From NCBI RefSeq assembly GCF_013201825.1, contig NZ_CP053836.1:1922001-1986000 (forward strand): a stretch of 64,000 nucleotides of DNA, written 5' to 3'. Positions 1 through 64,000 of this stretch are shown piece by piece. The position numbers and the translations under genes are program-made. Source of the DNA: Halarcobacter ebronensis. GTDB taxonomy: Bacteria; Campylobacterota; Campylobacteria; Campylobacterales; Arcobacteraceae. The notes under the pieces were generated by a model, which searched no databases, was not told the DNA's origin, and saw nothing but the letters and a program-made list of their open reading frames with translations. Within the stretch, counting starts at the first letter, position 1; every line of letters begins with the position of its first letter.

Positions 1-66
1 ATATGTATATATAAAATGTGTTCCTATAAAATCTTCTAAATCTTTGAATGTTTTTTTGATTTCCAT
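1..66 (-). CDS. padC: Phenolic acid decarboxylase, N-terminal fragment (cut by window edge)
   Basis: Only the first 22 codons are inside the window. The reading frame starts at the ATG at 66 behind a clear AAAGGA ribosome site and gives MEIKKTFKDLEDFIGTHFIY and then TY. This matches from memory the N-terminus of bacterial phenolic acid decarboxylases (the FxGTHxIYTY segment), which decarboxylate ferulate and p-coumarate to vinyl phenols. It lies 19 nt downstream of the marR stop, so the two are probably co-transcribed and the regulator probably senses phenolic acids. The identity rests on a short match, so it is likely but not certain. Confidence 0.72.
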   Translation of the reverse strand, partial: MEIKKTFKDLEDFIGTHFIYTY

Positions 67-85
67 TTGTAATTCCTTTTATTAA

Positions 86-514
86 TTATTTGTCAAAATT
101 TAATGACACTTCTTTTAGATTTTTATTTACCCTCTCCAAATATTCTATAAACTGTTCTTTCTCTTTGTTTGTAAAATTATTTAATGCAAGGTTTGATAAT
201 GTATTAAAAGCTTTTTTAACATATCTAGCTTCCTCTTTCCCTTTTTCAGTTAAAAAGACATATAAGGATCTGCGATTACCATCTTTTGTTTTTCGTTCGA
301 TCATCCCACTTTTTTCCATGCGATATAACAGGCTTGTAACTGTTGCGGGCTCAATTATGCAAGCCAATGCAATTTCTTTTTGTACGGAACCATTATGTTC
401 ATATAAGTACTCTAGAATTTTGGGTTGACCTGAAGAAAGTTCTCGATCTGCTAGCTGTTCATATACCTTTTTTGTAAATAATAAGTGATTTTCCACCATT
501 AATTTATGATACAC
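86..514 (-). CDS. MarR-family transcriptional regulator
   Basis: This 142-residue protein has the usual MarR length and layout. An N-terminal dimerisation helix precedes a winged helix at about residues 30-95 (QKEIALACIIEPATVTSLLY recognition region, then the KDGNRR wing), followed by a C-terminal dimerisation helix. The GTG start at 514 is favoured because AGGAG lies 6 nt upstream. It sits directly upstream of the phenolic acid decarboxylase gene in the same direction. A perfect sigma-70-like promoter overlapped by an 11 bp inverted repeat lies just upstream, so autorepression relieved by a phenolic ligand is the likely control. The ligand is inferred from the neighbour. Confidence 0.88.
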   Translation of the reverse strand: MYHKLMVENHLLFTKKVYEQLADRELSSGQPKILEYLYEHNGSVQKEIALACIIEPATVTSLLYRMEKSGMIERKTKDGNRRSLYVFLTEKGKEEARYVKKAFNTLSNLALNNFTNKEKEQFIEYLERVNKNLKEVSLNFDK

Positions 515-535
515 AATTGTCTCCTATCTTTTAAT

Positions 536-573
536 ACAATTAGAATTATAATAGTTAGAATTCTAATTGTCAA
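536..573 (-). promoter_or_regulatory. marR-padC promoter overlapped by MarR-type operator
   Basis: Read on the minus strand, TTGACA (573-568), a 17 nt spacer and TATAAT (550-545) form a consensus vegetative promoter about 24 nt upstream of the marR GTG. The inverted repeat ACAATTAGAAT (536-546) / ATTCTAATTGT (560-570) covers the -10 and most of the spacer. It contains the 12 bp palindrome TTAGAATTCTAA (555-566). Such an operator would block RNA polymerase when MarR is bound. Confidence 0.8.
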
Positions 574-601
574 GAGTTAGTAGTTAGTTAGTAGGGTCTT
601 A

Positions 602-625
602 GTAGGGTCAGGTGATAACAATAAC
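602..625 (+). repeat. REP-like repeat, left flank of the RAYT gene (R0)
   Basis: The stretch reads GTAGGGTCAGGTGATAACAA followed by TAAC. It is the inverted counterpart of the repeats at 1529-1553, 2721, 2910, 3254 and 4210. The preceding TAGTAGGGTC is itself duplicated in tandem just upstream. Together with the copy at about 1529 it brackets the transposase gene as an inverted pair, the usual arrangement of a RAYT gene and its REP targets. Confidence 0.7.
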
Positions 626-626
626 A

Positions 627-1397
627 TTATCCACCAAATCTTTTTATTATTCTATTTACTGCTGGTTGAGATATTCCTATAGTTTTTGCAATTAAATATT
701 GAGAATATCCCTGATTATATACTTCTACTATATATCTATTTCTTATTTTCTTATCACTAATTCCATAAAAAACTTTTTTTAACTTTTCATTATCTATTTC
801 TTTATTAATATCTGGTGCATCAACTAAGCTTGATGCTTTTTTAAGTTCTAATAAATCCTCTTTATCAATTTCCAATGAAAAAAAATCTTCTATCTCCTTT
901 ATATTTTCTTTATATGTTTTTACTATCCATGAATTTTCTAAATATTCGGGTACTTTATCTTTTTTAAAAAAATAGAAACTTGAGCTATATGGATAATATT
1001 CTATTTTCTCTACCATTTTTGCCTTTATTGGATTTTGTTCAATATATCTCATCAAAATATAAAGATAAGCTTCATTTGTCACATACCATGACTTAAATCT
1101 TCCTTGCCACAGATGTCCTACTCTTTTATATTTTTTATTAAAATAAATTGCATAAGTAGCATTTAAGTATCTCATAAATTTTGAAAGGTTTTCCTCTATT
1201 AATTCAATCAAAAGATGGTAGTGATTACTCATTATGCAATAATTGTGCAATTTTATATTAAAGTTCTTACATCCCCTAGATAATAAATCTATAAAATACT
1301 CAAAATCATCCTTATCATAAAATACTACTCTTCTCTCTACTCCCCTATTTATTATGTGATAATATCCTGCAATCTCTATTCGTGGTCTTCTTGCCAT
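627..1397 (-). CDS. REP-associated tyrosine transposase (RAYT, Y1 family)
   Basis: This 256-residue protein has the Y1/HUH single-strand transposase fold. The metal-binding HUH motif is H59-Y60-H61 in SNHYHLL, and the likely nucleophile is Y118 in RYIEQNPIKA, a hallmark of RAYTs. The C-terminus (about 225-256) is an added helix-turn-helix (QYLIAKTIGISQPAVNRIIK), which could read the repeat sequence. Family members cleave and join single-stranded DNA at REP/BIME repeats and are usually domesticated. The gene is flanked by inverted GGTCAGGTGATAAC repeats, and four more copies occur in the next 3 kb. It appears intact. Confidence 0.9.
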   Translation of the reverse strand: MARRPRIEIAGYYHIINRGVERRVVFYDKDDFEYFIDLLSRGCKNFNIKLHNYCIMSNHYHLLIELIEENLSKFMRYLNATYAIYFNKKYKRVGHLWQGRFKSWYVTNEAYLYILMRYIEQNPIKAKMVEKIEYYPYSSSFYFFKKDKVPEYLENSWIVKTYKENIKEIEDFFSLEIDKEDLLELKKASSLVDAPDINKEIDNEKLKKVFYGISDKKIRNRYIVEVYNQGYSQYLIAKTIGISQPAVNRIIKRFGG

Positions 1398-1528
1398 ACT
1401 CTCACCTTATATTAAGATAAGATTATTTTAGCTTAAGTTCTTTTTATAATTAAATTAATTACATTTTGCAATATAAATTCTTCTCTTACTTGTTATTATT
1501 ATCCCTTGACTCCTATTTTTCTATTTTT

Positions 1529-1553
1529 TATCGTTATCACCTGATCTATTTTG
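1529..1553 (-). repeat. REP-like repeat, right flank of the RAYT gene (R1)
   Basis: On the plus strand the core is TTATCGTTATCACCTGATCT followed by ATTTTG. It matches the cassette repeats except at the CTGATC/CTGACC position. It lies about 130 bp upstream of the RAYT start in the same orientation as the four cassette repeats and inverted relative to R0. A more degenerate CTTGACTCCTATTTTT follows the same pattern at 1504-1519. Confidence 0.65.
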
Positions 1554-1671
1554 TTGATTCAAATCGCCAGTTGTCACTTTTTGAAAATACTTACTCTCTA
1601 AAGTTAAATAAGAAAACTCGGAGATTAAACCATATTCTAAAGTATTGGCCATAGTTGGTTTTATTGCCATC

Positions 1672-2400
1672 TTATAATCCTTTTATATCAAATAGTTGAT
1701 TTTTGCAATCTTCAAATGTTATTATTGGTTTAGTGCCAAACATAGGAGCACCTCCTCCACCGCTTATAAGCATTAAAATACCACCTCGAAATAGATTCAT
1801 AATATAAGGGGTTCCAACACGAATACTTGGAGCTACTGCTATAGTTTTATTTTTTTTAGTATCAATAAATTCAGCTTGAGATTTAAATATCTTAAATCCT
1901 AAAAGTGTATCATCTTCAGAGTCAACAAGTTTATATATATACCTAGCCTCTGATTTTTCAATAATCTCATAATCTTTTTTTGAGTTTGGGTCTAAATATA
2001 CTTTAGCAATTAAATTTTTTTTATCTTTATATAAAGGATTTTTAGTTCTTGCTGTATATTCTACATAATCACGAACTTTATCTGCATATGTTTTTTTGTA
2101 GAACTCCATATTATAGTCATCTAAATCTATATAGCCTCTAGTTAAACTAACTCCTATACTCTCAATCTTTCCATCTTTATCTTTCTCAGGCATTTCATAG
2201 ATAATAGGCTTAGTTGTATAAGATAATACTTTCAGTATCCCGTTTGCAGCAAATATATCCCAAAAAGGGAAGAAAATCACTATTACTAAAACAATGATTG
2301 AGTTTAATCTTTTTTTAAATAGTTTTAAAACCCATTTAAATAATATAAATCCGATAACTACATAAATCATGTAAATAGGAATAATTATTAATCCACTCAT
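1672..2400 (-). CDS. Membrane-anchored protein of unknown function, cassette C1
   Basis: I do not recognise this 242-residue protein. It has two hydrophobic segments near the N-terminus (about 4-24 and 33-52). A soluble, probably extracytoplasmic region rich in charged residues follows, and near the C-terminus there is a Gly-rich stretch (GGILMLISGGGGAP). Its ATG overlaps the stop of the upstream small gene as TAATG, so the two are translationally coupled. A small gene coupled to a membrane protein recurs in cassette C4, which suggests a functional pair such as an effector with its partner or immunity protein. That is inference from layout only. Confidence 0.6.
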   Translation of the reverse strand: MSGLIIIPIYMIYVVIGFILFKWVLKLFKKRLNSIIVLVIVIFFPFWDIFAANGILKVLSYTTKPIIYEMPEKDKDGKIESIGVSLTRGYIDLDDYNMEFYKKTYADKVRDYVEYTARTKNPLYKDKKNLIAKVYLDPNSKKDYEIIEKSEARYIYKLVDSEDDTLLGFKIFKSQAEFIDTKKNKTIAVAPSIRVGTPYIMNLFRGGILMLISGGGGAPMFGTKPIITFEDCKNQLFDIKGL

Positions 2401-2663
2401 TAAGCTACCTTTCTTTCATCATGAAATCTATTATTAAGCACCCTATTTTTTTCTAGATCAAGGCTTGAAGATAAAATCTTGTAGGAGCTTAGTAGACTAA
2501 GTGAGTAAAGATTTTTTCTTTGTAACGAAGAAGTAGGAACAAAGAAAGTGTGTAATAATAGATTTTCATTATTTGCTTCTAAAGACTTATAATACGACCC
2601 ATTACTATCTTTTGAGATTTTTAATTCATTTTTATTCATATGATTTTTAATTTTCACCTTCAT
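2400..2663 (-). CDS. Small 'MKVKIK' protein carrying an in-frame palindromic element, cassette C1
   Basis: This is an 87-residue ORF. Its first 26 residues (MKVKIKNHMNKNELKISKDS and on to YYK) are nearly identical to the genes at 2939 and 3874, and all end in RKVA. The middle is encoded by a 142 bp palindromic element (2424-2565). The uninterrupted homologue at 3874-4152 instead has a normal-looking acidic segment there. The element keeps the frame open and supplies about 47 residues rich in Ser, Leu and Lys. Whether a functional product is made is unknown. The start follows AGGA in the conserved leader. Confidence 0.55.
   Translation of the reverse strand: MKVKIKNHMNKNELKISKDSNGSYYKSLEANNENLLLHTFFVPTSSLQRKNLYSLSLLSSYKILSSSLDLEKNRVLNNRFHDERKVA
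2424..2565. mobile_element. MITE-like palindromic element, copy 1
   Basis: The terminal inverted repeats AAATCTATTATTA (2424-2436) and TAATAATAGATTT (2553-2565) are perfect over 13 bp. The interior has smaller hairpins, for example CTTAG..CTAAG around 2490 and TTCTTTGTAACGAAGAA around 2515. It is nearly identical to the element at 2959-3099. It encodes no transposase, so any movement would have been in trans. It sits inside a small gene and reads through in frame. Confidence 0.75.
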
Positions 2664-2830
2664 AATTTCTTATTTCCTAAATATTTATAAAAAGTAAAAC
2701 TTATAAAATAGCATAAGGTTGTTATCGTTATCACCTGACCCCTATTTTTATAATGCACTAAATAAAGTCCAAGTGTAAATATTAAAAAAATTGTTAAAAC
2801 TGTCAAAATTATTTTTCTATACTTTTTCAA
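2660..2830 (-). pseudogene. Truncated membrane-peptide gene running into a REP repeat, cassette C2
   Basis: A TTG at 2830 behind AGAGAAG opens LKKYRKIILTVLTIFLIFTL and then GLYLVHYKN, a basic start followed by one transmembrane segment. At that point the sequence enters the GGGGTCAGGTGATAAC repeat. The frame then runs through the repeat and the next leader for 27 meaningless codons and stops overlapping the ATG of the next gene. The likely reading is the 5' end of a membrane or immunity-type gene cut by the repeat. This cassette has the conserved leader but no MKVKIK gene. Confidence 0.5.
2661..2748 (-). repeat. REP plus leader unit R2-L1
   Basis: On the plus strand the leader copy CATAATTTCTTATTTCCTAA and onward (2661-2720) abuts the REP core GTTATCGTTATCACCTGACC plus CCTATTTT (2721-2748). 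The same two-part unit recurs at 2851-2936, 3194-3280 and 4150-4236. A leader copy without REP lies at 5545-5594. The leader contains the AGGA ribosome site used by the MKVKIK genes. Confidence 0.85.
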
Positions 2831-2850
2831 AACTTCTCTTTTTTATACTT

Positions 2851-2936
2851 ATAATTTCTTATTTCCTAAATATTTATAAAAAGTAAAACTTATAAAATAG
2901 CATAAGGTTGTTATCGTTATCACCTGACCCCTATTT
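2851..2936 (-). repeat. REP plus leader unit R3-L2
   Basis: This is the same unit as 2661-2748: leader 2851-2909 and REP core 2910-2936. The leader matches the others up to the point where an MKVKIK ATG would be, then diverges into the truncated gene at 2830. On its other side the repeat begins 2 nt after the stop codon of the cassette C3 gene. Confidence 0.85.
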
Positions 2937-2938
2937 AC

Positions 2939-3196
2939 TTACGCCACCTTTCTTTCATAAAATCTATTATTAAGCACCCTATTTTTTTCTAGCTCAAGGC
3001 TTGAAGATAAAATCTTGTAGGAGCTTAGTAGACTAAGTGAGTAAAGATTTTTTCTTTGTAACGAAGAAGGAGAAAAGAGAGTGTTTAATAATAGATTTTC
3101 ATTATTTGATTCTTGAACTTTATAATATGACCCATTACTATCTTTTGAGATTTTTAATTCATTTTTATTCATATGATTTTTAATTTTCACCTTCAT
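2939..3196 (-). CDS. Small 'MKVKIK' protein carrying an in-frame palindromic element, cassette C3
   Basis: This 85-residue near-twin of the gene at 2400-2663 has the same N-terminus (MKVKIKNHMNKNELKISKDS) and the same ERKVA end. The central element (2959-3099) replaces the segment found in the 92-residue homologue at 3874. Unlike the other two, no partner gene follows, because a REP unit begins immediately after the stop. The cassette therefore looks degraded or incomplete. Function is unknown. Confidence 0.5.
   Translation of the reverse strand: MKVKIKNHMNKNELKISKDSNGSYYKVQESNNENLLLNTLFSPSSLQRKNLYSLSLLSSYKILSSSLELEKNRVLNNRFYERKVA
2959..3099. mobile_element. MITE-like palindromic element, copy 2
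   Basis: The inverted ends AAAATCTATTATTAAGCAC (2959-2977) and GTGTTTAATAATAGATTTT (3081-3099) match at 18 of 19 positions. The interior is nearly identical to copy 1, apart from a few substitutions and a short length difference around 3070. The host sequence resumes at CATTATTTGATT, which also occurs in the uninterrupted homologue at about 4053, so the right boundary is well supported. Confidence 0.78.
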
Positions 3197-3280
3197 AATT
3201 TCTTATTTCCTAAATATTTATAAAAAGTAAAATTTATAAAATAGCATAAGTTTGTTATCGTTATCACCTGACCCCTATTT
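3194..3280 (-). repeat. REP plus leader unit R4-L3
   Basis: The leader copy is at 3194-3253, with minor changes such as AAATTTATAAA. The REP core is at 3254-3280. The unit sits between the start of the cassette C3 gene and the truncated end of the small ORF at 3280-3423, whose stop codon overlaps the repeat edge. Confidence 0.85.
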
Positions 3281-3423
3281 TAAGACATATATCCACTAAA
3301 AGAAGCTAATGCAAAATCACTAGAACCATTTTTGCTTAAAAAAGTTATTTCTTCATTATCTATACCAACTGATAGATTTTTTTCATAGTCTTCTATCTTT
3401 TCAATATTAGTAGTTCCAGTCAT
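3280..3423 (-). pseudogene. 47-residue ORF truncated at a REP repeat, cassette C4
   Basis: An ATG at 3423 overlaps the end of the upstream gene and has AAAGGAGATGA before it. It opens MTGTTNIEKIEDYEKNLSVG and continues to ...SGYMS, where it stops exactly at the REP edge (AAATAGGGG). The good ribosome site and an amino-acid composition resembling the N-terminus of the 4220-4726 protein suggest the remaining 5' end of a third gene in the cassette. A complete short protein cannot be excluded. Confidence 0.45.
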
Positions 3424-3877
3424 ATTCATCTCCTTTTAATATTTCTTTTTCTATTAAAATCTGTTTAACCTGTTTAATTGTTTCATCTTGAAGAGGAGTT
3501 AAACTTACAAAAAAGCAAAATCTTTTAAAAAAACCAGCTTTCTTTTCTGTAAAATTCAATGTACCAAATACATATCCTTTTTTACTATGAATTATTTTTA
3601 AATCTTTATATTTAATTTTATTAATATAATTTTTCCCAAATATTGACCAATATTTTATTACATTAAATTTTGTAAAAATTACTCGTTTAAAAAAAATCGT
3701 ATCAAGAAAAACAAATGTAAAAAGTAAACAACACATTAAACCTATAATAAACATCAATAAATTTATATAAAAAATAATAAAAATAGAACTAAAATAAATT
3801 GAGAATATAAAAAAAGATAATATAAAAATTCTCCAACCTAAATTATATTCTAATGTCAAAATAATATTATTTTTCAT
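3407..3877 (-). CDS. Two-helix membrane protein with PH-like soluble tail, cassette C4
   Basis: This 156-residue protein has two strongly hydrophobic segments (about 15-37 and 41-60). A cytosolic-type domain of alternating strands and a final helix (ETIKQVKQILIEKEIL) follows, a layout typical of small bacterial PH-like membrane proteins and of many immunity proteins. I do not recognise a specific family. Its ATG overlaps the TGA of the MKVKIK gene (ATGA), so the two are translationally coupled like the pair in cassette C1. Confidence 0.6.
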   Translation of the reverse strand: MKNNIILTLEYNLGWRIFILSFFIFSIYFSSIFIIFYINLLMFIIGLMCCLLFTFVFLDTIFFKRVIFTKFNVIKYWSIFGKNYINKIKYKDLKIIHSKKGYVFGTLNFTEKKAGFFKRFCFFVSLTPLQDETIKQVKQILIEKEILKGDEYDWNY

Positions 3878-4152
3878 GCTACTTTCCTTTTAAGAGTTTT
3901 ATAAAAATTATTCATATCTCCATCTAAGAAATTAAAAGCTTGTAGGTCTTCTTTTGAATACTCTGTAAGATTTGATACATCATCCAAACTGACATTATCA
4001 CCTGTTATCTCTATATTTGTTACTGTTTTTGTATTATCATAAGAGATTGTAAAGTCATTATTTGATTTTTGAACTTTATAATATAACCCATTACTATCTT
4101 TTGAGATTTTTAATTTATTTTTATTCATATGATCTTTAATTTTCACCTTCAT
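3874..4152 (-). CDS. Intact small 'MKVKIK' protein, cassette C4
   Basis: This 92-residue protein is the only uninterrupted member of the local family. It has a basic N-terminus (MKVKIKDHMNKNKLKISKDS), then an acidic middle with predicted short strands (DFTISYDNTKTVTNIEITGD), then KRKVA at the end. There is no signal peptide or membrane segment. It begins at the ATG of the conserved leader and is translationally coupled to the downstream membrane protein. Function is unknown. The repeated partner arrangement suggests a small effector or sensor with a membrane partner. Confidence 0.6.
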   Translation of the reverse strand: MKVKIKDHMNKNKLKISKDSNGLYYKVQKSNNDFTISYDNTKTVTNIEITGDNVSLDDVSNLTEYSKEDLQAFNFLDGDMNNFYKTLKRKVA

Positions 4153-4236
4153 AATTTATTATTTCCTAAATATTTATAAAAAGTAAAACTTATAAAATAG
4201 CATAAGGTTGTTATCGTTATCACCCGACCCCTATTT
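4150..4236 (-). repeat. REP plus leader unit R5-L4
   Basis: The leader is at 4150-4209 and the REP core at 4210-4236. The core is the one variant with CACCCGACCCC. The coding frame of the 4220-4726 gene runs into this repeat and stops inside it, which marks the breakpoint between cassettes C5 and C4. Confidence 0.85.
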
Positions 4237-4726
4237 TTAAAGTTAAACTTCCATTATCACTTTTTTCATACCAATTACCATTTTCAAACTTATGTGTTTG
4301 TGTGTCATATGGGTCAAATTCTAATTTTCTATATTCTTTATTTAGGAAAGTTTCTTTTGTGAATGTTCCAACTTCATAACCTATTCCTAAAGAGATTAAT
4401 TTAAAAATTTTCGATTGAGGAAATAAACTAGACACAAGCATAACTGCACTTGCACCAGAAAAAGTACCTGCAACAGAGGACATAAAACCATTATATCTTC
4501 CATTTATACCAGAATCAATGGCATCTATTATTGCTACTTTATTACTAAAATAACCTAGCGTTTTTCCAATCACTGGGTCAGAATTAAATACAGCTGCTAT
4601 ATCTGAACCATTTCCTATATACCCGTAGACATCACCAAAAGTACTACCTACACCGTTTGTGTTACCTTGTAGATTATCTATATCTAAATAATCTTTTTCG
4701 TATAAATCATTTTCAGTAATTGACAT
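4220..4726 (-). CDS. Gly-rich, partly hydrophobic protein truncated at a REP repeat, cassette C5
   Basis: This 168-residue ORF is unrecognised. It has an acidic start (MSITENDLYEKDYLDIDNLQ), Gly-rich segments, a hydrophobic stretch at about 85-120 (AGTFSGASAVMLVSSLFPQS) and a C-terminal YDTQTHKFENGNWYEK segment. The last codons (LKIGVG) come from the REP repeat and the stop lies inside it, so the natural C-terminus is lost. The composition resembles pre-toxin or effector regions, but no toxin domain can be named. It overlaps the end of the 4713-5516 gene by 14 nt. Confidence 0.5.
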   Translation of the reverse strand: MSITENDLYEKDYLDIDNLQGNTNGVGSTFGDVYGYIGNGSDIAAVFNSDPVIGKTLGYFSNKVAIIDAIDSGINGRYNGFMSSVAGTFSGASAVMLVSSLFPQSKIFKLISLGIGYEVGTFTKETFLNKEYRKLEFDPYDTQTHKFENGNWYEKSDNGSLTLKIGVG

Positions 4727-5516
4727 AATATTTTCCTTTAATATACTCTAAGCAATCCAACAAAATTTTTATTAAAATGATAAAAAATGATAAAATTGAA
4801 ATAAAATAAATCAAAATCAGACTAAAATGAATAGCATATGCAGTAGGAAATCCATAAAATATTTTTTCTCCTAAATAGAAATTCTGTTTATTTAATAAAT
4901 ATACTATCAATCTATTTAGAACAAAAACAAAAAGGAATAACAATATTTTACTTCCTAAAGCATCTACTTCATCTTTAATAATAGAATAATATCTATGAGG
5001 ATTTTTTATAAAATATGCTATTAATATTATTAATATAAATACACTAAAAACAAATACCCAAGAAAAACAAACTTTAAAAGATAAAGGATTGAAAGTATAT
5101 TTTTCAAAGTTGTGATAAAATACTTTAAAATATGGTTGTATATAAGGATATAAAGAGCTGATAAATTCATCTTTATAAAGTCCTGTAATAGTAAAGATAA
5201 AGCCAAATAAAATAGAGATAAAAAAACCATAATAAAAAAGTCTAGCTTCAAATCTAAAAGCATCTAAGCTTTTATATTTATTTTTATCAATCATTTTTTG
5301 TAACTCGGGGTCTTTTAAATTATTATCAAGATAATACTTATGAGTTAAACTTTTCTTATACTCTTCTATCTCTTTTCTTCTCTCAATTCTTTCAGCTCTA
5401 GTTTTATGTCTATATTTATGTGCTCTTTTTATTAAAAATTTTGATGCAATTATTTTTTGCTCAATTAATATAACAAGAACAATCATTAAAATCCAAAATA
5501 TTAAAAAATATGCCAT
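4713..5516 (-). CDS. Four-helix membrane protein, first gene of the cassette chain (C5)
   Basis: This 267-residue protein has a hydrophobic N-terminal helix (about 4-20), a highly basic region (RAHKYRHKTRAERIERRKEI) and then three or four further membrane helices (about 92-112, 150-170, 190-210, 228-255). No family is recognised. The ATG at 5516 is the first good start after a leader copy. That leader itself opens a 9-codon peptide (MKAINYIME, stop) where the other cassettes have MKVKIK. It is the upstream end of the leftward chain. Confidence 0.6.
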   Translation of the reverse strand: MAYFLIFWILMIVLVILIEQKIIASKFLIKRAHKYRHKTRAERIERRKEIEEYKKSLTHKYYLDNNLKDPELQKMIDKNKYKSLDAFRFEARLFYYGFFISILFGFIFTITGLYKDEFISSLYPYIQPYFKVFYHNFEKYTFNPLSFKVCFSWVFVFSVFILIILIAYFIKNPHRYYSIIKDEVDALGSKILLFLFVFVLNRLIVYLLNKQNFYLGEKIFYGFPTAYAIHFSLILIYFISILSFFIILIKILLDCLEYIKGKYYVNY

Positions 5517-5824
5517 ACTATTCCATTATGTAATTTATTGCTTTCATAATTTCTTATTTTCTAAATATTTATAAAAAGTAAAACTTATAAAACAGACTTA
5601 ACTTATAATGCTACTTTATAAATATAAAAAAATAATTGAAAAATATACAAGATTTAAACTTAAAAGTAATAAAAATGTAAATAAATAATAAATAAAAAGT
5701 AACAATAATTGTAACATACGTCACATAATAGAGATTATATAAGATTTATAATTTATTATCTTATTATAATAGATTTAATAATTTTTTAAGATATAGATAA
5801 ATAGTTAGATTTATATCATTTAGA
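5517..5824 (-). promoter_or_regulatory. Upstream region and original leader (L5) of the cassette chain
   Basis: This gene-free stretch is extremely AT-rich. It carries the fifth leader copy (5545-5594), the only one without a REP repeat, and in place of an MKVKIK gene a 9-codon ORF. Upstream of the leader there is no REP repeat, which suggests this is the native promoter-proximal leader from which the others were copied. The rest has A/T tracts but no clear gene or RNA. Confidence 0.5.
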
Positions 5825-6589
5825 TTAATTAGATTTAGTTATAACTTTCTCTTTTGATTTGAGATACTCTTGATTTGAAGTGGTATCAACTTTTTGATAG
5901 AAGTTTTCAAGTTGTATGCATGCTTTTTTATACTCTTTGCTACATAGATTTTTATAGATATTTTCAGCCATATAAAGGTTTTTTTCTACTACTTCTCCTA
6001 CTTGATTAAAGTAGCCTAACATTAGACAACTTTCATCTCTTTTCCCTTTTTCACAAGCACTATAAAAAAGTCTATAAGCTCTATATTTATCCACACTTAC
6101 TTTATGTTTTCCTTTATAATAGATAAGGGCAATTTGTGAACACGATTGATAGTCACCTTTTTGACAAGCTTTTTGCAAATAATTTACATAGTTTTTATCA
6201 TCTTTATAAGTTTTGTAATGTATTGCAGAAGCTAAAAAACAGGCATCTGAAATATCATTGTTACAAGCATACTCTAAATATTTTAAAGCATTTGGATGAT
6301 CTTTCTCTTTTAAAAAAAGATACCCAACATAATAACAAGAGGAATAATCATTAAGATAGCAACTCTTTTTATAAAACTCTTTTGCATAGCTTTCATTTTG
6401 TTCTATAATATTTCCATCCAAGAACATATTAGCTATTTCACTGCAGTTTGAAATATCACTGTTGCAAGATTCACGAAAAAGTTCAAGTGCCTTTTTTTCA
6501 TTTCCTATTTCATATTGTTTTAATGCTTCGTTAAAATAACCAGCAAACAGTGAGTTAAAAAAAATTATAACAAAGAATATTTTTTTCAT
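5825..6589 (-). CDS. Secreted Sel1-repeat (Hcp-like) cysteine-rich protein
   Basis: This 254-residue protein has a signal peptide (MKKIFFVIIFFNSLFAG). About six Sel1-like alpha/alpha repeats follow, each with paired cysteines (for example ACNNDISDACFLASAIHY, ACQKGDYQSCSQIALIYY). These match the Helicobacter cysteine-rich protein (Hcp) type, in which each repeat is closed by a disulfide. Such proteins act in the periplasm or outside the cell, often as binding scaffolds, though the partner is unknown. It stands alone, transcribed leftwards, between the cassette chain and the kinase operon. Confidence 0.8.
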   Translation of the reverse strand: MKKIFFVIIFFNSLFAGYFNEALKQYEIGNEKKALELFRESCNSDISNCSEIANMFLDGNIIEQNESYAKEFYKKSCYLNDYSSCYYVGYLFLKEKDHPNALKYLEYACNNDISDACFLASAIHYKTYKDDKNYVNYLQKACQKGDYQSCSQIALIYYKGKHKVSVDKYRAYRLFYSACEKGKRDESCLMLGYFNQVGEVVEKNLYMAENIYKNLCSKEYKKACIQLENFYQKVDTTSNQEYLKSKEKVITKSN

Positions 6590-6855
6590 TATTTATTTGT
6601 AACCGATTTCAAAATTTAGACTCTCTTTTATTTGATTTATATAAAAAATAATTTTCTAAATATATGAAAATTTAACTTTAATATCACCTAAAAAAAAGAA
6701 TTAAAATGGTAGTAATTATAAATATAAATTAAAAATACATTTTATAAACATAGAATAAATTATATTATTATTTTATTAAGATTTTTATCATTATATGATG
6801 AATTTGAGTATTATATAATCTATAATCTCAAATTCTATAAAAATATATGAAAAGT

Positions 6856-8349
6856 TTAGATTGGCAAAATTATATAAAATTTTGCTCCTTTGTAGTTATG
6901 ATTGTTATACTCTATATCCTCATTTTTAACAATGATTTCTCCCAAGAAATGTTCATGAATAATTTTTGTACTCATATACAATCCTATACCTGTACCTTGA
7001 CTTTTATGTTTTGTAGTAAAGTATGGATCAAATATTTTATCTATAATATCTTCTTGTACTCCTCCTGCATTGTCTTGAAGAGTGATAAATATCTGGCTAT
7101 CTTCTTTATAAAAAGTGACCTCTATAACTTTTTCATCAAGATTTTTTTCATTTAAAATATCTTTTGCATTGTTTATTATATTTATAAAGACTTGAGTTAA
7201 TTCATTCATTATCCCATCTACAAAAAGTTCCTCTTTAGACTCGATTATATTTAGAGTTATGTAGTGGTTTTTTAAAGAAGCTGAGACTATATCAATAGCT
7301 TTATTAAAACTATCCAATACTTTGAAATGCTCTTTTTCTGGATTATCTTTCATAAAATTTCTAAAATCATCAATTGTATTACTTAAATAATTTGCATATT
7401 TAATCACACTATTTGCAGTCTCATTTATATCTCTTTCTTCAATCATTTTTAGTTCATTTTTTAGTTTTAGGCTACTTAGTTGTACTGTTATTGCATTTAG
7501 TGGTTGTCTCCATTGATGGGCAATATTATTTAACATTTCTCCAATTACAGCCATTCTTGTTTGATGTTTTAGAAGTAAATCTTGTTCATAGTTTTTTTCT
7601 AACTGTGATTTTAGTTTTTTAAAAAGTTCCTTCTCTTTTTTATTTGAAAGTTTTAAATCTTTTATATTTTTTTCTATATTTGTTGCCATAAGATTAAAAG
7701 AGTTTTGTAATTCAAAAGTCTCGTTACTATCACCTAAATCTATCCTTTGGGAATAATCACCCAATGCAATAGCATTTGCTGTGTGAGTTAGTTTAACAAG
7801 GTTTTTTATTATCCATTTGCTAACTGTTATAAGTAGTATTGCAGAAAGAATTAACTCAATCATTGCAATTATAATACTTCGTACTATCATCTCTTTTTTA
7901 GCTTGAATATAAAATTTTGTAGATAGACCCAAATAGACTTTTCCTAGCGTTTGAGAAGCAAGAGTTATTGGAATATTTGTATCAAACCTCTCATCTTCTA
8001 ATGAGGTCGAACTAAAAGGATCTAGCTCTATTTTTGGCAAAACATCACAATTTATCCAGCCAAGAGAGGAGATACAGTTGTTATTATTATCAACAACAAT
8101 CAAATAATCAATAGTTGAAATAGCTTTTGTCTCTTTTAGTATTGCATCTATTGTTGCATAATCCATTTGTACAATTGGAGCAGCAAGGGCACTTTGCAAA
8201 AGTATCTTTTGTTCATTGAGTCTTATGTGAGTCTGTGTTGATAAATTATTTTCTAACTGTATTACATTTTTTATTACCAATAGTGTAAGCATTAAGCTCT
8301 CTATTAATAGGCTGGCAATTACCCATTTCCATGCTAATGATATCCTCAT
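6856..8349 (-). CDS. Membrane sensor histidine kinase
   Basis: This 497-residue protein has a transmembrane helix at about 9-28, a periplasmic sensor region with Cys92/Cys101, a second helix at about 156-176, a HAMP linker and a coiled coil. A HisKA-type box follows with H278 (NIAHQWRQPLNAI), then an ATPase domain with N box (ELTQVFINIINNA), DNAGG and GTGIGL motifs. It starts at the TAATG overlap with the stop of the PhnD-like gene, so sensor and binding protein are coupled. No response regulator is adjacent, so the output partner lies elsewhere. Confidence 0.9.
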   Translation of the reverse strand: MRISLAWKWVIASLLIESLMLTLLVIKNVIQLENNLSTQTHIRLNEQKILLQSALAAPIVQMDYATIDAILKETKAISTIDYLIVVDNNNNCISSLGWINCDVLPKIELDPFSSTSLEDERFDTNIPITLASQTLGKVYLGLSTKFYIQAKKEMIVRSIIIAMIELILSAILLITVSKWIIKNLVKLTHTANAIALGDYSQRIDLGDSNETFELQNSFNLMATNIEKNIKDLKLSNKKEKELFKKLKSQLEKNYEQDLLLKHQTRMAVIGEMLNNIAHQWRQPLNAITVQLSSLKLKNELKMIEERDINETANSVIKYANYLSNTIDDFRNFMKDNPEKEHFKVLDSFNKAIDIVSASLKNHYITLNIIESKEELFVDGIMNELTQVFINIINNAKDILNEKNLDEKVIEVTFYKEDSQIFITLQDNAGGVQEDIIDKIFDPYFTTKHKSQGTGIGLYMSTKIIHEHFLGEIIVKNEDIEYNNHNYKGAKFYIILPI

Positions 8350-9170
8350 TAGTTATATAACCTATGGATTGTTTTATCTACAATCTCACCTAGATTATCT
8401 AAATCATTTGGAGCCATTTTTTTAAATCCTTCAAGTTTTGTTATCTTTAGATGATTTTCACCTTCGCTAGATTTTGAAAAAGCATCAAGTGCTTTTTTCC
8501 ATTGTTCTAAAGTGATACCATTTTTATCCTTTGCCAAGAAAATTCTGCTTGGTTTTGGCTCACTTTGATATATTACAGTAACTTTATCTTTTAACTTATC
8601 AGTCATAAGTTTTATATAGTTTGGCAAAGAAATAATTATCATATCCGCATGATTATTTAGAAGTATAGATATTGAACTATCTGTAGCACTTGTATAGGTA
8701 TATTCCACTTTTTCCCCCTCTTTAAATCCTTGTTTATCTAACCAATCTTGTGCATCTAAAGTTGGGAAAGAGACAGGATCAAGTCCTACAACATGTAAAG
8801 GTAATTGTGTACTTTTTAAAATATCTTTATCTTTTGATAAAATAATAGTTGATAAACCTTTTTTATAGGTCATCAAAGGAGTATAAGAAGCCATTTTTTG
8901 AGCAAGAACCGCAAGATTTGGTGATGTCAAAATTAGGTCATAATAACTTCCTTCATTACACCTCATTGAAAATTCACTAAAATTTTTTGCTGTCAAAATC
9001 TCTACAGGTCTTTGAAAATATTTTTCTAAAAAGACTCTTAAATCTTGATGTAATTTTAAAATAACTCTAGTTGAAGAGTGGGGTGCGATTCCAATTATTA
9101 TTGGATTAATTTGCGAACCAAAACAACTTATGGTAAAAAGAATTGCAAGAGATAATAATCTTATTTTCAT
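8349..9170 (-). CDS. PhnD-like periplasmic substrate-binding protein
   Basis: This 273-residue protein has a signal peptide (MKIRLLSLAILFTISCFGSQ) and the two-lobed PhnD/SsuA/transferrin-type fold. Typical features are GIAPHSSTRVILK near the start, YDLILTSPNLA and a C-terminal lobe with SATDSSISILLNNHAD. Related proteins bind phosphonate, phosphite or other oxyanions. No ABC permease or ATPase is nearby, and the next gene is a histidine kinase overlapping by TAATG. Its role is therefore probably to present a ligand to the kinase rather than to import it. Confidence 0.82.
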   Translation of the reverse strand: MKIRLLSLAILFTISCFGSQINPIIIGIAPHSSTRVILKLHQDLRVFLEKYFQRPVEILTAKNFSEFSMRCNEGSYYDLILTSPNLAVLAQKMASYTPLMTYKKGLSTIILSKDKDILKSTQLPLHVVGLDPVSFPTLDAQDWLDKQGFKEGEKVEYTYTSATDSSISILLNNHADMIIISLPNYIKLMTDKLKDKVTVIYQSEPKPSRIFLAKDKNGITLEQWKKALDAFSKSSEGENHLKITKLEGFKKMAPNDLDNLGEIVDKTIHRLYN

Positions 9171-9377
9171 ATCATTTATACCCTACTTTGAAAAGATATA
9201 TTATTCTACCAAAAAATAATAATATTATTAATTAAACGATTTTCTCCTGCCCTATTCTATATAATATTATATACTTTTATATTCATTCATACAGAGTACC
9301 ATTCCTTCACAAAAAATACCATAAAATAAGCTTTTATTAAACTTTCAATATATATACTTTCATATTAACTAATCTAA

Positions 9378-9390
9378 AAAAGTGTGTTAA
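9378..9390. repeat. Possible att core, left end of integrated element
   Basis: AAAAGTGTGTTAA here is repeated exactly and in the same orientation at 25473-25485, bracketing the integrase, relaxase and Rep genes. Related GTGTG runs continue at 9394-9421. The short AT-rich core and the lack of a tRNA target leave the boundary tentative. Confidence 0.4.
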
Positions 9391-9418
9391 AAAGTGTGTG
9401 ATTAAAAAGGTGTGTGTT

Positions 9419-10600
9419 GTGAAAAAATATATTAGAGTTAAACTTCCTAATTCAAATTGTACAGGTATTTCCCTTGAAATTGATTCAGATATTAATATAA
9501 AAGAAGTTACAACAGTTAAAGAAGCAAATAAATATATTAATGGTGTTTATAAACTTCATCTTAGAATTAAAAAGAATGGTATAGATAGTTCTAAAGTATT
9601 TTATTTTAATACTAATGATATTGGATTTAAAAAATCTATAGATCAAGTATCTTCAACAAGAGAAGAACTAAAAAAGAAACTTGCTACAAAAGGTACATTA
9701 AGAGAAAAGTATATTGAAAACTCAATGGAGTCTAATACATTCTTAGAACAAGCAAAACTATTTATAAAACAAAAGTCTATATCATTAAGACAGTCATCTA
9801 TTGATAACTATTCAACTAATCTTTTAACACACTCAAAAGAACTTCATAATAAGCTATATAATAGTATTACAATACATGATGTACAAAAGCAATTAAATAA
9901 GTTAATAGGGAAAAGAAAACCAGCAACAGTTAAGCTATTAGCATTAAACTTAAAAACCTTTTTAAAACCTTTAAATCTTGATTGGTCTACATTAGAAATA
10001 CCAAGTGTACATAATAAAGTAGATTATACCCTTCCTATTGAGGATACAAGAACAATTATTAAAGCAATGAGAAGTTATAGCTTAATAAAAGTTTCTGATA
10101 AAGAATATTATCAATTTCCTGAAGTTAGAAATATTTTTTTATTTTTATTAACTGGACGGAGAGTAAGTGAAGTTTTAAATCTAAAGTATTCAGATCTAAA
10201 TTTATCACAAAAGATTTTTAGAATACCAGCTAGCAAAGCAAAAGGGAAAAAAGAACTAGTTTTTGATTTAGATGATACATTACTAAATGCACTTGAAACA
10301 CAATCTAAAATTAATCATATTGAACTAAATGATAAATTAGATCTAAGAATATTTAACTACACAAAAGAAACACCTAGATGGCATTTTCAAAAGCTATTAA
10401 AAACATTAAATCTACCAAAACTTAGATTACATGATATTAGACATATGTTAGCAACTACACTACTTCAAAATGAAGTAGCAGTAGCTGATGTAAGTAGAAT
10501 GTTAGGACATAGTTCAATTATAGTTACAGAACAAAGATATGTAACTAAATCTAAAGAACAAGCTTCAAGAGCTTTGAAAGCTTTGGATAGTATTATTTAA
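9419..10600 (+). CDS. Tyrosine site-specific integrase
   Basis: This is a phage/ICE-type tyrosine recombinase. It has an N-terminal SAM-like core-binding domain (about 100-190) and a catalytic domain with the full set. Numbered from the upstream GTG at 9398, these are R255 (LLTGRRVSE), K280, H345-x-x-R348 (HDIRH), H371 (LGHSS) and Y381 (QRYVT). The frame is open from 9398, but the GTG at 9419 is preferred because AAGG lies 8 nt upstream of it, giving about 393 residues. It is the first gene inside the left putative att repeat, reads into the element and presumably mediates its integration and excision. Confidence 0.9.
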   Translation: MKKYIRVKLPNSNCTGISLEIDSDINIKEVTTVKEANKYINGVYKLHLRIKKNGIDSSKVFYFNTNDIGFKKSIDQVSSTREELKKKLATKGTLREKYIENSMESNTFLEQAKLFIKQKSISLRQSSIDNYSTNLLTHSKELHNKLYNSITIHDVQKQLNKLIGKRKPATVKLLALNLKTFLKPLNLDWSTLEIPSVHNKVDYTLPIEDTRTIIKAMRSYSLIKVSDKEYYQFPEVRNIFLFLLTGRRVSEVLNLKYSDLNLSQKIFRIPASKAKGKKELVFDLDDTLLNALETQSKINHIELNDKLDLRIFNYTKETPRWHFQKLLKTLNLPKLRLHDIRHMLATTLLQNEVAVADVSRMLGHSSIIVTEQRYVTKSKEQASRALKALDSII

Positions 10601-10610
10601 TAGTTTTAGT

Positions 10611-12614
10611 TTAATGAAGTTTTTTATAATTATTATATCCATCATAAATATTAGTTATGTCATTTTTTAAATAAAGTAAGCCAATAATATACTCTATTGC
10701 TTTTTTATCATTTTCATTTTCACTTAATAATTCTAAGGGTATAAATAAACTATTAAAAAGGATATCATCTATATTATAATTTTTATCAAGTTCTAAAATG
10801 ATATCTGTCAATTTTTGTAAATCTTTATTAGTTTTAGTAAACTCTTTCTCAACCTCAATAGGTACATTTTGTTTAAAAGTAAATCTAATATTAGTTAAAG
10901 CATGAATTATATTTCTAGGTAAATTATTCATAATACTATACCAATTATTAGGGGATAAAGAAATTTTAATAATTTTTTCATTGTTGTAAGTAAGAATTTT
11001 TCCATTTTCAAAGATAAGTTGTTTATTATCTAAGAGATTTTTTTCATGTCTTAGTAGCTGAAATTGTGAAGTTGCAAATGCTCTTATAAAATCTTGCAAA
11101 ATATGAATAGAAGAACCAGAATAAGATTCTTTTCTCAAACCTTTATTTTTATTTTCTATAAATATAATTTTATCATCTAATTTTATAACTAAATCACATT
11201 CTAACGGCTTATTATTTTTAGTAGTTTTATATTTATCTGAATAGATATCAAAATTTTTATTACTAAAGATATGTTTAACATAAGTATCTATATTATTACC
11301 AATCTTTGTAGTTACTTTTGAATCAAAATTTAATCTAATTTTTTCTACAAGTGCATTATAAAAATTCATTTTAAAGTATTTAAAACCAACTAAGTAATAA
11401 GTGTTCTTATGCTTTATTATTGGATTATGTATAAATAAGTTTTCTATATTAACTAAACTTGTAGGTATTAAGTAATTTTTATTTATTACTTTCGAATCAA
11501 CAGAAAAAAAACTAACTATTTTTTCCAACTCTTTGAAGTATTTTAAATCTATTTTTATTATATTTGCATTTTTAGATAACTTATCTGTATTTATTAAAAA
11601 AGTAGTGAGTTCATGCATTGAAAAACCAAATTTATTTTTAAATTCTTTATTTAATATTTCATTACCAATTAAATTATTTATATAGGCTATTAAGGTATCA
11701 GTATTTAAAGGATAACTCAACGAATATAAATTTAAATGTAAAACTTGTTTCTTTAGTTTTTCTTCAATATTTTGTTCATCAATATACATATACTCCCACA
11801 TATTAAAAGATCTTAATTGATATAAATTAATAAAATTTATAAATAATGTTACTATTGTTTTAAATATTTTATCATTTGATTTTTTTAGATTTGAAAGATG
11901 AATATTTTTTAATGCTAAATTTATAATATAGTTAAAAGGAATCCTTCGGTCATTCCTTTTTTGAATTAAAATAAAACTTAAAAATTCAAATATATCTATT
12001 TGTTGTAGTTTTTTTTCTATAAACTTAATAATTTTCATTTCTTGACATTTTTTAAAAACAATATTTCCATCTATACAGTCTATTTTAAATGAAGTATTAT
12101 TTTTAAAGTACTTTAATGACTCAACAAGAGTAGAGTTTTCTTTAATAAAGTTATGCTCTATTATTTTAAGAAAAGAATTTTTACTAATAAAATATAATAG
12201 ATAGAGTTTTTTAATTAATTTCTTCCAAAAAACTGTATTGGATAAGTCACAAATTTTATCTTCACTATAGATTCCATAATGTTGTAAAGCTTTAGAAATA
12301 GAATAATATATATTAAACCTTTCTTCTTTACAATCACCTAATAAATAATCAATATGTATCTGTTTTGATATATCAAATAATTTAGAAGTACTCATTGTAA
12401 AATTATTTTTATTCATTAATATAAACTCTTTTATATATTCTTTAAATAGTTCTTTCATATTATTTTGATTTGAATTATAAAAAATCTTAAAATGTTCAAA
12501 TATCTTTTTTTCAATCATTATTTTATCTTGTTCTAATTCTTCAAAAAAAGCTTTTTCTTCAAATAATGCATCATCAACTAAGTTAATAAATACATTTGTA
12601 TAATTTTTTAACAA
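10611..12614 (-). CDS. Large protein with C-terminal PD-(D/E)XK nuclease domain
   Basis: This 667-residue protein is not assignable to a named family. The N-terminal two thirds are alpha-helical with no clear motif. Residues about 430-530 form a restriction-endonuclease-like core: NIDTYVKHIF helix, then the acidic strand PLECDLVIK (E472, D474) and the strand IIFIENKNK with the E487-x-K489 signature. A helix follows (HILQDFIRAFATSQFQLLRH). It starts at TTG 12614 behind AAGGG and is 15 nt from the membrane-protein gene. Location beside an integrase suggests cargo, possibly defence or element maintenance; the function is inferred only. Confidence 0.7.
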   Translation of the reverse strand: MLKNYTNVFINLVDDALFEEKAFFEELEQDKIMIEKKIFEHFKIFYNSNQNNMKELFKEYIKEFILMNKNNFTMSTSKLFDISKQIHIDYLLGDCKEERFNIYYSISKALQHYGIYSEDKICDLSNTVFWKKLIKKLYLLYFISKNSFLKIIEHNFIKENSTLVESLKYFKNNTSFKIDCIDGNIVFKKCQEMKIIKFIEKKLQQIDIFEFLSFILIQKRNDRRIPFNYIINLALKNIHLSNLKKSNDKIFKTIVTLFINFINLYQLRSFNMWEYMYIDEQNIEEKLKKQVLHLNLYSLSYPLNTDTLIAYINNLIGNEILNKEFKNKFGFSMHELTTFLINTDKLSKNANIIKIDLKYFKELEKIVSFFSVDSKVINKNYLIPTSLVNIENLFIHNPIIKHKNTYYLVGFKYFKMNFYNALVEKIRLNFDSKVTTKIGNNIDTYVKHIFSNKNFDIYSDKYKTTKNNKPLECDLVIKLDDKIIFIENKNKGLRKESYSGSSIHILQDFIRAFATSQFQLLRHEKNLLDNKQLIFENGKILTYNNEKIIKISLSPNNWYSIMNNLPRNIIHALTNIRFTFKQNVPIEVEKEFTKTNKDLQKLTDIILELDKNYNIDDILFNSLFIPLELLSENENDKKAIEYIIGLLYLKNDITNIYDGYNNYKKLH

Positions 12615-12629
12615 GAATAACCCTTACTT

Positions 12630-14630
12630 CTAAATTTTATTTTTTTCTAAACCATAAGATTTCAATTGTTTTTCAGTTAAATTATTTCTCAGAGATACGC
12701 CTAATGGATAATTGTATTTTTCAAAAATAAATATCCAAGTTAATACTTCAGAATATTTTTTTATTAAAGTACTTGTATTATTTTCTAAAATATTTTGTGC
12801 ATTATTGAAGTAATTATCTCCTTTAATTGAGAAAGGTAACATTACAACAATAATAACTAATGAAAACACCATAATTTTTTTGATAATATTTACCTTGTTT
12901 TCATTCATTTTAAAAATAAGTACTAACATTAAACAAATGATCAAACTAAATAAACTTATTGCATTTAAAACACCAAATATTAAACTTAATGCTATAGCAA
13001 TAGGTGGTATATATAAAGCTTTAATTGACTTATTACCTTTATCTTTATATGAAGAAAATAATTGTTTTTTTGTTAATACAAATTCCTTTTTCAATCCTTC
13101 TTTTAGATTTGGCATATACACATCATCATAAAACCTTTCAGTTCGTTGATACGCAATTAATCTTAAAACTTTATTCTGTTCTTTTTTATTATACATTGAT
13201 AGAGTAGCCTTAAATTTCTCTCTAATTTGATTACTTAAAACAAAACTTTTAAAACTCAAGTTATGTTTTATGCCTGCTATACCCATTTTTTTATATAATT
13301 TATTAACATTTATATAGGTTTCTTTTGTAACATTTTTTATATAAGCATTTCTAAATTCTTTTTCTTTGTAATTAAAACTATTACTTACTTTAATCCCTTT
13401 TTTTCTCAAATTATTAATTATTTCGTTTTTTACTTCCTTGTTTAAAAGATAATCATTAAAAGTATCTATTCCTTCATAAGGAACCTTAGTTTTAGTTTTC
13501 CATTTATCATGATAGTTTTTTGATATAATTTCTGTAATTGCATATGTGTTTAAACAACCACTATAACTATCACCACCACCAGTAAAAGCTCTAAAAATTT
13601 CACCTAAGATTCCATCAGTTATTTCAACAAAAGGAGCTAATAAACCACCTGGTACTTTACACCATGAAGAAGGTTCAATTTTTCTTCCAAATTTTTGTAT
13701 CATATAGCTGTTATAGTCTTTAAGTGCTCTTTTCTTATAATATCCACCTCTATTATAATATTTAACAAAATCATTCCATTTTGATCTAAATGAACTATCA
13801 TTTTGTAATTTTTTAACATTTTTTTTAATATTATTATTTAAGTCTGATACCTCTTGTTGATATTTAGTAAAACTATTTTTTGATTCTCTCTTAAAATCTA
13901 AATATTTTTTATGTGATTGTTTTTTAGCCTTTAAAAATTCTTTATTTGCTTTTTTCTGTGCTTCAGTATATTTTACATATAACTCTTTTAATCCACTAGC
14001 AAACTGTATAAAGTTTTCATTTTGCTCTTTAAATTCATTTTCATATTTTTTTTGAGTATAAAAATTTAAAAATGAATCCATTCCAACTGTTGCAATTTTT
14101 TCTACAACTTTATTTTCATCAATATAGGATAATAAAAAAATATTATTGATAATTACTTTTTCATCAACTGAAAACTCTCGTTCATTATTGTCTTCAAATT
14201 TTAAGATTGAACTATGACCCAATACATTATTAGCAATTCCATTTTTTAATATATTTAAATAATATGCACTATACCTTTTATCTTTATTTTGTTCAACAAT
14301 ATAATCCATTAAAGAAGTTAGTGAAAAAAAGATAGATACATATATAACAGATGATACAATCATTGTAAGAATAAACTTAAACCATTCACCTTTATTGAAG
14401 ATTTTTTGTATTAACAAATAAGATAAAGGCATTAATAATAATGTTACACCAATTGATGTTATATTATGACCTAAAAGTTCAAGATTATTAAATATTTCCT
14501 CTGAAAAGTCTTTTATAACACCAGAGTCTAATACAATAGTATTATAAGAAGATTCTACTAATAAATATACAGTTTTAAATAAAATTATTATTATTAAAAA
14601 ATATATTGGTAATCCAAATATTCTTTTCAT
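12630..14630 (-). CDS. Large multi-helix membrane protein with central coiled coil
   Basis: This 666-residue protein is unrecognised. It has about four N-terminal transmembrane helices (7-27, 54-75, 85-106 and adjoining). A long hydrophilic middle follows with a Lys/Glu-rich coiled coil at about 215-275 (EAQKKANKEFLKAKKQ) and a Gly/Cys patch (FTGGGDSYSGCLNTYA), then three or four C-terminal helices (about 540-605). Its ATG overlaps the stop of the lipoprotein gene (TAATGA), and the nuclease gene follows after 15 nt. The three therefore form one operon. It could be a conjugation-channel part or the membrane arm of a cargo system. Confidence 0.6.
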   Translation of the reverse strand: MKRIFGLPIYFLIIIILFKTVYLLVESSYNTIVLDSGVIKDFSEEIFNNLELLGHNITSIGVTLLLMPLSYLLIQKIFNKGEWFKFILTMIVSSVIYVSIFFSLTSLMDYIVEQNKDKRYSAYYLNILKNGIANNVLGHSSILKFEDNNEREFSVDEKVIINNIFLLSYIDENKVVEKIATVGMDSFLNFYTQKKYENEFKEQNENFIQFASGLKELYVKYTEAQKKANKEFLKAKKQSHKKYLDFKRESKNSFTKYQQEVSDLNNNIKKNVKKLQNDSSFRSKWNDFVKYYNRGGYYKKRALKDYNSYMIQKFGRKIEPSSWCKVPGGLLAPFVEITDGILGEIFRAFTGGGDSYSGCLNTYAITEIISKNYHDKWKTKTKVPYEGIDTFNDYLLNKEVKNEIINNLRKKGIKVSNSFNYKEKEFRNAYIKNVTKETYINVNKLYKKMGIAGIKHNLSFKSFVLSNQIREKFKATLSMYNKKEQNKVLRLIAYQRTERFYDDVYMPNLKEGLKKEFVLTKKQLFSSYKDKGNKSIKALYIPPIAIALSLIFGVLNAISLFSLIICLMLVLIFKMNENKVNIIKKIMVFSLVIIVVMLPFSIKGDNYFNNAQNILENNTSTLIKKYSEVLTWIFIFEKYNYPLGVSLRNNLTEKQLKSYGLEKNKI

Positions 14631-14860
14631 TATAATGAACCTAAATCAATCTTTTTAAAAGATCCATTTTTTTTAATAAACTTTGATTTCTTTAAAATAA
14701 TTTGTTGTTCCTTAAGTATAAAAGGTTCACTAACTTCTAGTTCACTATTTTCTTCTACAAATAAGTCTTTATTTTTTTCTAAATTTTTATTATTAGATGA
14801 ACACCCTATGAATAAAAAAACACATAATCCTATAAATAACTTAATCAACTTACTAAACAT
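14630..14860 (-). CDS. Small lipoprotein
   Basis: This 76-residue protein has a hydrophobic signal (LIKLFIGLCVFLFIGC) ending in a lipobox cysteine (FIGC) followed by SSNN. The short mature part is Lys/Glu-rich and predicted to be mostly unstructured. It is the first gene of the lipoprotein, membrane protein and nuclease operon and overlaps the next gene by TAATGA. The length resembles entry-exclusion or VirB7-like lipoproteins of conjugative elements, but nothing specific can be said. Confidence 0.7.
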   Translation of the reverse strand: MFSKLIKLFIGLCVFLFIGCSSNNKNLEKNKDLFVEENSELEVSEPFILKEQQIILKKSKFIKKNGSFKKIDLGSL

Positions 14861-15478
14861 AATAACCTTAATAAATATATATAGATTTAATTATATAGAA
14901 ATTTTATTAAATTATAAATTATTTTTTGAATACTTTTTGTTATAATAAATTGTTAAAAAAAAGATAAAAATACAAGCTTAAAAAAATAGAAATTATAAAG
15001 TAAAAGAATTACTAAAAAAGCATAAAGATATTGCAGAGAATATGATATAAAAGTATAAATATTAAGCTTATATTACAATATCCTATGAATATATTAAGTT
15101 CCACAATCAGGAACTAAACTATATAACATAAAGCCTATTTTATAGCTGATTTATTAAATATATTTTTTATAGTACCGTATTAAATACCGTTAAGTTTCTA
15201 CTCTAAATTTATTTACAGACACATGAAGTTTTTTTAATACATCTGCTTTTGGATAAACCTTTTCAAATTCAATAAATATTAATAGTTTTATTTACAACTA
15301 TTACTTATTGTGATATAATATGTTGTAATTGGTAATTCACACCAACCGCACTCACCGAAAGGTATGGTAAAGTGTCTTAAACTTACAAGATTGGTTTCAG
15401 ATTTCTGAATTGATTCTTGCAATGTAGTATTAATGAGTGCAAATATAAAAATAGCAAAATGAATTAAAAGAGGAAAAA
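14861..15478. other. 618 bp AT-rich stretch without an intact gene
   Basis: This is a divergent intergenic region between the lipoprotein operon and the rightward genes. It carries a perfect 6 bp hairpin AGTTCC-ACAATCA-GGAACT (15097-15115) and a short gene remnant on the minus strand (15190-15285). Promoters for both directions must lie here, but none stands out in the A/T background. The 66-codon minus-strand frame at 15288-15488 has no ribosome site and overlaps the next gene, so it is not called. Confidence 0.5.
15190..15285 (-). pseudogene. Possible C-terminal gene remnant
   Basis: Without any start codon, this minus-strand frame reads about 32 codons ending FEKVYPKADVLKKLHVSVNK and then FRVET before a TAA at 15192-15190. 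The composition is protein-like and better than surrounding frames, but it is blocked by a stop upstream. It may be the tail of a lost gene. Chance is a real alternative at this length. Confidence 0.2.
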
Positions 15479-16144
15479 ATGAAAGCAATTAGCTTATTGA
15501 AAATCCAAAACGAGGCAAAAGAACTTCAAGTTAATCAAAAGATAACATATAATCAGGCGTTGCATAAAGTAGCTAAAAAAAATGGCTTTAAAGCTTATCA
15601 AGCATTACTGGAAAAAATTAAAAAAGATTATATTGATGATGAAGATAATCAAATCAAAGAATTTAAATCGAATGTATTTGAAAATCGAAAGCATATTGAA
15701 TCAAATTTTATAAAAATTGAAAAATTGTCTAAAAAGTATGGAGAAATTCGATTTAATGAAAAGTATGACGATGACGAAGAAACAAGAGAAGAACTGATTG
15801 AAGAAATAGAAGAAAAAGCTGCAGAGTTATCTAATTCTATTGCAAAAATGTTTTTTGGAAATGTGCTCAATAAACTGACAGATAACCAAAAATTATGTGT
15901 AGAAGGTGGTGCATATGCAGGTTATATTTCAAGTAATTATCAGACATTTCACAATGATATAGATGCTAATAATGCAGACTATTTTATTGAATTAGATATT
16001 GAAAATCAAAGAATTGAATTCTCTTATAGAGATTTTAATATTGATAAATATGAAGATATAGATAATGAAGGAAATAAATTTATAGGAGAAATTAAAGAAT
16101 GGAATGATTGGTGTCAAACTTCTGAGATTGAACTTCCTTTTTAA
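15479..16144 (+). CDS. Hypothetical acidic protein with N-terminal plasmid-type helical domain
   Basis: This 221-residue protein starts at an ATG behind AGAGGA. The first 50 residues (ISLLKIQNEAKELQVNQKIT.. YNQALHKVAKKNGFKAYQAL) resemble, from memory, a short helical domain found at the N-terminus of several plasmid and mobile-element proteins (LLK..AK.....ISYSQALE.VAK..GF..W..L). The rest is very acidic and ends in a small alpha/beta domain (about 130-221). The function is unknown. It is transcribed away from the nuclease operon and followed by a hairpin terminator. Confidence 0.6.
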   Translation: MKAISLLKIQNEAKELQVNQKITYNQALHKVAKKNGFKAYQALLEKIKKDYIDDEDNQIKEFKSNVFENRKHIESNFIKIEKLSKKYGEIRFNEKYDDDEETREELIEEIEEKAAELSNSIAKMFFGNVLNKLTDNQKLCVEGGAYAGYISSNYQTFHNDIDANNADYFIELDIENQRIEFSYRDFNIDKYEDIDNEGNKFIGEIKEWNDWCQTSEIELPF

Positions 16145-16158
16145 TATAATACATAAAT

Positions 16159-16190
16159 AAAGAGATAAAGTTTTAATGCATTATCTCTTT
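16159..16190 (+). terminator. Hairpin terminator after the 15479 gene
   Basis: AAAGAGATAA (16159-16168) pairs perfectly with TTATCTCTTT (16181-16190) around a 12 nt loop, extended by further A/T pairs and followed by TATTTG. It lies 15 nt after the stop. Confidence 0.7.
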
Positions 16191-16356
16191 TATTTGAATT
16201 ACTTTTATTTTTTGCACTTTTATAATTATTATAATCACTCATAAAAGACCTTTGTTATTTTAATATATAACATTATATACTACTATATATTCCTGAAAGA
16301 TTATTTTACTTGCTAAGTGATAAAATAATTGATAAAGAAATAAAAAAGGAGCATAT

Positions 16357-16674
16357 ATGTATGAAGATGATTTAACAACAGGAACAGACTATCAATATAA
16401 TTCTAATCTTGAAAGTATGGTAGTAGCTAAGAAAAAGTCACAAATACAAGAAAAAGTAAACTTAGATTTAGTAAGCACTTTGTTAGATGAGAATAGATCA
16501 TATAGTGATTTATCACAAGAAGATTTAATAAGATTAAAAAAAGAGCATGAAGATTTATTTGATAGCTTACCACAAAAAGATTTACCAATTGAGAAACAAT
16601 CGGATTTAGAACGGGCAATAAGAGAAGATTATCAGGAAATTTGTGAAGTACTAAAAAATAGAAGATTAATATAA
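16357..16674 (+). CDS. Small hypothetical acidic protein
   Basis: This 105-residue protein has ATG behind AAAAAGGAG. It is mostly helical and acidic (ENRSYSDLSQEDLIRLKKEH, then DLERAIREDYQEICEVLKNR), with no membrane segment or known motif. It is an element-encoded gene followed by an imperfect hairpin at 16680-16713. The function is unknown. Confidence 0.55.
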   Translation: MYEDDLTTGTDYQYNSNLESMVVAKKKSQIQEKVNLDLVSTLLDENRSYSDLSQEDLIRLKKEHEDLFDSLPQKDLPIEKQSDLERAIREDYQEICEVLKNRRLI

Positions 16675-16679
16675 AAATC

Positions 16680-16713
16680 TTAGAAAGTAGTATAACTTTA
16701 TACACTTTTCTAA
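16680..16713 (+). terminator. Imperfect hairpin terminator
   Basis: TTAGAAAGT (16680-16688) pairs with ACTTTTCTAA (16704-16713) with an inner TATAA/TTATA stem, followed by ATTTTA. It lies just after the stop of the 105-residue gene. Confidence 0.5.
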
Positions 16714-16753
16714 ATTTTATGAATGAAACGTATAGATAAAACTAGGAAGTAAT

Positions 16754-18178
16754 TTGAATACCAAAAAAGAAATAGAACATATTGTTAATTACCACATGGT
16801 AAATTCTCCACTATCACAATGGTTTAAAAGTACCCCTGTGATTAATATTCAAGACAATAGTCCTGGCACTATTGAAATAGTATTTTCAGATATTAAAATA
16901 ATTAATAATTCAAAAGGTAATACTGCAAGATTATTAAAACAAGAAATTAATTCATTATATTCCATATTAGAAAAAAGTAATAGAGGAGCATTTATATCCT
17001 TTATATTAAAAAATTCTCATATTCAAATTTTAAATGAATCTATTGACTTCCCTTTTTATCTTGTTTTTGTAGAATCAGAAATAAATATTTATATAGACAT
17101 AGCTAGTCATATAGAAACAATAAAATTAAATAAAGGTAACTTTAGCAATTGTGTTTTTACAAATTTAAGTATTCTTTTAAGTAATAATGAAGTAGAGAAT
17201 ATTGAAAATATTGAAATTGATTTAATTGGTAATACTATTGAAATGTTACAGTTACAACATATTGAACTTAAGAACAATAAATCAAATAAATTTAATATTG
17301 AAAATTGCAATATAAATCGTATAACATTTTGGAAGGTAATATCAGATATTGATATATCATTTAATAAGATAAACACATCTTTAGATAAAAAACAAGAACA
17401 ATTAAGATTTATGGAATGCACATTTAATGGAAGGTTCTTTTTAATTAATTCTTTTTTTGATACTAAGCTTGATTTAGATGGAGTTAGCTTTAATAATGAT
17501 ACTTCTTTTAAAAACCTTTACATTAAAACAACAGATTTAGATAAAGCTTTTTTTAGTAAAGAGATTAACGTAAAAATTTCTGATTTACATTTTTCTGATC
17601 TAAAAAACATTTCAAGAAGTACTTTTAGAGAGATTAAACAAATCCTTGAAAATAATGGTAATAAAATTGATGCTAACAGGTTTCATAGCTATGAACTAAT
17701 AGCAAAGAGAGAAGAATTAAAAAAAGAAGGATTTAATTTACATAATACTTTAGATCATATTGTTTATTTCATGAATAATAATATATCTAATCATGGACTA
17801 AATTGGATGTTACCATTGTTTTGGATGTTTTATATAGGTTTTTTTTATAGTGGTTTTTTTTATAGTTCACAATTAGACATTGATGAAATAGCAGTTTTAT
17901 CTTTTACCTTAGTAAGTTCAATATTAGCATTATCATTTAAAACTTATATAGATGAGAGTAAAAAACTATATATTTACATCTTAGCATTAATATTAAGCAC
18001 CATTTTTTATTTTTATATGCATAATGGAATTGAATATCTTGTTAGATTTTTAAATGTTATTGACTTCTCAAAGGATATAGACAATATAGAATTTACTGAT
18101 AAAAGTATTTCTAAAATAATTATGATATACCTTATATATCATTTCACAACTACATTAAGAAAAGATACAAGGAAATAA
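16754..18178 (+). CDS. Beta-helix (pentapeptide-like) protein with C-terminal membrane helices
   Basis: This 474-residue protein starts at TTG 16754 behind AGGAAG. Residues about 95-280 show a repeating pattern of N/F/I positions (NCVFTNLSILLSNN, NCNINRITFWKVISDIDISF, FMECTFNGRFFLINSFFDTK) typical of right-handed beta-helix or pentapeptide-type repeats. Next comes a conserved-looking helical linker (ANRFHSYELIAKREELKKEG) and then four hydrophobic helices (about 355-375, 385-400, 410-425, 455-470). This architecture is widespread on mobile elements and in defence neighbourhoods. Its biochemical role is unknown to me. Confidence 0.65.
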   Translation: MNTKKEIEHIVNYHMVNSPLSQWFKSTPVINIQDNSPGTIEIVFSDIKIINNSKGNTARLLKQEINSLYSILEKSNRGAFISFILKNSHIQILNESIDFPFYLVFVESEINIYIDIASHIETIKLNKGNFSNCVFTNLSILLSNNEVENIENIEIDLIGNTIEMLQLQHIELKNNKSNKFNIENCNINRITFWKVISDIDISFNKINTSLDKKQEQLRFMECTFNGRFFLINSFFDTKLDLDGVSFNNDTSFKNLYIKTTDLDKAFFSKEINVKISDLHFSDLKNISRSTFREIKQILENNGNKIDANRFHSYELIAKREELKKEGFNLHNTLDHIVYFMNNNISNHGLNWMLPLFWMFYIGFFYSGFFYSSQLDIDEIAVLSFTLVSSILALSFKTYIDESKKLYIYILALILSTIFYFYMHNGIEYLVRFLNVIDFSKDIDNIEFTDKSISKIIMIYLIYHFTTTLRKDTRK

Positions 18179-18198
18179 ATAAAAATATTTTATCTTGC

Positions 18199-18336
18199 TA
18201 ATATATTAGATATTATCATTTGTCCACCTAATATATTAAAAAACACATATTTTTAAAGAATGTCCTATTAATATATTATATTATCTAGCTAATATATTAA
18301 GAAAAGCACCATTATTAAGTACTCATTAATATATTA
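18199..18336. repeat. Iteron-like array of TAATATATTA palindromes
   Basis: Five exact copies of TAATATATTA occur at 18199, 18229, 18269, 18290 and 18327. Each is preceded by a related half (TTRTCYWGC-like: TTATCTTGC, TTTGTCCACC, AATGTCCTAT, TTATCTAGC), and the fifth copy is in the opposite orientation (read in reverse it gives TTTTGTCCTGC). They fill the region between two convergent genes. Iterons of this kind serve replication initiation, partition or copy control. Confidence 0.7.
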
Positions 18337-18357
18337 GCAGGACAAAATCAATATTAC

Positions 18358-18591
18358 TTACCTATTAACTTTCTTTTTGAGATATGATGTATCAGGAATA
18401 GGCTCTAATTTTAGTTTATTATCACTATTAAAAGTCTCTACATTTGACTCTTTTTCTTCACTTCCATTACCTATATTAACAATAGGACAATTTCTTATAC
18501 TACATTTACTTACAAAAGCTTTTATTCTTTCCATTCTACTTTTATGTTCCTCATTACTAATAAAATCTTCTTGACTATTTTCTAAACTCAT
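18358..18591 (-). CDS. Small hypothetical protein downstream of the relaxase
   Basis: This 77-residue protein starts at an ATG 12 nt after the relaxase stop, so it is in the relaxase operon. It has an acidic N-terminus, a CSIRNCPIVNIG segment with two cysteines and a basic end (YLKKKVNR). No family is recognised. A mobilisation accessory role is suggested only by position. Confidence 0.55.
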   Translation of the reverse strand: MSLENSQEDFISNEEHKSRMERIKAFVSKCSIRNCPIVNIGNGSEEKESNVETFNSDNKLKLEPIPDTSYLKKKVNR

Positions 18592-18603
18592 TTTTTATTC
18601 CTT

Positions 18604-20061
18604 TTATTTTTTTCTAAATTTTCTTTTAGTATTTGAACTTTCTTCTAAAGGTTCTGATTTTGATTGGTAGTTATTTGTATGTTGCTTTATTCTATTCATT
18701 ATATTTTGATATGAATTTTCATCCATATCATCAATAGTCGCATGCAAGCTTGTATTTTCTTTTCTAAGCTTATCATTTTCAATTTCTAAAGCTTGTATAT
18801 ATTCTTTTAGATCTCTATTCTCTGAATGAAGATTTTTATTAGATTCTTTTGATTTTTCAAGTTCATTATATAAGCTTGTTAAAGTAAACTTAGCTTGTTT
18901 TAGTTCTTTACTTACATCGGCATTTAAATTTAAATACATTGCACTTTTATTTTTAAGTTCTTCAATATCAGCTTCTAAAGTTTTAATTACTTGCTTGTAT
19001 ATTTCAACTTCATCTTTTACATCTTTAAGAGATTCTTTTAAATCAATATTTTCATTAATAATTTCATCAATTCTAATTTTTAACTTTTCATATTCAGTTT
19101 TAAAATATGAAGCATTACTAACAATATTTTCAATATCTTCTATACTTAAATTATCATCTTCTAATTGTATTTTTAAGCTTTTATGTAAAGCTTCAAGTTT
19201 TGCATGTTCTTCCCTTTTTGCACCTAACTTTTGAAGTTCTTTTCTTTGTTGTTTAATAATCTCTTTTAAATCATTATCAGAAGCTTTCTTTTTTAGTTTT
19301 TGTTCTCTAACTTTTGCATGTTCCTCTTTAATCTGCCAATGATTTTTTCTTTTAGTTTTGCTCCAAACTGTTCCTCTTTCCATTTTTAAAAACTCTGCTA
19401 CTTTTGTTTGAAGTAAAGACATTTTAGTTCTATTTAACCTTGCACTCTTACAAGTATCTAAATCATATAAGGAAAATATAGTATGTACATGATAATTCAT
19501 TTTTAATTGTAGTTTTGACATATCAGCTTTTATTTTAAATTCTTTATCTAAATACCAATCTTTTGTATCTTCATTATAAAAGATATCTTTACTTGGTTTA
19601 TAATCAATAATTTCATCTGTAACATCTAAATCATTGTGATACCATTTTAAATTAATACTGTCATAGATTAATTCATTTTCAGGATATGGACTATCTAAAA
19701 ACACTCCTTCGTCTCTATGAATAGAGACATCAAGTAATTCAAATCCTGTAAACTCTTTTTTAAGCTCTTTAAATAGGTTTTCTATATCTTTTACGTTATG
19801 TTCTTTTTTTAAATTTATCACTGCTTCTAAGAATAGATTATCTACTTGTTTTTTCTGCATAGATTGATTATGTTTTTGTTTGTATGAGTCTATTGCTAAT
19901 TTTTTAAATCTGACATAGTCCATATATCTTTTATTTTCATTTACTTTATTTGAATCTAAATGTTTTAAAAGATATGTGATTTTTGAAGTTCTTGAATTGT
20001 GTTCTTCGGCTCTTTGTAAGTCTGCTTTTTGAAAATTAAAACTGCTTTTAGAAACTGCCAT
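18604..20061 (-). CDS. MobV-type relaxase (plasmid mobilisation protein)
   Basis: This 485-residue protein has an N-terminal relaxase-like domain with the MobV/Pre acidic-histidine motif (H115-R-D117-E118-G) and the metal-binding H191-V-H193 (NYHVHTIF). A conserved basic helical region (LNRTKMSLLQTKVAEFLKME RGTVWSKTKRKNHWQIKEEH) follows, then a long coiled coil (about 240-455). MobV enzymes nick oriT and pilot the strand during conjugative mobilisation. A nested palindrome immediately upstream (20100-20216) is a good oriT candidate. The start at ATG 20061 follows GGGGAG. The spacing between the two motifs is longer than in classical MobM. Confidence 0.8.
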   Translation of the reverse strand: MAVSKSSFNFQKADLQRAEEHNSRTSKITYLLKHLDSNKVNENKRYMDYVRFKKLAIDSYKQKHNQSMQKKQVDNLFLEAVINLKKEHNVKDIENLFKELKKEFTGFELLDVSIHRDEGVFLDSPYPENELIYDSINLKWYHNDLDVTDEIIDYKPSKDIFYNEDTKDWYLDKEFKIKADMSKLQLKMNYHVHTIFSLYDLDTCKSARLNRTKMSLLQTKVAEFLKMERGTVWSKTKRKNHWQIKEEHAKVREQKLKKKASDNDLKEIIKQQRKELQKLGAKREEHAKLEALHKSLKIQLEDDNLSIEDIENIVSNASYFKTEYEKLKIRIDEIINENIDLKESLKDVKDEVEIYKQVIKTLEADIEELKNKSAMYLNLNADVSKELKQAKFTLTSLYNELEKSKESNKNLHSENRDLKEYIQALEIENDKLRKENTSLHATIDDMDENSYQNIMNRIKQHTNNYQSKSEPLEESSNTKRKFRKK

Positions 20062-20099
20062 TGCTCCCCTACCCCTTTTTATTCTGAAACTTTTCTCAT

Positions 20100-20216
20100 A
20101 CCCCTTGCGGGTTTTAAAAGAAAAGCAAATTTATACCTCACATAGTTGGGGTGTTAATTTGCAAATTAACACCCTAAAGGATGAAATTTGAAAATCATTG
20201 CTAACCCACAAGGGGT
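20100..20216. other. Candidate origin of transfer (nested inverted repeats)
   Basis: A perfect 26 bp palindrome with half-site GGGTGTTAATTTG (20149-20161) and its complement (20162-20174) is centred between two outer inverted arms. These are ACCCCTTGCGGGTT (20100-20113) and AACCCACAAGGGGT (20203-20216), matching at 13 of 14 positions. It lies immediately upstream of the MobV relaxase gene, where MobV oriT sites are normally found. Confidence 0.6.
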
Positions 20217-20234
20217 TTATGATTTTTCTTTATT

Positions 20235-20474
20235 CTACCCCTGAATATTTTTAATGAATTTTTTCTCAAACTCTTTCTGTTTTTTTTCTAAAATTTCAAA
20301 TATCTCTTTATTAGATTTATTCTCTTTTTTTAATCTATCTAAAGTGTCTTTCTCTACCATTCTCATCTTCCCTTTACCATCTGTAATAGTTACAAATACA
20401 AACCCATTTTCTTTTGCATTTAATACACCTGATAAACTTGCTAAAATAACTACTATTAAAAAACTTTTTTTCAT
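20235..20474 (-). CDS. Small secreted protein
   Basis: This 79-residue protein has a signal peptide (MKKSFLIVVILASLSGVLNA) and a short charged mature part (VEKDTLDRLKKENKSNKEIF EILEKKQKEFEKKF) predicted as a helix. It lies 2 nt downstream of the 64-residue gene and in the same run as the conjugation-type membrane proteins, so a periplasmic transfer accessory is plausible. No family is recognised. Confidence 0.6.
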   Translation of the reverse strand: MKKSFLIVVILASLSGVLNAKENGFVFVTITDGKGKMRMVEKDTLDRLKKENKSNKEIFEILEKKQKEFEKKFIKNIQG

Positions 20475-20476
20475 TT

Positions 20477-20671
20477 TTATTCTCCTGAATCATATATTTT
20501 TTCAATGTCTGATAACGACATAATTTTTAATAAATCTGCAAAACTTGGATATCCATTTATATACCAACCCGAAAACTCTTCACCTTTTACTTTAATTACT
20601 TTTCTTGTAACTACTGGAACTAGTCCATACATTTTCTCAATTGCCATTAATCTTTTATTGTTTACTCTCAT
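20477..20671 (-). CDS. Small hypothetical protein
   Basis: This 64-residue protein starts at an ATG behind GGAGTAGGG. It is basic at the start (MRVNNKRLMAIEKMYG) and ends in a helical SFADLLKIMSLSDIEKIYDS segment, with no membrane span. It sits between the large membrane gene and the small secreted gene with short gaps, in the same presumed operon. Confidence 0.5.
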   Translation of the reverse strand: MRVNNKRLMAIEKMYGLVPVVTRKVIKVKGEEFSGWYINGYPSFADLLKIMSLSDIEKIYDSGE

Positions 20672-20697
20672 TGCCCTACTCCTTTTAGATTAAATTA

Positions 20698-23304
20698 TTA
20701 AATTGGATTTTGCCATTTAGCAGTTTTTGATTCTACATTTCCTACAAGTTGATTTTCAGAAATTGAATCTCTGATTCCAAAAATATCAAGTATCATATTT
20801 GCACCATTGAACACTAAATAAAACACAACAAATACACCTATTATCGAATTTCCTATTAATAAAAATCCTTTTATTGTTGTAAGTCCCAAAGTATCGAAGA
20901 AGCTACCAATAGAAAAACTAGAAGCTTCATTGAGTGCATACATTGGCTCAAATTGTAGATTTATTAACATCACGTTTATTGTTTCAAAAAACTCTTTTGC
21001 AAATAATGCCATCACGATAGATATCACAATTAGCAAGGGTTTAAAAGCTAGTGTTAAACCTACTTTCATAAATGTTTTAAGGTGTTCTAGTTGGTTAGTT
21101 GAGAATGCAAAAGCTATCATAAATGGAACTGCTAAGTAATAAATTTCAATCATAAAATAGTAGAAAAATATAACCATAAAAGAAGCTGTAGAAATAGCTA
21201 TAATTGGTAAATATGAAATTAAATATTTAATAATTAATATAGCTAGAAATATAGATAGTATTTTTATTAAAGCGTCAAGTATTCCCTCTGCCATATCAGC
21301 TACTATTCCCAAAACTAAACTTTTAAAATTAGAAGCCATAGTGTATAAAGAGTTTTGTGTTACAGGCTTTTGATTAGTCATTTTTGAATGAACAGAATTA
21401 CTATTATTTCCCTTGTTTATAATGTTTGCATTTTTTGATTGAACATTATTTGAAACGTCATTTACTAAGTTTATAAGCTTACTTGGAAATAGTTTTAAAG
21501 GTGACAATAAAGTCTCTGTAAATCTTTGTATAGAGTCAAATCCTGGCACTAAAACATAAGGTATATTTGAAAAAGACCAGTTTATAGATGAATCTATCCA
21601 ACCTTCACCTTCTGCTATAGCACCAATTTCATAGCCACTAGATTTCCTATAGTCTTTTATAGTTTGTTCTCTTTGTTCTTCTTCAAAGCTACCTTTTAAG
21701 CCTATATTATCTATAAAAAAGCTTGTTGTTGCCAACATTGGTAAGCTTGTAAAACCTAATTCAGAATTGTTTCTATATTGCATATTTGCAATAATCTCAA
21801 CTTGCTTTTTAATTACATCATTCTCTTTTGCATTTTGATATGATTTAATTAAATAGTTTAATGATTTTAATTCTGTTTTATTCTCTAAAAATTTTCTTTC
21901 AAACTTATAGCAAGAACTAACACTATAAAGTCCATTCATTTTTATAAAACTTTCATTTTTTAAGAAGCTTGTATTATAAAAATTAGTATATGTATCACCA
22001 CCTATTTGAGAAGAATACCTTTTTAGATTCTCGCTTGGTGGGTAAGTTTGATTTAATCCAACAGTTACACCTATATACTGTTTTAAAGCTTCTGTATTAT
22101 AAATATCAGAACAAGTGTTTAATAAGCTTGTTAATTTAGTTTGTTCATAGTTTATTTTTTCTTTTTCTAAGCTTATTTCATTTATTGTAGAAACAGGAGC
22201 TAAGCCTACGTCTCTTAATTTATATTTCAAATATGCATTGGTGGCACTTGAACTTGCCAAATCTGCTAAATATGCACCTTTATAGAGAACAGGTCTTATT
22301 AATTGATGAAAGTTAGTTTGAGATATCTTATTTTCTTTATCATCAACTTTAATATTACTTGTTGAAAAGAAAAATATAAACATAGTTGCAACACCTAATA
22401 TTATTCTTTCTGCTATATCATCAAAATCACTAACATTACTTACATATTTTGTTAGTTTTGAAAGAACTGACATTCCAATAGTAATTGGTATTATGGTAAA
22501 TAAAATGAAAGTTTTACCTATTAACATTACATCATTGTATTCGTTTAAAAAGTTAATTATAAAGATTATTGAATTAGTTAAAAAGCCTTTTACTGTACTT
22601 ACTAAGTCTTTATTTTCTATGGTATTTGTATTAGGTTGAGATTCCTTTATATCTATTCCTAAACTTTCTTGGAATGAAGTTCTAGCAGAATTTACTATTG
22701 ATTTTAATTCATCAAGTAATGATTTATTTTCATTCACTACAATTGAATTTGGGTAAAGTGTATAACCACTATTTAAAGTAACTTGGTTATATTTTATAGT
22801 ACTTGGTACATCAATAATTTCTTCATCTACAGTTAAACCAGCGATCATATATTTTGAAAGATTTACGAATTCTTGATTAGTACCTACGTTACTATAGTTT
22901 TTATATTTTTCTTCAATCTTTTTTAGATCTTCAAAATTTTGTAAACTCATTGATTCATTTGGTTTAGATTCTAAAGGTTGAATTTTTATATTATTATATT
23001 CACTTTTACAAGATTGATTTACATTTGAAACTCTTGCAAGAATATTATCAGGCATTTTTTTGTCATATACATAGCAAGAAGTTTCACCTCTTTTGATATC
23101 TATGTTAGCAATTCTTCCAAAATATCCTTCTTTTAATGTAGGACACTCGTAATAACAACTATTTCTATTTGGATATGATGATATATAGCTTTCTTTTTGA
23201 TTTAAAGTGTCTTCAAAGCTATTTATAATCTCACTTGGAGTTTGACTAGCAAAAAGATAGTTTAAGGCTAATATGCATATTAAAATTAGTTTATTTAACT
23301 TCAT
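20698..23304 (-). CDS. Large conjugation-type polytopic membrane protein (DotA/TraY- or TrbL/VirB6-like)
   Basis: This is an 868-residue protein from ATG 23304, chosen because GAGGA lies 6 nt upstream; the frame also opens at TTG 23310. It has a signal peptide (ILICILALNYLFA) and a long periplasmic region with cysteines. Two helices lie at about 245-320, followed by a second large soluble part. A cluster of six or more C-terminal helices (about 660-850) includes EIYYLAVPFMIAFAFSTNQL and TLAFKPLLIVISIVMALFAK. The general plan matches inner-membrane channel proteins of type IV secretion, but the family is uncertain. Confidence 0.6.
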   Translation of the reverse strand: MKLNKLILICILALNYLFASQTPSEIINSFEDTLNQKESYISSYPNRNSCYYECPTLKEGYFGRIANIDIKRGETSCYVYDKKMPDNILARVSNVNQSCKSEYNNIKIQPLESKPNESMSLQNFEDLKKIEEKYKNYSNVGTNQEFVNLSKYMIAGLTVDEEIIDVPSTIKYNQVTLNSGYTLYPNSIVVNENKSLLDELKSIVNSARTSFQESLGIDIKESQPNTNTIENKDLVSTVKGFLTNSIIFIINFLNEYNDVMLIGKTFILFTIIPITIGMSVLSKLTKYVSNVSDFDDIAERIILGVATMFIFFFSTSNIKVDDKENKISQTNFHQLIRPVLYKGAYLADLASSSATNAYLKYKLRDVGLAPVSTINEISLEKEKINYEQTKLTSLLNTCSDIYNTEALKQYIGVTVGLNQTYPPSENLKRYSSQIGGDTYTNFYNTSFLKNESFIKMNGLYSVSSCYKFERKFLENKTELKSLNYLIKSYQNAKENDVIKKQVEIIANMQYRNNSELGFTSLPMLATTSFFIDNIGLKGSFEEEQREQTIKDYRKSSGYEIGAIAEGEGWIDSSINWSFSNIPYVLVPGFDSIQRFTETLLSPLKLFPSKLINLVNDVSNNVQSKNANIINKGNNSNSVHSKMTNQKPVTQNSLYTMASNFKSLVLGIVADMAEGILDALIKILSIFLAILIIKYLISYLPIIAISTASFMVIFFYYFMIEIYYLAVPFMIAFAFSTNQLEHLKTFMKVGLTLAFKPLLIVISIVMALFAKEFFETINVMLINLQFEPMYALNEASSFSIGSFFDTLGLTTIKGFLLIGNSIIGVFVVFYLVFNGANMILDIFGIRDSISENQLVGNVESKTAKWQNPI

Positions 23305-23950
23305 TTTCAATCCTCATAAAATATCCACCTACGCTAAAATTAAATCCAAAATTGAATCCTCTTTTAACTCTAAATAATCCCTTGCCTTGCCAACCAAAAG
23401 AATCTACTCTTGGAAGTAGAGGTATAAGTGGTCTATTGTGTTGTTTTGTTAGATTTACTTGATTTACTTTTTTGATATCTTTTAAGTAATAGTAATTTTC
23501 ATATTTCTTTTTAACTATATCTCTTATTAAAATAGCTACTATGATTATTTGAGAAGCATACATTACATAGCTTTCTACATACACACCAATTTGTATATAA
23601 TTGTAAAATACTAAAAAACCACCTACTAGCAATAGAACTAGAAACTTGATAAAATATTTTGGAAATTTGATAAGTACAAATCCACCAATTGCAACTGATA
23701 TTAAAGAAGCTCCAAATATTTTAAAATCTAAAAGCTCTTTTGGATATATAAATAATCCAAAAATTATGAACACAAAAACACCGTACTTCATTAGAAGAAC
23801 TTTCCATAGATCAACTTTTTTAAATTTTGATTCTGCAACTTCACTAACTGCTTTCTTATTTTTAAAGTCTAAATTTATATCAGTCGTATATCCCAACCAA
23901 AGTAAATAAGGATATTTATTTACTCTAATTTTATATTTTTTAAAATCCAT
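23291..23950 (-). CDS. Membrane protein, probable transfer accessory
   Basis: This protein of about 219 residues starts at ATG 23950, with GGAT 8 nt upstream; a TTG lies at 23962. It has four or five hydrophobic helices (about 50-165) and a basic, Gly/Phe-rich C-terminal tail (FRVKRGFNFGFNFSVGGYFM). The end overlaps the start of the large conjugation-type gene, so the two are coupled. No family is recognised. Confidence 0.6.
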   Translation of the reverse strand: MDFKKYKIRVNKYPYLLWLGYTTDINLDFKNKKAVSEVAESKFKKVDLWKVLLMKYGVFVFIIFGLFIYPKELLDFKIFGASLISVAIGGFVLIKFPKYFIKFLVLLLVGGFLVFYNYIQIGVYVESYVMYASQIIIVAILIRDIVKKKYENYYYLKDIKKVNQVNLTKQHNRPLIPLLPRVDSFGWQGKGLFRVKRGFNFGFNFSVGGYFMRIENEVK

Positions 23951-23969
23951 ATTATAATCCAAATATTAG

Positions 23970-24166
23970 GCAAGCGACATAGCGAAACTTTTAGATAGTT
24001 AAAATTTCACTGCAAACGCTTGCTACCGCCTTTCGCTTACGCTCAAGTTGGTCTATGATTAAAGAAAATTAATTTTATGAATAAATAATTAGCTTACCCA
24101 TAAAATTAAAATTTCTAACCCTTTTCCACGATTTTTGGTACTCCAAAAATGTGGGTACTGCGTACC
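23970..24166. other. Hairpin-rich gene-free stretch in the element
   Basis: Several inverted repeats are stacked here: GCAAGCG (23970-23976) with CGCTTGC (24017-24023), AGCGAAA (23981-23987) with TTTCGCT (24031-24037), ATTTTTGG-TACT-CCAAAAAT (24131-24150) and GGTAC-TGC-GTACC (24154-24166). The first two are locally GC-rich against the AT background. It lies just downstream of the Rep-like gene. It could be a replication origin, a second transfer site or a terminator cluster. Confidence 0.45.
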
Positions 24167-24195
24167 TTGTAGTTATTTAGCACGATTAAAGTTGC

Positions 24196-24774
24196 TTAAG
24201 CAGTATTATGAGCAGTTGATTTCGTTGTTCTTGGCTTTTGTGTATAAGCTCTTGATTTTTTCTTTTTTTCTTTCTCAACTTCATGCATGCAGATTAATGC
24301 ATCCCAGTTTGAATAATCTTCAGTTTCTATTTCTTCTTTTAACTCTTGCTCTATCTCTATTGGACTTTTTTGGACACTCGTTGGACAATGTCCAATTTTG
24401 TTTTTATTTTCTTTTCTTTCATTTCTTTTATACTGTGCCCATTTACTTTCCGAACCTACCATATTTTGAGTTTCTATCATAAATAAAGTACCATCATCCC
24501 ATCTTTCCATAAGTTGAAGTTCAATAAATAAGCTTACTGCAACTTTAACTGTGTCAATTGATGTATTTGTAATTGTTGCCAACATGTCAGGGGAATATGG
24601 AATTGTATTTCTAAAAAAAAGCTGACCTTCACTCTCTACGCTTTTTAGCAATAGTTTCATATAGAAGATAATGTAGTCTTTTCCATTTTGTTGATTTTCA
24701 ATTATTTTGATTTCTTCTCTATCAAAAAAATCATTCTTTAGTTTCAACCAAAAGAACTTTTTATTGTTACTCAT
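24196..24774 (-). CDS. Replication protein, phage replisome organizer N-terminal domain
   Basis: In this 192-residue protein, residues 5-120 (FFWLKLKNDFFDREEIKIIE, then DYIIFYMKLLLKSVESEG, then YSPDMLATITNTSIDTVKVA) match the winged-helix N-terminal domain of phage replisome organizers and plasmid Rep proteins. These bind origin repeats. The tail is charged and low-complexity, ending KSTAHNTA. ATG 24774 follows AAAGG. A Rep gene on an integrated element suggests that the excised circle can replicate. Confidence 0.75.
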   Translation of the reverse strand: MSNNKKFFWLKLKNDFFDREEIKIIENQQNGKDYIIFYMKLLLKSVESEGQLFFRNTIPYSPDMLATITNTSIDTVKVAVSLFIELQLMERWDDGTLFMIETQNMVGSESKWAQYKRNERKENKNKIGHCPTSVQKSPIEIEQELKEEIETEDYSNWDALICMHEVEKEKKKKSRAYTQKPRTTKSTAHNTA

Positions 24775-24871
24775 TATTTACCTTTAATAAATTACATTAA
24801 AAGTTAAATAATCATATGCAGTAATTATGTTATAATGCAGATGATTAAAACCTGTAGTTGGATTTAATTAC

Positions 24872-24911
24872 CCACTCTTTTAAAAAAATTGGCGTTGGAT
24901 TAAAAGAGTGG
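24872..24911. other. Perfect 12 bp inverted repeat with 16 nt loop
   Basis: CCACTCTTTTAA (24872-24883) pairs perfectly with TTAAAAGAGTGG (24900-24911). It lies between the Rep gene and the HTH gene. There is no T-tract after either arm, so a simple terminator is unlikely; a Rep-binding site, nick site or RNA structure is possible. Confidence 0.5.
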
Positions 24912-24914
24912 AAT

Positions 24915-25181
24915 TTATTTAACTAGTTTGTCTAGTTCTGATTTTTCTATTCTAATAGCTGTCCTAATTTTTTTAAATTTTATTTCCCTTCTCTCAATCA
25001 TCTTCCTAACACTTATTTCAGATATATTTAAATATTTAGATGCTTCTTTAACAGTCATTAACTCTAATGTTGTATTATTACTTGAAGTTTTATTATTTTG
25101 ATTTTTTATTAAATATTCAGCAAGGTTTGAGATTTTTTCTTCTAAAATTTCTAACCTCTTTTCATCAATTGCTATCATCAT
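24915..25181 (-). CDS. Excisionase-like HTH DNA-binding protein
   Basis: This 88-residue protein starts at ATG 25181, where AAAGG lies upstream; a longer frame to 25256 has no ribosome site. The C-terminal half is a MerR/excisionase-type winged helix (MTVKEASKYLNISEISVRKM then IERREIKFKKIRTAIRIEKS), preceded by a short coiled coil. Such proteins act as recombination directionality factors or as small regulators of Rep and mobilisation genes. Its position at the right end of the element fits an excisionase. Confidence 0.75.
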   Translation of the reverse strand: MMIAIDEKRLEILEEKISNLAEYLIKNQNNKTSSNNTTLELMTVKEASKYLNISEISVRKMIERREIKFKKIRTAIRIEKSELDKLVK

Positions 25182-25256
25182 AATTTTTCCTTTAATTTTG
25201 TTAGTATATATGCATATATATATGAAATTATAACCAAGAAACAAAACAAAAAGCAA

Positions 25257-25523
25257 ATTTGAAAAATATTATTTATTTTAGTTTAATAAAATACAAATCC
25301 CTTAAATATGGGATTTATACGATAAAAAGTTCAGGTATAAAAATTATTTTATTGCTGTTTTAAGTAGAAAAGTATATAAGGTTATATGTGTTTCTAAAAA
25401 AAACAACAAATTTCAAAATTTCTTTTTTTCTTTTAGATTTTACAATTTTGATTAAATTGTTTTAAGCGTGTTAAAAGTGTGTTAATTTATTTTAGTTATA
25501 TCTTAAAGTACTATATTATAGGA
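25257..25523. other. Right-end non-coding region of the element
   Basis: This AT-rich stretch carries a perfect hairpin AAATCCC-TTAAATAT-GGGATTT (25295-25316), just upstream of the HTH gene. It also carries the second copy of the possible att core, AAAAGTGTGTTAA (25473-25485), preceded by the related GCGTGTT. No gene is visible. Confidence 0.45.
25473..25485. repeat. Possible att core, right end of integrated element
   Basis: This is an exact direct copy of the 13 bp at 9378-9390. Beyond it lies ordinary chromosomal coding sequence (stop of the TIGR02757 gene at 25524). If it is the crossover core, the element spans about 16.1 kb. Confidence 0.4.
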
Positions 25524-26303
25524 TTAGTATAGTTTTTCTTGACCAATTCTATAAAGTGCAAAATCATATTTTATGGGATCTTTTATATCAAACTCTTTTA
25601 ACTTTTGTGTAACTAAAAGTGCAGATTTTAAATCATATGTTTGTCTGCTTAGTAATCCTAGTTTTTGTGATACTTTAAAAGTGTGAGTATCCAAAGGAAG
25701 AATTAAATCAGATTTATCAATACCTTTCCAAAGCCCTAAATCAAGATTATCAAATCTAACCATCCACCTTAAATACATATGCCATCTTTTATATGGGGCA
25801 TTTCCCATCTCTTTTATTTTATTTTTTGAGTCCCTTTTTAGTCTGTTTGAGACCAAAAAAGTAAATCCTTGGGAGTTATAGTTTGCATATTTATAGATAT
25901 TTTCTATTAGAAAATCTAAGCCCTCTAAGATATTGTTCTCTTTTTTATATGCCTTTAAAAATATCTCATTTAAAGAGTTTTCCTGTTTCATTCTTCTAAA
26001 AGTTTTAAAAATGTTTTTTACATCTTGAGTATTTTGAAATCTATAATAAAAACTATCTAACTCTTTATCAATATTCTCTTCACTCCCATTTAAAAGAGAA
26101 AAATCAAGACTATCTAAAAACTTTACAATCAAACTTGCTTTACCATAAGCAAAAAGAGCACAAAGTAAAATTGCATATTCATCTTTATATCTTTTTGCAA
26201 CTAAAAGTGGATCTGGTTTTTCATAAGAAAGTTCAAACTCACTATTTCTAAGAGCTATCTCTTTATCTAAAAGCTCTTTTATCTCTAAATCTTTTTTTCT
26301 CAT
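25524..26303 (-). CDS. TIGR02757 / DUF2400 family protein
   Basis: This 259-residue protein has the conserved segments of the TIGR02757 family: LSYEKPDPLLVAKRYKDE near the start, YAILLCALFAYGKASLIVKF, the KRWHMYLRWMVR motif and LILPLDTHTFKVSQKLGLLS near the end. The family is distantly related to helix-hairpin-helix DNA glycosylases, but its activity is unknown to me. It overlaps the Sir2 gene by ATGA and is co-transcribed with it. Confidence 0.85.
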   Translation of the reverse strand: MRKKDLEIKELLDKEIALRNSEFELSYEKPDPLLVAKRYKDEYAILLCALFAYGKASLIVKFLDSLDFSLLNGSEENIDKELDSFYYRFQNTQDVKNIFKTFRRMKQENSLNEIFLKAYKKENNILEGLDFLIENIYKYANYNSQGFTFLVSNRLKRDSKNKIKEMGNAPYKRWHMYLRWMVRFDNLDLGLWKGIDKSDLILPLDTHTFKVSQKLGLLSRQTYDLKSALLVTQKLKEFDIKDPIKYDFALYRIGQEKLY

Positions 26304-27004
26304 AGACTATTTATATATTCCTCTATATCATCTTCAATTTTTTTATAAGCACTATTTGCATCTTCATAATAGATTTTATCAAAGCAATCTTCAACTATTG
26401 CTTGGCTTGGCTCAAGATTATTTAATATTGCTTTGTCTGCATATTGGGATAAAAAGCTTACATCTATCACATAACCACTTGTTCCAATTACTACCAAGAG
26501 TCCACACTCTTCTAGAAGTTTATATAATTTTTCATATTGTGGTGCAGCTTCTCCAAAAAATACAATATTTGGTCGAAGTTTACCTCCACATTTAGAGCAA
26601 GTTGAGTTAGTACTATCTTGGAGTTTATACTCTATGTTTACTACTCTTTCACAATTCATACATCTAAGCTCTTTTAAAAAACCATGTAGATGAAGAACCC
26701 CTTTACAATCTGCTTTTTCTAATAAATCATCAATATTTTGGGTAATTACTTCAACTATACTTGGATATTTTTCTTTAACTCTTGCAATCATTTTATGGGC
26801 ATTGTTTGGTTTTTTGTCTTTTATATCTTCTCTTCTTAGGTTATAAAAATTTATTGTAGCTTCATAGTTCCAATCCAGACACCCTGCACTACAAATCTCA
26901 TTTATATCATGTTTTTCCCACAAGCCATCACTATCCCTAAATGTTGAGATTCCACTACTTGCACTAAGCCCTGCTCCACTTAAAATAACTACTTTTTTAC
27001 CCAT
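26300..27004 (-). CDS. cobB: Sir2-type NAD-dependent protein deacylase
   Basis: This 234-residue protein has the complete sirtuin set: GAGLSASSGISTFRDSDGLW (NAD site), TQNIDDLLEKA, the catalytic HLHG histidine and a four-cysteine zinc site (CMNC...CSKC). It also has RPNIVFFGEA and the GTSGYV segment. Bacterial CobB removes acetyl or succinyl groups from lysines of metabolic enzymes, including acetyl-CoA synthetase. It is the first gene of a two-gene operon with the TIGR02757 protein. Confidence 0.92.
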   Translation of the reverse strand: MGKKVVILSGAGLSASSGISTFRDSDGLWEKHDINEICSAGCLDWNYEATINFYNLRREDIKDKKPNNAHKMIARVKEKYPSIVEVITQNIDDLLEKADCKGVLHLHGFLKELRCMNCERVVNIEYKLQDSTNSTCSKCGGKLRPNIVFFGEAAPQYEKLYKLLEECGLLVVIGTSGYVIDVSFLSQYADKAILNNLEPSQAIVEDCFDKIYYEDANSAYKKIEDDIEEYINSL

Positions 27005-27075
27005 ACAAAATCCAATATTATTCTTTGTTTGGATATTATATCATCATTTAAATAATGAGCTAAATAGGGTTTTTA

Positions 27076-27897
27076 ATGAGAAATATTTTAATAACAGGTT
27101 GTTCTAGTGGTATTGGATTTGAAACTGCAAGAATACTAAAAGAAAATGGCATAAAAGTCTATGCAAGTGCAAGAAAAAAAGAAGATGTAGAGATGTTAAA
27201 AATTTTAGGCTTTGACGCACTTTTGCTTGATGTAACAAATGCTCAAAATATAAAAGAATCCCTTCAATATATTATTTCAAAAGATGGAAAAATTGATGCA
27301 GTTTTTAATAATGCAGGGTTTGGGCAACCAGGAGCAGTTGAAGATATCTCTGTAAGAGTTTTAAAAGAGCAGTTTGAGACAAACTTTTTTGGAATGCATG
27401 AAGTTACAATACAAATTTTGCCAATTTTTAGAAAACAAGGATATGGAAAAATTATCCAACACTCCTCTGTTTTAGGAATAATAAGCCTTAAATTTAGAGG
27501 AGCATACAACGCTTCAAAATATGCAATTGAAGGACTTGCAGATACTTTAAGATTAGAGTTATTAGATACAAATATAACTGTAAGTACCATAAACACCGGC
27601 CCAGTTACAAGTAAATTTAGGGAAAACTCTTTGAATAATTTTAGAAAAAATATAGATATAGAAAATAGTTTCTTTAGTAAAATCTATAAAAAAGAGGTAA
27701 AAAAAAGATTAGAGAGTACAGATGATGGAGGTCTGTTTAATCTTCCCGCAAGTAGTGTTGCAAATGTTGTTTTAAAAATAATGAACTCAAAAAGAGCAAA
27801 ACCTAGATACTATGTTACAAAAGCAACATACATCTTAGGTTTTGCAAAAAGAGTTTTATCAACTTCTTTGTTAGATAAACTCTTAAATAAAATCTAA
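27076..27897 (+). CDS. Short-chain dehydrogenase/reductase
   Basis: This 273-residue classical SDR has the Rossmann motif TGCSSGIGFE, NNAGFGQ (NAG motif), the catalytic Ser in QHSSVLG, and Y150/K154 in YNASKYAIEG. The family uses NAD(P) to oxidise or reduce alcohols and ketones. The substrate cannot be told from sequence. It stands alone, divergent from the Sir2 operon, and shares a hairpin terminator with the gene on the other strand. Confidence 0.88.
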   Translation: MRNILITGCSSGIGFETARILKENGIKVYASARKKEDVEMLKILGFDALLLDVTNAQNIKESLQYIISKDGKIDAVFNNAGFGQPGAVEDISVRVLKEQFETNFFGMHEVTIQILPIFRKQGYGKIIQHSSVLGIISLKFRGAYNASKYAIEGLADTLRLELLDTNITVSTINTGPVTSKFRENSLNNFRKNIDIENSFFSKIYKKEVKKRLESTDDGGLFNLPASSVANVVLKIMNSKRAKPRYYVTKATYILGFAKRVLSTSLLDKLLNKI

Positions 27898-27920
27898 AAA
27901 AGAGGAGTTCTCTCTTTTTA
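27896..27920. terminator. Bidirectional terminator
   Basis: AAAAAGAG (27897-27904) and CTCTTTTT (27912-27919) form a hairpin with A- and T-tracts on both sides, between convergent genes ending at 27897 and 27918. Confidence 0.75.
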
Positions 27921-28295
27921 GTTACAAGTTCCATCTTCTAAAATATAATAAGTTCCAGCCCAATTATTTTTTCCACAACCTAACATATTCCCTTCATAAG
28001 TTAGATTAGAAGTTGGGCAATTATAAAGTTTAATTTCATAATGTGGAGAAGTAAGGCTATCATTTACAGTTAATCCTCTAATTACAACAGCTGATAAATT
28101 TTTATCTTTAGAATAATCAGCCACCTTATTACAATTAGACTCTTTAAGAAACTCTTCTAAAGCAGCTTTAGTTTTTATGTCGCTTTCAAGAAGAGGTTGT
28201 CTATTCCAATTTTGCTGATATGCAACATCAGCATTTAAACTTAATACAGAAACCACAAAAAAAACCACTATTTTAAATACACTTATTTTATTCAT
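27918..28295 (-). CDS. Small secreted protein with cysteines
   Basis: This 125-residue protein has a signal peptide (MNKISVFKIVVFFVVSVLSL NADV). The mature part has four cysteines (SNCNKV, LYNCPTS, LGCGKNN and the C-terminal GTCN), suggesting a disulfide-stabilised periplasmic domain. The segments SAVVIRGLTVNDS and LTYEGNMLGCGKNNWAGTYY are distinctive, but I do not recognise a family. It follows the DUF2589-type genes in the same direction, 30 nt after the last, and may belong to that group. Confidence 0.6.
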   Translation of the reverse strand: MNKISVFKIVVFFVVSVLSLNADVAYQQNWNRQPLLESDIKTKAALEEFLKESNCNKVADYSKDKNLSAVVIRGLTVNDSLTSPHYEIKLYNCPTSNLTYEGNMLGCGKNNWAGTYYILEDGTCN

Positions 28296-28325
28296 AATAT
28301 TCTCCTTCTTTATATTTTACCATCT

Positions 28326-28877
28326 TTAAAATGGAAAAGTCTTTACAATATGATCATTAATTCTAGCAAAAGTTTCAGGTACATCTGAGTTTTCAAATTC
28401 AATCTCAATTTTTGCCACACCTGCATTTTTATTATCACCTGAAAAATCAACTTTTATTGGTCCTTTTGAAGAGTTATCATCTTTTTTCTCTAATTGCCTA
28501 GAACCATCTTTTGATTTAAAAAATTTGAAAAAACCTTTTTCCCTTTTTTGACTCTCATCAACACCTGTAATTCTAGCTTCAAAGCTTACTTTCAAGTTTT
28601 TTATTTTGATAGAACTTGGAGGACTTAAAGCAATCAAAGGAATCTGTACATCATGATATTTTAGTTCATTTTCCTCAATAAACGGTAATTTTACATCAAC
28701 ATTTTTAGGCATCCCTAAATCATCAATTGTTACACCTTCGTACTCCATAATCTCTTCATTTTTATCTAAATAAAAATATCTACCTAAAGCTCTCATATGT
28801 TGTTGCTCTGAAATTTTTTGAGCCTCTATAACTGAATTATGAATTGCTTTTAATATATTGTCTAAAAAAATTGCCAT
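28326..28877 (-). CDS. DUF2589-like protein B
   Basis: This 183-residue protein has DUF2589-type organisation. An N-terminal helix (FLDNILKAIHNSVIEAQKIS) is followed by beta segments with the family-like phrase PLIALSPPSSIKIKNLKVSF. A Ser/Lys-rich insertion comes next, then a C-terminal strand-helix ending FARINDHIVKTFPF. No signal peptide is present. It lies 11 nt downstream of the 84-residue gene and is a paralogue of the protein at 29190. The family has no known function that I can name. Confidence 0.65.
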   Translation of the reverse strand: MAIFLDNILKAIHNSVIEAQKISEQQHMRALGRYFYLDKNEEIMEYEGVTIDDLGMPKNVDVKLPFIEENELKYHDVQIPLIALSPPSSIKIKNLKVSFEARITGVDESQKREKGFFKFFKSKDGSRQLEKKDDNSSKGPIKVDFSGDNKNAGVAKIEIEFENSDVPETFARINDHIVKTFPF

Positions 28878-28888
28878 TACTTATCCTT

Positions 28889-29143
28889 TTAATTAACTTC
28901 TCTTGGAAAACCTATATGATAAGTTGTAGCTTGTGTAGTAAGTTGATGTTCTCCTACTTGGAAAATAGCAAAACTTACATCTTTTCCTATTAATTTTCCT
29001 TTTGGATAACCATTTAAATACTCATTAAGCCTTTTAACTTGTTCATCTTTTTTCTCGTCACTCATTGGTTTATTTGGGTCAACATCCCCCACTGTAATAC
29101 GTTTGATGTGTTTTACATCTGCTAATGAAAATTTATCATCCAT
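28889..29143 (-). CDS. Small protein between two DUF2589-type genes
   Basis: This 84-residue protein is charged, without membrane segments, and contains IKRITVGDVDPNKPMSDEKK and AIFQVGEHQLTTQATTYHIG. It lies between two paralogous genes with a perfect hairpin just upstream, so its dosage may be set separately from the first gene. It is probably a partner of the DUF2589-type proteins. The function is unknown. Confidence 0.6.
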   Translation of the reverse strand: MDDKFSLADVKHIKRITVGDVDPNKPMSDEKKDEQVKRLNEYLNGYPKGKLIGKDVSFAIFQVGEHQLTTQATTYHIGFPREVN

Positions 29144-29157
29144 TTTTTTCCTTTATG

Positions 29158-29183
29158 AATACACACCAAAAAAGGTGTGTATT
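29158..29183 (-). other. Intra-operon hairpin
   Basis: AATACACACC (29158-29167) and GGTGTGTATT (29174-29183) pair perfectly around a six-base loop, 6 nt after the stop of protein A and 14 nt before the ATG of the next gene. No T-tract follows the stem in the transcript, so partial termination, processing or mRNA stabilisation is more likely than full termination. Confidence 0.6.
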
Positions 29184-29189
29184 GTGAAG

Positions 29190-29777
29190 TTACTCTGTAA
29201 TAGCTTTCTCTTTAGCTTGTGAAGCTGGTAATCCAGTTGGAACAATTGCCTTATTCATAATATCCAAGACTCTAGCTAAACCTTCAGGCATACCATGATC
29301 TGTTGCTCTTACTTGAACATGATATTTTGCAGATTTATCTGTACTTCTTGTATTCTCTTTATGTGCAGATACAGAACCTGACACAGATACTTTTAGACTA
29401 AATGGACCATAACCTATTTTACCTGTAGCAGATAAAGAGGCTTGTTTATCTTCTGAACTTTTAGAAGTTTCTGAGCTTCTAATTTCCATATCAAAAGTTA
29501 TATCAACTAAATCTACTTTTAAACTTGGAATTTGAACAACAGCTAATAGAGGTACATCTATATCAACTTTTTGTTCTTTTCCGTCTTGATCAAAAACATT
29601 GTATGCAAACTGTGCAGTTCTTACAACTTTTTTGTCCCCTTGAGTATCAAACCCAACTGTATCTATAAACTCAGCTGTTGTTTTTGCTAACTTTAAATTA
29701 GATTCGCAAGCAGCCGTAAGAGGAGCTCCAATTAGAGACTCCATTGGTAAACCTTTAAATTCATCACCTAGTGCCAT
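29190..29777 (-). CDS. DUF2589-family protein A
   Basis: In this 195-residue protein, LPMESLIGAPLTAACESNLK LAKTTAEFIDTVGF at the start, PLLAVVQIPSLKVDLVDITF DMEI in the middle and the repeating beta segment GYGPFSLKVSVSGSVSAH fit the DUF2589 family as I remember it. It ends MPEGLARVLDIMNKAIVP. It has no signal or membrane span, so it is cytosolic or exported by a non-Sec route. Translation starts behind GAAGGAG. It is the first gene of a leftward group with a small protein and a paralogue. Confidence 0.7.
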   Translation of the reverse strand: MALGDEFKGLPMESLIGAPLTAACESNLKLAKTTAEFIDTVGFDTQGDKKVVRTAQFAYNVFDQDGKEQKVDIDVPLLAVVQIPSLKVDLVDITFDMEIRSSETSKSSEDKQASLSATGKIGYGPFSLKVSVSGSVSAHKENTRSTDKSAKYHVQVRATDHGMPEGLARVLDIMNKAIVPTGLPASQAKEKAITE

Positions 29778-29862
29778 ATTATCTCCTTCATAGTTTTGTA
29801 CTTAAACAAAATGTCGACTTGTTTTGAATTAAGTGATGAAAGTATGACTTAGAAAAATTTGA

Positions 29863-31122
29863 TTAAAATTTGTTCTTATTGTCAGTTAAACGTTTTTTTA
29901 AAACATAAAGCTTTAAAATCAAAAGATAATATATTTGAGTATAAAGAAAATATACTATGCAATCTCTCTCTATAGCCCTTTTAAGCCTATTAATCTCATC
30001 TAACTCACTCTCATTTAAATTTTCATCTAATTTATCTTCTAGGTTATATAACTTTTGTTCATACAAAAATATTTTATGTTTTATATATAAAGAGTAAGAG
30101 GGAAAAATCATCTTTATTAAAATAATTATTAAAGGGATCAAAGGTAATACTATAATTAAAGATTGTTCGATAAAAGAGAACAACCAAAAAGGCAGATAAT
30201 CTTCAATCCATGATGGTCCATTTTGCAAATATGCTTTTGTATTTTCACTAATAGGCAAATCAACAAACTCAATAGAAGGGAAAAATCCTTTTGGATCTAA
30301 AAACCCACCCTCTTTATGTATTTTTTCAATTTTTCTAATTATCAGATTTTGCAAATTTTGATTAAAATCAGCTCTTACAACCAAAGATGCAGTAGTAACA
30401 AGCAGTTTTTTATCACTTGAAGGTTTATTTTCATATAAATCAATTACTCCTTCACCTAAAACAATACTATTTATAAAATGGTATTTAACTTTATATGCCA
30501 AATTACGATTAAAAGACATTAGCTCCATATCTTTTAAATTTAATAACTCTTTTATTACTTTTGCTTGAGCTGAAACGACTATACAAACAGCATCAAGCTC
30601 ATTTCTTTTTAACCTATTTAAAACCTCCTCATTTGAATAAGAGTAGATTTTATTCAGATCATTTACACTATTTTCAATTAATAAAGTTTTACACAATTCA
30701 TTTGTGCCACTTCCTTCTTGTCCTATGGAAATATTATGATTTTTCAAATCTGAAAGATGTTTAATCTTCAAATCTTTTTTATAAAAAACCCATAAAGGTT
30801 CATAAAAAACACTTGCTAATGAGATAAGATTTTTATCTTTATATTTAGAAGCCGTACCGCCTTGAACAAAAGCAATATCTACATCTCTTTCACTTAACTG
30901 TTTAAGTGCATCAAAAGAACCTTTTGTCTGTACTATTTTTAAATCTATTCCCTCCTCTTTTAAAACCTTTTGATACTTTTGTGCAAAATAGTAGTAAGCT
31001 CCTAATTTATCAGCAGTTGCAATTTTTAACTCATTTGGAAAAGTATTATTAATTTTGTAAATCATTAAACTACCAAAAAGAGAAAAAAGAATAACTGCTA
31101 ATAGGGCATGACAATATTTCAT
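29863..31122 (-). CDS. TAXI-family (TRAP-type) binding protein with C-terminal membrane anchor
   Basis: This 419-residue protein has an N-terminal membrane segment (LLAVILFSLFGSLMIYKI). A periplasmic TAXI-type domain follows, with ELKIATADKLGAYYYFAQKY, KGSFDALKQLSERDVDIAFV QGG and ISIGQEGSGTNELCKTLL. A second span lies at about 320-345 and a cytoplasmic helical tail follows. Normal TAXI proteins feed TRAP permeases. Here no permease is present and the extra membrane anchor suggests a sensor or a protein-protein role. It lies between the lysozyme gene and the DUF2589-type genes. Confidence 0.78.
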   Translation of the reverse strand: MKYCHALLAVILFSLFGSLMIYKINNTFPNELKIATADKLGAYYYFAQKYQKVLKEEGIDLKIVQTKGSFDALKQLSERDVDIAFVQGGTASKYKDKNLISLASVFYEPLWVFYKKDLKIKHLSDLKNHNISIGQEGSGTNELCKTLLIENSVNDLNKIYSYSNEEVLNRLKRNELDAVCIVVSAQAKVIKELLNLKDMELMSFNRNLAYKVKYHFINSIVLGEGVIDLYENKPSSDKKLLVTTASLVVRADFNQNLQNLIIRKIEKIHKEGGFLDPKGFFPSIEFVDLPISENTKAYLQNGPSWIEDYLPFWLFSFIEQSLIIVLPLIPLIIILIKMIFPSYSLYIKHKIFLYEQKLYNLEDKLDENLNESELDEINRLKRAIERDCIVYFLYTQIYYLLILKLYVLKKRLTDNKNKF

Positions 31123-31128
31123 TAAAAC

Positions 31129-31632
31129 CTACATCTCTAAATAGTTATTTTCCCAATCCTTAGTAAGTTTTTCTACTATAAAATTGGGATAGGAACAAAA
31201 TAGATTTCGTTCAGATAATCTTCTTCTAACTAGACCTTCCAATCTAATACCACCAGCTTTTGACCACTTTACAAACTCTTTTGCACAATTAAATTGATTA
31301 TTCTCATTTAACAACTTTAAAAGTGTTGATTTTTTTAAACTGTTAACTCCTAAATTAAAAGCAAAAGAAACCAATGCAGAAAATTGATTATCATTAATAT
31401 CCAAAGTTACTAAACTATTAACACCCGATTCAAAAACTTTTAAGTCCTCTAATAAAAAGTTTTCAGCCTCTTCTTCAGTGATAATAAGTCCTTTATAAAC
31501 ACTTCCATCTCTATTTCCTGTATGTCCCCATCCTATAGTCCAAATTCCTACACTATCTTGATATGCTTCTAATCTTAGTGATTCAAAGTGCTTGATTAAA
31601 ACTATCCCCTCTTGATTTATTTTTTTATCCAT
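31129..31632 (-). CDS. GH24 phage-type lysozyme
   Basis: This 167-residue protein has the T4/lambda-type lysozyme catalytic triad in the E-8-D-5-T spacing (HFESLRLEAYQDSVGIWTIG, followed by WGHTG). It also has the conserved ALVSFAFNLGVNSLKKSTLL and LEGLVRRRLSERNLF segments. It cleaves the glycan of peptidoglycan. No signal peptide is seen. No holin, spanin or phage structural gene is nearby, so it is not part of a recognisable prophage. Its stop is 6 nt before the TAXI gene, implying co-transcription. AAAGGAG precedes the ATG. Confidence 0.88.
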   Translation of the reverse strand: MDKKINQEGIVLIKHFESLRLEAYQDSVGIWTIGWGHTGNRDGSVYKGLIITEEEAENFLLEDLKVFESGVNSLVTLDINDNQFSALVSFAFNLGVNSLKKSTLLKLLNENNQFNCAKEFVKWSKAGGIRLEGLVRRRLSERNLFCSYPNFIVEKLTKDWENNYLEM

Positions 31633-31741
31633 ATTCTCTCCTTTTTAAAAATAAAAAATAATCATATATATTTTAAATTTGTCGTAAATTTGTTTTTAAA
31701 AAAATTATTATATTAAGATAGTCGATAAAGGAGTTTTTATC

Positions 31742-32428
31742 TTGAAAAAGAATATTTTAATTGTTGAAGATGAGATGATTATTGCTTTAGATATAAAAAA
31801 TACATTGAAGAAAAATAACTTTAATGTAATAGGAATTTCAAACTCTCATAAACAAACAATTGTCAAAATTAATGATTCATTAAATAGTAGGATAGATGTT
31901 GATTTAATTTTGATGGATATAAATATTTCAGGTCCAACAGATGGAATTCAAAGCTGTAATATAATTTATCAGAAATATAAAATTCCTATTATTTTCTTAA
32001 GTGCTCATAAGGAGGAGGATACTCTTGAGATGATAAAAGATAGTTATGCAAAAGCATACTTTACAAAACCAATAAAATATGAAGAGCTTTTAATCGCTAT
32101 TCATTTTATAATAAATAAAAATTCAAAAAGCTATACAAAAGGAAAAGAGAAAGTAGAACTAAAAAATTGTTTTTCCTTTAATTTAGAAAAAAAATCCCTC
32201 TATCATGATAATAAAGAGATTTTATTAACAAGAAAAGAGAAAAAATTAATATATCTATTATGTAAAAATAAAAACAATTATGTCTCCTATGAGAGTCTAT
32301 TTTCATATGTTTGGGAAAAAGATATTGTCAATATCAGTAAAATAAGAGGTTCAATTTTCAGAATTAAAAGAAAAGTTCCTTTTTTAGAAATTGCAAATAG
32401 TAAAGAGTGTGGATATAAACTAGAATAA
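31742..32428 (+). CDS. Orphan response regulator with winged-helix output
   Basis: This 228-residue protein starts at TTG behind AAAGGAG. The receiver domain has the acidic pair (VEDEM), the phospho-acceptor Asp in LILMDINISG, Ser/Thr in FLSAH and Lys in FTKPI. The C-terminal 90 residues form an OmpR-like winged helix (LLTRKEKKLIYLLCKNKNNY, VSYESLFSYVWEK, ISKIRGSIFRIKRK). No kinase is adjacent. It is divergent from the lysozyme/TAXI/DUF2589 group and could regulate it, or serve the kinase at 6856. Confidence 0.88.
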   Translation: MKKNILIVEDEMIIALDIKNTLKKNNFNVIGISNSHKQTIVKINDSLNSRIDVDLILMDINISGPTDGIQSCNIIYQKYKIPIIFLSAHKEEDTLEMIKDSYAKAYFTKPIKYEELLIAIHFIINKNSKSYTKGKEKVELKNCFSFNLEKKSLYHDNKEILLTRKEKKLIYLLCKNKNNYVSYESLFSYVWEKDIVNISKIRGSIFRIKRKVPFLEIANSKECGYKLE

Positions 32429-32455
32429 AATAGAAGAGAAATACTCTTCTATTTT
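32427..32455. terminator. Bidirectional terminator
   Basis: AAAATAGAAGAG (32427-32438), loop AAATA, CTCTTCTATTTT (32444-32455). It is a perfect 12 bp stem between convergent genes. Confidence 0.9.
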
Positions 32456-34164
32456 TGTATTAAAAGATAAGGTTTCCCATAAAATCTTATTACTAAAAAA
32501 ACAATCAAAAATCCAAGAGGTAATAAGATATATGCAGGTACACCAAATGCCGCAGGTAAATATCCACAAACAACTGCAATCACAGCTACAAAAATAGCAT
32601 AAAAAAGTTGTGTTGTAATATGATCCATATGATTACAAGAAGATGCCATTGAAGATAAAATTGAGGTATCTGAAATTGGTGAACAGTGGTCTCCAAAAAT
32701 AGCACCTGTTAATACTGCTCCAACATTTAAAACTATATAGTTATGTAAATCAACTCCCTCTAAACCTGTTTGAATACCAACTGCATTTGCTAAAGGGATT
32801 GTAAGAGGCATCAAAATTCCCATTGTTCCATATGAAGTACCAGTTGAAAATGAGATAATAGAACCAAGTATAAAAATAACTGTTGGAAGAATAAATTGTG
32901 GAGTAGAACTTGAAAGTAATGTTACTAAATAATTAGCTGTTCCAACCTCTTTCATAACTGCACTTAAAGACCAAGCTAAAATAAGAATAACAGCAGTTAT
33001 TACAAGAGCTTTTACACCATATACCCAAGTCTCTAATGCTTCATGCAGGTTAAATATTTTCTGTTTTAATCCCATTGCAATTGCAACAATTGAAGATAAT
33101 AAAGCTGCTTCAAAGATTACAACAGAGGCATCAGCTGCACCAAAAGCTTCTCTAATAGAAGAAAATGAATATGGATCAGCTTCAAGAACTTTTAAAGCAT
33201 CTCCTTCTAAAGAAGAGACTCCATTGATATAAAAACCAATAATTGCCATTACTATTAAAACCATAATTGGAATAATTGCATTATAAATAGAGTATTTTAT
33301 TCCCTCTTTTGGCAACATAAAAGAGTTTTCTTGATTCATTAGGGCACTATCTGTTTTTGGATCAGTAACTTCACCTTTATGGTGGGCTCTTGTTGCTGCT
33401 TTGTGCATAGGTCCAAACTCTCTTAAAGTAAGAGCTGAAAAGAATACAAAAGCCAACATTAAAATGTTGTAGAATCTATAAGGTAAAGTCTCAACAAAAA
33501 TTGCAAAGGCATTTATATTTGTTTGTCCAATTGCTTCATAAGCATCTTTAATTAGTGATAACTCATAACCAACCCATGTTGAAATCAAAGCAAGTCCAGC
33601 AATTGGAGCAGCAGTAGCATCTATAATAAATGCTAATTTTTCCCTTGAAACCTTTAACTTATCTGTTACTGGTCTCATAATTGGTCCTATTACAAGTGAG
33701 TTTGCATAATCATCAAAAAAGATAAAAAATCCCATAATCCAAGTGTAAATCTGAGCTGATGCAGGAGTTTTTGCCTTTTTTGCAAGTTTTTCAGCAATAG
33801 CTTTTGGACCACCCATTTTAGTAATAAGAGCAATCATTCCACCAATTGTTAAAACTTGTAAAACAATACCTGCATTCCAAGAATCAGCTAGTGAACCAAC
33901 CATTTTAGAAGAGATATCTACAAATACATTGTATAAAGAAGAGAGAATATTCTCTTGGCTAATATTTATCATAAATGCACCAACAAATATCCCCATAAAT
34001 AATGAAAAAATTACATTTCTTGTAATAAAAGCAAGTACAATTGCAACTAAAGGCGGTAAAAGGGTAAGAACCCCATAAACAGTAGATTTATCTGTATTAT
34101 CAGCACAAAACCCAAGTAAGGGAAAAAGAACTAAGAATACTATAATATTTAATATTGTCTTCAA
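32449..34164 (-). CDS. NhaC-family Na+/H+ antiporter
   Basis: This 571-residue protein has an N-terminal signal-like segment and about 12 to 14 membrane helices. NhaC-type motifs include VLTIGGMIALITKMGGPKAI, FIFFDDYANSLVIGPIMRPV, ATAAPIAGLALISTWVGYEL, FSTGTSYGTMGILMPLTIPL and FGDHCSPISDTSILSSMASS CNHMDH. Such proteins exchange Na+ for H+, or in some members couple Na+ to an organic acid. TTG 34164 follows AAGGAAAA. It stands alone and could equally be an amino-acid exchanger of the same family. Confidence 0.85.
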   Translation of the reverse strand: MKTILNIIVFLVLFPLLGFCADNTDKSTVYGVLTLLPPLVAIVLAFITRNVIFSLFMGIFVGAFMINISQENILSSLYNVFVDISSKMVGSLADSWNAGIVLQVLTIGGMIALITKMGGPKAIAEKLAKKAKTPASAQIYTWIMGFFIFFDDYANSLVIGPIMRPVTDKLKVSREKLAFIIDATAAPIAGLALISTWVGYELSLIKDAYEAIGQTNINAFAIFVETLPYRFYNILMLAFVFFSALTLREFGPMHKAATRAHHKGEVTDPKTDSALMNQENSFMLPKEGIKYSIYNAIIPIMVLIVMAIIGFYINGVSSLEGDALKVLEADPYSFSSIREAFGAADASVVIFEAALLSSIVAIAMGLKQKIFNLHEALETWVYGVKALVITAVILILAWSLSAVMKEVGTANYLVTLLSSSTPQFILPTVIFILGSIISFSTGTSYGTMGILMPLTIPLANAVGIQTGLEGVDLHNYIVLNVGAVLTGAIFGDHCSPISDTSILSSMASSCNHMDHITTQLFYAIFVAVIAVVCGYLPAAFGVPAYILLPLGFLIVFLVIRFYGKPYLLIQK

Positions 34165-34256
34165 ATATTTTCCTTAAAAAAAATAGTAAAAAGTATAGCA
34201 AAAGAGTGGTTAAAGAGTTTCAAAATTACAAGATAATCTTATAAAAGTTTCATAAC

Positions 34257-35057
34257 TTAGGTTTGTTGAATCTCTTTTGAGTTTGCTTTTGCTTGTAAAA
34301 AATCTGATATTTGTATCAGACAAAAAGTTACAATAAAAATCATAAGACCAGGGAAGAAGCTAACCCACCATGCAATATCTATGACAGCTTTCCCATCACT
34401 AAGAAGAGTTCCCCAAGACATATTAGGAGGATTTACTCCTAAACCTAAGAATGAGAGTCCAGATTCTGCCAATATTGCTCCACTTACTCCAAAAGTAAAA
34501 GAGATAAGAAAAATAGGAGCAAAAAGTGGTGCAAAATATTTAAAGATAATTTTCATTTTAGATACATTTGCAAGTTTTAAAATCTTTATAAAAGGTCTAT
34601 TTCCTATTGCAAAACTCTCACTTCTAATAAGCCTTGCCATTCCCATCCATCCTGTAATAGAGATAACAATTACTAAAATTAAAGAGGAAGCTTGAATATA
34701 TGAAACAAGAGCTAAAAGTAAAAAGAAAGTAGGAAAAGTTAGAAACAGGTCAATTATAATTGTAATAGATTTATCAATATTACCTTTAAAGAATCCTGCA
34801 TTTATACCAATAAAAAGTCCAATGATTGAAGCAATTGCTGCACTTAAAAAACCAACAATCAAAGAGGTTTGACCTCCATTTAAAACCCTTGCTAAAATGT
34901 CTCTTCCTAATCTATCTGTACCAAATAGATGTTGTAAAGAGGGAGCTTGTAATATTTTAGTAGGATCTAGTATATATGGTGAAGTAGTATAAAAAAATGG
35001 AAGAAGAAATACCAATAAAATAAGTGTTACTAAAATATATGAAGCTACTTTTACCAT
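34257..35057 (-). CDS. Oligopeptide/nickel-type ABC permease (OppC/DppC/NikC-like)
   Basis: This 266-residue protein has five or six membrane helices and the OppC-type signature LFGTDRLGRDILARVLNGGQ TSL near the start. The permease EAA-like loop lies around ALAESGLSFLGLGVNPPNMS WGTLL. Partner permease, ATPases and binding protein are not adjacent, which is unusual because these transporters are normally encoded together. The stop codon is followed by the NhaC gene after a gap. It is closely linked to rsmD upstream. Confidence 0.85.
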   Translation of the reverse strand: MVKVASYILVTLILLVFLLPFFYTTSPYILDPTKILQAPSLQHLFGTDRLGRDILARVLNGGQTSLIVGFLSAAIASIIGLFIGINAGFFKGNIDKSITIIIDLFLTFPTFFLLLALVSYIQASSLILVIVISITGWMGMARLIRSESFAIGNRPFIKILKLANVSKMKIIFKYFAPLFAPIFLISFTFGVSGAILAESGLSFLGLGVNPPNMSWGTLLSDGKAVIDIAWWVSFFPGLMIFIVTFCLIQISDFLQAKANSKEIQQT

Positions 35058-35063
35058 AAATAT

Positions 35064-35654
35064 TTACTTGTACGTGTAATATGAAAGAGAACTCTTTCCA
35101 AATTTCTTTGTTTTATTTAAAACAAATTTTCCTAAGACTTCTGGCATATCAAGGGTTGAAACATGTTCAACAATAACAATAAAAATATTTTCATTTTCAA
35201 TATTTTCAATCATCTGAAAACTTTTATTATATATCTCTTCCATCCCTTCCCTATAATCAAAAGGGGGATCAATATATATAATTAACTCATCATTAGAGTT
35301 CTTTAGACTACTAATAGTTGCTGGCGTTTGAACAAAAGTATCACCCATCATAGTTTGGCAACTATCAGGTTCAATGGTTTTGCAATTTTTTGTCAAAATT
35401 TTATATGAGTTTCTATCCAACTCTACAAAATATGCCCTTTTTGCACCTCTACTGATTGCTTCAAGACCAATACTTCCACTTCCCGCAAAAGCTTCAATAA
35501 AAATCTTATCAATAATATCAAATTGTAATACATTAAAAAGTGACTCTTTTAGCCTAGCCTTTGAACTTCTTGTTACATCTAAAGATGGAAGTTCTAAAAC
35601 TTTCCCTTTATATTTTCCTGCAATAATTTTTGTTGTTGGTTTACTGTTTTTCAT
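35064..35654 (-). CDS. rsmD: 16S rRNA (guanine-966 N2)-methyltransferase RsmD
   Basis: This protein of about 196 residues has the RsmD layout: IIAGKYKGKVLELPS at the start, TRSSKARLKESLFNVLQFDI, FIEAFAGSGSIGLEAISRGA (AdoMet loop) and the catalytic IYIDPPFDYREG. It methylates G966 of 16S rRNA during 30S assembly. The start is uncertain: TTG 35666 gives four more residues, but ATG 35654 matches the usual N-terminus better. It lies 6 nt upstream of the permease gene. Confidence 0.92.
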   Translation of the reverse strand: MKNSKPTTKIIAGKYKGKVLELPSLDVTRSSKARLKESLFNVLQFDIIDKIFIEAFAGSGSIGLEAISRGAKRAYFVELDRNSYKILTKNCKTIEPDSCQTMMGDTFVQTPATISSLKNSNDELIIYIDPPFDYREGMEEIYNKSFQMIENIENENIFIVIVEHVSTLDMPEVLGKFVLNKTKKFGKSSLSYYTYK

Positions 35655-35808
35655 ATCTTTTTTCAATAATAAATTTTAATGTATTATAATCTAAAATTGT
35701 TAAGGATTTAATTTGAAATAAGTTTATTAATATTTGGTTAATATAAGATTCAATTTTAGTAATTTTATCATGTTATAATTTTGCTATTAGATTTAGAAGG
35801 ACGAAGTT

Positions 35809-36297
35809 ATGAATAGATTTAAATTTAAAGATTTGGCAACATCTCTTACAACTCTTATATTTTTAGTTGTTGGAATTAGTGGAGTAATGTTGTATTTTAA
35901 AATTTTTAATGGTCAAGTAAAAGAGTTACATGAAATTTTAGGCTTACTTTTTGTTGCTGCTGTGGTGTTGCATCTTGTTGCAAATTGGAAACCTATGAAA
36001 AGCTACTTTAAAAAGAAAATTTTTATTAGAGTATCACTAATTGTTGTAGTAATAAGTGCCATTTTCATTTTTCAAAGTGCAAATATAGGCAATGACCCAA
36101 AAGGTTTAGTATTAAAAAGTGTTGTTGATGCACCAATTAAAAGCTCTTTAGAGGTTTTAGGAGTTGATTATGAAAGTGCTAAATTAAAATTGACAAAAGA
36201 GAATATTCAAAATGTTGATGCAAACTCAATTGGAGACATAGCAAAAGCAAATAGTGCAAGTCCCTTTAAAATTATTGCAATAATTACAGCTAAATAA
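35809..36297 (+). CDS. Small membrane protein, DUF4405-like
   Basis: This 162-residue protein has three hydrophobic helices (about 12-32, 45-62, 73-92). The second contains LHEILGLLFVAAVVLHLVAN W, with paired histidines resembling cytochrome b561/DUF4405-type haem-binding helices. A periplasmic tail (about 95-162) with a repeat-like STSIGDIAKAN region follows. AGGACGAAG precedes the ATG. The role is probably in membrane redox, but haem binding is not proven. Confidence 0.6.
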   Translation: MNRFKFKDLATSLTTLIFLVVGISGVMLYFKIFNGQVKELHEILGLLFVAAVVLHLVANWKPMKSYFKKKIFIRVSLIVVVISAIFIFQSANIGNDPKGLVLKSVVDAPIKSSLEVLGVDYESAKLKLTKENIQNVDANSIGDIAKANSASPFKIIAIITAK

Positions 36298-36361
36298 ATT
36301 TTGTAATTAAAAAAATACTCTTTATAAGATAGAATTCAAAAATTTAACAAAAAGGGTATTT

Positions 36362-36877
36362 TTGCCAAAGAAAAAACTTAAAAAATTTTTACCTACCCAT
36401 GAAAAAATCAAAGAACAAAAACTATTAAAAATATTTGGAAATTTTTTACATAAAAGAGAGATTTGGAGTCTAAGTAGAAAAAAAGTATTAGGCGGAGTCT
36501 TTATTGGAATATTTGTAGCTTGTCTTCCAATGCCACTTCAAATGGTTTTAGCTTCACTTTTGGCAATAATTTTTAATGTCAATCTTCCAATAAGTTTTGC
36601 TTTGATATTTATAACTAACCCTCTTACAATGCCCCCACTATTTTTCTTTGAGTATCAAATAGGGAAATGGATACTTCAACCTGAAAATCCAGTTGAGTTT
36701 AATTTTGATTCAATGTATGATAACTTTGATGAAATTGCACTTTGTTTATATTTAGGCTCAATTATTTTAGGTTTGATTTTAGCATTTGTTTCAAGATTTA
36801 TTGTAAACTTTGTATGGATTAGAACAGTAAGAAAAGATAGAAAAACTTCACAAAATAGATATATAAGTGAGGAATAA
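36362..36877 (+). CDS. DUF2062 membrane protein
   Basis: This 171-residue protein begins at TTG with a basic N-terminus (MPKKKLKKFLPTHEKI). It has the DUF2062 pattern: SRKKVLGGVFIGIFVACLPM PLQM, then NLPISFALIFITNPLTMPPL FFFEYQIG, and a last helix. The family is found widely in Gram-negative bacteria and has no firm function. It shares a terminator with the convergent Mop-domain gene. Confidence 0.85.
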   Translation: MPKKKLKKFLPTHEKIKEQKLLKIFGNFLHKREIWSLSRKKVLGGVFIGIFVACLPMPLQMVLASLLAIIFNVNLPISFALIFITNPLTMPPLFFFEYQIGKWILQPENPVEFNFDSMYDNFDEIALCLYLGSIILGLILAFVSRFIVNFVWIRTVRKDRKTSQNRYISEE

Positions 36878-36885
36878 CCTCACTT
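36865..36885. terminator. Bidirectional terminator
   Basis: AAGTGAGG (36865-36872), loop AATAA, CCTCACTT (36878-36885). It lies between convergent genes; the TAA stop of the DUF2062 gene is in the loop. Confidence 0.75.
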
Positions 36886-36889
36886 AACT

Positions 36890-37306
36890 TTATGCAACTA
36901 AAATTACATTAGAAGCTTTAATTATCGCATATGCAGTTTCACCTACACTAAATCCTAAATCTTCTACAGCATCATTTGTAACAATAGCATAAATAGTTCC
37001 ATTGTCTCCAATTGATAGTTTAACTTCAGAGTTTACAGCACCTTTAATAAGCTCTTTAATAGTACCTTTTATTGTATTTCTAGCTGAAACTTTTAGTGGT
37101 TCTTTTGAAAGAATTACAGATGAAGATTTAATTAAAGCAGTAACTTCCATACCTTTTGTTAATCCTAAAGAATCAACTGACTCTTTTGTTATTGTTGCTG
37201 AGATATGAATTCCAGAGTTAACATCAAGTTTAACCTCCGACATAACAACACCAACTTGAATATCTGAAATTTTTCCTGTTAATTCATTTCTTGCACTTGT
37301 TTTCAT
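36890..37306 (-). CDS. Tandem Mop (TOBE) molybdate-binding protein
   Basis: This 138-residue protein has two copies of the Mop fold: SARNELTGKISDIQVGVVMS (from residue 3) and SARNTIKGTIKELIKGAVNS (from about 72), each ending ...IKSS/ASNVIL. It is molbindin-like, storing or buffering molybdate or tungstate in the cytosol. It has no HTH domain, so it is not ModE itself. A ModE-like palindrome lies upstream (37369-37408), suggesting molybdate-responsive expression. Confidence 0.88.
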   Translation of the reverse strand: MKTSARNELTGKISDIQVGVVMSEVKLDVNSGIHISATITKESVDSLGLTKGMEVTALIKSSSVILSKEPLKVSARNTIKGTIKELIKGAVNSEVKLSIGDNGTIYAIVTNDAVEDLGFSVGETAYAIIKASNVILVA

Positions 37307-37368
37307 TTTACGTCCCTTTAAATTATTTTAAACATTATATTCCCTGAAAACTTAAGAATAACTTCATA

Positions 37369-37408
37369 CGTTATATATTTTTTTCTATATAGAAATACCT
37401 ATATAACG
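37369..37408. promoter_or_regulatory. ModE-like operator upstream of the Mop gene
   Basis: CGTTATATA (37369-37377) and TATATAACG (37400-37408) are perfect inverted half-sites around a central CTATATAG (37385-37392). Each outer half-site with the central one resembles the E. coli ModE operator (CGnTATATA..TATATAnCG) as I remember it, which would make this a double site. Confidence 0.55.
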
Positions 37409-37480
37409 ATGTTTTAAACATTTTTTTATGTTTTATAGTTAAAAGAAAGAATGATTAATAATTAAAAAATGAGTGGGAAA

Positions 37481-37507
37481 AAGATAAGGTAAAAAATACC
37501 TTATCTT
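37481..37507 (-). terminator. Terminator of rny
   Basis: AAGATAAGGTA (37481-37491) and TACCTTATCTT (37497-37507) pair perfectly. On the minus strand the stem is followed by TTTCCC, and it overlaps the last codons of rny. Confidence 0.8.
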
Positions 37508-39057
37508 GCATAAGAAGAAGCTCTAAGTTCTCTAATTACATTTACTTTTATTTCCCCAGGATATTGAACTTTCTCTTCAATCTCTTGAGCAATTTCAGTT
37601 GCTAGTAATACTGCTTCATCATCATTTACAAGTTCTGCTTTTACAATTACTCTTACTTCTCTTCCAGCATTAATTGCAAATGCATTGATTACTCCTGTTT
37701 TACTTGTAGAGATATTTTCAACCTCTTCAACTCTTTTTAGGAAACTCTCTAACACTTCTCTTCTAGCACCTGGTCTAGCTGCACTTAGGGCATCTGCTGC
37801 ACATACAGCGGCACTCTCAACATTTATTGGTTCTTCATGACCATGGTGAGCGTAAATACCATTTATAACAGTATCTGGTTCATCATATCTTTTACAGATT
37901 TCTGCACCTAAATCCACATGGCTTCCTGGCATTTCATGTGTTAATGCCTTTCCTATATCATGCAGAAGTCCAGCACGTCTTGCTAAAATAGGATCTCCTC
38001 CCATTTGTGCTGCAAGCAGTCCTGCTAAGTGAGCTACTTCTAAGGTATGAGCTAAAGCATTTTGACCATAAGAAGCTCTATATCTTAATCTTCCAACAAG
38101 TTTGATAAGCTCTGGATGCATAGACTTAATTCCTAGCTCCATAATCACATCTTCACCCTCTTTTTGGATGTTTTTATCAAATTCATGTTTAACTTTACTA
38201 TAAATCTCTTCAATTCTAGCAGGTTGAATTCTTCCATCCTCAAGAAGTTCTTGAATAGTTTTTGTTGCAACAGCTCTTCTATAAAGATTAAAAGAAGAGA
38301 TAGTAATTGTATTTGGCGTATCATCAATAATAATATCAACCCCAAGTAACATTTCAAGAGCTTTAATATTTCTTCCCTCTTTACCAATAATTTTCCCTTT
38401 TGTCTCTTCATCACTAAGTGGAATATTATTAATAAGTCTCTCCGCTGCAAACTCTCCTGCATATCTTGTAACCGCATGAGATAACATATTGTTAATCTCT
38501 TCTTTGCATTTTAACTCTGCAAGTTTATATCTTTTTCTAAAAATAGAGGCAATTTTTGCTCTACTATCCTCTTTTACTTGCTCAATCATAAGCTCTTTTG
38601 CTTCATCTTCTGTTAGCCCTGAAGCATTTTCTAAAACTTTTATTGCTTTTGAAATTTTCTCTTCATAAGTTTTTTGTTGTCTTTTTAAACCCTCTTTAAT
38701 AGTTGTGATTTTTTCATTATTCGCAACTATTTGAGCTTTTTCCTCTTTGATTGCTCTAAGTTCTGATTCAAGATGATGATTTAACTCTTTCTCTTTTCTT
38801 TCGATTTGAGAAAGCATATCATCATACTCTCTTTTTGCAGACTTAAACTCCCTATCATAATCCCTTTTTGCCCTAATTTGTGCATCTTTTAAAAGGACTT
38901 CAGCCTCATGTTCTATAACCTTTGCCTTTGCTTTTGCTTGTTCAATATAGATATCAAATTTTGCTTTATTGATTTTTTTAAGAACAAAGACAGTAATTGC
39001 AACACTTATTATTGCTACGACTATTCCTACTATTATATCACTTATAATAAATTCCAT
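37501..39057 (-). CDS. rny: Ribonuclease Y
   Basis: This protein of about 518 residues has an N-terminal membrane helix (IVGIVVAIISVAITVFVL), a long charged coiled coil (about 40-190), a KH domain (GKIIGKEGRNIKALEMLLGV) and an HD domain with GLLHDIGKALTHE and YAHHGHEE. It is a membrane-bound endoribonuclease that starts mRNA decay. ATG 39057 is preferred, with AAGG 8 nt upstream; TTG 39063 is too close to it. It is 10 nt from the 5-formyl-THF cyclo-ligase gene in the same direction. Confidence 0.95.
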   Translation of the reverse strand: MEFIISDIIVGIVVAIISVAITVFVLKKINKAKFDIYIEQAKAKAKVIEHEAEVLLKDAQIRAKRDYDREFKSAKREYDDMLSQIERKEKELNHHLESELRAIKEEKAQIVANNEKITTIKEGLKRQQKTYEEKISKAIKVLENASGLTEDEAKELMIEQVKEDSRAKIASIFRKRYKLAELKCKEEINNMLSHAVTRYAGEFAAERLINNIPLSDEETKGKIIGKEGRNIKALEMLLGVDIIIDDTPNTITISSFNLYRRAVATKTIQELLEDGRIQPARIEEIYSKVKHEFDKNIQKEGEDVIMELGIKSMHPELIKLVGRLRYRASYGQNALAHTLEVAHLAGLLAAQMGGDPILARRAGLLHDIGKALTHEMPGSHVDLGAEICKRYDEPDTVINGIYAHHGHEEPINVESAAVCAADALSAARPGARREVLESFLKRVEEVENISTSKTGVINAFAINAGREVRVIVKAELVNDDEAVLLATEIAQEIEEKVQYPGEIKVNVIRELRASSYAR

Positions 39058-39067
39058 ATTCAAAACC

Positions 39068-39604
39068 TTAATCTGTAATAATATAATCGGCTTGAATATC
39101 GTACTTATCAGTTAGAGTCTTTTCTGTTTTACATAAAGTTAGCTGAGTAAAAACTATTATTGGTCTGTACTTTAATCTATCAAAAAACCTATCGTACATC
39201 CCTTTGCCAAAACCAACTCTTTTGCACTCTTTATCAACCCCTACAACAGGAACTATTGCAAGGTCTATTCTATTATCTATACAAAATGAATTTGCGGGTT
39301 CTTTTATCTTGAACTTTTTAGTCTCAAGTGGCAACCTATATCTTACTAATTTAAAACTGTCCTCAACCATAAAAGGGACAAATACCTTTTTTTGTCTCTT
39401 TCTTAAATAATTTATCAATGGAAAAACATTAACTTCCATACCCACTGGAATATATAACAAAATACTATTTGCTTTATATTTTTCTATAATGTTTTTTAAT
39501 TTTTCTACTGTTTTTTTCTCTTTGCTAAACTTTAAAAACTGGCTTGTAAACTCTAATCTTTTAATACACGATTTCCTAAAATCACTCTTGTGATCTCTTT
39601 CCAT
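39068..39604 (-). CDS. 5-formyltetrahydrofolate cyclo-ligase
   Basis: This 178-residue protein has the family pattern: basic N-terminus (KSDFRKSCIKRLEF), ILLYIPVGMEVNVFPLINYL in the substrate region, VFVPFMVEDSFKLVRY, and the conserved VGVDKECKRVGFGKGMYDRF ATP/metal segment. It converts 5-formyl-THF to 5,10-methenyl-THF using ATP. It is the first gene of a pair with rny. Confidence 0.9.
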   Translation of the reverse strand: MERDHKSDFRKSCIKRLEFTSQFLKFSKEKKTVEKLKNIIEKYKANSILLYIPVGMEVNVFPLINYLRKRQKKVFVPFMVEDSFKLVRYRLPLETKKFKIKEPANSFCIDNRIDLAIVPVVGVDKECKRVGFGKGMYDRFFDRLKYRPIIVFTQLTLCKTEKTLTDKYDIQADYIITD

Positions 39605-39664
39605 ATTTAAGCCTTACTTAGGTAAAATTCTTACCTTAAATTATTTTACCCACAAGGAATTAAA

Positions 39665-40207
39665 ATGCAGTTTAAAAAATTGACATTTTTGTTAATTTTA
39701 ATAATTTTAGTGGTTACTGGATGTGACTCTAAAAAAGAGACAGTAGTAAAAGAGCAAACAAAGTTTCAAATAAGCTCACAACTTGCTCCACAATTAACTT
39801 TAGAAAAAAATGATATAGGTATTGATTTTAAAGAGTTAAAAGGTAAAGTTATTTTACTTAATTTTTTTGCAACTTGGTGCCCACCTTGTAAAGCAGAGAT
39901 TCCCCATTTAATAAGACTAAAAGATAAATATAAAGATAATTTTGAGATTGTTGCACTTAATATGGGTGAAGAGAATGGGACACTTTCTCCCCAAGAAAAG
40001 GTTAATGCTTTTATAAATGATTATATGATTAATTATCATGTTTCAAATAGTAAAGAGAACTTCAAAATTTCTGATATTATGGGGAATGTAAGAGTTATCC
40101 CTACCATGTTTCTTTTTGATACAACAGGAAAAATTGTTCAAAAGTATGTGGGAATTGTTCCAGAAGAGATGATGGAAACAGACATAAAAAAAGCATTAGG
40201 AATATAA
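39665..40207 (+). CDS. TlpA-like thioredoxin-fold lipoprotein
   Basis: This 180-residue protein has an N-terminal lipoprotein signal (LILIILVVTGC, lipobox Cys about residue 20). A TlpA/ResA-type thioredoxin domain follows, with the redox motif WCPPC (FFATWCPPCKAEIPHL) and the cis-proline segment VRVIPTMFLFD. It is a periplasmic, membrane-anchored reductant, commonly for cytochrome c maturation or metal-site assembly. It ends 1 nt before ftsY. Confidence 0.9.
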   Translation: MQFKKLTFLLILIILVVTGCDSKKETVVKEQTKFQISSQLAPQLTLEKNDIGIDFKELKGKVILLNFFATWCPPCKAEIPHLIRLKDKYKDNFEIVALNMGEENGTLSPQEKVNAFINDYMINYHVSNSKENFKISDIMGNVRVIPTMFLFDTTGKIVQKYVGIVPEEMMETDIKKALGI

Positions 40208-40208
40208 A

Positions 40209-41153
40209 ATGTTTGGCTTTTTGAAAAAAGGAAATGAAAAGCAAAAGAGCGAAGATATTATAAAAGAAGAGGATAATAGTGGTTTTTTTTCAAAAGCCTT
40301 ATCAAAAACCTTTGAAAATATAAAAGCTGTAGTTCCACAAAAAAAAGAGAAAATATCTTTTGATGAGATTGAAGAGCTGTTAATTGAAGCAGATATGGAA
40401 TACGAAATAATAGAAAAAGCTATGGATGGACTTCCTGAGTATATTACAAGAAAACAGTTAAGACACAGACTTGTAATGCTTTTTGAACATGCTCCAGATG
40501 TTGATTTGTCAAATCTTCCAAAACCCTTTGTAAGACTTATTATTGGAGTTAATGGGGCAGGAAAAACAACAACAATAGCAAAACTTGCAAACAAAAGCAA
40601 AAAAGAGGGAAAATCTGTTATTCTTGGAGCTGGAGACACTTTTAGAGCAGCAGCAATTGAACAACTATCAACTTGGGCAAATAAACTAAATGTTCCTATT
40701 ATAAAGACTCAACAAGGACATGATGCAAGTGCAGTTGCATATGATACTATCTCTTCTGCTATTGCAAAAAATATTGATAATGTAATAATAGATACAGCAG
40801 GACGACTTCAAACGCAAACAAACCTAAGTAATGAACTTAAAAAGATTGTAAAAGTATGTAGTAAAGCAATGAGTGATGCACCTCATCAAAAATTAATGAT
40901 TTTAGATGGAACACAAGGGAACTCAGCAATAGCACAAGCTCGTGCTTTTAATGAAATGGTTGGAATTGATGGAATAATAGTTACTAAACTTGATGGAACT
41001 GCAAAAGGTGGTGCTCTATTTTCTATTTCAAACCAACTTGAAGTTCCAATTTTTTATATTGGTATTGGAGAGAGTGCGGAAGATTTGATTGAATTTAGCC
41101 CAGATGAGTTTGTAGATAGCTTGCTTAATGAAATCTATACAGAAGAGAAATAA
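40209..41153 (+). CDS. ftsY: Signal recognition particle receptor FtsY
   Basis: This 314-residue protein has a short charged N-terminal region, the four-helix N domain and the SRP GTPase domain: P-loop GVNGAGKTTTIAKLA, DTFRAAAIEQL, the G3 motif DTAGRLQTQ, TKLDGTAKGG and IGIGESAEDL. It docks the signal recognition particle at the membrane for co-translational insertion. The long acidic A domain of E. coli is absent, as usual in this phylum. It follows the tlpA-like gene directly. Confidence 0.96.
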   Translation: MFGFLKKGNEKQKSEDIIKEEDNSGFFSKALSKTFENIKAVVPQKKEKISFDEIEELLIEADMEYEIIEKAMDGLPEYITRKQLRHRLVMLFEHAPDVDLSNLPKPFVRLIIGVNGAGKTTTIAKLANKSKKEGKSVILGAGDTFRAAAIEQLSTWANKLNVPIIKTQQGHDASAVAYDTISSAIAKNIDNVIIDTAGRLQTQTNLSNELKKIVKVCSKAMSDAPHQKLMILDGTQGNSAIAQARAFNEMVGIDGIIVTKLDGTAKGGALFSISNQLEVPIFYIGIGESAEDLIEFSPDEFVDSLLNEIYTEEK

Positions 41154-41229
41154 CAAAATATTACTAATGTAAAAATTGATATAAGTTAAGCTATACTAAA
41201 TAGAAATTTAAAACTATTGGAATAGCCCT

Positions 41230-42114
41230 TTGAAGATTATAAATCGTTGGATATTTATTATATTAATTTTTACTGCTCTTCTTTTATCTTTTATCTTTTA
41301 TCAATTAACTTTAGTTAATAAAACTCACAATTTAATAAACAGACTTGAAAATGCTCTAACAACAACTAGGTATCTCTTTGAAGAGCAAAAAAGATATGCC
41401 CTATCTTTATCTATTTTGTTATCTGAAGACAAAGAGATTTTGGATAGTTTTGTTAAACATAATAGAGCAGAGAGCTTTGATATTGTAAATAGAAAAATTG
41501 TTCTTTTAAAAAAACTTCAAAATAGCCAAATAGATGTACAAATGCACAATAGTGATCTTACTACATATATTAGAAGTTGGAACTTCTCTATAAAAGATGT
41601 TCCTTTAGAGAGTTTTAGATATGGGATTGTAAAAGTTCACAAAGATAAAAAACCTAGTGTCTCTATAGAGCTTGGGAAAAGATTAAATATAAAAGCTATC
41701 TCTCCTTTGATTAAAGATGACAAAATGATTGGTTCATTGGAGGTTATTATTGGTTTTGACTATTTGGAAAATGAGCTTAAACAAAGAGGTTTAGATACTT
41801 TTATTCTGCTTCAAAACAGATATCTAAATATTGCAGATACTTTAACAAATAATATAAAAATAGGTAATTTTACTTTAGTTAATGACAAAAACAAAGAGAT
41901 TGCAGCTTTAAGTAAAATCGATATTTCAAAACTAAAAGATTATGGTTATTTTACAAGCGATGACAAAGCCTTTAGCTATTTTTCCATCTACTCTTTCAAC
42001 CGAGAAAAGCTTGCATATATTATTGTCTCTTTATCAAATAAAGATAATATATCAATATATAACTCCTATGAAAAAGATAGAACAATACGTGATAAAGGGG
42101 TGATAATAGAATGA
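41230..42114 (+). CDS. Membrane sensor protein with Cache-like periplasmic domain
   Basis: This 294-residue protein starts at TTG 41230. It has an N-terminal membrane helix (IFIILIFTALLLSFIFYQLT) and a large periplasmic region with Cache-type pattern (YIRSWNFSIKDVPLESFRYG, RLNIKAISPLIKDDKMIGSL EVIIGFDYL). No second helix or kinase domain is present. It ends overlapping the response-regulator start (ATGA). This is the ligand-sensing subunit of a split three-protein signalling system with the next two genes. Confidence 0.75.
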   Translation: MKIINRWIFIILIFTALLLSFIFYQLTLVNKTHNLINRLENALTTTRYLFEEQKRYALSLSILLSEDKEILDSFVKHNRAESFDIVNRKIVLLKKLQNSQIDVQMHNSDLTTYIRSWNFSIKDVPLESFRYGIVKVHKDKKPSVSIELGKRLNIKAISPLIKDDKMIGSLEVIIGFDYLENELKQRGLDTFILLQNRYLNIADTLTNNIKIGNFTLVNDKNKEIAALSKIDISKLKDYGYFTSDDKAFSYFSIYSFNREKLAYIIVSLSNKDNISIYNSYEKDRTIRDKGVIIE

Positions 42115-42776
42115 ATATACTTCTACTTGAAGATGATTTTGACTATAAAAATAGTATAAAAGAGTACTTGCAAACTTTAGGATATGCTATTGATGATTTT
42201 GAAAATGGCAATGATGCTTATGACGCAATTTATGAAAAAAACTACCATCTTCTTATTTTGGATATTAGAGTTCCTGGATTAAGTGGTTATGAAATAGTAA
42301 AAAATCTAAGAGCAGAAAACAACAATATTCCTGTTATCTTTATTACTTCTCTTACAGATATAAATAACCTTAGTATGGGATATGAACTAGGATGTAATGA
42401 TTATATAAAAAAGCCTTTTTCTCCCAAAGAACTAAAGTATAGAATTGAACAAGTTATAAAATCTTTCTATTTCACTTTAAGTGAAAATAGGATTAAACTA
42501 AATGATGATTTTTTCTATGATACCTCTTCTAGACAACTATATAAAAATGAAGAGATTATGAACCTTACTAAAAAAGAGCAAGAGATTATATTTTTACTAA
42601 TTAGCAATAAAAACTGCTTTGTAAGTATTGAGCAACTAAGATGTGATATCTGGAACGAAAAGTATATGAATGAAGCCGATATTAGAGTCTTTATAAAAAA
42701 TATAAGAGATAAAACCTCAAAAGAACTTATAGAAACAAAACGTGGATTAGGTTATAAAATTGCAAGAACTAATTAA
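42111..42776 (+). CDS. OmpR-type response regulator
   Basis: This 221-residue protein has a receiver domain with LLEDDFD, phospho-Asp in LLILDIRVPGLSG, FITSLTD and the conserved Lys in YIKKPFSPKELK. The C-terminal winged helix has the pattern LTKKEQEIIFLLISNKNCFV and RVFIKNIRDKTSKELIETKRG LGY (split here). It overlaps both neighbours, so sensor, regulator and kinase are translated as a unit. A likely target is tsdA, just downstream. Confidence 0.93.
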   Translation: MNILLLEDDFDYKNSIKEYLQTLGYAIDDFENGNDAYDAIYEKNYHLLILDIRVPGLSGYEIVKNLRAENNNIPVIFITSLTDINNLSMGYELGCNDYIKKPFSPKELKYRIEQVIKSFYFTLSENRIKLNDDFFYDTSSRQLYKNEEIMNLTKKEQEIIFLLISNKNCFVSIEQLRCDIWNEKYMNEADIRVFIKNIRDKTSKELIETKRGLGYKIARTN

Positions 42777-43890
42777 TAAAAACCATCTAATCAAAATATC
42801 TGTATGGTATTCACTTTTTATAATAATACTTATTTTTGTACCTTCATACTTCTATACAAAAAGCGAAATTCAAAACTATAAAATAAATCAAACAAATTTA
42901 GTTGAACAGTATGCTTTAAATATACAAAGGGCAATTTATGATTTTAATCGTTCTAAAAATGATATTTTTTTCTTTCCAAAATCATTTAATATAAACGCTT
43001 ATATATATGACTCTAAAGAGGAGTTAATCTATTCAACATCAAATATAAAATTAGAAAATAGAAATATAATCAGCAAAAAGTATCTGCTTAATGAAAATAG
43101 ACTTGATGCAAAAAAACTTATAGTGGAGAAGAGTTTCAATTTGAATGAAGTTTATCTTAAAATCTCAATACTAATAATAAGTGTTGGTCTTTTTATCTTT
43201 ATTAGTGCCTATTTAATACTTAAACAAACCATTACTCCATATAAAAAAGCAAATAACTATTTGGATAGATTTTTTAATGATGCAATGCATGAACTAAAAA
43301 CACCTTTGGGGATTCTACAACTAAATCTTGAACTACTTGAAGAGAAAAACAGTGACTTAATTGAAGTAAAAAGATCTTTAAATGCTGTAAAAAATCTGCA
43401 ACTAACCTATGAAGATATTGAATATTTGATGAAACAAAAAAGAGTCTCTTATACAAAAGAAAATATTGATTTCACCCTATTTTTAAGACATAGGGTTGAG
43501 ATATTTAAAAGTCTTGCCCAAGCAAAAAGTATAAAACTAAATGAAAACATAAAAGAGAATATAAAAATATCAATAAATAGAATTGAGCTTCAAAGGGTAA
43601 TTGATAATACAATATCAAATGCAATCAAATACTCAAATGAGTCTTCTAAAATCAATATTACTCTTAAAAAAGACAGTGATTATAAAGCTGTTTTATCAAT
43701 TGAAGATTTTGGAAAAGGGATAAAAGACAAAAATAAAATCTTTGAAAGATATCATAGGGAAGAGGAGATAAAAGGTGGTTTTGGAATTGGGCTTAATATA
43801 GTTAAACATATTTGTAAAAAAAACAGTATCAAAATTGAAGTAATTTCACAACTAGATGTCGGATCAACCTTCACTTATTATTTTTCTTAA
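42760..43890 (+). CDS. Sensor histidine kinase with short periplasmic loop
   Basis: This 376-residue protein starts at TTG 42760, inside the regulator gene, behind GGATTAGG. It has two membrane helices (about 12-30 and 130-150), a small periplasmic loop, and a HisKA box with the His in DAMHELKTPLGILQLNLELL. The N box is ELQRVIDNTISNAIKYSNES, and the ATP lid has GKGI and GFGIGLNIVKHI. The kinase probably takes its signal from the separate Cache-domain protein. Confidence 0.92.
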   Translation: MQELINKNHLIKISVWYSLFIIILIFVPSYFYTKSEIQNYKINQTNLVEQYALNIQRAIYDFNRSKNDIFFFPKSFNINAYIYDSKEELIYSTSNIKLENRNIISKKYLLNENRLDAKKLIVEKSFNLNEVYLKISILIISVGLFIFISAYLILKQTITPYKKANNYLDRFFNDAMHELKTPLGILQLNLELLEEKNSDLIEVKRSLNAVKNLQLTYEDIEYLMKQKRVSYTKENIDFTLFLRHRVEIFKSLAQAKSIKLNENIKENIKISINRIELQRVIDNTISNAIKYSNESSKINITLKKDSDYKAVLSIEDFGKGIKDKNKIFERYHREEEIKGGFGIGLNIVKHICKKNSIKIEVISQLDVGSTFTYYFS

Positions 43891-43972
43891 TTTAATCTTA
43901 AAAACCATATCTAAAAACCAACTTTTAATTTATATTTAATTGTTACAATATAAAAAATTAAAAGGAGAAGAT

Positions 43973-44905
43973 ATGAAAGCTTTAATTTCGATGCTAATTT
44001 TAGCTTCTTTTGCCTGTATGTTACAAGCAAATCAAGCACCAAAAGAGTATCCAACTGGTGAAGTGGGAAGACTTGTTAAACTAGGTGAAGATATAGTTGC
44101 TAATACTGACACACATCCATTAACAAAAGATTTTGTAGGTAACAAACTTCAATGTAAAAGCTGTCACTTAAAAGGTGCAGATGGAAAAGTTGGAACAGGA
44201 GAAGGTGTTTCTAGTTGGGTAGGAACTGCTGCAACATTTCCAGCATGGTCAAAAAGAGAAAAAACTGTTCAAACACTGCAAGATAGATCAAATAACTGTT
44301 TCATGAGAAGTATGAATGGTAAAAGACTTATTATTGATAGTGAAGCAAGTATAGCTATAGCTGCGTATATTACTTGGTTATCTGAAGGTACTACAATAAA
44401 AATGAATGAGAAAGGACCTTGGAGTGAACACAATACTAAACTCTATCCAAAAAATGTAAAAAAATTTAATGCTATTCAGAAAAAAGCAACACACCAAAAT
44501 TATCTTGCTGGTCAAGAAATTTATGCACAAAAATGTGCTACTTGTCATGGTACAACTGGTGCAGGTATTCCTGGAGCATTCCCTCCTCTATGGGGTAAAG
44601 ACGCAAATGGAAAATGGCTAAGTTATAATACTGGAGCAGGAATGAGCAAACTTGACAAGGCTGCTGCTTGGGTACAATCAAATATGCCTTTAGGTCAAGG
44701 TAATAGCTTAACTGATCAAGAGACTGCTGATGTTGTTTTATATATGAATGCACAAGAGAGAGCTCCTTTTGATTTAAAAGAGCACTTACTTCCAAAAGAA
44801 GAAGCTGGAGTATATAACTCAAAAGTATTTGAAGAGAAACATACAGTTGAAAGTAATTTCAAAATCCTAGGACTTGATTTAAAACAAATTAAAAATGGTA
44901 AATAG
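43973..44905 (+). CDS. tsdA: Dihaem thiosulfate dehydrogenase (TsdA family)
   Basis: This 310-residue protein starts at ATG 43973 behind AAAGGAG (an upstream frame to 43940 has no such site). It has a signal peptide (SMLILASFACMLQA) and two haem c motifs, CKSCH (61-65) and CATCH (188-192). It also has the TsdA-type segment NNCFMRSMNGKRLI, whose Cys109 would be the unusual axial ligand of haem 1. TsdA oxidises thiosulfate to tetrathionate or runs the reverse reaction in the periplasm. It follows the three-gene sensor system and ends in a strong terminator. Confidence 0.85.
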   Translation: MKALISMLILASFACMLQANQAPKEYPTGEVGRLVKLGEDIVANTDTHPLTKDFVGNKLQCKSCHLKGADGKVGTGEGVSSWVGTAATFPAWSKREKTVQTLQDRSNNCFMRSMNGKRLIIDSEASIAIAAYITWLSEGTTIKMNEKGPWSEHNTKLYPKNVKKFNAIQKKATHQNYLAGQEIYAQKCATCHGTTGAGIPGAFPPLWGKDANGKWLSYNTGAGMSKLDKAAAWVQSNMPLGQGNSLTDQETADVVLYMNAQERAPFDLKEHLLPKEEAGVYNSKVFEEKHTVESNFKILGLDLKQIKNGK

Positions 44906-44924
44906 TAAGCTTAGGCTTACTATT
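44901..44924 (+). terminator. Terminator of tsdA
   Basis: AATAGTAAGC (44901-44910), loop TTAG, GCTTACTATT (44915-44924), followed by TTATTTC. It is a perfect 10 bp stem. Confidence 0.88.
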
Positions 44925-45025
44925 TTATTTCAAAAGTACTACAACAAAATCAAATTAAGCACTATTTTATAAATTGTCATTATAATTTTTTGAAAATTAA
45001 TCTTATTTTGAAGAATACTAAACTT

Positions 45026-46000
45026 ATGAAAAAAATCAGCTATGATGAATTAATAGAAATCAAAAATGAAATTGCTCATCCTTTTTCAAGAAAAATATCT
45101 ATTGCTAATGTAAAAAAACAATTTGGCAAAGGAACACTGGTAAAATATGACTTTGGAAATGGTCTTGCTATATATGTTCGGCAATTTGTATTAAACCAAG
45201 ACATAATTCTAAGTGAAGAGAGCTTTATTCCAGGAGCTTGCTTTATTTTTAACTTAGGGGAAGAACTTGAATTTTCATACAAAGATAAAAAAAAACACCT
45301 TTTAAATAAAAACCATTTTTTCATTGAATTAGCATCTAATGAATTTTATTGTGAAACTCCACTAAAAATGGGAAAGCAATATATAAGTTACTTCATAGGA
45401 ATAAAAAATGATTTATTCTTAAAACTTAGTAATTCTATTTCAGACATAGAAATACACATGAAAAAAGCATTTGACAATAGTTATTACATCTTAAAAGAGT
45501 TAAAAAATGATACTGTTCAAATTGAACTACTAGAAAATTATAAAAATAAAAACCATTTTGAAGATACTTTAAAAAGTATTTACCTTGAATCAAAAACTAT
45601 GGATTTACTTCATTATTCAATCCAAAAAACTGCAAAAATATTAAATAATTCCAATAAAGTTAATTATGATGAAAACAGAATAAGCTCTCTTGAAAGAGCA
45701 AAAGAGATTATTTTTAATGAATACAATAAAAACTTATCAATAAAAGAGATTTCATACCGATCTGCAATAAATCAATGTTATTTGAAAAAAGATTTTAAAG
45801 AGTACTTTGGGCTCACTGTTTATGCAATGATTCAAAAAAGAAGACTTGAAGTATCAAAACAGCTATTACAAAATGATTTAGAAGTTAAAGAAGTAGCTCT
45901 AAAAGTTGGATATAAACACTCAGGAAATTTCATTAAAATATTTCAAAAACACTTTGGAATTTCCCCAAGTAAATATAAAAAAACGACATTCGTTAAATAA
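45026..46000 (+). CDS. AraC-family regulator, siderophore-receptor-linked
   Basis: This protein of about 324 residues has an N-terminal sensing region and a C-terminal pair of AraC helix-turn-helices (LSIKEISYRSAINQCYLKKD FKEYFGLTVYAMIQKRRLEV; ALKVGYKHSGNFIKIFQKHF GISPSKYKK, each shown as consecutive parts). The start is uncertain: ATG 45026 is chosen, but TTG 44990 also works in frame. It lies just upstream of a TonB-dependent receptor and resembles PchR/YbtA-type regulators, which activate receptor genes when the ferric siderophore is present. Confidence 0.85.
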   Translation: MKKISYDELIEIKNEIAHPFSRKISIANVKKQFGKGTLVKYDFGNGLAIYVRQFVLNQDIILSEESFIPGACFIFNLGEELEFSYKDKKKHLLNKNHFFIELASNEFYCETPLKMGKQYISYFIGIKNDLFLKLSNSISDIEIHMKKAFDNSYYILKELKNDTVQIELLENYKNKNHFEDTLKSIYLESKTMDLLHYSIQKTAKILNNSNKVNYDENRISSLERAKEIIFNEYNKNLSIKEISYRSAINQCYLKKDFKEYFGLTVYAMIQKRRLEVSKQLLQNDLEVKEVALKVGYKHSGNFIKIFQKHFGISPSKYKKTTFVK

Positions 46001-46041
46001 ATTTCTTATTGAATATATTTAATTTCTTATTGTGATATTTT

Positions 46042-46060
46042 ATTATTGATAATCACTATT
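46042..46060. promoter_or_regulatory. Fur box upstream of the TonB receptor
   Basis: ATTATTGATAATCACTATT matches the classical 19 bp Fur site at about 14 positions, including the full GATAATCA core. A second overlapping TATTATAATTGATA follows. It ends 40 nt before the receptor ATG, so iron repression of the receptor is likely. Confidence 0.7.
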
Positions 46061-46100
46061 ATAATTGATACCATTCTAGACTTTATAAAAAAGGGTATGA

Positions 46101-48185
46101 ATGAGAAACAAATCATTACAAAAAACTATTTCATTTGCTGTTTCATCGCTACTAATTACAAGCTTAAATTTATTTGCAAATGAAAAAGAAAATAAATCTA
46201 AAAAAATCGATTCTGTGACAATTATTGCTAAAGAATCATCAAACTATCTTAATAAAGATAAAACATCAATCAATAGATCAAATATTGAGTTGGAAGATAT
46301 GTCAAAATCTATTCAATTATTTAATCAAGAATATATTGAAGATGCACAATCACAAAATATTGAAGATATTATAAAAATGTCTTCAAATACTGTTTATACA
46401 GGTGATACAGATGGTAAATCAACAAATATTTCAATGAGAGGATTCTCAGGAGTTCCAATATTAATTGATGGTTTAAAAATAACAAATAAAACTGCACACC
46501 CAGAAGTTTTCAATTTTGAAACAGTTGAGATACAAAAAGGACCAGACTCTCTTCAATATGGAACATCAAGTCCAGGTGGAATTGTAAACCTTGTAACAAA
46601 AAAACCAATTAAAGATTTTGCAGGAAAAATTGAACTAGAAGTATCAGATAATCCATCTATTACTCCTAAACTAGATGTGGGAGGAAGTTTAAATGAAGAT
46701 AAATCACTATATTTTAGATTACTTTCAACTTTAGAACATAATGAAGGTTGGACAAATAGCAATACAGATACAAATAAAGCATTTATTGCTCCAAGCTTAT
46801 CTTATGATATAAATGATAACAATACCATAACTTTTGTTAGTGAATATTCAAATGAAAAAGGGCCGACTACCTTTGGTACAAATGTGAACAGTAAAGGTGA
46901 CCTTGTAGCTCCAATTGAAAACTTGGCATCCCATCCAGATGAAGAGTTTGAAAAAACTCAAAAAATGATTGGCTTTGATGTGGATAGTATCTATTCATCT
47001 TGGAACTCAAATTTTAAATATAGATATATTAAGCATATAAGAGATTATGGAAATGTTTATTTACCTCTATTATACAATGAATCTACAAATAGTGTGACAA
47101 GATTCCCAGCCCAACAAAGACAAGAATTTTCTGAAAATCTATTGCAATACACTCTAAACAAAGAGTTCTCTTTATTTAAATTTAAAAACAATTTAAGTGT
47201 AGGAACAGATTACAATAAGGCATATTCTCAAACAACCTCAAGAGTTGTAATGGATCCATTTGTAATAGATTTAGCAAACCCAGATTATGAAGATAGAATA
47301 GTAAGTGTAGATGAATACAGTACAATCAGAGATATGTCTGGGGATAAAACTTATGTAGAAACTTGGGGCTCTTTTATTCAAGATAATATTAATATATCTG
47401 AAAATTTAATAATGAATGTAGGATTAAGATATAGCGAATCAAAACCTCAGGATGGATTAAAAAGTAATGCATTAACTCCTTCATTTGGTTTGGTTTACAA
47501 AATAAACCCAACAACATCGATTTATGCAAGCTATTCCGAATCATTCTCACCAAATAGTGTGACGGATAAAGATGGAAAAATCCTTGATCCAGAAGAGGGA
47601 ATTGGTTATGAAATGGGAATAAAAAAGAAGCTATATAACGACAATATGTTATTAACCGCTGCAATTTTTAAAATTGAAAAAGAGAATATTGCTTTATCAG
47701 ATGATACTACAATAAATACAACTGACTATGTGGCTAGCGGAGAGCAATCAAGTAGAGGCATAGAGTTAGACTTAACAGGAAATATTACAGATAACTTATC
47801 AATTGTAGCTTCATATGGATATACAAGTACAGAGAATAAACAAGAAAACAATCTTCAATTAAGGAATATTCCTAAACATACAGCTAATATATTTACAACA
47901 TATAACCTTAGCTCATTTAATTTACCAAACTATTACATTGGTGGAGGAGCAAGATATATTGGAACGAGATACGGAGATGATGCAAATACAATAAAATTTG
48001 ATTCTGAAATTATTTATAATGCTACAATTGGATATAAAAAAGGAAATTGGCAAGCTTCTTTAAGTATTCAAAATTTAACAGATGAAGAATATGTAGATGG
48101 TTCAGCTTCAGGTACTACAAGTGATACAAGAGTTTATGTAGGAACACCAAGAACTATTTTGGCAAAAGTTAGTTACCGATTTTAA
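46101..48185 (+). CDS. TonB-dependent siderophore receptor
   Basis: This 694-residue protein has a signal peptide (TISFAVSSLLITSLNLFA). A plug domain follows (SVTIIAKESSNYLNKDK, NIEDIIKMSSNTVYTGDTDG KSTNISMRGFSG, VEIQKGPDSLQYGTSSPGGI), then a beta-barrel ending in the outer-membrane signature RTILAKVSYRF with terminal Phe. It is of the ferric siderophore type (FhuA/FpvA-like TIGR01783 pattern). The ligand cannot be told. It is controlled by a Fur box and the adjacent AraC regulator. TonB/ExbBD are not in the window. Confidence 0.92.
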   Translation: MRNKSLQKTISFAVSSLLITSLNLFANEKENKSKKIDSVTIIAKESSNYLNKDKTSINRSNIELEDMSKSIQLFNQEYIEDAQSQNIEDIIKMSSNTVYTGDTDGKSTNISMRGFSGVPILIDGLKITNKTAHPEVFNFETVEIQKGPDSLQYGTSSPGGIVNLVTKKPIKDFAGKIELEVSDNPSITPKLDVGGSLNEDKSLYFRLLSTLEHNEGWTNSNTDTNKAFIAPSLSYDINDNNTITFVSEYSNEKGPTTFGTNVNSKGDLVAPIENLASHPDEEFEKTQKMIGFDVDSIYSSWNSNFKYRYIKHIRDYGNVYLPLLYNESTNSVTRFPAQQRQEFSENLLQYTLNKEFSLFKFKNNLSVGTDYNKAYSQTTSRVVMDPFVIDLANPDYEDRIVSVDEYSTIRDMSGDKTYVETWGSFIQDNINISENLIMNVGLRYSESKPQDGLKSNALTPSFGLVYKINPTTSIYASYSESFSPNSVTDKDGKILDPEEGIGYEMGIKKKLYNDNMLLTAAIFKIEKENIALSDDTTINTTDYVASGEQSSRGIELDLTGNITDNLSIVASYGYTSTENKQENNLQLRNIPKHTANIFTTYNLSSFNLPNYYIGGGARYIGTRYGDDANTIKFDSEIIYNATIGYKKGNWQASLSIQNLTDEEYVDGSASGTTSDTRVYVGTPRTILAKVSYRF

Positions 48186-48187
48186 TA

Positions 48188-48854
48188 CTATCTCAAAGAA
48201 ATTTCTTTGAGATACTTATTATTGACAAAAATTTCAACTCTCTCTTTACCTTTTCCAATATTTTTACGTTTTAAACTTATTTTTCCTATTTCAGAAGTTC
48301 TTTTTAAATGTGTACCTCCACAAGGTACTTCCGCAAAGCCATCTATTTTCCAAAATCTTTTTCCTTTACTTTTATCTGAAAAATCACTTTGTATTGGTAA
48401 ATCTTTATCTATTAACTCTTGTGCCCTATTTTGAATATTTACTAATAACGATGAAATATTTTCTTCCCATTCAAAATCAATACGGCTTTTATCTTCAGAG
48501 ATGTGCTCCAATTTTCTGAATGTTTTCATACTCTTTATAAAACAGTTCTAAAACCAGTTCTGCCGCAAAATGCAACTTCATAAGTTGATATCTTCGTTTC
48601 CAATCTATACTTGTATGAACCTTATCCCCTACTTTAAAATTTGGTTTACAAGCAAGGGTATAAATTATAGTATCATCCTTTTTTTCAGCTTTAATAACAG
48701 GTATATTGTTTATAGTTCCAGCATCACTCTCTTGACCACCTGATTGTGCATAAAAAATTGTTTGTGCCAATTCTACTTTATCATCTTGTATAGTCAATAC
48801 TATAGAATCCAATTCTGTTTTATAAGGCTCTATCCAAAATATCTTTTCACTCAT
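48188..48854 (-). pseudogene. Alanyl-tRNA editing protein (AlaX-like), split by a frameshift
   Basis: Two overlapping frames make up one family member. The 5' part (48854-48495) has QTIFYAQSGGQESDAGTINN, KVGDKVHTSIDWKRRYQLMK and LHFAAELVLELFY, and ends KIGAHL. The 3' part (from about 48529) continues HISEDKSRIDFEWEENISSL and has the zinc-ligand motif PCGGTH. Loss of two bases in the GCACAT..CTCTGAA region near 48500 would explain the break (GAH|ISEDKS). AlaX hydrolyses mischarged Ser- or Gly-tRNA(Ala). The usual HxxxH is HFAAE here. It may be a real pseudogene or an assembly error. Confidence 0.8.
48189..48214. terminator. Bidirectional terminator
   Basis: This is a perfect 26 bp palindrome with half-site TATCTCAAAGAAA (48189-48201) and its complement (48202-48214), between the receptor stop and the end of the AlaX-like gene. 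Confidence 0.82.
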
Positions 48855-48880
48855 TATCTTCCCTATTAAATATTTTTTGT

Positions 48881-49435
48881 TTATAAGTCCAGGAATTTAC
48901 CTATCTTTCTAAAATAACTCTCAATATTTTCAAAAGAGTGATTACCACCCTCTTCTATTATTAATCCACTTTGACTCAATTTTTTAGCTGCTTCACTGTA
49001 ATCTAAAACTTCATCATCAGTTTGTAAAAGAGTCATAAAGTTTTCTTGATTTTTTATCTCTTTTACTTCAAAAGATTTTAGACTCTTTAGATGTTCTTGT
49101 GTTATTTCAAAAGTTGTTCCATCATAATAGTTTATTGCCATACCCACTTTGTCTAATGTTTTATAAGCATAAACAGCTGGGTTAATTAATACAGCTTTCA
49201 AATCATATTTATTTGCTAAATAGATTGAATAGTATCCACCTAATGAAGAACCAACAAGTCCAACGCTCTCCCCTTTTGATAGTAAAAGTTCTATTATCTG
49301 CTCTAAAGTATCAATAGCAAGAACAGGTACATAAGATAGTGATGGAGTAATTACTTCATCCTCAAAATAGTCTCTAAAAAGAGTAGCTTTACCACCAAAA
49401 CCACTACTTCCAAATCCATGAATATATAAAATCAT
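48881..49435 (-). CDS. YqiA/YcfP-type alpha/beta-hydrolase
   Basis: This 184-residue protein is short for an alpha/beta-hydrolase and matches the YqiA/YcfP (UPF0227) group: LYIHGFGSSGFGGKATLFRD at the start and the nucleophile elbow GLVGSSLGGYYSIYLANKY. The Asp is in LQTDDEVLDY and the His in GGNHSFE. It is probably an esterase of small acyl substrates. It overlaps the RNase H gene by 4 nt, indicating one operon. Confidence 0.85.
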   Translation of the reverse strand: MILYIHGFGSSGFGGKATLFRDYFEDEVITPSLSYVPVLAIDTLEQIIELLLSKGESVGLVGSSLGGYYSIYLANKYDLKAVLINPAVYAYKTLDKVGMAINYYDGTTFEITQEHLKSLKSFEVKEIKNQENFMTLLQTDDEVLDYSEAAKKLSQSGLIIEEGGNHSFENIESYFRKIGKFLDL

Positions 49436-49908
49436 TTTTCCTCTTTTTCATTAAATTCTCTTAAGGCTTGTCTTGAAGCCTTATCTACTAAATTAAACAA
49501 GTTATCAATACTATCTTTTAAACTACTTTTTTTGTGTCCCTTTATTTTAATAAATGAGAGTTCTAATCTATCATTTTGTCTATAAAAATCTTTATAAAGT
49601 TCACTATTCTTTAACTCTTTTTTACTACTTGTTAAAAAACTATTTTTTTCTAACTTTTCTCTTCTATCCAAAAGAGTTAGAATATTTTGGCAATCTGTAT
49701 AGACTTTAACACATTGTCCATCTTCTTGCTCTTTTAAAGCCCAAAGAAGAACTTCTAATTCTAACTTTGTAGAAGAGGTTTCTTTAAACATTTTTATATT
49801 TATATTTTGATTTTGTGTATCTTTGTTATAAATAAAAAAGGCTCCAAACCCTATATTTGTTTTAGGATCAACACTTCCATCACAAAAAAGTTCTATATTT
49901 TTATTCAA
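49432..49908 (-). CDS. RNase H-fold nuclease (RNase HI-like)
   Basis: This 158-residue protein has the RNase H acidic set: FCDGSVDPKTNIGFGAFF (first Asp), SSTKLELEVLLWALK (Glu), VYTDCQNIL (second Asp) and NLFNLVDKASRQAL (last Asp). The basic handle region of E. coli RNase HI is not obvious. It probably removes RNA from RNA-DNA hybrids. It is directly coupled to the esterase gene and abuts the LysE gene. Confidence 0.8.
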   Translation of the reverse strand: MNKNIELFCDGSVDPKTNIGFGAFFIYNKDTQNQNINIKMFKETSSTKLELEVLLWALKEQEDGQCVKVYTDCQNILTLLDRREKLEKNSFLTSSKKELKNSELYKDFYRQNDRLELSFIKIKGHKKSSLKDSIDNLFNLVDKASRQALREFNEKEEK

Positions 49909-50544
49909 CTATTTCTCTTCAAATATTAATTTTAGTCCTACAACAGAAAATGTAGTTCCAACAATACTATCAATATATCTTTTAAAACTAAAATATCTAT
50001 TTACAACTTTTTCATTTGAAAACATAAAAGAGTATCCAATAAAAACAAATATTCCAATTGGCAAACAAGCTATAACAGGAACATATAATGAACCTGTATT
50101 TAAACTCTCATTTGGCAGGGCAACAGCTATTATTGCAATCCATACTGCAATTGCTTTTGGATTTAATAGATGCATTACAACACCAAATAAAAAATATTTT
50201 GGATATGAAACTCTTTTTTTAGAGATATCTACACTTTTTCTTTTTTGTTTATTAAATGCCATTTTAAAAGAGTTAAAAGCTAAATAGAGAAAATACAAAC
50301 CTCCTAAAAGCTTTAAAATATACAAAAGGTCTGAATATTTATTTAATAGTGGTTGCAGTCCTGAAGCAGCTAAAATTCCCCAAAAAAACGACCCACAAGT
50401 AATTCCTAAAGCAAAAACAATACCAGCTTTTCTTCCTGCATATATTGAAGTGTGTGCAATTGCCAAATTACTTGGTCCTGGACTAGCAACTCCTAAAAGA
50501 TATATTAATAAAGCTATAAAAAAGTTTAATGTAAATATCTCCAT
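49909..50544 (-). CDS. LysE-family exporter
   Basis: This 211-residue protein has six membrane helices and the LysE/RhtB pattern (YLLGVASPGPSNLAIAHTSI YAGRKAGIVFALGITCGSFF W, LKLLGGLYFLYLAFNSFK, VVMHLLNPKAIAVW, each separated here). Such proteins export amino acids or similar small metabolites. The substrate is not predictable. It is the first gene of a leftward group with RNase H and the esterase. Confidence 0.88.
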   Translation of the reverse strand: MEIFTLNFFIALLIYLLGVASPGPSNLAIAHTSIYAGRKAGIVFALGITCGSFFWGILAASGLQPLLNKYSDLLYILKLLGGLYFLYLAFNSFKMAFNKQKRKSVDISKKRVSYPKYFLFGVVMHLLNPKAIAVWIAIIAVALPNESLNTGSLYVPVIACLPIGIFVFIGYSFMFSNEKVVNRYFSFKRYIDSIVGTTFSVVGLKLIFEEK

Positions 50545-50614
50545 TTAAAATCTCCAATGTTTTTTATATTATACTAAAGTATTAAACAAAGTAAAAATAG
50601 GTTTTGTATAAATG

Positions 50615-51247
50615 CTATCTTATTTTGTATCTTATGCTCTCTTGTTTTTGACACTTTAATTGATATGAGACCATCATTTCAAATGGGCTTAAAAAATTAT
50701 TGAGTTCAGACTCTTTTATATCTTCAAGATTTTGTTCACATAAAAGTTTTAATACACAATATACTGACTCAATAGTTGATAGGCTATACTCATTTGGTTG
50801 TGTTTTTATTTTAAAATTAGAGCTATTGGTATATTTAAAACTAACTTTTGGAAGTCTATTTAGATTTTCACTTAATCTGATAATTTTTTTAGAGCAAGGC
50901 CAAGTTGAATCAATTATAAAAATAACACTTTTTTTATCTTTTGTTTCCAATTTTTCACTATTTAGTTCAATACTATTTGTTGATGGATAGAGCAAATATG
51001 AATTTATATCAGGATTATTAATTATCTCATTTACTCTTTTATTGTTAGAAAAATCAATACCAACAATTAGCTCGGAGTTTTTCAAAGAGAGATTAGTAAA
51101 ATGTCCTGTACCATTTTTAGTTTTTCTATACTCTTTAGGATGCATTAAAATAACAAACCTAGTATTTGTATCTATACTTTTAATAAATTTACACATACAA
51201 CTACTTTTAGGTCTATAACATCTAAAACAAATTTCCCTTGAAATCAA
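50615..51247 (-). CDS. DTW-domain protein (tRNA aminocarboxypropyltransferase type)
   Basis: This 210-residue protein starts at TTG behind AAGGATT. The N-terminal zinc-like site is CFRCYRPKSSCMCKF. ILMHPKEYRKTKNGTGHFTN and the DTW-type motif DSTWPCSKKI follow, then STIESVYCVLKLL. Family members (TapT/TuaA) transfer an aminocarboxypropyl group from AdoMet to uridine in tRNA. The motif here is STW rather than DTW, a common variation. Confidence 0.85.
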   Translation of the reverse strand: MISREICFRCYRPKSSCMCKFIKSIDTNTRFVILMHPKEYRKTKNGTGHFTNLSLKNSELIVGIDFSNNKRVNEIINNPDINSYLLYPSTNSIELNSEKLETKDKKSVIFIIDSTWPCSKKIIRLSENLNRLPKVSFKYTNSSNFKIKTQPNEYSLSTIESVYCVLKLLCEQNLEDIKESELNNFLSPFEMMVSYQLKCQKQESIRYKIR

Positions 51248-51378
51248 AACAATCCTTATTTTTAAAGATAGTATTTTAGTCCTTTATCTCTTAAAAAGCT
51301 CATATTGCAAATTGTCATATTTTTTCCTCTCTTATAAAAAGTTTTATATAATTCAAATAAGAAATAAAAGGGTAAAAA

Positions 51379-52728
51379 ATGGCAAAAAAGAAAACATCAC
51401 TTTTTGAGTGTCAACATTGTGGAGAACAAAGCACTAAATGGCTTGGGAAATGTCCAAACTGCGGTTCATGGGATAGTTTTATTGAACTAAATCAAGAGCA
51501 ACAAGAGGTACTCAAACAAACAGCAAAAGTAGTTAATACAACATCAAAAGCTACACCAATAACCCAAATAGAACAAGATGATGTAAGTAGATTCTCTTCA
51601 TATAATGATGAGTTTGATTTAGTTTTAGGTGGAGGAATAGTTCCAGGAAGTTTAACTTTAATTGGAGGAAGCCCAGGAGTTGGAAAATCAACTCTACTTC
51701 TTAAAGTTGCAGGAAGTATTGCCCATTCAGGTAAAAAAGTTTTATATGTATCAGGAGAAGAGAGTTCAGGACAAATAAAACTGCGAGCAAACAGACTTGA
51801 AGCAAATAGTGAAAGACTCTATTTACTTAGTGAAATTAAACTTGATGAGATACTTGATGAACTTTTAAGAGAAGATTATGAGGTATGTATTATTGACTCT
51901 ATTCAAACTATCTATTCAAGCTCTATTACTTCTGCTCCTGGTTCAGTTTCACAAGTGCGAGAGATAACCTTTGAACTTATGAGAAAAGCAAAAGAGTCTG
52001 ATATAGCCATGTTTATTATTGGACATATTACAAAAGATGGAAGTATTGCAGGACCTCGTGTTTTAGAACATATGGTTGATACAGTTTTATACTTTGAAGG
52101 GGAAGCGAGTAGAGAACTTAGAATGTTAAGAGGCTTTAAAAATAGATTTGGTTCAACTTCAGAAATAGGTATTTTTGAGATGACAGGAGAAGGACTTATT
52201 TCTGCAAAAGATATTGCTTCAAAATTTTTTGATAAAAGTAAAGCTCAAAGTGGTTCAGCTCTAACAGTTGTAATGGAAGGAAGTAGAGCTTTAATTATAG
52301 AGGTTCAAGCGTTAGTTACAGAATCAACCTATCCAAATCCAAAAAGAAGTGCAACAGGTTTTGATGCAAATAGATTAAATATGCTTTTAGCTTTACTTGA
52401 GAAAAAAATTGACTTACCCCTAAACCACTACGATGTTTTTATAAATATAAGTGGAGGAATAAAAATAAAAGAGAGTTCAGCTGATTTAGCTGTAATTGCA
52501 GCAATAATTAGTTCATTTAGAGATAGACCTATATCAAAAGAGTCTGTATTTGTTGGAGAAGTATCTCTTACAGGAGAGATAAAGGATGTTTACTCTATTG
52601 ATTTAAGATTAAAAGAGGCACAAGCCCAAGGAATAAAAAAAGCTGTAATAGCTCAAAAAACAAATCTGAAACTAAATCTTAAAACATTTGCTGTTGATGA
52701 AGTTGCTAAAATGATAGAACTTTTTTAA
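51379..52728 (+). CDS. radA: DNA repair protein RadA
   Basis: This 449-residue protein has an N-terminal C4 zinc finger (CQHCGEQSTKWLGKCPNCGS W), a RecA-like ATPase with Walker A GGSPGVGKST and Walker B CIIDSIQT, and the RadA signature KNRFGS. A C-terminal Lon-protease-like domain follows (INISGGIKIKESSADLAVIA). It promotes branch migration during recombinational repair. The length is normal for the family. Confidence 0.96.
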   Translation: MAKKKTSLFECQHCGEQSTKWLGKCPNCGSWDSFIELNQEQQEVLKQTAKVVNTTSKATPITQIEQDDVSRFSSYNDEFDLVLGGGIVPGSLTLIGGSPGVGKSTLLLKVAGSIAHSGKKVLYVSGEESSGQIKLRANRLEANSERLYLLSEIKLDEILDELLREDYEVCIIDSIQTIYSSSITSAPGSVSQVREITFELMRKAKESDIAMFIIGHITKDGSIAGPRVLEHMVDTVLYFEGEASRELRMLRGFKNRFGSTSEIGIFEMTGEGLISAKDIASKFFDKSKAQSGSALTVVMEGSRALIIEVQALVTESTYPNPKRSATGFDANRLNMLLALLEKKIDLPLNHYDVFINISGGIKIKESSADLAVIAAIISSFRDRPISKESVFVGEVSLTGEIKDVYSIDLRLKEAQAQGIKKAVIAQKTNLKLNLKTFAVDEVAKMIELF

Positions 52729-52769
52729 CAAAAGTTGGATATAATCCCCCAAAAAATAATGGGAAAAAA

Positions 52770-53189
52770 GTGATTGACTTTGATAATCAAACAGATGTAA
52801 AAATAGACATTTCTACTTTAGAAGAGATTGCAGAAGATTCTACTTCAAAAGATATTGAACTTCTAGTTGTAAATAATGAAACAATAAAAGAGCTAAATAA
52901 AGAGTACAGAAATATAGACAAAGCAACAGATGTTTTGAGTTTTCCATTAGAGTTTGAGATGGAAAATATGCCTTTAGGTTCTATTGTTATCTCTATTGAT
53001 TTTGTTGAGGAAAAAGCAAAAGAGTATGGGCACACTTTTGATGATGAATTAAAACTTTTGTTTATTCATGGACTTCTTCACTTACTTGGTTTTGACCATG
53101 AGGTGGATAATGGAGAGCATAGAGAAGAAGAAGAGAGATTGATTGAAAAGTATAATCTTCCTAGTAGCTTGATTGTAAGGAACTCATAA
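52770..53189 (+). CDS. ybeY: Endoribonuclease YbeY (rRNA maturation)
   Basis: This 139-residue protein has the zinc-binding signature HGLLHLLGFDHE and TDVLSFPLEFE, both diagnostic of YbeY, which matures the 3' end of 16S rRNA. It begins at GTG 52770 behind GGGAAAA and runs into the exchanger gene with a 1 nt overlap (TAATG). Confidence 0.95.
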   Translation: MIDFDNQTDVKIDISTLEEIAEDSTSKDIELLVVNNETIKELNKEYRNIDKATDVLSFPLEFEMENMPLGSIVISIDFVEEKAKEYGHTFDDELKLLFIHGLLHLLGFDHEVDNGEHREEEERLIEKYNLPSSLIVRNS

Positions 53190-54106
53190 TGGATATATTG
53201 ATATTTATTGTAGCAATGGCAGCACTTATTTATGGTGCAGATTTTATTATTGAGCAGAGTGAAAGAATTGCCCTTCACTACAAAATATCACCTTTTGTTA
53301 TTGGTGCTACTTTAATTGCTGTAGGAACCTCACTTCCTGAAATGGCAGTATCAATTTCAGCCTCAGCTAAAGGAAGTGGAGATATAGCAGTTGCAAATGT
53401 TATTGGAAGTACAATTTTTAATATTGCTCTTGTTTTAGGAGTGGTTTTTTTAATTTCTAAAAAGATAACACCCAATAGAGATCTTTTTGCAAAAGATTCT
53501 GCATGGGCACTTTTCCCTATTTTAGTTTTTATTCTAATGAGTATTGATGGTAAATTAAACTTTGTTGATGGAGTTCTTTTTGTTATTTTAATGCTTGGAT
53601 ATCTGTTATTTCTTGTTACTTCAAATCAAGTTGACAAAGTTGATGAAGAGTTAAAAAAAGAGAAATTTGCTTGGGGAAAATCTTCAGTTATGCTTCTTTT
53701 TGGATTTGTTTTAACAATAGGTGGGGCAGATTTTGCAATTGATAGTGCAGGAAATATTGCAAGAAGTTTTGGTATCAGTGAATGGGTAATTGGACTATTT
53801 TTAGTTGCCTTTGGAACATCTTTACCTGAACTTACAATCTCTGTAAAATCGGCACTTAATAATAATTCTGATTTAGCAATTGGTAATATTATAGGCTCAA
53901 ACGTTGCAAACTTTACTATGGTATTAGGTTTTAGCTCAATGGTAAATCCACTAAATGTAAACCTGTCAGCAAACTTTTTTGATATAGCAGCAGCATTTGT
54001 TTTATCACTTATGCTTGTATTTATTACAGCAAATAAACTCTATAATAAAAGTGCAGGAATTGCACTTATGGTAGTATTTGGATTGGTTATTCAAAATAGC
54101 TTATAA
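53189..54106 (+). CDS. Ca2+/Na+ exchanger (CaCA family, YrbG-like)
   Basis: This 305-residue protein has about ten membrane helices and the two inverted alpha repeats of the family: GATLIAVGTSLPEMAVSISA (first) and GLFLVAFGTSLPELTISVKS (second), each with the acidic GTSLPE motif. It exchanges calcium against sodium or protons. It is translationally coupled to ybeY. Confidence 0.92.
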   Translation: MDILIFIVAMAALIYGADFIIEQSERIALHYKISPFVIGATLIAVGTSLPEMAVSISASAKGSGDIAVANVIGSTIFNIALVLGVVFLISKKITPNRDLFAKDSAWALFPILVFILMSIDGKLNFVDGVLFVILMLGYLLFLVTSNQVDKVDEELKKEKFAWGKSSVMLLFGFVLTIGGADFAIDSAGNIARSFGISEWVIGLFLVAFGTSLPELTISVKSALNNNSDLAIGNIIGSNVANFTMVLGFSSMVNPLNVNLSANFFDIAAAFVLSLMLVFITANKLYNKSAGIALMVVFGLVIQNSL

Positions 54107-54118
54107 AGCTATTTTGAA
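54090..54118. terminator. Bidirectional terminator
   Basis: TTCAAAATAGCTT (54090-54102), loop ATA, AAGCTATTTTGAA (54106-54118). It is a perfect 13 bp stem between convergent genes. Confidence 0.9.
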
Positions 54119-54120
54119 AC

Positions 54121-54522
54121 TTATTGACAATTAGAACAAACTCCAGAAAATACAACTTTTGTATCTTCAACTTTGAAATTTGAAATTGATAAAATTGAAC
54201 TATTTAAAATAGAAGTATCAATATTTATATCTTCAATTTTTCCACAAGATTTACAAACAAGATGAGAGTGTTCCTCTTTTACTAACTCATATACTGATTT
54301 AGATTCAGGAATTTTAACTTCATTTAAAAATATTTTTTCTACCATCGCATTAACATTTTTATAAATAGTTGCAAGAGAAATAGAAGGAAATTTTTTTAAT
54401 AAATTTTGATATAACTCATCTATGTTCATATGCCCATTTTTATACAACTCATCTACAATAGCAACTCTTTGAGGTGTTACTTTTAGATTATACTCTTTTA
54501 GCAGTATCGAACTATTGAACAT
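54121..54522 (-). CDS. Fur-family regulator, PerR-like
   Basis: This protein of about 133 residues starts at ATG 54522 behind AGGAAGAG; a longer frame to 54588 lacks such a site. It has a winged helix (LKVTPQRVAIVDELYKNGHM, SISLATIYKNVNAMV) and a dimerisation domain with EHSHLVCKSCG and a second CxxC (CSNC) forming the structural zinc site. The divergent gene is desulforubrerythrin, so a PerR-type peroxide sensor is most likely. A 23 bp palindrome (54641-54663) lies between the two. Confidence 0.85.
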   Translation of the reverse strand: MFNSSILLKEYNLKVTPQRVAIVDELYKNGHMNIDELYQNLLKKFPSISLATIYKNVNAMVEKIFLNEVKIPESKSVYELVKEEHSHLVCKSCGKIEDINIDTSILNSSILSISNFKVEDTKVVFSGVCSNCQ

Positions 54523-54640
54523 GTCTCTTCCTTTCCTGCGTATTTTACATAAAATTTTATTAATTTTACTTATCGCAGCTTTATTCATTTTGAAATATTA
54601 TTAAAAAAAACTTTTTTTCTCTTTTATTAATTAATATTAG

Positions 54641-54663
54641 TAAAAGAAAATTATTTTCTTTTA
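54641..54663. promoter_or_regulatory. Palindromic operator candidate for the PerR-like regulator
   Basis: TAAAAGAAAAT (54641-54651), a central T, and ATTTTCTTTTA (54653-54663) form a perfect palindrome in the divergent region between the Fur-family gene and the rubrerythrin gene. It has no downstream T-run and is far from any stop codon, so a protein-binding site is more likely than a terminator. Confidence 0.55.
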
Positions 54664-54768
54664 AGCTTACTTTTAGACTTAAAAATTGTATAAGTTACAT
54701 TATACTATAATTCACTTGATAATTTTTATCATTTAATAATTAATTTAAATAAACCATAAGGAGAAGAA

Positions 54769-55422
54769 ATGAAACAGTATCAATCGTATAAATGTAACAA
54801 ATGTGGAAATGTTGTAGAAGTGCAAAAAGTAGGTGGTGGAGAGCTTCACTGCTGTGGTCAAGCAATGGAAATGATTACAGAAAATTTAACTGCTGTTAAC
54901 TTAATGAAAGCGTTTGCTGGAGAGTCTATGGCAAGAAATAAATATGAGTATTATGCAAAAGTTGCTCAAAAAGAGGGATACAGAGATATAGCTGAACACT
55001 TCCAAAGGGCAGCAAATAATGAGAAAAAACATGCAAATTTAGAACTTAGAGCTCATAATGAGATGATTAAAGGTAAAGAGTTAGGAAATACAGTTGAAAA
55101 CCTTTTAGATGCAATTGCTGGAGAAAGTTATGAAAATATCACAATGTATCCAGATTTTGCAAAAATTGCTAAAGAAGAAGGGAAAAATCAAATCTCAAAA
55201 ATGCTTGAACTAATTGGTAAAATTGAAGTTGAGCATGAAAATATGTATAAAATGCTTTTAGAGAGACTTGAATCAGGTAAAGAGTTTGAAAGTGATAATG
55301 AAGATGAAGAGTGGATCTGTGAAGTCTGTGGACATGTACATAGAGGTAAAAAACCACCAAAAGTATGCCCAGTATGTAAACACCCACAAGAGTATCAATC
55401 AAGACTAAACAGCAAAAAATAG
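54769..55422 (+). CDS. Desulforubrerythrin (peroxidase)
   Basis: This 217-residue protein has a three-domain order. An N-terminal desulforedoxin-like iron site (KCNKCGNVV ... HCCGQAME) comes first. The di-iron rubrerythrin four-helix bundle (FAGESMARNKYEYYAKVAQK, NNEKKHANLELRAH, AGESYENITMYPDFAK, IEVEHENMYKML) follows, then a C-terminal rubredoxin-type site (CEVCGHVHRG..CPVCKHP). This matches the Campylobacter Rrc protein. It reduces hydrogen peroxide in the cytosol. GGAGAAG precedes the ATG, and it is divergent from the PerR-like regulator. Confidence 0.94.
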   Translation: MKQYQSYKCNKCGNVVEVQKVGGGELHCCGQAMEMITENLTAVNLMKAFAGESMARNKYEYYAKVAQKEGYRDIAEHFQRAANNEKKHANLELRAHNEMIKGKELGNTVENLLDAIAGESYENITMYPDFAKIAKEEGKNQISKMLELIGKIEVEHENMYKMLLERLESGKEFESDNEDEEWICEVCGHVHRGKKPPKVCPVCKHPQEYQSRLNSKK

Positions 55423-55430
55423 TCTTATCT

Positions 55431-55455
55431 TAAGAGTAGAATTTATCTACTCTTA
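55431..55455 (+). terminator. Terminator of the desulforubrerythrin gene
   Basis: TAAGAGTAGA (55431-55440), loop ATTTA, TCTACTCTTA (55446-55455). It is a perfect 10 bp stem 8 nt after the stop. Confidence 0.8.
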
Positions 55456-55492
55456 GATAAAATATCAAACTAATTTATCATTTGGAGTTGGT

Positions 55493-57037
55493 TTGATAAA
55501 AGCCCTTTTTCTATTATCTCTCTTATTAGTTCAACTATATTCAAAAAATATCACCATATGCTCTTATAATGTTGAAAATCTATTTGATTTAGAAAATGAT
55601 AAAAGTGAATATAAAGAGTACAAACCAAATGAAAAATCTAAATGGAATAAAAAAACTTTTGATATAAAAGTTTCAAATATTTTAAAAGTTTTAAATGATA
55701 TGAACTGTGATATTGTTGCACTTCAAGAGATAGAAAATGAAAAACTAATAAAACTTTTACAAAAAAAACTACCAAAATACGCTTACTCATCTTTTTCTAA
55801 ATTTAAAAATGCAAGTGTAGGACTTGGATTTTTAAGTGCAATTAAAATTGTAGAAAATAAAACTATTGATGTAAAATTTAGTGATAAACTCTTTAGACCT
55901 ATTTTAGAGAACACCTTTGTTGTTAATAATATTGAATTCAAAATTTTTAATAACCATTGGCCTTCTAAAAAATCAAATGAGAGTTATAGAATAAAATATG
56001 CAAAAACACTTTTTGATAGTGTAAATGAATTACCAAGAGATTACGACTACATTTTGCTTGGAGATTTTAACTCAAATTATAATGAATTTGAAACAATAAA
56101 ATATGATGAAAAGTTAAACTCTACAAATGGGATAACAGGGATAAATCAAGTTTTAAATACAACTTTAGATAAAAAATATATAACTTATGATGATATATTA
56201 AGAAGAGATAAAAGAGTACACTATAATCTATGGCTTGATTTAGAGTATAAAGATAGATTCTCAACAATTTTTAGAAATAACTATAATACTCCTGATAATA
56301 TTATTGTATCCCCTGCTCTATTTGACAATAAAAAAATGAGTTACGTAAAAAATAGTTTTAAAATCTTTAAACCAGACTATCTTTTTAAAAATAAAAATAT
56401 TTTTAGATGGCAGATAAAAAATGAGATTCATAAAGGTGAAGGCTTTTCTGATCATCTTCCAATTATGGCGACTTTTACCACTGATAAAATAAAAAATAGT
56501 ATAAAAAAAGATGAGAATGAGAATAAAATATCAACCCTTTATAAAAAAATAAAACTTATTGAACCACTTGTTATAAAAGATGCTATTGTAATTTACAAAA
56601 GCTCAAATAACGCCATAATTAAACAAAAAAATGATAGAGCTATTTTTTTATATAACAATGCCAAAGAGCTAAAAGAAGGCTTCTCTTATGATATAAAAGT
56701 ACTTCAAATAAAAGAGTATTTTGGCTTAAAAGAGATATCAGAGTTTGAGATATTAAATAGTAATCAAAAAGAAAAAAATTATAAAACCATGTATGTTGAT
56801 GCTAATATAGATTTTGAGGATACTAAGTATCAAAATGAAATAATACAAAATATTGAAGGTATATATAAAAAAAGAGATCTTTTTTTTGATAATAAAAAAG
56901 TTAGGCTCTACTTCAAAGATAAAGAGCTTGAACCAAAAGATGGAACTAATATAATAATTAAAAGAGCGCAAATTGGGTATTATAAAAATGGCGTTCAATT
57001 AGTAATAAATAATAAAAGTGATATAGATGTTAATTAA
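55493..57037 (+). CDS. Secreted endonuclease/exonuclease/phosphatase-family protein
   Basis: This 514-residue protein starts at TTG 55493 behind GGAG. It has a signal peptide (ALFLLSLLLVQLYS) and an EEP domain with SYNVENLFD, the catalytic Glu in ALQEIENEKL, NNHWPSKKS, LLGDFNSNYNE and GFSDHLPIMATF. A C-terminal domain of about 150 residues follows (beta-rich, OB-like). It is probably a periplasmic or extracellular nuclease or phosphodiesterase. It overlaps murJ by 11 nt. Confidence 0.85.
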   Translation: MIKALFLLSLLLVQLYSKNITICSYNVENLFDLENDKSEYKEYKPNEKSKWNKKTFDIKVSNILKVLNDMNCDIVALQEIENEKLIKLLQKKLPKYAYSSFSKFKNASVGLGFLSAIKIVENKTIDVKFSDKLFRPILENTFVVNNIEFKIFNNHWPSKKSNESYRIKYAKTLFDSVNELPRDYDYILLGDFNSNYNEFETIKYDEKLNSTNGITGINQVLNTTLDKKYITYDDILRRDKRVHYNLWLDLEYKDRFSTIFRNNYNTPDNIIVSPALFDNKKMSYVKNSFKIFKPDYLFKNKNIFRWQIKNEIHKGEGFSDHLPIMATFTTDKIKNSIKKDENENKISTLYKKIKLIEPLVIKDAIVIYKSSNNAIIKQKNDRAIFLYNNAKELKEGFSYDIKVLQIKEYFGLKEISEFEILNSNQKEKNYKTMYVDANIDFEDTKYQNEIIQNIEGIYKKRDLFFDNKKVRLYFKDKELEPKDGTNIIIKRAQIGYYKNGVQLVINNKSDIDVN

Positions 57038-58328
57038 ATCGATTTTTACAAACAGCAGTGGAATTTTAGTCTCAAGAGTTCTTGGTTTTATAAGAGATCT
57101 TTTAACTGCCTCAATTCTTGGAGCAAATATCTACTCTGATATCTTTTTTGTTGCCTTTAAACTACCAAATCTTTTTAGACGAATATTCGCTGAAGGTGCT
57201 TTTACACAAGCTTTTATTCCCTCTTATGCAAAAAGTAAAAATAAGATCAGATTCTCTTCTATGGTCTTTTTGGAACTATTTTTCTTTTTAATAATTTTAT
57301 CTTTAGTTGTAACACTTTTTTCAACTCTTGTAACAAAAGTTGTTGCTTTTGGTTTTGATGAAGCAACCATCAAATTAGCTTCACCTTTAGTTGCTATAAA
57401 CTTTTATTATCTACCTCTTATTTTTTGTGTAACTTTTATTGCAGCACTTTTACAATATAAAAATCACTTTGCAACAACAGCTTTTTCAACAGCTTTATTA
57501 AATATTGCAATGATTATAGCCCTACTTATATCTAAAAATATGGATAAATATGAGATTACCTTTTATCTCTCTTATGGAGTAATTGTAGGTGGTTTTTTAC
57601 AAGTTGCCGTTCATCTAATGACAATGAAAAAACACAATCTTTGCAAAATATTTACTTTTAGAAAACATAAAAAAAAGGATGAGAATAGATTTTATAAAAG
57701 CTTTTTTGCTGCAACAGTAGGAAGTTCAACAGCACATATCTCTGCTTTTTTAGATACTTGGTTGGCTTCATTCTTAGTAAGTGGTTCTATCTCTTATTTA
57801 TATTACGCAAATAGAGTTTTTCAACTACCCCTTGCTCTTTTTGCAATAGCAACTTCTACTGCTTTGTTTCCAATGATTGCAAAGGCAATAAAAAACAAAG
57901 ATGAGAACAAAGCGTTACATTTAATGAAAAAATCATCACTAATACTTTTTGTTCTTCTTTTTGTAGCTACATTAATTGGAACAGTTTTTAACAAAGAGAT
58001 AATCTGGCTTCTTTTTGAAAGGGGTGCTTTTACTTCAACTGATACACAAAATACTGCTTTAGTTCTAGTTATGTATCTACTTGGTTTAGTCCCTTTTGGT
58101 TTAGCAAAAATTTTTTCATTATGGCTTTATGCAAATGAAAAACAGTTTTTAGCTGCAAAAATATCTATGAAAGCCCTTGGAGCAAATATAGTTTTTTCTT
58201 TACTTTTAATTATCCCTTATGAGGCAGCTGGACTTGCTTTTGCAAGTACTCTAAGTGGATTTATTTTGCTTTATCTAACCCTAAAAGAGTTTGGATTTAA
58301 AAAAGTAAAAACCCTCTATTTTATGTAA
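57027..58328 (+). CDS. murJ: Lipid II flippase MurJ
   Basis: This 433-residue protein belongs to the MOP superfamily, with about 12 to 14 helices. The diagnostic N-terminus is SSGILVSRVLGFIRDLLTAS, then DIFFVAFKLPNLFRRIFAEG AFTQAFIPSY. The essential Arg and Asp positions at the start are present. It flips lipid II across the inner membrane for cell-wall synthesis. It is somewhat shorter than E. coli MurJ (about 510), as seen in this phylum. Confidence 0.94.
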   Translation: MLIKSIFTNSSGILVSRVLGFIRDLLTASILGANIYSDIFFVAFKLPNLFRRIFAEGAFTQAFIPSYAKSKNKIRFSSMVFLELFFFLIILSLVVTLFSTLVTKVVAFGFDEATIKLASPLVAINFYYLPLIFCVTFIAALLQYKNHFATTAFSTALLNIAMIIALLISKNMDKYEITFYLSYGVIVGGFLQVAVHLMTMKKHNLCKIFTFRKHKKKDENRFYKSFFAATVGSSTAHISAFLDTWLASFLVSGSISYLYYANRVFQLPLALFAIATSTALFPMIAKAIKNKDENKALHLMKKSSLILFVLLFVATLIGTVFNKEIIWLLFERGAFTSTDTQNTALVLVMYLLGLVPFGLAKIFSLWLYANEKQFLAAKISMKALGANIVFSLLLIIPYEAAGLAFASTLSGFILLYLTLKEFGFKKVKTLYFM

Positions 58329-58372
58329 TTTTAGATAAAATATATCCTTAATTCAAAAAATACGGAAGCTTT

Positions 58373-60082
58373 ATGAAAAACTTTTTTAAATACTATTTGC
58401 CACTTTACAAAAATTATAAACTTAAAATTTTTTATTCACTAATTGGTATTTTACTTGTAGCTGGGGGAAGTGGAGGATTAGCTTATATTGTTAAACCACT
58501 TCTAGATGAAGTCTTTATTGCAAAAGATAAAGATATGCTTTTAATGATACCTTTTTTATTAATTCTTGTTCAATCAGCACAAGGTTTTGGAAAATATATA
58601 CAGGTCTATTATGTCTCATATATTGGGCAAGATATTATTAGAATAACAAGAGATAGACTACTTCAACATATTCTAACTTTAGATATCTCATTTTTTCAAA
58701 AAAAACATGGTGGAGAGTTAATCTCTAGATTAACAAATGATATAAATAGAATTCAAACGGCTGTTTCAAACCAAATTGCAGGACTTATTAGGGAAACTTT
58801 AACTATAGTTGCTCTAATTTTCGTAGTTATTTACCAAAGTGCTGAATTGGCTTTTTATGGTTTAATTGTTTTACCTATTTCTGTTTATCCTCTGTCAATT
58901 CTAGCTAGAAAAATAAAAAAACTCTCATTTAGATCTCAAGAGAGTGCTTCAGATATCACTTCTCATTTAAGTGAAACTTTTAATAATGTTGAAATAATAA
59001 AAGCAAACTGTACAGAAAAAATGGAACTTGAAAAATTTGAAGAGCATAATAAAAACTTCTTTAATATAAATATAAAAACAGTAAAAACCTCTGAACTTAG
59101 TTCTCCAATTATGGAGTTTTTAGGTGCAGTTGCTGCTGCTATTGTTATTATGTATGGAGGTTCAGAGGTAATAAGAGGTGAACTAACAGCTGGTTCTTTT
59201 ATGTCTTTTATAGCTGCACTATTTATGCTTTATACTCCAGTTAAAAGGCTCTCTGCAATCTATAATCAACTTCAAGATGCAGTTGCTGCCCATGAAAGAG
59301 TTATCTCTTTATATGAAATTAAACCTCAAATATTAACAGGAGATAAAAATTTCCCTGAAAATATTGAAACCATTGATATAAAAAATGTATCACTAAATTA
59401 TGGTGAATTACAAGCTTTAAAAAATATAAATTTAAGTGCAAAAAAAGGTGAAAAAATTGCCCTTGTTGGAGATAGTGGTGGAGGAAAATCTTCACTTATA
59501 AATCTTTTAATTAGATTTTATGATGTAAATAGTGGAGAGATTCTATTTAATGAGACTCTTTTAAAAGAGATTAATATTAAATCACTTAGAACAAATATCT
59601 CTGTGGTAACCCAAAGAGTTTATATTTTTAATGATACTATTGCTTCAAATGTTGCTTATGGGCAAAAAATAGATGAAGAAAAAGTTATTGAAGCTTTAAA
59701 ACAAGCCCATGCTTATGATTTTGTCTCTAAAATGGAAGATGGTATTTATGCAAAACTTGATGAGTTTGGGACAAACTTAAGTGGAGGTCAGCGACAAAGA
59801 ATCGCTATTGCAAGAGCTTTATATAAAAATCCACAGGTTTTAATTTTGGATGAAGCAACATCAGCGTTAGATAATGAGAGTGAATCAATTATCTCTGAAG
59901 TAATAGATGAGATTAGTAAAAATAGAATCACTTTTGTTATTGCTCATAGACTAAGTACAATAAAAAATGCAGATAAAATTGCCGTATTTAAAAATGGTGA
60001 AATTGTTTGTGTTGATAAAGAGAAGAATCTTCTTAATAACTGTAGCGAGTACCAAAGATTATATAATCTTGCAAATCTATAG
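58373..60082 (+). CDS. MsbA-like ABC exporter (fused membrane and ATPase domains)
   Basis: This 569-residue protein has six membrane helices in the first 310 residues. A nucleotide-binding domain follows with Walker A GDSGGGKSS, Q loop VTQRVYIF, signature LSGGQRQRIAIARAL, Walker B VLILDEATSALD and an H loop (IAHRLST). It resembles MsbA, which moves lipid A precursors, and lies next to murJ and other envelope genes. Another lipid or drug substrate remains possible. Confidence 0.88.
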   Translation: MKNFFKYYLPLYKNYKLKIFYSLIGILLVAGGSGGLAYIVKPLLDEVFIAKDKDMLLMIPFLLILVQSAQGFGKYIQVYYVSYIGQDIIRITRDRLLQHILTLDISFFQKKHGGELISRLTNDINRIQTAVSNQIAGLIRETLTIVALIFVVIYQSAELAFYGLIVLPISVYPLSILARKIKKLSFRSQESASDITSHLSETFNNVEIIKANCTEKMELEKFEEHNKNFFNINIKTVKTSELSSPIMEFLGAVAAAIVIMYGGSEVIRGELTAGSFMSFIAALFMLYTPVKRLSAIYNQLQDAVAAHERVISLYEIKPQILTGDKNFPENIETIDIKNVSLNYGELQALKNINLSAKKGEKIALVGDSGGGKSSLINLLIRFYDVNSGEILFNETLLKEINIKSLRTNISVVTQRVYIFNDTIASNVAYGQKIDEEKVIEALKQAHAYDFVSKMEDGIYAKLDEFGTNLSGGQRQRIAIARALYKNPQVLILDEATSALDNESESIISEVIDEISKNRITFVIAHRLSTIKNADKIAVFKNGEIVCVDKEKNLLNNCSEYQRLYNLANL

Positions 60083-60147
60083 TAAATCAACTTTTTTTCA
60101 ATACTTTTTCGATAAAATATTAAAATTTTTTTATTAAAGGAACATCT

Positions 60148-61206
60148 TTGCTTAATTATAAAACATTAAAAAAAGTACTATTTTTATTTCAACCAGAGAC
60201 TGCACACAGTCTAGCAGAGATAGGACTTAGAATACTTCCCTATTTTAAATTTATTTATAATTATATGGTTAATAGAAACTTTATTATAAATCCAAAACTA
60301 AAACAAGAGATTTACGGTATAAATTTTCCAAATCCTGTGGGATTAGCAGCAGGTTTTGATAAAAATGCAACTATGGTTAAACCAATGATGGCTTTAGGAT
60401 TTGGATACACAGAGATTGGAACAATGACCCCAAGACCACAACCAGGTAATCCAAAACCAAGAGCATTTAGATTTCCTGAACAAAACTCAATTCAAAATGC
60501 AATGGGTTTTAACAATGAAGGTTCAGCAACAGTATTAATGAATCTAAAAAAAGTTTATCCTTTTTCAATTCCTGTTGGAGCAAATATTGGAAAAAATAAA
60601 ACAACTTCTGAAGAGTTTGCAATACAAGATTATAAAACATTAATTAGAAAATTTAAAGATGAAAGTGACTATTTGGTAATTAATATTTCAAGTCCAAATA
60701 CTCCAAATTTAAGAGATTTGCAAAATGAAAAGTTTATTAAAGAGCTATTCTCTATGGCAAAAGAGATGACAACAAAGCCTGTTTTTCTTAAAATTGCTCC
60801 AGATATGGAAGCCTCTACAGCAATTGAACTTTGCAAAACAGCAGTTGATGCAGGAGCAGCAGGGATTATTGCAACAAACACAACTATTGATTACTCTTTA
60901 GTTCCTAATGCAAAAGATTTTGGAGGATTGAGTGGAGCTTGTTTAACCCAAAAATCTTATGAACTTTTTAAAGAGATTGCTAAAGAGTTATATGGTAAAA
61001 CAGTTCTTATCTCAGTTGGAGGAATTTCTAATGCAGAAGAGGCATACAAAAGATTAAAAGCAGGTGCTTCTTTGATACAAGTTTACACAGGATTGATTTT
61101 TGAAGGTCCTTCAGTTGTAAAAGAGATAAACGAAGGTATTTTAGAACTTATGGAAAAAGATGGATTCAATAACATTAGTGAAGTTATTGGTTCAGATTTA
61201 AAATAA
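60148..61206 (+). CDS. pyrD: Dihydroorotate dehydrogenase, class 2 (quinone)
   Basis: This 352-residue protein starts at TTG 60148 behind AAAGGAAC. It has the N-terminal membrane-association helices of class 2 enzymes, GINFPNPVGLAAGFDKNATM, IGTMTPRPQPGNPKPR, the catalytic Ser in INISSPNTPNLRDLQ, and FMN-binding LISVGGISNAEEAYKRLKAG ASLIQVYTG. It makes orotate with electrons passed to quinone. It is the first of a rightward run pyrD, M16 peptidase, globin, dapA. Confidence 0.95.
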   Translation: MLNYKTLKKVLFLFQPETAHSLAEIGLRILPYFKFIYNYMVNRNFIINPKLKQEIYGINFPNPVGLAAGFDKNATMVKPMMALGFGYTEIGTMTPRPQPGNPKPRAFRFPEQNSIQNAMGFNNEGSATVLMNLKKVYPFSIPVGANIGKNKTTSEEFAIQDYKTLIRKFKDESDYLVINISSPNTPNLRDLQNEKFIKELFSMAKEMTTKPVFLKIAPDMEASTAIELCKTAVDAGAAGIIATNTTIDYSLVPNAKDFGGLSGACLTQKSYELFKEIAKELYGKTVLISVGGISNAEEAYKRLKAGASLIQVYTGLIFEGPSVVKEINEGILELMEKDGFNNISEVIGSDLK

Positions 61207-61220
61207 CAAAGGTTAAATAA

Positions 61221-62558
61221 ATGACAAATTTAAAAAAGATAAAATTATTATCTTTTTATCTTTTTATATTGACAATTTTTATGGGAGAATTGATGGCTCA
61301 GAGTTTACCAAAATATTATGAAAAAACTTTAGAAAATGGATTAAAAATAGTTGCAATTCCAATGGATAATGGTACGAATGTTGTATCTACAAATATATTC
61401 TACAATGTTGGAAGTAGAAATGAAATGATGGGGAAATCAGGTATTGCACATATGCTTGAACATCTAAATTTTAAATCAACAAAGAATTTAAAAGCTGGTG
61501 AATTTGATGAGATTGTAAAAGGATTTGGTGGGGTAAACAATGCTTCTACCTCATTTGACTATACAAAATATTATATAAAATCAAGCTCTAAAAATATGGA
61601 TAAATCTTTAGAACTTTTTGCAGAATTAATGCAAAATTTAACGCTAAAAGATGAAGAGTTCCAACCAGAAAGAGATGTGGTTGCAGAAGAGAGAAGATGG
61701 AGAACAGATAATAATCCAATGGGATATTTACAATATAGGTTATTTAATAATACTTATATCTACCATCCATATCACTGGACTCCAATTGGTTTTACCCAAG
61801 ATATAAAAAATTGGACTATTGAAGATATTAGAAATTTTCATTCTACATATTATCAACCAAAAAATGCAACAGTTGTTGTTGCAGGAGATATCTCAAAAGA
61901 TGAAGTTTTTGCCTCTACAGAAAAATATTTCAAAGATATAAAAAATGAAAAAGAGATACCAGAAAAAGTTCATATGGTAGAACCAAAACAAGATGGGCAA
62001 AAAAGCATAACAGTTTATAAAGATACACAAATTCAAATGCTTGCAATTGCTTATCATATACCAAATTATGAGCATGAAGATCAACTTGCTCTTTCTGCAC
62101 TTAGTGAACTTCTAAGTTCAGGGAAAAGTTCGTATCTTCAAAAAAAGCTTATTGATGAAAAAAGATTAGTAAACTCAATCTATGCTTATAATATGGAGTT
62201 AACTGATCCAGGAGTTTTTATCTTTATGGCTGTTTGTAACGAAGGTGTTAAAGCAAAAGATGTTAAAAAAGAGATTGACAAAATAATAGCTGAAATAAAA
62301 GATGGGAAGATAAAAGATTCTGAAATCGAAAAAATTAAGATAAATACAAAGGCTGATTTTATCTTCTCCCTTGAAGATTCAAGTTCAGTTGCTTCACTAT
62401 ATGGAAGCTACTTTGTAAGAGGAAATATAAAGCCCCTATTTGAGTATGAAAAGAAAGTATCAAAACTCAAAAAAGAAGATATTGTAGAAGTTGCGAAAAG
62501 ATATTTAACCAAAGGAAACTCTACAACTGTTATTTTGAAAAAAGGGGAAGAGAATTAA
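61221..62558 (+). CDS. M16-family zinc peptidase
   Basis: This 445-residue protein has a signal peptide (IKLLSFYLFILTIFMGELMA) and the inverted zinc motif HMLEH (IAHMLEHLNFKST), with the distal Glu in the ERDVVAEERRWR region. It has both halves of an M16 core and the C-terminal R/Y site (YGSYFVRG). It is a periplasmic PqqL-like peptidase. It is followed by the globin gene with a TAATG overlap. Confidence 0.92.
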   Translation: MTNLKKIKLLSFYLFILTIFMGELMAQSLPKYYEKTLENGLKIVAIPMDNGTNVVSTNIFYNVGSRNEMMGKSGIAHMLEHLNFKSTKNLKAGEFDEIVKGFGGVNNASTSFDYTKYYIKSSSKNMDKSLELFAELMQNLTLKDEEFQPERDVVAEERRWRTDNNPMGYLQYRLFNNTYIYHPYHWTPIGFTQDIKNWTIEDIRNFHSTYYQPKNATVVVAGDISKDEVFASTEKYFKDIKNEKEIPEKVHMVEPKQDGQKSITVYKDTQIQMLAIAYHIPNYEHEDQLALSALSELLSSGKSSYLQKKLIDEKRLVNSIYAYNMELTDPGVFIFMAVCNEGVKAKDVKKEIDKIIAEIKDGKIKDSEIEKIKINTKADFIFSLEDSSSVASLYGSYFVRGNIKPLFEYEKKVSKLKKEDIVEVAKRYLTKGNSTTVILKKGEEN

Positions 62559-63022
62559 TGGATTATAAAATTACAAAAACAGAGTTTGGAGAGAGACCAG
62601 ATTATGAACTTCCAAAGCCTATTTTTCTTGAAGAGATGGGTGAAGAAGGATTGGTAAAACTTTTTGATGAATTTTATGATTTAGTTGCACAGAGTGATAT
62701 TGGAAACTTCTTTCCACAAGATGAAGAGGAGTTGCAAAAGATAAAGAGTCACAATGTGAAGTTTTTTATTGAAGCTTGTGGTGGACCTAAATACTACTCT
62801 GAGGCTGTTGGACATTTTGATATGATAAAGGCACATGAGCCTTTTTCAATCACAGAAAAAGCTAGAACAGAGTGGTTGGGATGTATGGAAGAAATTTTAA
62901 GAAAATCTACTATCTCAGATGAAGCAAAAAAGAGCTTTTGGGACTATTTAGAGAGATTTTCTAAACATACAGTTAATGTTAATACTGGTTTAAAACTACC
63001 AGAAGATATAGTAAAAGTTTAA
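62558..63022 (+). CDS. Globin-like protein (truncated-haemoglobin type)
   Basis: This 154-residue protein has an N-terminal extension of about 25 residues and a truncated-haemoglobin pattern: LVKLFDEFYDLVAQSDIGNF FP, NVKFFIEACGGPKYYSEAVG HFDMIKAHEPFSITEKARTE WLGCMEEIL. The proximal His is likely in KAHEPF. Such globins handle oxygen, NO or nitrite. It is coupled to the peptidase by TAATG and lies 16 nt before dapA. Confidence 0.75.
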   Translation: MDYKITKTEFGERPDYELPKPIFLEEMGEEGLVKLFDEFYDLVAQSDIGNFFPQDEEELQKIKSHNVKFFIEACGGPKYYSEAVGHFDMIKAHEPFSITEKARTEWLGCMEEILRKSTISDEAKKSFWDYLERFSKHTVNVNTGLKLPEDIVKV

Positions 63023-63038
63023 GAGTTAAAGGAAGATT

Positions 63039-63926
63039 ATGGAGATTATAACGGGTGCAATGACTGCACTAATTACGCCATTTAAAAATGGTAAAGTAGA
63101 TACTTTAAAATATGAAGAGTTAATCAAAAGACAAATTGCGCAAGGCATAGACGTAGTTGTACCAGTTGGTACTACAGGAGAGAGTGCTACACTATCAGTT
63201 GATGAAGATAAAGAGTGTATAGAAATAGCTGTTGCAACTTGTAAAGGAACTGGGGTGAAAGTAATTGCTGGAGCTGGTTCTAATGCAACACACGAAGCTT
63301 GTAATATTGCAAAACATGCACAAGCAGTTGGTGCAGATGGACTTTTATCAGTTGCACCATATTATAACAAACCTTCTCAAGAGGGAATTTATCAACACTA
63401 TAAAGCAATTGCACAATCTGTAGAGATCCCTTTTGTACTTTATAATGTTCCAGGAAGAACTGGTTCAGATATTAGTGCAGCAACTGCTATTAGACTATAT
63501 GATGAAGTAAAAAATATATATGCAATTAAAGAGGCAACAGGTTCAATTGAAAGAGCAATAGAGATAAACTCACAAAGACCAGATTTTTGTGTAATTTCAG
63601 GAGATGATGCAATAGATTTTCCTATGTTAGCAAATGGAGCAAAAGGGATTATCTCTGTTACAGCTAACTTACTTCCTAATTTGAAATCTAAACTTGTTCA
63701 CTCTGTTTTTGAAGGAGATTATGACACATCAAGAGAGATAAATAACAAATTGTATGAACTAAATAAAAATCTATTTATAGAGCCAAATCCTATTCCTATA
63801 AAAGCTGCAATGTATCTTGCAGGTTTATTGGATACTTTAGAATATAGACTTCCTTTAACAGCTCCTAGTGCTGAAACAATGAAAAAACTAGAAAAAGTAT
63901 TAACTAAATATGAGGTGATAAAATAA
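63039..63926 (+). CDS. dapA: 4-Hydroxy-tetrahydrodipicolinate synthase
   Basis: This 295-residue protein is a DapA-type TIM barrel: GAMTALITPFKNGKVD, VPVGTTGESATLSVDED, VAPYYNKPSQEGIYQHYKAI, the Tyr in LYNVPGRTG, the Schiff-base Lys in YAIKEATGS, and ISGDDAIDFPMLANGAKGII. It catalyses the first committed step of diaminopimelate and lysine synthesis. ATG follows AAAGGAAG. The stop codon overlaps the start of the next gene (TAATG). Confidence 0.96.
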   Translation: MEIITGAMTALITPFKNGKVDTLKYEELIKRQIAQGIDVVVPVGTTGESATLSVDEDKECIEIAVATCKGTGVKVIAGAGSNATHEACNIAKHAQAVGADGLLSVAPYYNKPSQEGIYQHYKAIAQSVEIPFVLYNVPGRTGSDISAATAIRLYDEVKNIYAIKEATGSIERAIEINSQRPDFCVISGDDAIDFPMLANGAKGIISVTANLLPNLKSKLVHSVFEGDYDTSREINNKLYELNKNLFIEPNPIPIKAAMYLAGLLDTLEYRLPLTAPSAETMKKLEKVLTKYEVIK

Positions 63927-64000
63927 TGAATGAATTCATGAAAGGGAAAACATTAGTAATTAGTGGTGGAACCAAAGGTATTGGAAAGCAATGTGTTTAT
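63926..64000 (+). CDS. SDR-family reductase, N-terminal fragment (possibly FabI-like)
   Basis: The first 25 codons are present, from the ATG overlapping the dapA stop: MNEFMKGKTLVISGGTKGIG and then KQCVY. The GGTKGIG segment is the nucleotide-binding motif of SDR enzymes. In this phylum a gene of this type often follows dapA. Whether it is an enoyl-ACP reductase or another SDR cannot be told from the fragment. Confidence 0.75.
   Translation, partial: MNEFMKGKTLVISGGTKGIGKQCVY

What the first reader, a model, noticed from the sequence alone, without database searches (positions are those of the whole stretch)
10611..14860. Lipoprotein, large membrane protein and PD-(D/E)XK nuclease operon next to the integrase
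Three tightly coupled genes combine an outer or inner membrane lipoprotein, a 666-residue membrane protein with coiled coil and a 667-residue protein with an E-D...E-x-K nuclease core. None belongs to a family I know. Nuclease plus membrane partner as cargo beside an integrase is the layout of many defence systems, so this is a candidate undescribed one.
Basis: inference. Interest (0 to 1): 0.65.

Follow-up and report, generated by a model that had tools for sequence, protein, structure and literature searches.

The report
Orphan GAPS1-like nuclease on mobile element
A DNA-cutting enzyme carried by a mobile DNA element turns out to be a distant, enlarged relative of the bacterial anti-virus protein GAPS1 that travels alone among other anti-virus genes, while the lipoprotein and membrane protein next to it form a separate pair that merely happens to be its neighbour here.

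Summary
The three minus-strand genes exist as described: a 76-aa lipoprotein (14633-14860), a 666-aa membrane protein (12630-14630) and a 667-aa protein with a PD-(D/E)XK core (10611-12614). They are not one conserved system. Outside the window the nuclease occurs at 17 further loci (Campylobacterota, Gamma- and Alphaproteobacteria), never with the membrane protein. The membrane protein occurs at 4-6 loci, usually with a lipoprotein gene upstream, never with the nuclease. So two modules sit side by side. The nuclease motifs (G439, Y462, E472, D474, E487, K489, Q519) are conserved family-wide, and the domain folds like McrC, LmuA and Can2. Profile comparison links it to the antiphage protein GapS1 (hhalign 95.9%, E 6e-9, 322 columns, about 185 of them upstream of the nuclease domain). 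Shedu, TnsA and NERD controls score nothing. Eight of the 17 other loci lie within about 8 kb of known defence genes (Gabija, CBASS, Bil, Hma, Dsr1, AbiE, TIR-caspase). The genes are cargo of a 16.3-kb element with an empty site in a sister genome; in another sister the same slot holds a Lamassu gene. Best reading: a stand-alone, long-form GAPS1-like antiphage nuclease, hence a new variant of a known kind. Defence was not tested; the membrane pair's function is open.

The parts
10611..12614 (-). 667-aa stand-alone nuclease: helical N-terminal ~430 residues, C-terminal PD-(D/E)XK domain (about 433-645; G439, Y462, E472, D474, E487, K489, Q519, H523); remote homologue of GapS1
12630..14630 (-). 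666-aa membrane protein: TM about 7-25, 56-76, 86-104, ~440-residue soluble helical part, TM 554-572 and 582-600; relatives in Campylobacterota and marine Gammaproteobacteria, there with a C-terminal PEGA domain
14633..14860 (-). 76-aa lipoprotein (lipobox FIGC), stop overlapping the start of the membrane gene; partner of the membrane protein
   Evidence: lipoprotein genes upstream of the homologues in L050, L040, L041
9398..10600 (+). tyrosine recombinase (Phage_integrase, E 2e-21) of the element
9254..25553 (.). integrated 16.3-kb mobile element: 8-bp ATTCTATA at 9254-9261 and 25546-25553 (the latter in the 3' end of a DUF2400 gene); flanks contiguous in sister genome G011 (L094)
18604..23962 (-). 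backbone genes shared at about 90% DNA identity with an element in G004 that lacks all three focal genes: 485-aa coiled-coil protein, 870-aa multi-TM (TrbL/VirB6-like by inference) protein, 223-aa protein
24196..24774 (-). phage replisome organiser N-terminal domain protein (Phage_rep_org_N, E 1e-27)

Best explanation
Two independent cargo modules lie side by side in an integrative element. The nuclease is a single-gene defence protein: a long-form, remote homologue of GAPS1, built from an about 430-residue helical N-terminal part and a C-terminal PD-(D/E)XK nuclease. Shown: the fold and motif of the nuclease, the homology to GapS1 over about 320 residues, the stand-alone occurrence, the mobile setting and the frequent defence-gene neighbours. 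Inferred: that it is held inactive until the N-terminal part senses a feature of invading phage or plasmid DNA, and then cleaves nucleic acid, either destroying the invader or killing the cell. The lipoprotein and membrane protein are a separate envelope module (by topology the large soluble domain is probably periplasmic) and are not needed for the nuclease.
For: Catalytic residues invariant among 15 family members from three proteobacterial/campylobacterotal lineages. The C-terminal domain matches McrC Z 8.3, Lamassu LmuA 8.0 and Can2 7.2. GapS1 profile: 95.9%, E 5.9e-9, score 79; column-shuffled controls score at most 18.5; Shedu, TnsA and NERD score 16 or less. Nuclease loci carry GajA/GajB (E 1e-235/1e-194), CBASS E1-E2/JAB, BilD, HmaC and Dsr1, AbiEii, TIR plus caspase. 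No nuclease locus other than the window encodes the membrane protein, and no membrane-protein locus encodes the nuclease. Empty site in G011; Lamassu LmuB at the same slot in G014. No relatives in 50,697 phage records or by peptide patterns in viral contigs.
Against: No activity data. The defence-neighbour count is not corrected for background, because mobile elements gather defence genes anyway. Several copies stand alone with no defence gene near (L017, L043, L070). No member comes near the GapS1 cut-off (best 15 bits against 320), and the full-length model is only moderately confident (pLDDT 66).
Confidence: 0.62

Rival explanations
1. A three-gene defence system: the lipoprotein and membrane protein sense phage adsorption or DNA entry at the envelope and switch on the cytoplasmic nuclease.
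For: Tight same-strand packing, 15-nt gap, and all three in one cargo slot.
Against: Co-occurrence 0 of 17 other nuclease loci and 0 of the membrane-protein loci; each module is complete and conserved without the other; the nuclease has its own ribosome-binding site.
Confidence: 0.08
2. The nuclease serves competition between mobile elements (cutting rival plasmids or conjugating DNA) rather than phage defence.
For: 12 of 15 plasmid records that carry relatives are conjugative; it sits in a conjugative-type element related to that of G004.
Against: Chromosomal copies next to Gabija or CBASS, or between housekeeping genes, with no plasmid. The two roles are not exclusive.
Confidence: 0.2
3. It is a housekeeping or repair nuclease of the element (replication, excision or transfer).
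For: The PD-(D/E)XK fold is also used in repair and in element excision control proteins of the XisH kind.
Against: The backbone at 90% identity in G004 lacks it; it occurs on unrelated replicons and as a solitary chromosomal gene; four of 18 copies are broken (L010, L018, L049, L071), which suits a dispensable accessory gene.
Confidence: 0.06

Closest known systems
GAPS1 / GapS1 (NCBIfam NF047931 antiphage_GapS1, 455 positions)
   Same: Collinear profile alignment over 322 columns including about 185 residues before the nuclease domain; same order of G, E/C-D, E-x-K and Q elements; single protein.
   Different: About 220 further residues at the N-terminus; sequence identity near background (9%); 15 bits or less against a cut-off of 320; partly different catalytic-region wording (ECDLVI...FIENK).
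Shedu SduA and other PD-(D/E)XK single-gene defences (PDC-S01)
   Same: PD-(D/E)XK effector domain; weak fold match SduA Z 5.3; PDC-S01 touches the nuclease part of one member at 3e-5.
   Different: hhalign to Shedu-like proteins score 14, probability 0.1%; PDC-S01 is described as an ATPase fused to PD-(D/E)XK (PMC12988326), which is not seen here.
McrC, Lamassu LmuA, Can2/Card1
   Same: Best fold neighbours of residues 433-645 (Z 8.3, 8.0, 7.2).
   Different: No ATPase, SMC or CARF partner domain; N-terminal part has no match above Z 4.8.
PEGA-domain membrane proteins of Pseudoalteromonas/Neptuniibacter (for the membrane pair)
   Same: 20-33% identity over the length, same TM layout, lipoprotein gene upstream.
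   Different: Window protein lacks the C-terminal PEGA domain; the Pseudoalteromonas lipoprotein is a 470-aa phosphodiesterase-like protein; function unknown in all.

Membership tests
PD-(D/E)XK nuclease superfamily | D...(D/E)xK motif on a core alpha-beta-beta-beta-alpha-beta fold | tested here: met
   D474, E487, K489 invariant; modelled H433-451, E456-462, E471-478, E482-488, H502-530, E547-554; McrC Z 8.3
GapS1 (NF047931) | Score over the curated cut-off (320 bits) | tested here: not met
   Window protein no match; best relative 15.1 bits
GapS1 (NF047931) | Homology beyond the nuclease domain | tested here: met
   hhalign 95.9%, E 5.9e-9, 322 columns; N-terminal halves alone 36%, E 4e-4, in register; shuffles and other PD-(D/E)XK families far lower
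GapS1 (NF047931) | Single-gene antiphage activity | not testable with these tools
   Needs plating assays; GAPS1 of K. pneumoniae is reported to protect against many phages (PMC12908700)
Shedu (SduA) | SduA_C (DUF4263) domain | tested here: not met
   No Pfam match; hhalign to SduA_C proteins score 14
Three-gene nuclease/membrane defence system | Conserved co-occurrence of nuclease and membrane partner | tested here: not met
   None outside the window in 338 kb around nuclease loci and 103 kb around membrane loci, nor genome-wide (the G232 hit is a GGDEF/EAL protein)
Conjugative transfer operon | Nuclease or membrane pair conserved in tra/trb gene order | tested here: not met
   Related G004 backbone lacks them; nuclease neighbours vary from locus to locus
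Known PADLOC 2.0.0 defence family | Full-length match to a model | tested here: not met
   No match for the window proteins; only short C-terminal hits for distant relatives

The most novel reading that the evidence does not exclude
The family is an undescribed branch of single-gene defence: a GAPS1-type nuclease whose extra helical N-terminal half has no detected structural relative and would be a new sensor of phage or plasmid DNA, spread across Campylobacterota and Proteobacteria.
Probability: 0.4. Interest if true: 0.55.

Novelty: new variant of a known kind. Interest (0 to 1): 0.4.

Why it matters
It would extend GAPS1, whose mode of action is little described, to a family with a longer architecture in new phyla, with several natural loci beside Gabija, CBASS, Bil and Hma in which to test it alone. 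It also corrects a natural misreading: three tightly packed cargo genes need not be one system.

Tried and rejected
Three-gene system: rejected on co-occurrence. Weak hits in Pfam and NCBIfam (DpnII, NERD, DUF234, YraN) and PADLOC PDC-M29B/PDC-S01: all short and confined to the nuclease core where coordinates were shown. Apparent membrane-protein homologue in G232: a GGDEF/EAL protein matched by its hydrophobic N-terminus, rejected. Viral contigs with the nuclease (single protein and alignment) and with the membrane protein: nothing; phage records with the nuclease: nothing. Fold search of the N-terminal 440 residues: nothing above Z 4.8, so no fold assigned, which is not proof of a new fold. 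Viral structure library: nothing significant. PDB by sequence: nothing. First hhalign with only three GapS1-like sequences was inconclusive (16.9%) and became strong only with more sequences. Gammaproteobacterial genome sample gave only the two known full-length loci plus short nuclease-core hits. Promoter/terminator scan uninformative. Original GAPS1 paper not in the held library.

Full report
Observation. The window (Campylobacterota by its nearest relatives) holds three minus-strand genes between the tyrosine integrase (9398-10600) and position 14860: a 76-aa lipoprotein, a 666-aa membrane protein and a 667-aa nuclease. The lipoprotein stop overlaps the membrane start (TAATG). The nuclease starts at a TTG 15 nt after the membrane stop behind an AAGTAAGGG, and homologues begin at the same residue. 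None of the nuclease or membrane proteins matches a Pfam or PADLOC family, nor the nuclease an NCBIfam family.

Setting. The left flank aligns to sister genomes up to 9261 and the right flank from about 25491. In G011 the flanks join, with an 8-bp ATTCTATA at 9254-9261 and 25546-25553, the right copy inside the 3' end of a DUF2400 gene. The insert is thus a 16.3-kb element with an integrase, a Phage_rep_org_N protein and a membrane protein distantly like those on Campylobacter and Helicobacter plasmids. In G014 the same slot carries other cargo including a Lamassu LmuB (E 2e-111), so the site takes defence cargo. An element in G004 shares window 18199-24226 at 90% DNA identity but lacks the three genes. 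They lie in the most AT-rich stretch (about 19-23% GC against 24-29% in most of the backbone).

Two modules, not one. Nuclease relatives were found in Campylobacterota (6 further genomes among 150 searched; more by profile), in two gammaproteobacterial assemblies and on 15 plasmid records of Alpha- and Gammaproteobacteria. Counting near-identical ones once, that is 17 loci beyond the window. A profile of the membrane protein finds nothing in any of them, nor in the whole genomes or plasmids that hold them, apart from one false hit. Conversely the membrane protein's relatives in G090, G062, Neptuniibacter, Pseudoalteromonas and, remotely, Vibrio have no nuclease near. Three of those have a lipoprotein gene directly upstream: 364 aa in G090, 78 aa in Neptuniibacter, and a 470-aa phosphodiesterase-like lipoprotein in Pseudoalteromonas. 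So the lipoprotein and membrane protein are a pair, and the nuclease is separate.

The nuclease. Alignment of up to 15 family members down to 15-17% identity leaves G439, Y462, D474, E487, K489, G500 and Q519 invariant, and E472, F485 and K491 nearly so: the ECD / FxExK / Q pattern of PD-(D/E)XK enzymes. AlphaFold2 with five sequences gave a moderate model (pLDDT 66, pTM 0.43) whose C-terminal domain has the expected order of elements and aligns best with McrC (Z 8.3, 133 residues, 3.5 A), LmuA (8.0) and Can2 (7.2). These Z values are middling and support only the fold. The N-terminal 440 residues are mostly helical and matched nothing above Z 4.8.

Link to GAPS1. One distant member touched NF047931 (antiphage_GapS1) at E 0.008. 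I fetched one GapS1 over the curated cut-off (429.6 bits) and several below it, aligned them and compared profiles. Result: 95.9%, E 5.9e-9, score 79 over 322 columns covering window-protein residues 224-565. The regions before the nuclease domain align to each other in register on their own (36%, E 4e-4), and the nuclease domains likewise (87%, E 4e-6). Thirty column-shuffled controls reach at most 18.5. Shedu-type proteins, a TnsA-like protein and a NERD protein, all of the same superfamily, score 16 or less; the membrane-protein profile against GapS1 scores 20. With the single bona fide GapS1 alone the probability is 67%, so the link leans on the wider GapS1-like set. I read it as real but remote homology: a longer GAPS1-like family, not GapS1 itself, since no member reaches the family cut-off.

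Neighbourhoods. Known defence genes within the fetched stretches: Gabija GajA/GajB in G284 (L071), CBASS E1-E2/JAB in G055 (L013), BilD on the Xanthomonas plasmid (L045), HmaC on the Bradyrhizobium plasmid (L046), Dsr1 beside an FRG gene on the Rhizobium jaguaris plasmid (L102), AbiEii in G088 and on the Alteromonas plasmid, and TIR plus caspase on the Shewanella plasmid: 8 of 17. FRG (L011) and a Tn7-like transposase set by my own reading (L012) are softer. This is not corrected for background. Four copies are broken: by a composite transposon (L010; two transposases 453 of 454 identical), split in two frames (L018), IS-interrupted (L049), and decayed (L071), as is common for accessory genes.

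Mechanism. Shown: nuclease fold and motif, GapS1 homology, stand-alone and mobile occurrence. Inferred: antiphage or anti-plasmid activity, activation through the N-terminal part, and nucleic-acid cleavage as the effect. That GAPS1 protects against phages rests on PMC12908700 (K. pneumoniae GAPS1) and the NCBIfam name. The membrane protein's hydropathy (TMs near 7-25, 56-76, 86-104, 554-572, 582-600) with charge bias puts the ~440-residue soluble part most likely in the periplasm with the lipoprotein, another reason not to join it to a DNA nuclease without evidence.

Verdict. The nuclease is a credible single-gene defence candidate, a new long variant related to a known kind.

Noticed in passing
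window 12630-14860; L050 7557-10477; L040 4591-7164; L041 3669-7407: A lipoprotein plus multi-TM coiled-coil membrane protein pair recurs in Campylobacterota and marine Gammaproteobacteria, in the latter with a PEGA domain; function unknown.
   Followed up: partly
L089 7280-10858 (G014, same integration slot): The same chromosomal slot in a sister genome carries a Lamassu LmuB-like gene and further cargo, so it is a cargo hotspot.
   Followed up: partly
own genome C1:721832-722689 (L105): The window's own genome also has a short GapS1-like protein (49.5 bits, below the family cut-off).
   Followed up: partly
own genome C1:196.7-202 kb (L054 6682-11868): A second, diverged copy (29-39% identity) of the 223/870/485-aa backbone operon of this element, probably another mobile element.
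   Followed up: no
L010 9567-19336 (G088): A composite transposon with two nearly identical transposases around outer-membrane efflux-type genes interrupts the nuclease gene.
   Followed up: partly
L009 11988-12740 (Sulfurospirillum): A NERD-domain plus zinc-ribbon protein gene overlaps the nuclease gene by 4 nt; found only in that lineage.
   Followed up: no
window 16754-18178: 474-aa membrane protein with weak pentapeptide-repeat similarity, further cargo of the element.
   Followed up: no
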